A stretch of 19,646 nucleotides of DNA from an uncultured Prevotella sp. (GTDB taxonomy: Bacteria; Bacteroidota; Bacteroidia; Bacteroidales; Bacteroidaceae): positions 1 to 19,646 of the forward strand of contig CAMYZK010000010.1 of the NCBI GenBank assembly GCA_947303825.1. Reading direction: 5' to 3'. Shown in pieces: positions 1-19,646 of this stretch. Under the pieces are notes generated by a model that did no database searches, was not told the origin of the DNA, and saw only the letters and a program-made list of their open reading frames with translations. Both the position numbers and the translations under genes were made by a program. Within the stretch, counting starts at the first letter, position 1; each line of letters begins with the position of its first letter.

Positions 1-253
1 CAAGTATCTTTGCCATCATAACAGTATCTGTGGCAAACTCGAACTTACCATCCTTTATCTCTATCGAATCGACATACTCTGCCGTCTGCGGACCTGTCAA
101 TGGTACAAGGAATATGCGTTTCCCGTTATACTGGCCGGGAATGGTGCCGTGTATACGGCACTTGCCTGTAGCATCACTTCCTGCTCCACCGCAGTTGCAA
201 AGCATCATCACTGTAATGGATAGTACCGTGCTCAATAAAAATGTCTTTCTCAT
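1..253 (-). CDS. DUF4369-type lipoprotein, N-terminal part (cut by window edge)
   Basis: The start codon is the ATG at 253-251 and 84 codons are visible before the left edge, so the gene is partial. The N-terminus MRKTFLLSTVLSITVMML is a signal peptide, followed by a CNCGG stretch where lipidation is plausible although the lipobox is poor. The mature part begins with a beta-rich pattern (CRIHGTIPG, then GKRIFLVPL, then VDSIEIKDGKFEF). This is typical of the DUF4369 domain that precedes a thioredoxin-like (TlpA/AhpC) domain in many Bacteroidetes envelope proteins. The thioredoxin part, if present, lies outside the window. The gene is 62 bp downstream of the propeller lipoprotein gene on the same strand, so it is probably the third gene of that operon. 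The family call is from the motif pattern only. Confidence 0.7.
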   Translation of the reverse strand, partial: MRKTFLLSTVLSITVMMLCNCGGAGSDATGKCRIHGTIPGQYNGKRIFLVPLTGPQTAEYVDSIEIKDGKFEFATDTVMMAKIL

Positions 254-315
254 TTGTTGTTGTTCTTTGGCTATATAGTTGCGTATTTGTTGACCTCTGC
301 CTTTACCACATAATC

Positions 316-1779
316 TCACTTTATTTTAACTTTCTTCCTTTCCCCGCTGAACACCTGTCTCTGTGCCTCACGTACGTCAAAGTCTACCGGTACCTTGGTG
401 AAGTCGGGCACATTGTATGCCTGGAACAGCTCTCTGTAGTATTTCCTTGGGTTGCGCTGTGGCAGCATGAAAGGTTTAGTGGCCCGTCCCTCGTCATCAA
501 CCGAAGAGATGAAGAGCTGAGTGTACATGCCGTCGGTACGTTTCGAAGAGAACACAAACCATCGGCTGTTAGAACTCCAGTTGTGGTAGCTTTCTGTGGC
601 AGCACTGTTCACCTCGTCCATAGACCGGCTTTCTCCTGTCTTGAGGTCCATAATCCATAGGTCGGCATCTTTCTGGCACACGGGGAAGTTGCTGCGCGCG
701 CTTATGGTGTACATGAGCCACCGCCCGTCATAGCTCGGCCTTACCAGCGTAGCACTCTTTCCAATGCTGTCGGCAGAAACCAGCGTATCAGCAACAGTGC
801 CGAAGGCTGCCGAGTTGGCATCGAATGGTATGCGACAGATGGAACATCTCACCTTCTCATATTCTGCTGGCAAGCGGCAAGTCTTCGAGGTGCTGTAGTA
901 CAGCCATTTCCCATCGTGCGAGAAAGCAGGGAATATTTCCTGATCGGCAGTCTGTAGCAATGGCGTGAGCAGCAGCTCATTGGTCTTGGTGTCGAGCACA
1001 ATAATGTTACTGAAGCTGTGGTAGGCCTCCATTCTGTCGGCAGCACCGGTAAAGAACCCTTGGTGTACGGCATTGGCTGCGTATGCACAGTATCTGCCCG
1101 AGGGATGCCAGTAGGCGTATGAGCCGGCAGCCTTTGTAGAGTCGGTCTTGGTATCGAGCCACTGCTGGAGGCCGTCCTTCTGTATCATTGTCCCTCCGCC
1201 GCTGCCCCTTATCTGCAAGGTGAGCTGTGAGGGGTTGCCACGATTTGGAGTGTGGCAGTTGAAACATCGTCCCGGCAAGGCAGTCTCAAGCAGGAGAGGC
1301 TTCTCCTCAAAGGAGTGCAGGTCACGCTCGTAGATACCAATGTCGCCACCCACCTCATATCCAGGAGCTATGCGGCGGTAGGTGAGCCCGTAGTCATCGA
1401 GCGGATACTGGCTCACATGAATACTGAAATCACGCCACTGTGTCCACTGACCGTTCTTCCTTGTGCACACGGTAAGCATGAGGTCGCCTCCTTTGTTCTG
1501 AAGGGTAAGCTCTTTCCATTCGTCTTCGTCAAACTCAGCCCACTCTCCGTTGACGTGCATTTCACCGCCCTTGCTTCCGCGCACAGTGACGTCCATGCAG
1601 TCTATGGTCTCGTCGGCAAAGTTGAAGTCCAGCGGTGCTATGCCAGCAGGTATCGTAACATCGGTGTAGTCGGGAAAGATGCTGGGCATACTGTCAGCCT
1701 GCACTACGTCGTGCGGTTTGCCGCTACCGCATGCACACAGGACAGAGACGAGGCATACTATGTATAGAATTGTCTTCAT
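316..1779 (-). CDS. Lipoprotein with TolB-like (PD40) beta-propeller and a CxxCH motif
   Basis: This is a 487-residue exported protein. Residues 1-17 form a lipoprotein signal ending in LCAC, with Cys17 the likely lipidated residue. Residues 30-160 look like a beta-sandwich. Residues 172-176 read CFNCH, a CxxCH motif of the kind that binds c-type heme, set in an otherwise conserved-looking segment (NRGNPSQ follows). From about residue 220 there are repeated PD40/WD40-like blade motifs: HPSGRYCAYAA, FSHDGKWLYYSTS, SYDGRWLMYTIS and WSSNSRWFVFSSKR. This suggests a six-bladed propeller. The start lies 1 nt after the stop of the DUF6057-like gene, so translation is probably coupled. The role is unknown: it may be a monoheme envelope protein, or the cysteines may serve another purpose. 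A redox role is inference. Confidence 0.8.
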   Translation of the reverse strand: MKTILYIVCLVSVLCACGSGKPHDVVQADSMPSIFPDYTDVTIPAGIAPLDFNFADETIDCMDVTVRGSKGGEMHVNGEWAEFDEDEWKELTLQNKGGDLMLTVCTRKNGQWTQWRDFSIHVSQYPLDDYGLTYRRIAPGYEVGGDIGIYERDLHSFEEKPLLLETALPGRCFNCHTPNRGNPSQLTLQIRGSGGGTMIQKDGLQQWLDTKTDSTKAAGSYAYWHPSGRYCAYAANAVHQGFFTGAADRMEAYHSFSNIIVLDTKTNELLLTPLLQTADQEIFPAFSHDGKWLYYSTSKTCRLPAEYEKVRCSICRIPFDANSAAFGTVADTLVSADSIGKSATLVRPSYDGRWLMYTISARSNFPVCQKDADLWIMDLKTGESRSMDEVNSAATESYHNWSSNSRWFVFSSKRTDGMYTQLFISSVDDEGRATKPFMLPQRNPRKYYRELFQAYNVPDFTKVPVDFDVREAQRQVFSGERKKVKIK

Positions 1780-1780
1780 G

Positions 1781-3331
1781 CTATTTCTGTACTCCAGCCA
1801 TAAATCGTTTCACATACCGCCCGTAAGGCGAGTCAACGGCAGTGCGACTCCGCATGCAGCTCACGGCATCCTGCCAAGCCATGGGCATCACCTCATAGCC
1901 ACCATGCTTCTGTGCCAAAGGCAGCGACTGCATGAACAGCTGCGCATCGCACTTCAGCAGCAGTTGGCAGAGGAAGTACTCTAGAGCCATCTTGTTGCTG
2001 GTGTCCTGCATAAAGAGCAGCCCCAGCATCTTGTCTATCTCTCCATAATTGTATAAAAAGCTCTGTGCATAACGTTTCTGGCGCTGTTTGCCCCACACTG
2101 GGTGGGCGTTTATGGCAGCCTCGCTGCCCAGGCTTTTTTCGGCTTCCTCGGCCCATGAGCTGTAGAAAAGGGTTTTCTTCAGCAGAGCCAAGTGTTTCCT
2201 TGCCACATCATACTGTCCGTTTACTATCAGGCACTCTGTGATGCGCTTCTCAAACCTCCCGCTCTTCCTGGCGTTAAGAATTGATTCCTGCAGGTCGCTG
2301 TAGTATCTCAGTGCCGAGTTTACCATGCCCAGCCGCCAGAAAGCCTCTGCCGTAGGCAGGTTGGTCATGTTGTCGCGTACCATGGGCGACAGCAATGCAT
2401 TGGGGCCACTCTGCCAATAGTCGAAAATCTTGTCGGCCAGTTGCCCCTTTGCCGATAGTGCCAGGTTGACGCTATTCGACCAGAAAGGAGTTTGTACCAC
2501 ACGCCTGGAAGCTCGTTCCAGCAGTTTGTCCCATTGCTCATGGCGTATCAGGTAGTCCTGCTTAAGCAGTTCGTACTTGTCGCTGTTGTAACCACTAAGG
2601 TCAGGCCACTGCATGGGTATTCGGTAGTAGTTAAGGCCCGTCCACACCATCTGCCGAGGCCACTGACGCAATAGCCACGTTCCTGCTGCCCACTGCACCG
2701 CAAGCAACCATAGCGGCAAGACAACCGCCATAACCCGTAGCTTTATGGATGCCCGCCGCAGTGGAGTATTTGCAATACGCAGGGCAACATATATCCACAC
2801 CACAGGCCCTATGGCCCAATAAATGAGCGGCACTGCCGGCAGGTCGGCCCACATGGGCATACGCCTAAAGGCCAGGGCTGTTGCCAGAGCCATAGTGAAA
2901 GCCACCGGCAGTGAGAGCAGAACGTTCTCGTCGCCCATGAGCCATAGGAAGAACAGGGATGGGAGTAGCGAGAACACCTGCCGTATCCATTTTCCTGCTT
3001 TGCGGCTGTGCGACACCGACTCGTTGCCATTCAGCAGCCGCAGTGTTAGCTGCTGCATTATTGCAAAGAGCAGCGCTAGCAACAACGCGCCCACCCATTC
3101 TACATAATAGAACTGTACAACAAACTCTGCCGTCCAGTCGGCAAGACCACCTGCTACCGAAATACGTTCAAAGAAATAGTCAGAAGACCATAGGAAAAGC
3201 TGATTCTGCTCATGGTACGACAAGGTCTCTGGATGACACTGCCACCAGAAGACAAACACTGTAACGGCTATAGCTGCCGGTAGGAGCAGACCAGAACCCC
3301 AGCGCACGATATTTTTGCGTAAACTCAGCAT
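1781..3331 (-). CDS. Polytopic membrane protein with helical C-terminal domain (DUF6057-like)
   Basis: A 516-residue protein from the ATG at 3331-3329 (MLSLRKNIVRW). A TTG three codons upstream at 3340 is possible but unlikely. The first 220 residues hold about six hydrophobic segments, including LLLPAAIAVTVFVFWW, VGALLLALLFAIM, SLLPSLFFLWLMG, LLSLPVAFTMALATALAF, PLIYWAIGPVVWIYVAL and VLPLWLLAVQWAAGTWLL. The remaining 290 residues are soluble and rich in helices, with a TPR-like feel (for example ERASRRVVQTPFWSNSVNLALSAKG). I recognise the overall pattern as the Bacteroidetes DUF6057 family, from memory. It is the first gene of the minus-strand operon. Its promoter lies inside the left arm of the inverted repeat, which gives a very short 5' leader of about 10 nt. 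The function is unknown. Confidence 0.75.
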   Translation of the reverse strand: MLSLRKNIVRWGSGLLLPAAIAVTVFVFWWQCHPETLSYHEQNQLFLWSSDYFFERISVAGGLADWTAEFVVQFYYVEWVGALLLALLFAIMQQLTLRLLNGNESVSHSRKAGKWIRQVFSLLPSLFFLWLMGDENVLLSLPVAFTMALATALAFRRMPMWADLPAVPLIYWAIGPVVWIYVALRIANTPLRRASIKLRVMAVVLPLWLLAVQWAAGTWLLRQWPRQMVWTGLNYYRIPMQWPDLSGYNSDKYELLKQDYLIRHEQWDKLLERASRRVVQTPFWSNSVNLALSAKGQLADKIFDYWQSGPNALLSPMVRDNMTNLPTAEAFWRLGMVNSALRYYSDLQESILNARKSGRFEKRITECLIVNGQYDVARKHLALLKKTLFYSSWAEEAEKSLGSEAAINAHPVWGKQRQKRYAQSFLYNYGEIDKMLGLLFMQDTSNKMALEYFLCQLLLKCDAQLFMQSLPLAQKHGGYEVMPMAWQDAVSCMRSRTAVDSPYGRYVKRFMAGVQK

Positions 3332-3348
3332 CGTTTGCAATCAGGCGG

Positions 3349-3356
3349 CAAAGTTA
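3349..3356 (-). promoter_or_regulatory. -7 promoter box for the DUF6057-like operon
   Basis: On the minus strand the sequence reads TAACTTTG, matching the Bacteroidetes -7 consensus TAnnTTTG. The expected transcription start is about 3342, which is exactly the outer end of the inverted repeat and only about 11 nt before the ATG at 3331. A -33 TTTG at the standard spacing of 19-21 bp was not found; a T6G run lies 12 bp upstream instead. Confidence 0.6.
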
Positions 3357-3424
3357 CTAAGAAGTGGGCAAAAAACTATGATTGTTGTGTTAATTTCCGT
3401 AAATTCAGTATGAAAATGTGTTAC

Positions 3425-3463
3425 AAAAAAATGCCGCACCTCGCGGCGCAGCATATTTTTGTA
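3425..3463. terminator. Terminator-like hairpin at inner end of left arm
   Basis: A GC stem (GCCGC at 3433-3437 and GCGGC at 3443-3447, loop ACCTC) is preceded by seven A and followed shortly by five T, so it could end transcription in both directions. It sits upstream of the promoter, which suggests it insulates the promoter from transcription entering through the spacer. Confidence 0.55.
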
Positions 3464-3464
3464 T

Positions 3465-3847
3465 GATACCTACCCCACCCCCGACCCCACCCTTAAGGGG
3501 CGGGGAGTGCCATGGGCTCGTTAGTTGAAGGTGGTGGTCTTTTTAAAGTAGACTCTTAACTCAACTTTCACAAGTATATAATAACCACATAACCACGAAT
3601 TACACTCGCTACACTGCCGCTTTTACAGATTTTACCGCTCGGCTCTGCCGCTTGCTACCAGCGGGACGCAAGAAAGCGTAGCGACTAAAAGAATTAAACG
3701 GATTTTTGGCTGCGCGTTTTCAGGCTTTTGTCACATTTCAACAATACGCTAACTATATGTAATATAGACAGTTACGGGGCAAAGCGCACAAAGGTGCACA
3801 AATGCACAAATCACATTTGGCGTTTTTTTGACGATTTGTTAAGATCT
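3465..3847. other. Gene-free spacer between the inverted repeat arms
   Basis: These 383 bp hold no plausible gene on either strand. They contain a C-rich/G-rich palindrome near 3474-3508, an AACCACGAATTA motif at 3591-3602 that recurs in inverse orientation near 19403-19415, a GAATTAAACG motif near 3691, a GC-rich stretch around 3634-3685, and three close copies of GCACAAA between 3785 and 3810. The content looks like a mosaic of degenerate intergenic repeats. Confidence 0.75.
3474..3508. repeat. C-rich/G-rich palindromic intergenic repeat
   Basis: Runs of CCCC separated by single bases are followed by a central CCTTAAGG palindrome (3491-3498) and then GGGG runs, forming an imperfect hairpin. 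This kind of sequence is a familiar dispersed intergenic palindrome in Bacteroidetes genomes, recognised from memory. Only one copy is in the window. Confidence 0.5.
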
Positions 3848-3848
3848 A

Positions 3849-3887
3849 TACAAAAATATGCTGCGCCGCGAGGTGCGGCATTTTTTT
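3849..3887. terminator. Terminator-like hairpin at inner end of right arm
   Basis: This is the inverse copy of the hairpin at 3425-3463. GCCGC and GCGGC pair around a GAGGT loop, flanked by A5 on the left and T7 on the right, so it could act in both orientations upstream of the tsaB promoter. Confidence 0.55.
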
Positions 3888-3955
3888 GTAACACATTTTC
3901 ATACTGAATTTACGGAAATTAACACAACAATCACAGTTTTTTGCCCACTTCTTAG

Positions 3956-3963
3956 TAACTTTG
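3956..3963 (+). promoter_or_regulatory. -7 promoter box for the tsaB operon
   Basis: TAACTTTG matches the Bacteroidetes -7 consensus TAnnTTTG. The transcription start is expected near 3970, the outer end of the arm, giving a leader of about 20 nt to the ATG at 3991. No TTTG lies at the usual -33 spacing. Confidence 0.6.
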
Positions 3964-3990
3964 CAGCCTGTAAGAACAATACTAAGGAAA

Positions 3991-4704
3991 ATGGCATGCA
4001 TTCTTCATTTAGAGACGAGTCAGACTGGTTGCTCTGTGGCAGTGTCTGACGACTCACAGGTGATATACCATGATGAGAGCAGCAGCGATACCAGCAAAGG
4101 CAGTAGTGCAGAGCACCTCGGAACGCTAGTTGACGAAGCGATGTCGTTTGCAGACAGTCATGCCATACCCTTTGATGCCGTGGCAGTGAGTTCTGGTCCG
4201 GGGTCGTACACCGGACTGCGCATAGGTGTCTCCATGGCTAAGGGAATCTGCTATGGGCGTGATTTGAAACTTATTGCAGTGCCTACACTACAGCTGCTCT
4301 GTGTCCCTGTTCTGTTGAGGATGGGAGAGAAAGACATTGAAGAGACGCCAGAACCCATACTCTGCCCAATGATTGATGCCCGCCGTATGGAGGTCTACGC
4401 TGCCCTATTCGACAGAGCCTTGCGACCGGTAAGGGAAGTCCAGGCCGACGTTGTGGATGCTGACACCTACCGCCAATGGTTAGACCAGAGGCCTGTGTAC
4501 TTCTTTGGCCCGGGGGCAAAGAAATGCATGCCAGTAATTAATCATCCCAATGCGCGCTTTATTGATGGCATAGAGCCGGTGGCAAAATGGATGCAGCCGC
4601 TTGCAGAACGGAAGCTTATTGAAGGGAAAACAGAAGACGTGGCCTACTTTGAACCTTTCTATCTGAAGGACTTTGTGGCAAAGAAAGCCAAGGAACTCTT
4701 GTAG
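3991..4704 (+). CDS. tsaB: tRNA t6A threonylcarbamoyl transferase complex dimerisation protein TsaB
   Basis: A 237-residue protein. TsaB (YeaZ) partners the catalytic protein TsaD and, with TsaE, makes the t6A modification at position 37 of tRNAs that read ANN codons. It has the ASKHA fold start ILHLETSQTGCSVAV and the family hallmark VSSGPGSYTGLRIGVSMAKG at about residues 69-88. The length fits the family (about 230). The start chosen is the ATG at 3991, preceded by AAGGAAA as a ribosome-binding site; an upstream TTG at 3961 falls before the predicted transcription start. It is the first gene of the operon tsaB, DUF4290 gene, murA, rimM, transcribed from the promoter in the right arm of the inverted repeat. 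Confidence 0.93.
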   Translation: MACILHLETSQTGCSVAVSDDSQVIYHDESSSDTSKGSSAEHLGTLVDEAMSFADSHAIPFDAVAVSSGPGSYTGLRIGVSMAKGICYGRDLKLIAVPTLQLLCVPVLLRMGEKDIEETPEPILCPMIDARRMEVYAALFDRALRPVREVQADVVDADTYRQWLDQRPVYFFGPGAKKCMPVINHPNARFIDGIEPVAKWMQPLAERKLIEGKTEDVAYFEPFYLKDFVAKKAKELL

Positions 4705-4744
4705 GCTGATATTTAAAACGTGAACTAGAAAAGACTGACAAAAG

Positions 4745-5353
4745 GTGAATATTCAAGGATTAGACTACAACACTCAGCGCCAAGGGTTGCTTATGCCCGA
4801 ATACGGCAGGGAGATTCAGAAAATGATTGACTACGCAGTAAGCCTGCCTGACAGGGAGGAAAGACTGAAATGTGCCAAGACAATAGTAAAACTTATGGAG
4901 AATAAGTTGTCGGGGGTGCGCGACAACTCTGACTATCAGCAGACGTTGTGGGACCACCTGTTCCTTATGAGCGGAAAGCAGCTCGACATAGACTGGCCAT
5001 ACGATGTAGGCAACGCTGAACAGATTTTGCTTAAGCCAAACCCTATGCCAAGACCATCGGCAACAATCAGGCTAAGGCACTACGGGCGCCTGGTGGAGGA
5101 GCTGACAGAAAGGCTGAAGAACATGGAGGAAGGGCCTGAGCGCGACGAGCTGACACGGCACACCGCAAACCAGATGAAACGCGACCTGGTGGTGTGGGGA
5201 CACGGCTCAATAGACGACGAGAAGGTGGCCGACGACTTGGCAAGGCTCACCGACGGCGTGATACAGCTGGACTTGAACAACTTCAAGTTTGAGAAATTCC
5301 TGCCCGCTAACGAGTTGCCTGCAAAAAACTCTGGAAAGAAAAAGAAAAAATAA
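4745..5353 (+). CDS. DUF4290 family protein
   Basis: A 202-residue soluble protein beginning at a GTG (AAAGGTGAATATTC) and read MNIQGLDYNTQRQGLLMPEYG. This N-terminus, the segment SDYQQTLWDHLFLMSG, and the central PMPRPSATIRLRHYGRLVEEL are typical of the DUF4290 family, which I recall as a Bacteroidetes-only family often found just before murA. The C-terminus ends in a run of lysines (SGKKKKK), which may bind nucleic acid or be a disordered tail. There is no signal peptide or membrane segment, so it is cytoplasmic. It lies 40 bp after tsaB and 19 bp before murA. The biochemical role is unknown. Confidence 0.85.
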   Translation: MNIQGLDYNTQRQGLLMPEYGREIQKMIDYAVSLPDREERLKCAKTIVKLMENKLSGVRDNSDYQQTLWDHLFLMSGKQLDIDWPYDVGNAEQILLKPNPMPRPSATIRLRHYGRLVEELTERLKNMEEGPERDELTRHTANQMKRDLVVWGHGSIDDEKVADDLARLTDGVIQLDLNNFKFEKFLPANELPAKNSGKKKKK

Positions 5354-5372
5354 CGAAAACAGATAATAGAAG

Positions 5373-6689
5373 TTGGCATCATTCATAATTGAAGGCGGAA
5401 GACAGCTAAGCGGAACCATTACACCACAGGGAGCTAAGAATGAGGCCCTGGAGGTGATTTGTGCCACATTGCTTACCAGCGAGAAGGTTACCATAAGCAA
5501 CATCCCTAACATTAGAGACGTACAGAACCTTATCTTGCTGCTTAAAGATATTGGCGTGAAGGTGAGCATGCCAGAGGGAGAACAGAAGGGCACCTACACT
5601 TTCATGGCCGACGAGCTGAACATAGAATACCTCAAGAGCGACGATTTCATCAGAAAGTGTGCCGAGCTGAGAGGCTCGGTGATGATGATTGGCCCGCTGC
5701 TGGCACGCATGGGTAAAGCCATTATTGCCAAGCCCGGTGGCGACAAGATAGGACGTCGCAGGCTGGACACTCACTTCCTGGGCTTTGAACGGCTGGGGGC
5801 ACATTTCAACCATGTACCAGAGCGAGGCGTATACGAGATAACGGCAAACAGGCTGCACGGAACATACATGCTACTAGACGAGGCCAGCGTGACAGGTACA
5901 GCCAACATCATCATGGCTGCAGTACTGGCAAAAGGCGTTACGACCATATACAATGCAGCATGCGAACCGTATATTCAGCAGTTGTGTAACATGCTAAACA
6001 GCATGGGAGCGCATATCAGCGGCATTGCATCTAACCTCCTCACAATACGTGGAGTAAAAGAGTTGCATGGCACACAGCACACCATTCTGCCCGACATGAT
6101 TGAAGTGGGATCGTTTATCGGCATGGCTGCAATGGTGGGCAACGGTATTACAATAAAGAACGTGTCGCTGCGCAATCTGGGCATCATTCCCAACACCTTC
6201 AGACGGATGGGGATAAAGATACGCGAGGAGGGCGACAACCTCTTTATTCCATACATGCGCCACTATGAGATACAGTCGTTTATCGACGGCACCATAATGA
6301 CCCTGGCCGATGCACCATGGCCAGGATTGACCCCCGACCTCATCTCTGTACTTATCACTGTGGCATCGCAAGCAAGAGGGAGCGTGCTGTTCCACCAGAA
6401 GATGTTTGAGAGCAGGCTGTTCTTTGTAGACAAACTGATAGACATGGGAGCCCAGATAATACTCTGCGACCCTCACCGTGCCGTGGTTGTAGGTCACGAC
6501 CGCAAACTGCAGCTACGTGGCGGACGCATGTCAAGTCCCGACATACGTGCAGGTATTGCACTGCTCATTGCTGCACTTAGTGCCAAGGGTGTAAGCAGGA
6601 TAGACAATATTGAGCAGATAGACCGGGGATACGAGAACATTGAGCATAGGCTCAATGCACTAGGTGCACAGATAAGCAGAATAAGCTAA
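5373..6689 (+). CDS. murA: UDP-N-acetylglucosamine 1-carboxyvinyltransferase MurA (Asp in place of the catalytic-loop Cys)
   Basis: MurA moves enolpyruvate from PEP to UDP-GlcNAc, the first committed step of peptidoglycan synthesis, in the cytoplasm. The 438-residue length fits the family (about 420-440). The conserved Lys-Asn pair is at residues 22-23 (QGAKNEAL). The flexible loop reads PGGDKIGRRRLDTHF, so residue 124 is Asp where many MurA enzymes have the Cys targeted by fosfomycin (PGGCxIG). The inside-out alpha/beta repeats are intact (GTANIIMAAVLAKG, LPDMIEVGSFIGMA, LTPDLISVLITVASQARG, DIRAGIALLIAALSAKG). The start is a TTG at 5373, the only start that gives the full N-terminus MASFIIEGGRQLSG. 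It lies 19 bp after the DUF4290 gene and 8 bp before rimM. Confidence 0.95.
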   Translation: MASFIIEGGRQLSGTITPQGAKNEALEVICATLLTSEKVTISNIPNIRDVQNLILLLKDIGVKVSMPEGEQKGTYTFMADELNIEYLKSDDFIRKCAELRGSVMMIGPLLARMGKAIIAKPGGDKIGRRRLDTHFLGFERLGAHFNHVPERGVYEITANRLHGTYMLLDEASVTGTANIIMAAVLAKGVTTIYNAACEPYIQQLCNMLNSMGAHISGIASNLLTIRGVKELHGTQHTILPDMIEVGSFIGMAAMVGNGITIKNVSLRNLGIIPNTFRRMGIKIREEGDNLFIPYMRHYEIQSFIDGTIMTLADAPWPGLTPDLISVLITVASQARGSVLFHQKMFESRLFFVDKLIDMGAQIILCDPHRAVVVGHDRKLQLRGGRMSSPDIRAGIALLIAALSAKGVSRIDNIEQIDRGYENIEHRLNALGAQISRIS

Positions 6690-6697
6690 CAGTACAA

Positions 6698-7216
6698 ATG
6701 CCAATGCTGAAGGAAGAAGACGTCTACAGAATAGGCCGATTGGGGAAGCCCCACGGTGTGAAGGGAGAAATATCCATGCAGGTCGACGACGATGTCTTCG
6801 ACCGTACAGACTCCGACTTCCTGATACTACGGATTGACGGCATCCTGGTGCCTTTCTATATGGAAGAGTACAGGTTCAAGACCGACACCACCGCTCTTGT
6901 AAAGTTTGAAGATGTAGACTCGGTGGAGCGGGCTCGTGAGCTTACGAACAGCGATGTGTTCTTTCTTCGAAGCATGGCCGAGGGGCAGGACGATGATTAC
7001 ACCTGGGAGTTCTTCGTGGGTTTCACCCTTACCGACGCATCTTCAGGCAAGGAAGTAGGGCGCATAGACGCTGTTGATGACAGCACGCAGAACGTGCTTT
7101 TCTGTCTGGAAGACGGAACAATGATTCCCGCTGCCGATGAACTAGTGGCCGACATCGACCACGAAAACAGGATAATCTCCATGCACCTGCCCGAAGGCAT
7201 TCTGGGACTGACCTAG
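6698..7216 (+). CDS. rimM: 16S rRNA processing protein RimM
   Basis: RimM is a 30S ribosome assembly factor that binds ribosomal protein S19 and helps mature the 3' domain of 16S rRNA. The 172-residue protein has the N-terminal RimM barrel with the hallmark GRLGKPHGVKGEI at residues 13-25. A PRC-barrel follows from about residue 100 (YTWEFFVGFTLTDASSGKEVGRIDAV), ending with the expected MIPAADELVADID segment. The ATG at 6698 is used; ATG at 6704 is an alternative. It is the last gene of the tsaB operon. Its TAG stop overlaps the TAG stop of the convergent hydrolase gene through a shared CTAG, so no separate terminator fits between them. Confidence 0.93.
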   Translation: MPMLKEEDVYRIGRLGKPHGVKGEISMQVDDDVFDRTDSDFLILRIDGILVPFYMEEYRFKTDTTALVKFEDVDSVERARELTNSDVFFLRSMAEGQDDDYTWEFFVGFTLTDASSGKEVGRIDAVDDSTQNVLFCLEDGTMIPAADELVADIDHENRIISMHLPEGILGLT

Positions 7217-8514
7217 TTACCCCTGATTACAGTTTTCATCACCTCTTCCGGCTCTATTGTAACCTTACTCTCATCAATCATCTTTCGGTCAAGGTTGAAG
7301 ACGTCGGCAAAGAAGTCGTAGACGGCCTGACGCTTGTTCGGGCCGAAGTCGTGACGCTCGCCAGGCAGGTGTACGTTGCGCACTTGTTGTTCGGCACCGT
7401 AGAAAGAGAAGATGCGTCTTATGAAAGGGTATTCAAGCACTGGGTTAGTAGAGGTCCAGTCGCCACCATCGCTCACCAGCAATAGGGGACGTGGGGCAAT
7501 GATGGCGGCCAGCTCTGCCTCGCATGTGCCGCCTCCGGCTAGCTGTACGGGCATGCCGCTCTCACAGGGACAGCCACCGTCGAAGTGGCTGGCCACATGG
7601 ACTATTGGGGCCGAGGCTGTGACACGGCTATCGAGCAGCGTCAAAAGCACCGTGTGTGTGCCGCCACCGCTGCCACCATTGGCAGCCACACGGGTGGTGT
7701 CGATGTCTTTCCTGTTCTTCAACATCCAGTCAAGCAACTTCCATGAGCATGCTGCCTGGAACACATGGGCACGGGCTACGTTGTGGTTGCCCACCTCGGC
7801 TTTAGACTGTGAGTAGCCATAGAGGTCGAAGTCAACGCAGATGGCTCCCATACGTGCCAGGGTGGCCAGTCGCTGCTGTTCGTCATCACGGTAACGTGAG
7901 GGCCAGTGACCGTCGGGACAGATGACAAGTGGCTTCTTGCCTTTCTTGAGAGAGGTGTAGATGGTGCCGAAGACATGTTGGCCAGGTGTCAGTTCCAGAC
8001 AGATGTTCTGGGTGGTGTAGCCATCATGCTTGCGCACCTTCGACAAGATGGGCCTGGGGTCGCTGACACATGAGTCAAGGAAACGGTCAAAGCCCAGCCT
8101 CGCGCGTACTTCTTTTATTAATATGGCACGGCGTTGCTCCCATTGCTCCTTGTTGCTATACTTGGAAGAGAGGTATTCCAGCATCTGCCTGCCTTCATCC
8201 TCATGGCGTCGCGGATATTCGTAGAGCTTTATTTTGTAAGTTTTCTCATTCTGCTTCCACCAGTTCCAGTCGTAGTACTTGCAGATGTTGTCTAGAGTCA
8301 GTTCCAAGGAGTAGGGACGCACACGGAAGTCGGCATACGGCAGGACAACCCCGGCAGTATCTACATTGCTGTCAAACTTCAGTTTCACGCCGAAGTGCCT
8401 ACTCACTTCCTGTAAGATGTTGTGTACCGGCCGTTCATAGCGGGTCTCAAAGGTCTGGGCGCTTGCACAGACGGTTGAGAGGGAAAATGATAATGCTATC
8501 CAGAATGTTTTCAT
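7213..8514 (-). CDS. Secreted alpha/beta hydrolase (acetylxylan-esterase-like) with N-terminal STN-like domain
   Basis: A 433-residue exported protein. Residues 1-20 form a signal peptide (MKTFWIALSFSLSTVCASAQ). Residues 27-97 resemble a short secretin/TonB (STN) domain: VHNILQEVSRHFGVKLKFDSN, a middle strand pair, LELTLDNICKYYDWNWW, then KTYKIKLYE. From about residue 180 there is an alpha/beta hydrolase core: GTIYTSLKKGKKPLVICPDGHW, the nucleophile elbow GGSGG with Ser282, a likely acid near Asp349/Asp352 (LLVSDGGDW), and His388 in PGERHDFGP. This fits esterases that remove acyl groups from plant polysaccharides. It lies 39 bp after the giant glycosidase gene on the same strand, so the two probably act together on one glycan. 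The exact ester substrate cannot be told. Confidence 0.75.
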   Translation of the reverse strand: MKTFWIALSFSLSTVCASAQTFETRYERPVHNILQEVSRHFGVKLKFDSNVDTAGVVLPYADFRVRPYSLELTLDNICKYYDWNWWKQNEKTYKIKLYEYPRRHEDEGRQMLEYLSSKYSNKEQWEQRRAILIKEVRARLGFDRFLDSCVSDPRPILSKVRKHDGYTTQNICLELTPGQHVFGTIYTSLKKGKKPLVICPDGHWPSRYRDDEQQRLATLARMGAICVDFDLYGYSQSKAEVGNHNVARAHVFQAACSWKLLDWMLKNRKDIDTTRVAANGGSGGGTHTVLLTLLDSRVTASAPIVHVASHFDGGCPCESGMPVQLAGGGTCEAELAAIIAPRPLLLVSDGGDWTSTNPVLEYPFIRRIFSFYGAEQQVRNVHLPGERHDFGPNKRQAVYDFFADVFNLDRKMIDESKVTIEPEEVMKTVIRGN

Positions 8515-8535
8515 TTATTTTCGGTCTTTTTGTGT

Positions 8536-8592
8536 CGTTATTACGTTATTACGCTATTTCGTTATTACGTCATTCCGAGATAACGTGATAAC
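8536..8592. repeat. Short tandem repeats of CGTTATTA type across a gene end
   Basis: About seven degenerate units of 8-9 bp (CGTTATTA, CGCTATTT, CGTCATTC, then the inverse form GATAACG) run through the intergenic gap and into the last codons of the glycosidase gene. They encode its final residues around RNDVITK. Confidence 0.7.
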
Positions 8593-11500
8593 ACCCAGGT
8601 CAGGACAGTTGGCAGCCGGGCGGCCGTCAACCATGAGGGTAAGGCCTCGGCCTTGGTGGTAGTGTTGGCCGTTTTTATCCCAGACGATAGTGATAATGTG
8701 ACCACGATAGCTGATGCCGTCGAGACAGAAGTATGCCCACTTGTCCTGCGGAATAAGCGGGTTGACAACGATGCTACCGTCAAGCTGAGGGCGCAGGCCG
8801 CATATGCCGGTGATGATGAGGTCGTTGTAGGTGGAGTGGTTATAGTAGCGCGAGCGCTCACGGTCGCCCATCAGCCAGGCACCATTGGTCTCGTCCAAAT
8901 ACTCGCCGATATAGGGACGGCCGCGGTGATGCTGACTCTCGGTGTAGAGCTGCATCTGCCTGAAGAAAACCGAATCAAGCCGAGGATAAGGATACGGACT
9001 TGTATTCAGATAATTGGCCATAGCCGTCAATGTCTGGGATGTGGCAAAAGGCCAAATGGCTCCGTCCCACTCGCACTTGCCCACACCATGACTGCGGAAC
9101 TCCGGATGACGCCGTTCAGCAGTAGTCAGACCATAGGGTGCAGAGAAGCCCTGTTCATCGAAGACCTGCTTCCAAGCATCGTCATGGTAATTTTTTGGTG
9201 GAAAAGACATCATATACATGGTAGAATCACACGAAGGTATTCCGAAGTACCAAGGAATGTAGCCGATGGCCTCACGCACTTGAGCCAACGTATCGCCACG
9301 CAGCGTCTCATAGAACTGGTGGTCAGCATTCCACAGCTTCGTCTCAATGAGTTGGCGTAGCGTATCTGCCTTCTGCTCATAAAGGGAAGCCTTGGTACTG
9401 TCACCCCACATATAATTAATATACGCGAGGGCCTTGGCATTGCCATACATATAGCTGTTGATGGTGGGGCGAGCATACTGCTTCTTGCGGCCGCCGCTGA
9501 TGCTCTCCTCCATGCCGTCCTGCACGTCACCCTGCCAGTAGAGACCGCTGGGCAGGCGGTTGGTACGCTCCCAGCGGGCATACTCCTCTTCTAAGCGGGG
9601 CTTCAGCGAAAAAAGGAAAGCTGTGTCGCCCTGCACCTTCCACATGTCAAGGATGGCGTAGGGATTCCAAGAAGAGAACTTATTCATCTTCGTCATTGCC
9701 TGACCGTCGTTGCCAAAGTACCAGGTGCGCAGAATCTGGTGCAGGTAGGTGGTGTCGCGCAGCCAGCGGCTCTCCATCACGTGGTGACCGATGGCACAGG
9801 CAATGAGGTTGTAACGGTCGGCATAGCTGCGTTGCACTAGGAACTCGGTCATGCCGTAGCCAACGGGCGTGCGCTTGATGTGCTTGCGCAGCGTCCACCA
9901 ACGGTAGTAGTACATCTCGCGCATCTGCTCATCGGGGCAGTCGAAGAGGGGAATGTTCTCGCGCATCCAGGCCGAAGCCTGCGCATTGGGAATGGTGGTA
10001 ACGATGTTCTCGTCCTCCATCGTATTGAAGCAGTCGGCATAGTGGGCGAAATCGTCATAGGCAAGCACAGCAGTCCTGGTAGCCTCGGTAGTCTCTGCAG
10101 CCCCGGTAGTCACATTGGCCAAGGCAAACCTGGCCACTTTGTCGCTCTCATCGGCACGGGGTTGGTCGAAGTCCTGATCGGCAGGGGTATCGGTGTTTGG
10201 CTCGTGGAAAATGGAACCCGTGCGGAAGACAACGCGTGAAATGCTCTCTACAGGAGTGTCGAACTGGCGAGTACACTTACCTATAGGACTCATAGGGCTA
10301 CGACTTATAGTAAATGCCGCCCGGTGAAGCTCGCAGGAGAGCATTGCTGTAATATGGTAGGTTACGCCTGGCTCATATTTCTTAAGTAGGGTGCCGTAGC
10401 GAGCACCTCCTTTCACGCGGATGGTGCCAGTGCTGTCGGCAACGATACGTGAACAGACGGAACCCTGATCATCAACAAACTCTATGTCCAGCTCACCATG
10501 GTCTGCCTGGTCAAAACGGAGGTCGAACTCCACCTTCAGTTCCTTCGTGTTGGGGATGATACGCTCAGCCTTGGCGTAGTCGTAAGGGTCGCTGTCGTTA
10601 AGCGATAGCCACTGACCGTCGAGGGTGACGGGAGCGAGGAGGGGGGAGTAGATATTCCAGTCAGTAAGTTGCGACAGAGTGGTGAACATACTGAACGAGC
10701 CGTTGGCGTGAGTGGTGGCGTTGAGGCGCACTGGTACGGGGATGCGGCTTACCCACATATCCTCCTTGTTGTTTGAAAAGGTAACCCAGAGGTCTTTTGG
10801 TAGTTTAGAGCCTAAAGTGTAGAGTGTAGAGTTCTTGGACGAGCCAAGCGGCATAGCCGAGCGTGCTGCCGCAGTCCTTTCTGCCAATGGTAAGGCAGAA
10901 GCCACTCTGCACTCTAAATTTTCGATGCCTCTCACGTACTGGGGGCCGTAGCTCTTGTACTGACCGCCATGGCGCAAGGGTGTCACCTCGCCATTGACGA
11001 GCGAGAGTGTGGTGTAGTCCAGCCCGTCGGAGGATAGGCTGATGGCAAGTGGCCAGCGATATTCGGCCGGATTATAGACGGTGGCGTAGGTGCCATCACT
11101 CAGCCGCTGTCCCCATATTTTAGCATTGCTGTTTACAAATCCTGGTGCACGGTCACAGCCCAAGCGTCCGCTCTCAGGCACAATGACCTGCCGCCAGGTA
11201 TTGCCGCCATCAGCAGAAAGGCTTGTCACGGCGTGCTTCCAAAGAGCCACCTTTCGCCCGTCGGGTAGCGTGTAGCCGCAAAACGCCTTATAGGGTTTGT
11301 CAAGGGGTATGAGCTTGTCGCCACGGTCGGCCTCCTCCACCCATTGCATGCGCTGCATTGGGTCGGCCAGCATCTGGTCGATGGCCTTAACGAAGGCCTT
11401 GTCCTTACTCTTCTTATAATACGGGTAAACCGTATTACGCTCTGAGAAACCGTGGTTATAATAAATGAAATAAATGGGGCCGAGCGTGCCGTCCTCGAAG

Positions 11501-12891
11501 ACGCGCCGCGCCACGCGGCCTATGCCATTGCCGTCGTTGGGGTCGTCTTTAATGGTGAGACAGATGCCATAGCTGCCAGTAGCAAGGAGAACAGACGAGT
11601 CCTCATACCAACCTACGCGCTGGTGCATCACTGCCTTGAGATTATGGGCAGGGGGAAAGGCCTTGCCCTCCTTTGTCCAGCCTTCAGGCACGGGGTATTC
11701 GGGGAAAAGCTCTATAGGGGCAGTCCAGGTGTAGCCGTCAGCAGATGTCTGGAGCATGGTTTTGCCGGGAGCCTCGTGTTCATGCCGTGGATCGGTAAGA
11801 TAATGTATGTAGAACTTTCCTTTCCAATAGGCCATCATTGGCTGGTGGTTATACGTCCAGGGCTTCTCGCCACGCATAGTCTGTATGGTATGGACGCCTA
11901 ACACGGGTTTCAGGCCACCGTCGTGACGTTCGGGACGGGCTATGGTCTTACCACTGTAGTGCACCACATCACGGTAATACTTGACGAGCCCCTCCACGAG
12001 CTTCTCGTCGGCCATGAACACCGTGCCATGCTTATGCCCTACAGGGAAGTTGACGGCTCCCGTCTGGTCTTGGAAGGTCTTAAAATCCTTGGTGCGGTGG
12101 GCACCATAAATCTTATGTCGGTATGAGTCGTAGTAGATGTACCACCAGTCACCCACCCTGGCGGTTGAAGGCCCTTCAGTGAAGCTTTCAGTAAAAGGCT
12201 CTGAGGCTGCACTCCACGGACCGTAGGGCGACTGGGCAAATGCCACCTTTATGTTACGCATGGGCCGCGAATTGTCTTTCACCACCATCACGTAGTCCTT
12301 TGTGCCTCGTTTCACCATCGTGGCATCGATGGCCGAGAAGCCGGGGTCGTAAAACAGCTTTGCCTCAGAGAACTTCTTGAAGTCGCGGGTGGTCATATAG
12401 TAGAGGCGGTGGTTGTTCTTGTGATCTTCCTGATAGTCAGGAAATCGGCCGGGTACACACGATGCCCATACAATGAGGAACTGTCGTTTCACGTCATCAT
12501 AAAACAGCTCGGGGGCCCAGGTATTCACTGTGGTGGTGTCCATGCCAGTAGGGATGAACTGCTGCTGACTCCAATGTATTAAGTCTTTCGACGATGAGTA
12601 GCCGAAACCACGGTCTCCCCGCCAAGATGATGTCCACACCAAATGGAAGGTACCATCAGGGCCTTGTACAACCGACGGGTCACGCATCACTTTCTGCGTT
12701 CCCACCTCCGGACGCAGGAACACCCCCTCTATGGAGTCCCATCTCAGGCCGTCGCAGCTGTATATAAACCTCAGACCCTCCGTGGCAGGCTCATGAAACG
12801 AAGTAGAAACATAGATGTCTTTAGCAAATCCTGTCAGGAAGAGACATGCCGTTAGTAGTGTAATTAGTAGTTTGTTTGTCTTGTTGCCCAT
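8554..12891 (-). CDS. Multidomain glycosidase: GH43-like domain, sialidase-like propeller, jelly-roll, and (alpha/alpha)6 MGH1/GH63-like domain
   Basis: A 1445-residue exported protein with a signal peptide at residues 1-23. Residues 25-310 look like a GH43-type five-bladed propeller with all three expected acids: Asp71 (VMRDPSV), Asp189 (SAIDATMV) and Glu239 (FTEGPSTAR). Residues 320-720 form a second propeller of sialidase/BNR type (SADGYTWTAPIEL, SLSADGGNTW, NNKEDMWVSRIPVPV). Residues 740-930 look like a concanavalin-type jelly-roll (KELKVEFDLRFDQADHGELD). Residues 950-1370 look like an (alpha/alpha)6 barrel with WQGDVQDGMEES (Asp1125, Glu1128), CEWDGAIWPFATSQTL and GEYLDETNGAWL (Glu1330, Asp1333, Glu1334), followed by a C-terminal beta-sandwich. 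The reading frame is unbroken. A GH43-family arabinanase or xylosidase activity plus a second exo-glycosidase is likely; the substrates are unknown. Residues 661-697 look like an in-frame repeat insertion. Confidence 0.8.
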   Translation of the reverse strand: MGNKTNKLLITLLTACLFLTGFAKDIYVSTSFHEPATEGLRFIYSCDGLRWDSIEGVFLRPEVGTQKVMRDPSVVQGPDGTFHLVWTSSWRGDRGFGYSSSKDLIHWSQQQFIPTGMDTTTVNTWAPELFYDDVKRQFLIVWASCVPGRFPDYQEDHKNNHRLYYMTTRDFKKFSEAKLFYDPGFSAIDATMVKRGTKDYVMVVKDNSRPMRNIKVAFAQSPYGPWSAASEPFTESFTEGPSTARVGDWWYIYYDSYRHKIYGAHRTKDFKTFQDQTGAVNFPVGHKHGTVFMADEKLVEGLVKYYRDVVHYSGKTIARPERHDGGLKPVLGVHTIQTMRGEKPWTYNHQPMMAYWKGKFYIHYLTDPRHEHEAPGKTMLQTSADGYTWTAPIELFPEYPVPEGWTKEGKAFPPAHNLKAVMHQRVGWYEDSSVLLATGSYGICLTIKDDPNDGNGIGRVARRVFEDGTLGPIYFIYYNHGFSERNTVYPYYKKSKDKAFVKAIDQMLADPMQRMQWVEEADRGDKLIPLDKPYKAFCGYTLPDGRKVALWKHAVTSLSADGGNTWRQVIVPESGRLGCDRAPGFVNSNAKIWGQRLSDGTYATVYNPAEYRWPLAISLSSDGLDYTTLSLVNGEVTPLRHGGQYKSYGPQYVRGIENLECRVASALPLAERTAAARSAMPLGSSKNSTLYTLGSKLPKDLWVTFSNNKEDMWVSRIPVPVRLNATTHANGSFSMFTTLSQLTDWNIYSPLLAPVTLDGQWLSLNDSDPYDYAKAERIIPNTKELKVEFDLRFDQADHGELDIEFVDDQGSVCSRIVADSTGTIRVKGGARYGTLLKKYEPGVTYHITAMLSCELHRAAFTISRSPMSPIGKCTRQFDTPVESISRVVFRTGSIFHEPNTDTPADQDFDQPRADESDKVARFALANVTTGAAETTEATRTAVLAYDDFAHYADCFNTMEDENIVTTIPNAQASAWMRENIPLFDCPDEQMREMYYYRWWTLRKHIKRTPVGYGMTEFLVQRSYADRYNLIACAIGHHVMESRWLRDTTYLHQILRTWYFGNDGQAMTKMNKFSSWNPYAILDMWKVQGDTAFLFSLKPRLEEEYARWERTNRLPSGLYWQGDVQDGMEESISGGRKKQYARPTINSYMYGNAKALAYINYMWGDSTKASLYEQKADTLRQLIETKLWNADHQFYETLRGDTLAQVREAIGYIPWYFGIPSCDSTMYMMSFPPKNYHDDAWKQVFDEQGFSAPYGLTTAERRHPEFRSHGVGKCEWDGAIWPFATSQTLTAMANYLNTSPYPYPRLDSVFFRQMQLYTESQHHRGRPYIGEYLDETNGAWLMGDRERSRYYNHSTYNDLIITGICGLRPQLDGSIVVNPLIPQDKWAYFCLDGISYRGHIITIVWDKNGQHYHQGRGLTLMVDGRPAANCPDLGVITLSRNDVITK
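10801..10922. repeat. Palindromic repeat element inside the glycosidase gene
   Basis: The ends form an imperfect inverted repeat (plus strand: TTTAGAGCCTAAAGTGTAGAG on the left and CACTCTGCACTCTAAAT on the right). Inside are two more stems: CGGCA with TGCCG, and TCTGCC with GGCAGA. The left end has 7-bp repeats (TGTAGAG). It is translated in frame as residues 661-697 of the glycosidase, a low-complexity stretch rich in Ala, Ser and Leu that sits between propeller segments. Confidence 0.65.
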
Positions 12892-12904
12892 AATTAAGTA
12901 ATAA

Positions 12905-12941
12905 CCCGATGATGCACAGTATCTGCTCTTGCATCATCGGG
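12905..12941. terminator. Hairpin between the DUF4923-like gene and the glycosidase gene
   Basis: A perfect 12-bp stem (CCCGATGATGCA at 12905-12916, TGCATCATCGGG at 12930-12941) has a 13-nt loop. Read on the minus strand it lies 20 bp after the lipoprotein stop and is followed by TTATTACTTAATT, so it could be a weak terminator or an attenuator ahead of the glycosidase start at 12891. Confidence 0.6.
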
Positions 12942-12960
12942 GCTGGTGACAGTGTGCCTG

Positions 12961-13617
12961 TTACTTAAAGTCAAATCCTATACGAAGTCCGTCGTAGCTC
13001 TTTGAGATTTCTCCCACTGCCTGCACACTGGTATTGCCGCTGAGAGCCGATACCGTCTGTAGCAGCGTCAGTAGCTTAGTACCTTCAAAGAGCAGACCAA
13101 TGCCGCTGGTGTTGCGCTTCGCATAGCAGTTGATGGTCAGCAGCAGAGCCTTCATTGTTACCTTGCCCGTCTTTTCGTCGTAGGTGTAGTTGCCGCTGAG
13201 GTTCTTGCCTGCAAAGGTGGCAGCAAAGGTGCCATCCTGGTTGAACGTCACCTTGGTGTTGCTCGACTTAACACCCAGCTTCTCAAAAGTAGGTTGCAGT
13301 TTCGATTTTACCTGCGATGCAACAATCTCGCCTCCAGCCTGCGCCAGCAGCTTGTCACTAGTAAAGGCACACCCCGGCTGACTGTATGTCCACGAACCTA
13401 CCAGCTGCTGCTGAGTGGGAATGGTTTTGGATCCGAGCACACTTCCCAGAATATTGCCAAGGGCGTCTGTTGCATTTGCCACATTAGTACCTCCCGTGCC
13501 CAGTACGTTGCCTAGCACTTGAGTACCCACCTGTGTCCATGCCGAGTTGTTTGTACCACATCCAGCCAATAGTGCGCCAGATAGTAGAATAGAACTAAGG
13601 ATAATACTTTTTTTCAT
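12961..13617 (-). CDS. Small lipoprotein, DUF4923-like (lipocalin-type fold likely)
   Basis: A 218-residue lipoprotein with a clear signal and lipobox (LSGALLAGC, lipid on Cys20). A Gly/Asn/Thr-rich linker follows (residues 25-62). The rest, from QQQLVGSWTYSQPGCAF, shows the pattern of a small beta-barrel: VGSWTY start, KVTFNQDGTFAATFAGKNLSGNYTYD, TGKVTMKALLL, GLRIGFDFK end. This matches the Bacteroidetes DUF4923 family as I remember it; members are lipocalin-like lipoproteins of unknown role. It has its own -7 box at 13649-13656 and a leader of about 25 nt. It is upstream of, and on the same strand as, the glycosidase gene, but the hairpin between them may separate their transcripts. Confidence 0.8.
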   Translation of the reverse strand: MKKSIILSSILLSGALLAGCGTNNSAWTQVGTQVLGNVLGTGGTNVANATDALGNILGSVLGSKTIPTQQQLVGSWTYSQPGCAFTSDKLLAQAGGEIVASQVKSKLQPTFEKLGVKSSNTKVTFNQDGTFAATFAGKNLSGNYTYDEKTGKVTMKALLLTINCYAKRNTSGIGLLFEGTKLLTLLQTVSALSGNTSVQAVGEISKSYDGLRIGFDFK

Positions 13618-13648
13618 TGATTTGGTGTTTAGTTAAGCAATTATGCTG

Positions 13649-13656
13649 CAAAAGTA
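13649..13656 (-). promoter_or_regulatory. -7 promoter box for the DUF4923-like lipoprotein gene
   Basis: The minus strand reads TACTTTTGCAGC, matching TAnnTTTG, about 32 bp upstream of the ATG at 13617. No good TTTG is visible at the -33 position. Confidence 0.5.
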
Positions 13657-13696
13657 ACAAATTTTGCTTTAATGTCAGCATTTTTTATGAAGAAAA

Positions 13697-13728
13697 TTTG
13701 GCTAAATGGGAAAAAAAACGTAATTTTG
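13697..13728 (+). promoter_or_regulatory. Promoter of the tRNA-Glu / rpsT unit
   Basis: TTTG at 13697-13700, a 20-bp spacer, and TAATTTTG at 13721-13728 match the Bacteroidetes housekeeping promoter in sequence and spacing. Transcription should begin near 13735. A hairpin (GAAAGACGGT paired with ACCGTTCTTTC, 13743-13769) follows in the leader before the tRNA. Confidence 0.75.
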
Positions 13729-13780
13729 CACCCGATTTTGTAGAAAGACGGTAAGAAACCGTTCTTTCCAACAAGGAAGG

Positions 13781-13853
13781 GGTCCCTTCGTCTATCGGTT
13801 AGGACGAGAGATTTTCATTCTCTAAAGAGGAGTTCGACTCTCCTAGGGACTAC
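13781..13853 (+). tRNA. tRNA-Glu (anticodon UUC)
   Basis: A full cloverleaf can be drawn. The acceptor stem is GGTCCCT with AGGGACT (first pair G-U) and the discriminator base is A. The anticodon stem GAGAG/CTCTC-type encloses loop TTTTCAT with anticodon TTC. The T arm is AGGAG, TTCGACT, CTCCT. The 3' CCA is not encoded. GTCTATCGGTTAGGAC forms the D arm. It is probably cut from a transcript that continues into rpsT. Confidence 0.95.
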
Positions 13854-14007
13854 TATTAAATCTGTCATCTGCGCAGTGATGCACTAGCCGGCTCGCCAAG
13901 TCGGGACACGGTGGCAGGGGGTTCTTTCCAAAAGAGCCCGCCCAGGGCAGTTATAGCGACGTAAGACCCTTAAGCTTTAACATTAAACACTAAACAATTA
14001 AAAAGAA
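13854..14007 (+). promoter_or_regulatory. Structured leader between tRNA-Glu and rpsT
   Basis: 154 nt without a gene but with clear secondary structure. CCGGCT pairs with AGTCGG (about 13888-13904), and a 9-bp stem GGGTTCTTT / AAAGAGCCC occupies 13919-13939 with a 3-nt loop. GTTCTTTCCAA at 13921-13931 repeats the 11 nt at 13761-13771, upstream of the tRNA. No promoter box is evident inside, so the region is probably transcribed with the tRNA. It may bind S20 to regulate rpsT; that is inference. Confidence 0.45.
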
Positions 14008-14262
14008 ATGGCAAACCACAAATCATCGGTGAAGAGAATTCGCCAAGACAAGACAAGGACACTTCACAACAAGTATTATGCAAAGACCATGCGCAACGCA
14101 GTGCGTAAGCTGCGTGCCATGACAAACAAGGACGAGGCTGTTGCTCTGTACCCAAAAGTGCAGAAGATGCTCGACAAACTGGCAAAGACCAACATTATTC
14201 ACAAGAACAAGGCCGCTAACCTCAAGTCGGGTCTTGCCAAACATATCAACAAGCTCTCATAG
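14008..14262 (+). CDS. rpsT: 30S ribosomal protein S20
   Basis: An 84-residue basic protein that binds 16S rRNA early in small-subunit assembly. The N-terminus [21 protein letters not shown] and the C-terminal [17 protein letters not shown] are typical of S20, as is the length. The ATG at 14008 is preceded by AAAAAGAA. It sits behind tRNA-Glu under the promoter at 13697-13728 and is followed by a good intrinsic terminator at 14292-14324. S20 represses its own translation in some bacteria; here the structured leader could serve that purpose. Confidence 0.96.
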
Positions 14263-14291
14263 CACATTTTTGAATTCTTCCATACGATTCT

Positions 14292-14324
14292 GGCCGTGCA
14301 AGCATCATGCTTGTGCGGCTTTTT
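14292..14324 (+). terminator. Intrinsic terminator of rpsT
   Basis: GGCCGTGCAAGCAT pairs with ATGCTTGTGCGGC (G-U pairs allowed) and is followed by TTTTT, 30 bp after the rpsT stop. Confidence 0.85.
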
Positions 14325-14370
14325 CATGCACGCCTCCTACCCTTGTTTGAGGCAACAATATTGTATGGAA

Positions 14371-14426
14371 AAACAAAAAAAGAGCTGGGAGAAAAAGAGC
14401 ACACCACCGCACCCCTTTCTCCCAGC
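14371..14426 (-). terminator. Intrinsic terminator of argF'
   Basis: A perfect 11-bp stem (GCTGGGAGAAA at 14384-14394, TTTCTCCCAGC at 14416-14426) is followed on the minus strand by TCTTTTTTTGTTTTT. It begins 9 bp after the argF' stop. Confidence 0.8.
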
Positions 14427-14434
14427 ATGTCCGT

Positions 14435-15460
14435 CTAAAGGGCTTCAAGCATTCTCTTAAGCACCACCGAGCATGAAATTTCACGGTTGGCAGCCTCGGG
14501 GATGACCAGTGAGTTCTTGCTCTCAATCACTTCGTCGGTAACAATGAGTCCGCGACGCACTGGCAGGCAGTGCATGAACTTACCATTGTTGGTCCACGAC
14601 ATGTGCTCCTCGTCTACCGTCCAAGAACGGTCTTGGCTGGTTATCTTGCCGTAGTCGGCAGGATTGCTGACGCCAGGATTCGACCAGTTCTTGGCGTAAA
14701 TGAAGTCGGCACCTTCGAATGCTTTCTTCTGGTCATATTCAATATGTGCGCCAGCAACAAACTGTTGGTCTAGCTCATATCCTTCCGGATGGGTTATCAC
14801 CAGGTCTACATCGGGAGCTGCCAGCATCCACTGTGCAAAAGAGTTTGGCACAGCCTGTGGCAATGCACGGCAATGGGGAGCCCAGGTGAGAACCACCTTT
14901 GGCCTAGGCGGAAGCTGGAGGGTGGAGGGTGAATTGAGGGGACTTTCCACCTTCGACTCTCCCCTCTCCTTCTTCCACCACTCATCAATGGTAATCAGGT
15001 CGGCAAAAGCCTGCAGTGGATGTACGGTGGCTGTCTCCATGGCAAAGACAGGCCGTCCACTGTATTTTATAAACTGTTGCAGCACCGTCTCGGCATAGTC
15101 ATATTCGCGGTCGGTGAGGCCGGCAAACGAGCGCACGCCTATGATGTCGCAGTAGCATCCCATCACAGGTATTGCTTCCAGCAGATGTTCGCTCTTGTCA
15201 CCATCCATTATGACACCGCGTTCTGTCTCCAGTTTCCATGCCCCGGCATTGACATCGAGCACTATGACATTCATGCCCAGATTCATGGCAGCTTTCTGCG
15301 TGGAGAGGCGAGTGCGCAGCGAGTTGTTGAAGAAAATCATCATCAACGTCTTGTTGCGCCCCAGATTCTGGTACTTAAAGCGGTCTTGCTTTATTTCCTG
15401 TGCTTCGGCGAGAGCTTTACGGAGGTCGCCGATGTCCTCCACATTGATAAAACTTTGCAT
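14435..15460 (-). CDS. argF': N-succinylornithine-type carbamoyltransferase (ArgF')
   Basis: In Bacteroidetes this enzyme carbamoylates N-succinyl-L-ornithine in arginine synthesis, in place of ordinary ornithine transcarbamylase. The protein is 341 residues from the ATG at 15460 (MQSFINVEDIGDLRKAL). It has the carbamoyl-phosphate motif SLRTR at residues 47-51, the 80s loop ETERGVIMDGDKSEHLLEAIP, HPLQAFADL at 147-155, LPQAVPNSF, and HCLPVRRG near the C-terminus. It is about 23 residues longer than the B. fragilis enzyme as I remember it; the extra part (about residues 164-186, KERGESKVESPLNSPSTLQ...) coincides with an internal repeat. Residue 90 is Ser where the B. fragilis enzyme has Pro. 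A start further upstream (15517) is open but would overlap the sufB end region. It lies 66 bp downstream of sufB and is probably co-transcribed. Confidence 0.9.
   Translation of the reverse strand: MQSFINVEDIGDLRKALAEAQEIKQDRFKYQNLGRNKTLMMIFFNNSLRTRLSTQKAAMNLGMNVIVLDVNAGAWKLETERGVIMDGDKSEHLLEAIPVMGCYCDIIGVRSFAGLTDREYDYAETVLQQFIKYSGRPVFAMETATVHPLQAFADLITIDEWWKKERGESKVESPLNSPSTLQLPPRPKVVLTWAPHCRALPQAVPNSFAQWMLAAPDVDLVITHPEGYELDQQFVAGAHIEYDQKKAFEGADFIYAKNWSNPGVSNPADYGKITSQDRSWTVDEEHMSWTNNGKFMHCLPVRRGLIVTDEVIESKNSLVIPEAANREISCSVVLKRMLEAL
14903..14971. repeat. Palindromic purine/pyrimidine repeat inside argF'
   Basis: On the plus strand this reads as purine-rich 7-bp units (GGAAGCTGGAGGGTGGAGGG), then GAATTGAGGGG, then the rough inverse (TTTCCACCTTCGACTCTCC). 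It forms an imperfect hairpin and is translated in frame as a Ser/Pro-rich insertion between WWKK and RPKVVLTWAPH. It resembles Bacteroidetes intergenic repeats built on GAGAGTG-type heptamers and the element in the glycosidase gene. Confidence 0.65.
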
Positions 15461-15526
15461 GCTTATAGATTCTATTTTATACGTTCTTTCTGCTCCGGAT
15501 AGCCTTGGCCGCTTCAACAGGAAAAG

Positions 15527-17011
15527 CTATCCCACTGTGCCTTCCAGCGAAACACTGAGCAGCTTTTGTGCTTCTACGGCAAACTCCATGGGCAGCTTCT
15601 GCAGCACTTCGCGTGCATAGCCTCCCACGATAAGGCTTACGGCCTGCTCTGCAGGGATGCCTCTCTGCTGACAGTAGAACAGCTGGTCTTCTGATATTTT
15701 CGATGTTGTAGCCTCGTGCTCCACTATAGCAGTGTCGTTATGTACATCCATATAGGGGAAGGTGTGCGCACCGCAGTTTGAGCCTAGCAGCAGAGAGTCG
15801 CACGAAGAGTAGTTGCGCGCACCGTAGGCTGTAGAGGCGGCCCGCACCAGTCCACGGTAGCTGTTCTGGGAGTGTCCGGCACTTATGCCTTTCGATATTA
15901 TTGTAGACTTGGTGTTGCGTCCCAAGTGTATCATCTTTGTGCCCGTGTCAGCTTCCTGATAGTTGTTTGTCACTGCCACGCTGTAGAACTCGGCTACGCT
16001 GTTGTCACCTCGCAATATACATGAGGGGTATTTCCATGTTATGGCACTACCCGTCTCCACCTGTGTCCATGACAGCTTGCTGCCCTCGCCACGCAGGTCG
16101 CCACGCTTTGTCACCAGGTTGAGCACTCCGCCGCGTCCGTTCTCGTCGCCAGGGTACCAGTTCTGCACGGTGCTGTATTTCACCTCTGCCCTGTCCATCA
16201 CAACAATCTCTACTATGGCTGCATGCAGCTGGTTCTCGTCTCTCATCGGTGCCGTACATCCTTCCAGGTAGGACACGTAAGAGTCGTCGTCGGCCACTAT
16301 CAGTGTGCGCTCAAACTGGCCTGTATTGCGGGCATTGATGCGAAAGTAGCTGCTCAGCTCCATAGGGCAGCGCACACCTTTGGGGATATAGACAAAAGAA
16401 CCGTCGCTGAATACCGCAGAGTTCAACGCGGCATAGAAGTTGTCTTTATAGGGCACCACCGTTCCAAGATACTGGCGCACGAGGTCGCCGTGTTCCTTGA
16501 TGGCCTCGCCTATGGAACAGAAGATGACGCCCTTCTCACGTAGTTTCTCCTTAAAGGTAGTCTTCACGCTTACCGAGTCCATGATGGCATCGACGGCGGT
16601 GTTGCCACTCAGTGCCAGACGTTCCTCCAGGGGGATGCCCAGCTTGTCGAACGTCTTTTCAAGTTCGGGGTCTATCCCTGCGGGTGTACCGCTGGGAACA
16701 CTCTTCGCCGTAGGATCAGCATAATAGCTGATGGCCTGATAGTCAACTGGAGGCACGTGTACGTGGCCCCACTTAGGTTCTGTCTGCTCCTGCCAGTAGC
16801 GTAAGGCTTTCAGGCGGAACTCCAGCATCCATTCCGGCTCGCCCTTCTTTGCAGAGATGAGCCGTACCACATCCTCGTTAAGCCCTTTTTCAATTATCTC
16901 GGTATGCACGTCGGTGGTGAAACCGAACTCATACTTCTGCTCGGCTATTCGGCGTACCAGCTCGTTGTCTCCACCGGGCTGCTCTTCCTTCTTCTTCTCG
17001 TTTTCTTCCAT
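15527..17011 (-). CDS. sufB: Fe-S cluster assembly scaffold protein SufB
   Basis: SufB forms the SufBC2D complex, where iron-sulfur clusters are built in the cytoplasm. The protein is 494 residues from the ATG at 17011 ([11 protein letters not shown]). The conserved core is plain: [12 protein letters not shown], the [19 protein letters not shown] region, [50 protein letters not shown], the beta-helix [23 protein letters not shown], and the C-terminal [22 protein letters not shown]. Starts further upstream (17026 or 17128) would lie at or before the predicted transcription start. argF' follows at 66 bp where sufC would be expected; sufC and sufD are not in the window. Confidence 0.95.
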
Positions 17012-17034
17012 TAGTGATTTGCACATAGCGGATG

Positions 17035-17042
17035 CAAAGGTA
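17035..17042 (-). promoter_or_regulatory. -7 promoter box for sufB
   Basis: The minus strand reads TACCTTTGCATCC, matching TAnnTTTG. Transcription would start near 17028, about 17 nt before the chosen ATG. A TTTG lies upstream but with a 23-bp spacer. Confidence 0.55.
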
Positions 17043-17211
17043 CAAAAATTTCGATTAAATGAGAACAAAGGGAATGTATTTCTTTTGTCGAATGTGAGAA
17101 ATTTATCTAATAAGCGAGCACAAAACAAAACATAAAAAACTTTTTTGTTTTATTGTAAAGCGGTAGTACCTTCGGCGACAGCCATAGTTACGGTTTTTTT
17201 CCACATATTTT

Positions 17212-17243
17212 TTTGGTTGTTAACATAAAAATTATTATCTTTG
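17212..17243 (+). promoter_or_regulatory. Promoter of the lipoprotein / outer-membrane protein pair
   Basis: TTTG at 17212-17215, a 20-bp spacer and TATCTTTG at 17236-17243 match the Bacteroidetes promoter in sequence and spacing. Transcription should start near 17250, giving a leader of about 75 nt with no evident structure. The 312-bp gap between sufB and the lipoprotein gene otherwise holds only the divergent sufB promoter and AT-rich sequence. Confidence 0.75.
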
Positions 17244-17323
17244 CGTCCAAAAAGTTCCAAAAGTATTTTTTACCACCCTAAACCACGAGTTATTACTACC
17301 ACAGAAACAAATAGAAGAAAGAT

Positions 17324-18289
17324 ATGAAAAAGTACCAGTTTGTATTGGGTTTATTGGCTTCAGGCCTAACCCTGGTAACGTCGTGTGAGATAGACGATGC
17401 TACTTCACTGCTCACCGGAGGGCAGGAGGAGAAATACGCCATACAAGACAAGAACTCCGGCACGCTCTCTGTCAAGGAAGACTACAAGGACTATGTGGCC
17501 CTCTTCGAGTTTCAAGACGAGAGCCCTGAGGGTGTGGAGAGTATAGAGTTTACAGCCGACGGAACCTATCACATCAGCTTCGACTCAGATGTTGATGAGC
17601 GTGACTACAATGCCTCGCGCAGCAGCGACTTCTCGGTCGAAGTGGAAGGCCAAAAAGTTGTGGTGCCTATGCGGGCAGTCACTCGCAGCGACTATCCCCA
17701 ACTGAGGTCTACGGGCACCTATACCCGTAAGGACGGTAAGTATGTGCTGATGGGCGACTACAACTGGGAGATGTCTGACGACGGCACGCTTGTCATTACC
17801 GAAAACGGCTCCACGCGCCGTTATCATGCAACACCTGTTGCCCGCCCGTCCATCAGTGCCCTCACCGACCGTCTCTGTCACACGTGGCTGCTGCAACGCG
17901 TGCTGCTCAAGTTGTACAATGACAACAAGCTGGTTATGACATACCATCTTACCGACGAGGAGGTAAGAGAATACTGTGTAGACACCTTTGTGTTTACTAC
18001 CTTTGGCAAGTTCAAGCGTTATGCCAAGGGCGAGAACAACGGCAATGGCGACTGGGAATGGAAAGTAGAAAGCGACCAAAGCCTTACTTACTGGTTCCGC
18101 TATTTCAGCGACTCAAACCCCATGCCGGTGATAGGCACCAACGACTTGACGGTCTACTTCTCAAACAACCATTTGTACCTCACCGAATGGTGTCCCATGC
18201 TTGACGACAATGACATGAAGGACATGAAGGGTAATCCGCTTCACTTCAAGGCCCTTCTGTTGTACCAACTAGACGTGAAAGGTAATTGA
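17324..18289 (+). CDS. Lipoprotein of unknown function
   Basis: A 321-residue lipoprotein with signal peptide and lipobox LVTSC (Cys21). The mature part is acidic and beta-rich. Residues 67-160 show a run of short strands (IEFTADGTYHISFDS, FSVEVEGQKVVVPM, STGTYTRKDGKYVLMGDYNWEMSDDGTLVITENGS) of the lipocalin-like kind. A second similar half starts at about residue 185 (CHTWLLQRVLLKLYNDNKLVMTYHLTDEE, then DTFVFTTFGKFKRYAKG, DLTVYFSNNHLYLTEW). I do not recognise a named family. It has its own promoter and is followed after 24 bp by the outer-membrane barrel gene, so the two probably form an operon and may work together in the outer membrane. Confidence 0.8.
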   Translation: MKKYQFVLGLLASGLTLVTSCEIDDATSLLTGGQEEKYAIQDKNSGTLSVKEDYKDYVALFEFQDESPEGVESIEFTADGTYHISFDSDVDERDYNASRSSDFSVEVEGQKVVVPMRAVTRSDYPQLRSTGTYTRKDGKYVLMGDYNWEMSDDGTLVITENGSTRRYHATPVARPSISALTDRLCHTWLLQRVLLKLYNDNKLVMTYHLTDEEVREYCVDTFVFTTFGKFKRYAKGENNGNGDWEWKVESDQSLTYWFRYFSDSNPMPVIGTNDLTVYFSNNHLYLTEWCPMLDDNDMKDMKGNPLHFKALLLYQLDVKGN

Positions 18290-18313
18290 TAGTCTTCAGT
18301 TTGTAATTATTCC

Positions 18314-19255
18314 ATGAGTATGATGAAAAGATATTTTACAATATGTCTGCTGCTTGTTTGCATTGGCACACCCACAATGGCGCAAGAAGACAGCACGAGA
18401 ACAAACGCCGACGAGGTGAAGGCCTTGAGAGAAGAGATAGAGATGCTCAAGAAGAAGCAAGAGCAATCAGAACGAGCAGAAAAAAGGAGCGAGCGGCAGG
18501 AAAGTATGTGGCCCAAGTCGGCCCCATGGCTGATAACCTGCGGCAATCAGACGTTGGAAGACAAAAGCCTTGGTGTGAAATACAAGAGCGACCTGTCGTT
18601 CAGTTTCAGTACCAGGAAGACCTATGACCTGCACAAGAAGGCCATTGGCGGCATGCTGAAGTTTGGACTTGACCTTACCTGGCTCGACATCAACGTGACG
18701 CGCTACGAGAAAGGAAAGGGGCTGTCTATGGAATCGCTGTCCACTGACTTGCTTGGCAATGTGACCAGCGGCATGTTCAACAGCTTTGAAGACTATTTCA
18801 ATGCCGCCGACAAGCAGGCCCTCTCTGGCAATTTGGATGATATGGACATCATAGACATAATGAACCGTATAGACGTGGGAAAATTTCAAGTGTCGGCAAA
18901 CATTCTTGCCATTGGCCCCAACATAAGAGTGGCCCCCTTCTACCCCATTGGCTTGAAATGGCTCGACAAGATAAAGATAGGCGTCTACGCTCACTATGTG
19001 CCCACCTATTCAGCGCTTATCCTTACCGAAAAAGAATCCGACCCCGTGGTGTGCGGCGGCTACATGAGCTGCTGGCGCTTTGGTGCAAACCTAACAATAG
19101 GAAGGATTGGTATTGGAGTGGAGCATGAGATGGGCGACGGCACGCTGAAGAAATGGAACTTCAACAGCGACTCTGACGACAAGGTAAACGTCACTACCGA
19201 CAAGGTTGACTATTCCATGTATGGCTCACGCCTTTATATCGGTGTGAAGTTCTGA
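18314..19255 (+). CDS. Outer-membrane beta-barrel protein with N-terminal coiled coil
   Basis: A 313-residue protein with signal peptide (MMKRYFTICLLLVCIGTPTMAQ). A charged coiled-coil segment follows at about residues 33-63 (DEVKALREEIEMLKKKQEQS). The rest is a series of amphipathic strands with aromatic girdles (SLGVKYKSDLSFSFSTRKTY, MLKFGLDLTWLDINVTRY, IKIGVYAHYVPTYSALI, RFGANLTIGRIGIGVEHEMG), ending in RLYIGVKF with the C-terminal Phe typical of outer-membrane barrels. Starts at 18314, 18320 and 18323 are all possible; the upstream DNA does not decide. A coiled coil before a barrel suggests oligomerisation or contact with peptidoglycan. The function is unknown. Confidence 0.8.
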   Translation: MSMMKRYFTICLLLVCIGTPTMAQEDSTRTNADEVKALREEIEMLKKKQEQSERAEKRSERQESMWPKSAPWLITCGNQTLEDKSLGVKYKSDLSFSFSTRKTYDLHKKAIGGMLKFGLDLTWLDINVTRYEKGKGLSMESLSTDLLGNVTSGMFNSFEDYFNAADKQALSGNLDDMDIIDIMNRIDVGKFQVSANILAIGPNIRVAPFYPIGLKWLDKIKIGVYAHYVPTYSALILTEKESDPVVCGGYMSCWRFGANLTIGRIGIGVEHEMGDGTLKKWNFNSDSDDKVNVTTDKVDYSMYGSRLYIGVKF

Positions 19256-19285
19256 CGCTCTCCGTTGACCCGGGAACAATTATTC

Positions 19286-19319
19286 GAGGAGGGTATGTTG
19301 ATGTCAACATACCCTCCTC
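19286..19319. terminator. Strong hairpin between convergent genes
   Basis: A perfect 16-bp stem (GAGGAGGGTATGTTGA at 19286-19301, its inverse at 19304-19319) lies between the end of the outer-membrane protein gene and the end of infB. There is no T-run on either side, so it is a probable but not classic bidirectional terminator. Confidence 0.65.
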
Positions 19320-19354
19320 TCTGTAGTTTATGGAAATCCCATTACCATGTTTAT

Positions 19355-19415
19355 TAACTACGAATTGCACAAATTTGACGAATAACAATGTATCTCATTC
19401 GTTTAATTCGTGGTT
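19355..19415. repeat. ACGAAT inverted repeat of dispersed intergenic type
   Basis: AACTACGAATT and ACGAAT on the left (19356-19383) face ATTCG and AATTCGTGGTT on the right (19397-19415). The right part is the inverse of AACCACGAATTA in the spacer at 3591-3602, so this is a dispersed intergenic repeat present at least twice in the window. Confidence 0.6.
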
Positions 19416-19423
19416 GTCATCAC

Positions 19424-19646
19424 TCACAGCTTCTGCTGCACCTCTATTTCCTGGAATGTCTCGATGATGTCACCCTGCTGGATGTCGTTGAAGTTGACCA
19501 GCGAGATGCCGCACTCGAAGTTGGTGGCCACCTCCTTCACGTCGTCCTTGAAACGCTTCAGGGCGTTGATGGCACCGGTGAAGACCACAATGCCGTCGCG
19601 TATGAGGCGAGCCTTGTCCGTGCGGTGCACCTTGCCCTCGGTAACC
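19424..19646 (-). CDS. infB: Translation initiation factor IF-2, C-terminal end (cut by window edge)
   Basis: The last 73 or so residues of IF-2 are visible, continuing beyond the right edge. The segment [29 protein letters not shown], followed by [19 protein letters not shown], is the conserved end of domain IV that binds initiator fMet-tRNA. The stop is at 19426-19424. It converges on the outer-membrane protein gene. In many Bacteroidetes infB lies upstream of the suf genes (recalled, not checked); here a two-gene plus-strand insert lies between infB and sufB. Confidence 0.93.

What the first reader, a model, noticed from the sequence alone, without database searches (positions are those of the whole stretch)
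3342..3970. 123-bp near-perfect inverted repeat around a gene-free spacer, between two divergent operons
Two arms of 123 bp match at 121 positions with no gaps, and similarity stops sharply at both ends. Non-coding arms this similar should drift unless they arose recently, are kept alike by gene conversion, or recombine with each other. Recombination between the arms would invert the 383-bp spacer while leaving both outward promoters in place. The structure could also be a short non-autonomous mobile element with long terminal repeats, or a locus whose read-through RNA folds into a 123-bp duplex.
Basis: partly seen in the sequence, partly recalled or inferred. Interest (0 to 1): 0.7.

Follow-up and report, generated by a model that had tools for sequence, protein, structure and literature searches.

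The report
Inverted copy of a promoter cassette
In this uncultured Prevotella-like bacterium, a 123-base control stretch (a transcription stop plus a promoter) that belongs to one gene appears to have been copied, flipped, in front of its unrelated neighbour; this looks like a one-off accident of DNA copying rather than a genetic switch.

Summary
Arms 3342-3464 and 3848-3970 match at 121 of 123 positions, with sharp ends and no gene between. In 1.07 Mb of the same draft genome the next-best inverted repeats are 43 of 50 and 35 of 38.

Each arm, inner to outer, is a strong terminator hairpin, about 65 bp, and a Bacteroidota -7 promoter box, ending near the predicted start. The left arm looks native to the DUF6057 gene: the sequence past the arm matches a DUF6057 paralogue's start better than any of 118 control sites, and a terminator before the promoter is common at DUF6057 (14 of 28 loci) and rare at tsaB (1 of 89). 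So the tsaB-side arm is best read as a recent inverted copy, probably by template switching or conversion seeded in the shared promoter core.

An inversion switch, a mobile element with 123-bp ends and an RNA duplex are poorly supported. The spacer is partly scrambled dispersed repeats, one MITE-like. No close relative or reads were available, so assembly error at a 64-bp repeat in the spacer is not excluded.

The parts
1781..3340 (-). DUF6057 gene, first gene of a DUF6057-PD40 operon; proposed source of the arm
   Evidence: Pfam PF19529 E 1.9e-109; frame
3342..3464 (-). left arm: terminator hairpin (inner), promoter (outer), reading toward DUF6057; proposed original copy
   Evidence: polarity
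3349..3356 (-). -7 promoter box TAACTTTG of the left arm, facing outward
   Evidence: consensus TAnnTTTG as given in PMC7366714 (passages)
3422..3463 (-). terminator-like hairpin of the left arm (core 3431-3454 plus A/T stem)
   Evidence: mirror of the fold
3454..3461 (+). TATTTTTG, an inward-facing match to TAnnTTTG inside the left arm's hairpin; function doubtful
3465..3555 (.). truncated, internally rearranged copy of dispersed repeat family A (full copies 211-213 bp with inverted ends, MITE-like)
3587..3703 (.). copy of dispersed repeat family B; 3630-3693 is 64 of 64 identical to two places in locus L146
3704..3847 (.). part of the spacer with no match in the held 41% of the genome
   Evidence: no match either (40 of 177 candidates scored)
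3851..3858 (-). TATTTTTG, an inward-facing match to TAnnTTTG inside the right arm's hairpin; function doubtful
3849..3890 (+). terminator-like hairpin of the right arm; its base lies 1 nt inside the arm's inner end
   Evidence: fold -25.4 kcal/mol, z -6.6, 0 of 200 shuffles as good
3848..3970 (+). right arm: same unit reading toward tsaB; proposed inverted copy
   Evidence: polarity
3956..3963 (+). -7 promoter box TAACTTTG of the right arm, facing outward
3991..4704 (+). tsaB-like gene (recipient side)
   Evidence: Pfam PF00814 TsaD family E 9.4e-23; the name tsaB is recalled from length and family

Best explanation
The inverted repeat is a recent inverted duplication of a complete regulatory cassette. 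The upstream region of the DUF6057 operon, consisting of a rho-independent-type terminator left from a former upstream gene, about 65 bp, and a Bacteroidota -7 promoter, was copied in reverse orientation in front of tsaB and replaced tsaB's own promoter. The likely route is a DNA-synthesis template switch or non-reciprocal conversion. The two divergent genes would already have carried near-consensus promoters, which are natural inverted repeats of about 25-30 bp. Copying began in that shared core, so similarity ends just past it on the outside, and ran until the base of the terminator hairpin, where similarity ends on the inside. As a result, both genes start from the same promoter sequence and both are insulated by a terminator from anything transcribed in the spacer. 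Shown here: the arms, their layout, their uniqueness in what was searched, and the DUF6057-like character of the cassette. Inferred: the direction, the copying mechanism, tsaB's earlier promoter, and that both promoters work.
For: (a) The arm equals one functional unit: hairpin -25.4 kcal/mol, z -6.6, and a -7 box 7 nt before the outer end. (b) Direction: the 30 nt after the -7 box on the DUF6057 side align to the start of the DUF6057 paralogue on contig C117 with local score 16, against a maximum of 10 at 118 other TAnnTTTG-to-ATG sites (19 contig stretches of this genome plus the window); the tsaB side scores 6, reached by 56 of 118. The 28 nt up to and including the box match the paralogue at 26 of 28, against a maximum of 23 at 110 sites of the same 19 stretches. 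(c) A same-strand terminator-like hairpin lies within 200 nt upstream in 14 of 28 DUF6057 loci (letter shuffles: mean 0.2 of 28) but in 1 of 89 tsaB loci. (d) At the outer mismatch the left arm and the paralogue both have C, the right arm A. (e) Two full copies of the arm in the assembly, both here; none found in 199 other genomes of the genus (4 candidates scored per genome). (f) The adjacency is unusual: DUF6057 was not found in the held flank of any of 80 relatives' tsaB loci (6 of them have under 1000 nt upstream), and a YicC-family gene, the commonest divergent neighbour of tsaB (43 of 75 loci with a called upstream frame), is on another contig here. (g) Template switching between inverted repeats is a published cause of arm homogenisation (PMC8604942, passages read).
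Against: No genome close enough to show the state before the event: best tsaB identity elsewhere is 81%. The direction rests on one paralogue that is only 24-33% identical in protein and on an architecture seen in half of the DUF6057 loci looked at, which are related to each other. Published template-switch cases favour short spacers (PMC8604942), and 383 bp is long. Surveys found no second convincing case. The spacer's other scrambles could equally come from ordinary recombination among repeats.
Confidence: 0.6

Rival explanations
1. Short-read assembly error: two separate places that each carry the cassette were joined through the dispersed repeat B (64 bp identical elsewhere), so the true genome has no inverted repeat at this spot.
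For: The genome is a 385-contig draft, 70.7% complete. 3630-3693 is identical to two places in L146. The DUF6057-tsaB neighbourhood was not found in 80 relatives.
Against: The cassette would still be present twice in the genome. The 64-bp repeat and the 86-bp perfect arm run are shorter than usual reads (general knowledge; read length unknown here).
Confidence: 0.15
2. Old inverted repeat kept alike by repeated gene conversion or by selection for a shared regulatory signal upstream of both genes.
For: Near-identity across non-coding DNA; both arms end at functional borders.
Against: No comparable repeat at 80 relatives' tsaB loci (the best, L101, has 43 of 50, mostly promoter consensus by eye), and no match to the arm pair in 396 other related genomes (2 candidates scored per genome). 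Outside the promoter core the arm has one weak match in 199 other genomes, 86% over 36 bp in G033, so no conserved signal is visible.
Confidence: 0.12
3. Invertible segment: recombination between the arms flips the 383-bp spacer.
For: Arms are long enough for homologous recombination (general knowledge); Bacteroidales use inverted repeats flanking invertible promoters (PMC8748976, passages).
Against: No TAnnTTTG lies in the spacer proper on either strand and both outward promoters lie outside it, so a flip is neutral to both genes; none of the 14 proteins scanned in the window is a recombinase; in PMC8748976 the promoter lies inside the invertible part.
Confidence: 0.06
4. A non-autonomous mobile element with 123-bp terminal inverted repeats inserted between the genes.
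For: Inverted arms around a gene-free core; MITE-like repeats exist in this genome.
Against: Two full arm copies only, both here; no match of 3300-4010 in plasmid or phage records; no direct flanking duplication by eye; the arms hold a promoter that fits both start sites.
Confidence: 0.04

Closest known systems
Template-switch homogenisation of imperfect inverted repeats (quasipalindrome mutations; PMC8604942 passages, PMC7202029 and PMC8794818 search listing only)
   Same: One arm of an inverted repeat is remade from the other, giving near-perfect arms with sharp ends; the same process can invert the spacer.
   Different: The cases seen in the PMC8604942 passages have short arms and short spacers; here 123 bp is copied across 383 bp and carries a whole terminator-promoter unit to a different gene.
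Invertible promoters of Bacteroidales (PMC8748976, passages)
   Same: Inverted repeats between genes in the same order of bacteria.
   Different: Those have the promoter in the invertible middle and an invertase; here the outward promoters lie in the arms and no recombinase was found among the 14 window proteins scanned.
MITEs of Bacteroidales (Porphyromonas MITE, PMC4596501, search listing only)
   Same: Repeat family A in the spacer has MITE-like inverted ends (17 of 19 in the L141 and L145 copies) and several dispersed copies.
   Different: The 123-bp arms themselves are not a dispersed family.

Membership tests
Template-switch / conversion-derived inverted duplication | Near-identical inverted arms with abrupt ends in non-coding DNA | tested here: met
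   121 of 123, no similarity beyond the ends
Template-switch / conversion-derived inverted duplication | One arm shown to be original, the other derived | tested here: inconclusive
   Paralogue start region and terminator architecture favour DUF6057 as source, but no pre-event genome was found
Template-switch / conversion-derived inverted duplication | Pre-existing inverted homology that could seed the switch | tested here: inconclusive
   The outer about 30 nt is a generic promoter of the genus, also before two tRNA genes and unrelated genes; tsaB's earlier promoter is unknown
Invertible promoter (phase switch) | Promoter inside the invertible segment | tested here: not met
   No TAnnTTTG in 3465-3847 on either strand; the four matches in 3342-3970 are all in the arms, two outward and two inward. 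The sigma-70 type scan of 3200-4100 gave 1 hit against 1.5 expected
Invertible promoter (phase switch) | Invertase gene nearby | tested here: not met
   14 window proteins scanned, none a recombinase; two of them had no Pfam hit. A distant invertase was not sought
Invertible promoter (phase switch) | Both orientations seen in reads | not testable with these tools
   No reads available
MITE with the arms as terminal repeats | Multiple dispersed copies | tested here: not met
   Two full-length matches, both here; none found in 199 other genomes of the genus
MITE with the arms as terminal repeats | Target-site duplication | tested here: not met
   Flanks printed show no direct repeat by eye

The most novel reading that the evidence does not exclude
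In Bacteroidota, divergent genes with near-consensus promoters form natural inverted repeats, and template switching seeded in these cores can transplant a whole terminator-promoter cassette from one gene to its divergent neighbour: a general route by which neighbouring operons come under the same control.
Probability: 0.12. Interest if true: 0.6.

Novelty: new member of a known kind. Interest (0 to 1): 0.3.

Why it matters
If right, it is a freeze-frame of promoter replacement by inverted copying in a bacterium, with the direction readable. It puts tsaB, a tRNA-modification gene that is essential in many bacteria (recalled), under a copy of the promoter of an unrelated operon of unknown function. 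It also shows that a long inverted repeat in a divergent intergenic region need not be a switch. As a single case without a sister genome it is a modest finding.

Tried and rejected
Arm as a dispersed repeat: rejected, the partial matches elsewhere are nearly all to the promoter core. In one search only 4 first-look candidates per genome were scored and only 2, so weak hits may be missing there; all 19 were scored. Known structured RNA: the two Rfam matches were far below the gathering score (20.8 and 19.7 against 55). Conserved inverted repeat at relatives' tsaB loci: rejected. L101 shows a 43-of-50 repeat between the yicC and tsaB promoters, which I first took for a second case; most of it is generic promoter consensus (judged by eye), so I do not count it. 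L019 and L050 repeats are low-complexity or repeat tracts. My first gapped surveys failed to list the window's own repeat, so they were replaced by the ungapped surveys. An exact 38-base arm piece in viral contigs and 3300-4010 in plasmids and phages gave nothing. A former upstream gene of DUF6057 was sought in this genome: a partial homologue lies on contig C249 in a different setting. My notebook gives denominators 79 and 28; the recount gives 75 and 27.

Full report
Observation. The window is contig C10, bases 1-19646, of a 385-contig draft genome, 70.7% complete, of the Prevotella group: the closest named tsaB relatives are Prevotella and Prevotellaceae metagenome genomes at up to 74% identity, and the closest unnamed one reaches 81%.

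Is it unusual? An ungapped search for inverted repeats (seed 12, arms within 1500 nt, minimum score 24, low-complexity hits and gaps under 15 nt dropped) over 80 contigs or contig stretches of the same genome plus the window, 1,070,497 of 2,626,065 bases, gave ten hits. This one scores 117; the next two score 29 (43 of 50 in L144; 35 of 38 in L211). In 1,434,993 bases of mixed loci held earlier (minimum score 26), six records were this same locus (five loci and the window) and 13 were others, the best being 38 of 38 in L093 with a 31-nt gap.

What the arms are. Read from the spacer outward, each arm starts one base before a hairpin (3849-3890 in the right arm) that folds at -25.4 kcal/mol with z -6.6 and holds a T run on its outer side. 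About 65 bp later comes TAACTTTG, which fits the Bacteroides -7 consensus TAnnTTTG as quoted in PMC7366714 (passages read). The arm ends seven bases after that box. The outer 30 or so bases are a generic promoter of the genus: similar stretches stand before a tRNA-Leu gene, a tRNA-Arg gene and various protein genes in other genomes. Outside that core, the only match in 199 other genomes at E 1e-3 is 36 bp at 86% in G033 (4 candidates scored per genome). So the arm is a terminator-promoter cassette, present twice, each time pointing at the neighbouring gene. Result against simplicity: each hairpin also holds an inward-facing TATTTTTG (3454-3461 on +, 3858-3851 on -), so weak transcription into the spacer is conceivable; it would run into the opposite arm's terminator.

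Neighbours. Left: DUF6057 followed by a PD40 protein. Right: a TsaB-like protein, then DUF4290, an EPSP-synthase-family (MurA-type) protein and RimM. In 80 relatives' tsaB loci no DUF6057 was found in the held flank, though 6 of the 80 have under 1000 nt upstream. A divergent YicC-family gene is the commonest neighbour: 43 of 75 loci with a called upstream frame (family from Pfam on the L031 member). Here it lies on contig C7 behind an rlmH-like gene (that name is recalled). In nine genomes for which I compared the listings by eye (G020, G092, G149, G166, G220, G322, G332, G340, G352), the best DUF6057 and tsaB matches are on different contigs. DUF6057 usually has a co-directional gene upstream: in 16 of 27 loci with a called upstream frame these form one family, without a Pfam hit in the one member scanned.

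Direction of copying. Two tests point the same way. First, a DUF6057 paralogue on contig C117, also followed by a PD40 gene, shares the promoter core with the arm (26 of 28 bases; best of 110 other sites 23). More tellingly, it shares the bases after the arm's end with the DUF6057 side only: local score 16, against a maximum of 10 among 118 control sites, while the tsaB side scores 6, which 56 of the 118 reach (controls from 19 contig stretches plus, for the 118, the window). At the outer mismatch the left arm and the paralogue both have C. Second, a same-strand terminator-like hairpin within 200 nt upstream is found in 14 of 28 DUF6057 loci (the 29 best-scoring loci fetched from the genus search, where 196 of 398 genomes had a match, less one without upstream sequence) but in 1 of 89 tsaB loci (80, 9; two of them have less than 200 nt upstream). 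Terminator plus promoter is therefore a common way for DUF6057 to start and a rare one for tsaB, and the tsaB copy looks like the newcomer. Limits: the paralogue is distant in protein (24-33%), the loci are related to one another, and no pre-event genome was found in what I could search (396 other genomes, 2 candidates scored each).

The spacer. Much of it is pieces of dispersed repeats; 3704-3847 has no match in the held part of the genome. Family A (3465-3555) has copies elsewhere of 211-213 bp (L141, L138) and a shortened one of 133 bp (L145) that begin and end in nearly the same inverted sequence, 17 of 19 bases in L141 and L145, so it is MITE-like; the window's copy is truncated and has part of its left half inverted and joined to its right half. 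The left arm directly abuts the broken end of this copy. Family B (3630-3693) is identical over 64 bp to two other places on contig C9. Two scrambles in one short spacer fit a history of template switching or recombination here, but do not prove it. They also make a misassembly thinkable.

Mechanism. I favour a template switch or non-reciprocal conversion seeded in the promoter core, because the outer end of identity falls just after the core and the inner end at the hairpin base. Homogenisation of inverted-repeat arms and spacer inversion by template switching are described in PMC8604942 (passages read), there with short spacers; ours is long. The expected effect is that tsaB now starts from the same promoter as DUF6057 and that both genes are shielded from spacer transcription. 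Neither was measured.

Rivals. Inversion of the spacer cannot be excluded but would not move either outward promoter, and Pfam shows no recombinase among 14 window proteins scanned, two of which had no hit. In PMC8748976 (passages) the promoters lie inside the invertible part. The arms as ends of a mobile element fail on copy number, absence of a flanking duplication, and absence from plasmid and phage records. The 629-nt stretch would fold into a long duplex if transcribed whole, but terminators in both arms face outward, and the inward boxes would give only the spacer and the opposite hairpin. Assembly error remains the strongest rival.

Verdict. A real, recent-looking and locally unique inverted copy of a regulatory cassette; interesting as a frozen example of promoter replacement, ordinary in kind. 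A search for papers naming inverted repeats, divergent promoters, template switching and bacteria gave two papers, neither on this subject by title and abstract start; that is no proof of absence.

Noticed in passing
L138:5837-6049, L141:3794-4004, L204:1928-2127, L218:7385-7579, L238:7370-7564, L239:3137-3333: Dispersed repeat family A, 211-213 bp where both ends were matched (L138, L141), ends in nearly the same inverted sequence; these six copies are 93-100% identical to the L138 query in 41% of the genome. Looks like a MITE; no transposase and no literature match was sought for it.
   Followed up: partly
window 3587-3703; L146:12646-12709 and 15973-16036: Family B: tandem-like CTCGGCTCTGCCGCTT units with a following conserved block, many intergenic copies up to 100% identical; parts also occur in other genomes of the genus.
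   Followed up: partly
L146:11190-12740, L156:14596-15094, L138:12063-12563: Tracts of repeated short units (AGTGAAG- or AGTGTAG-like), several ending in TGCTACCGC, in both orientations.
   Followed up: no
L157:5282-6673: DUF6057-PD40 paralogous operon whose start region resembles the window's DUF6057 start at DNA level although the proteins are only 24-33% identical; unexplained.
   Followed up: partly
L101:4418-4979: Divergent yicC and tsaB promoters share 43 of 50 bases as an inverted repeat, largely generic promoter consensus by eye.
   Followed up: partly
window 3454-3461 (+) and 3851-3858 (-): Inward-facing TATTTTTG matches to the -7 consensus inside both hairpins.
   Followed up: partly
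window 8527-8582: Direct repeat of 8-nt period (a 24-nt unit matched in five registers) overlapping the 3' end of the long frame 8554-12891.
   Followed up: no
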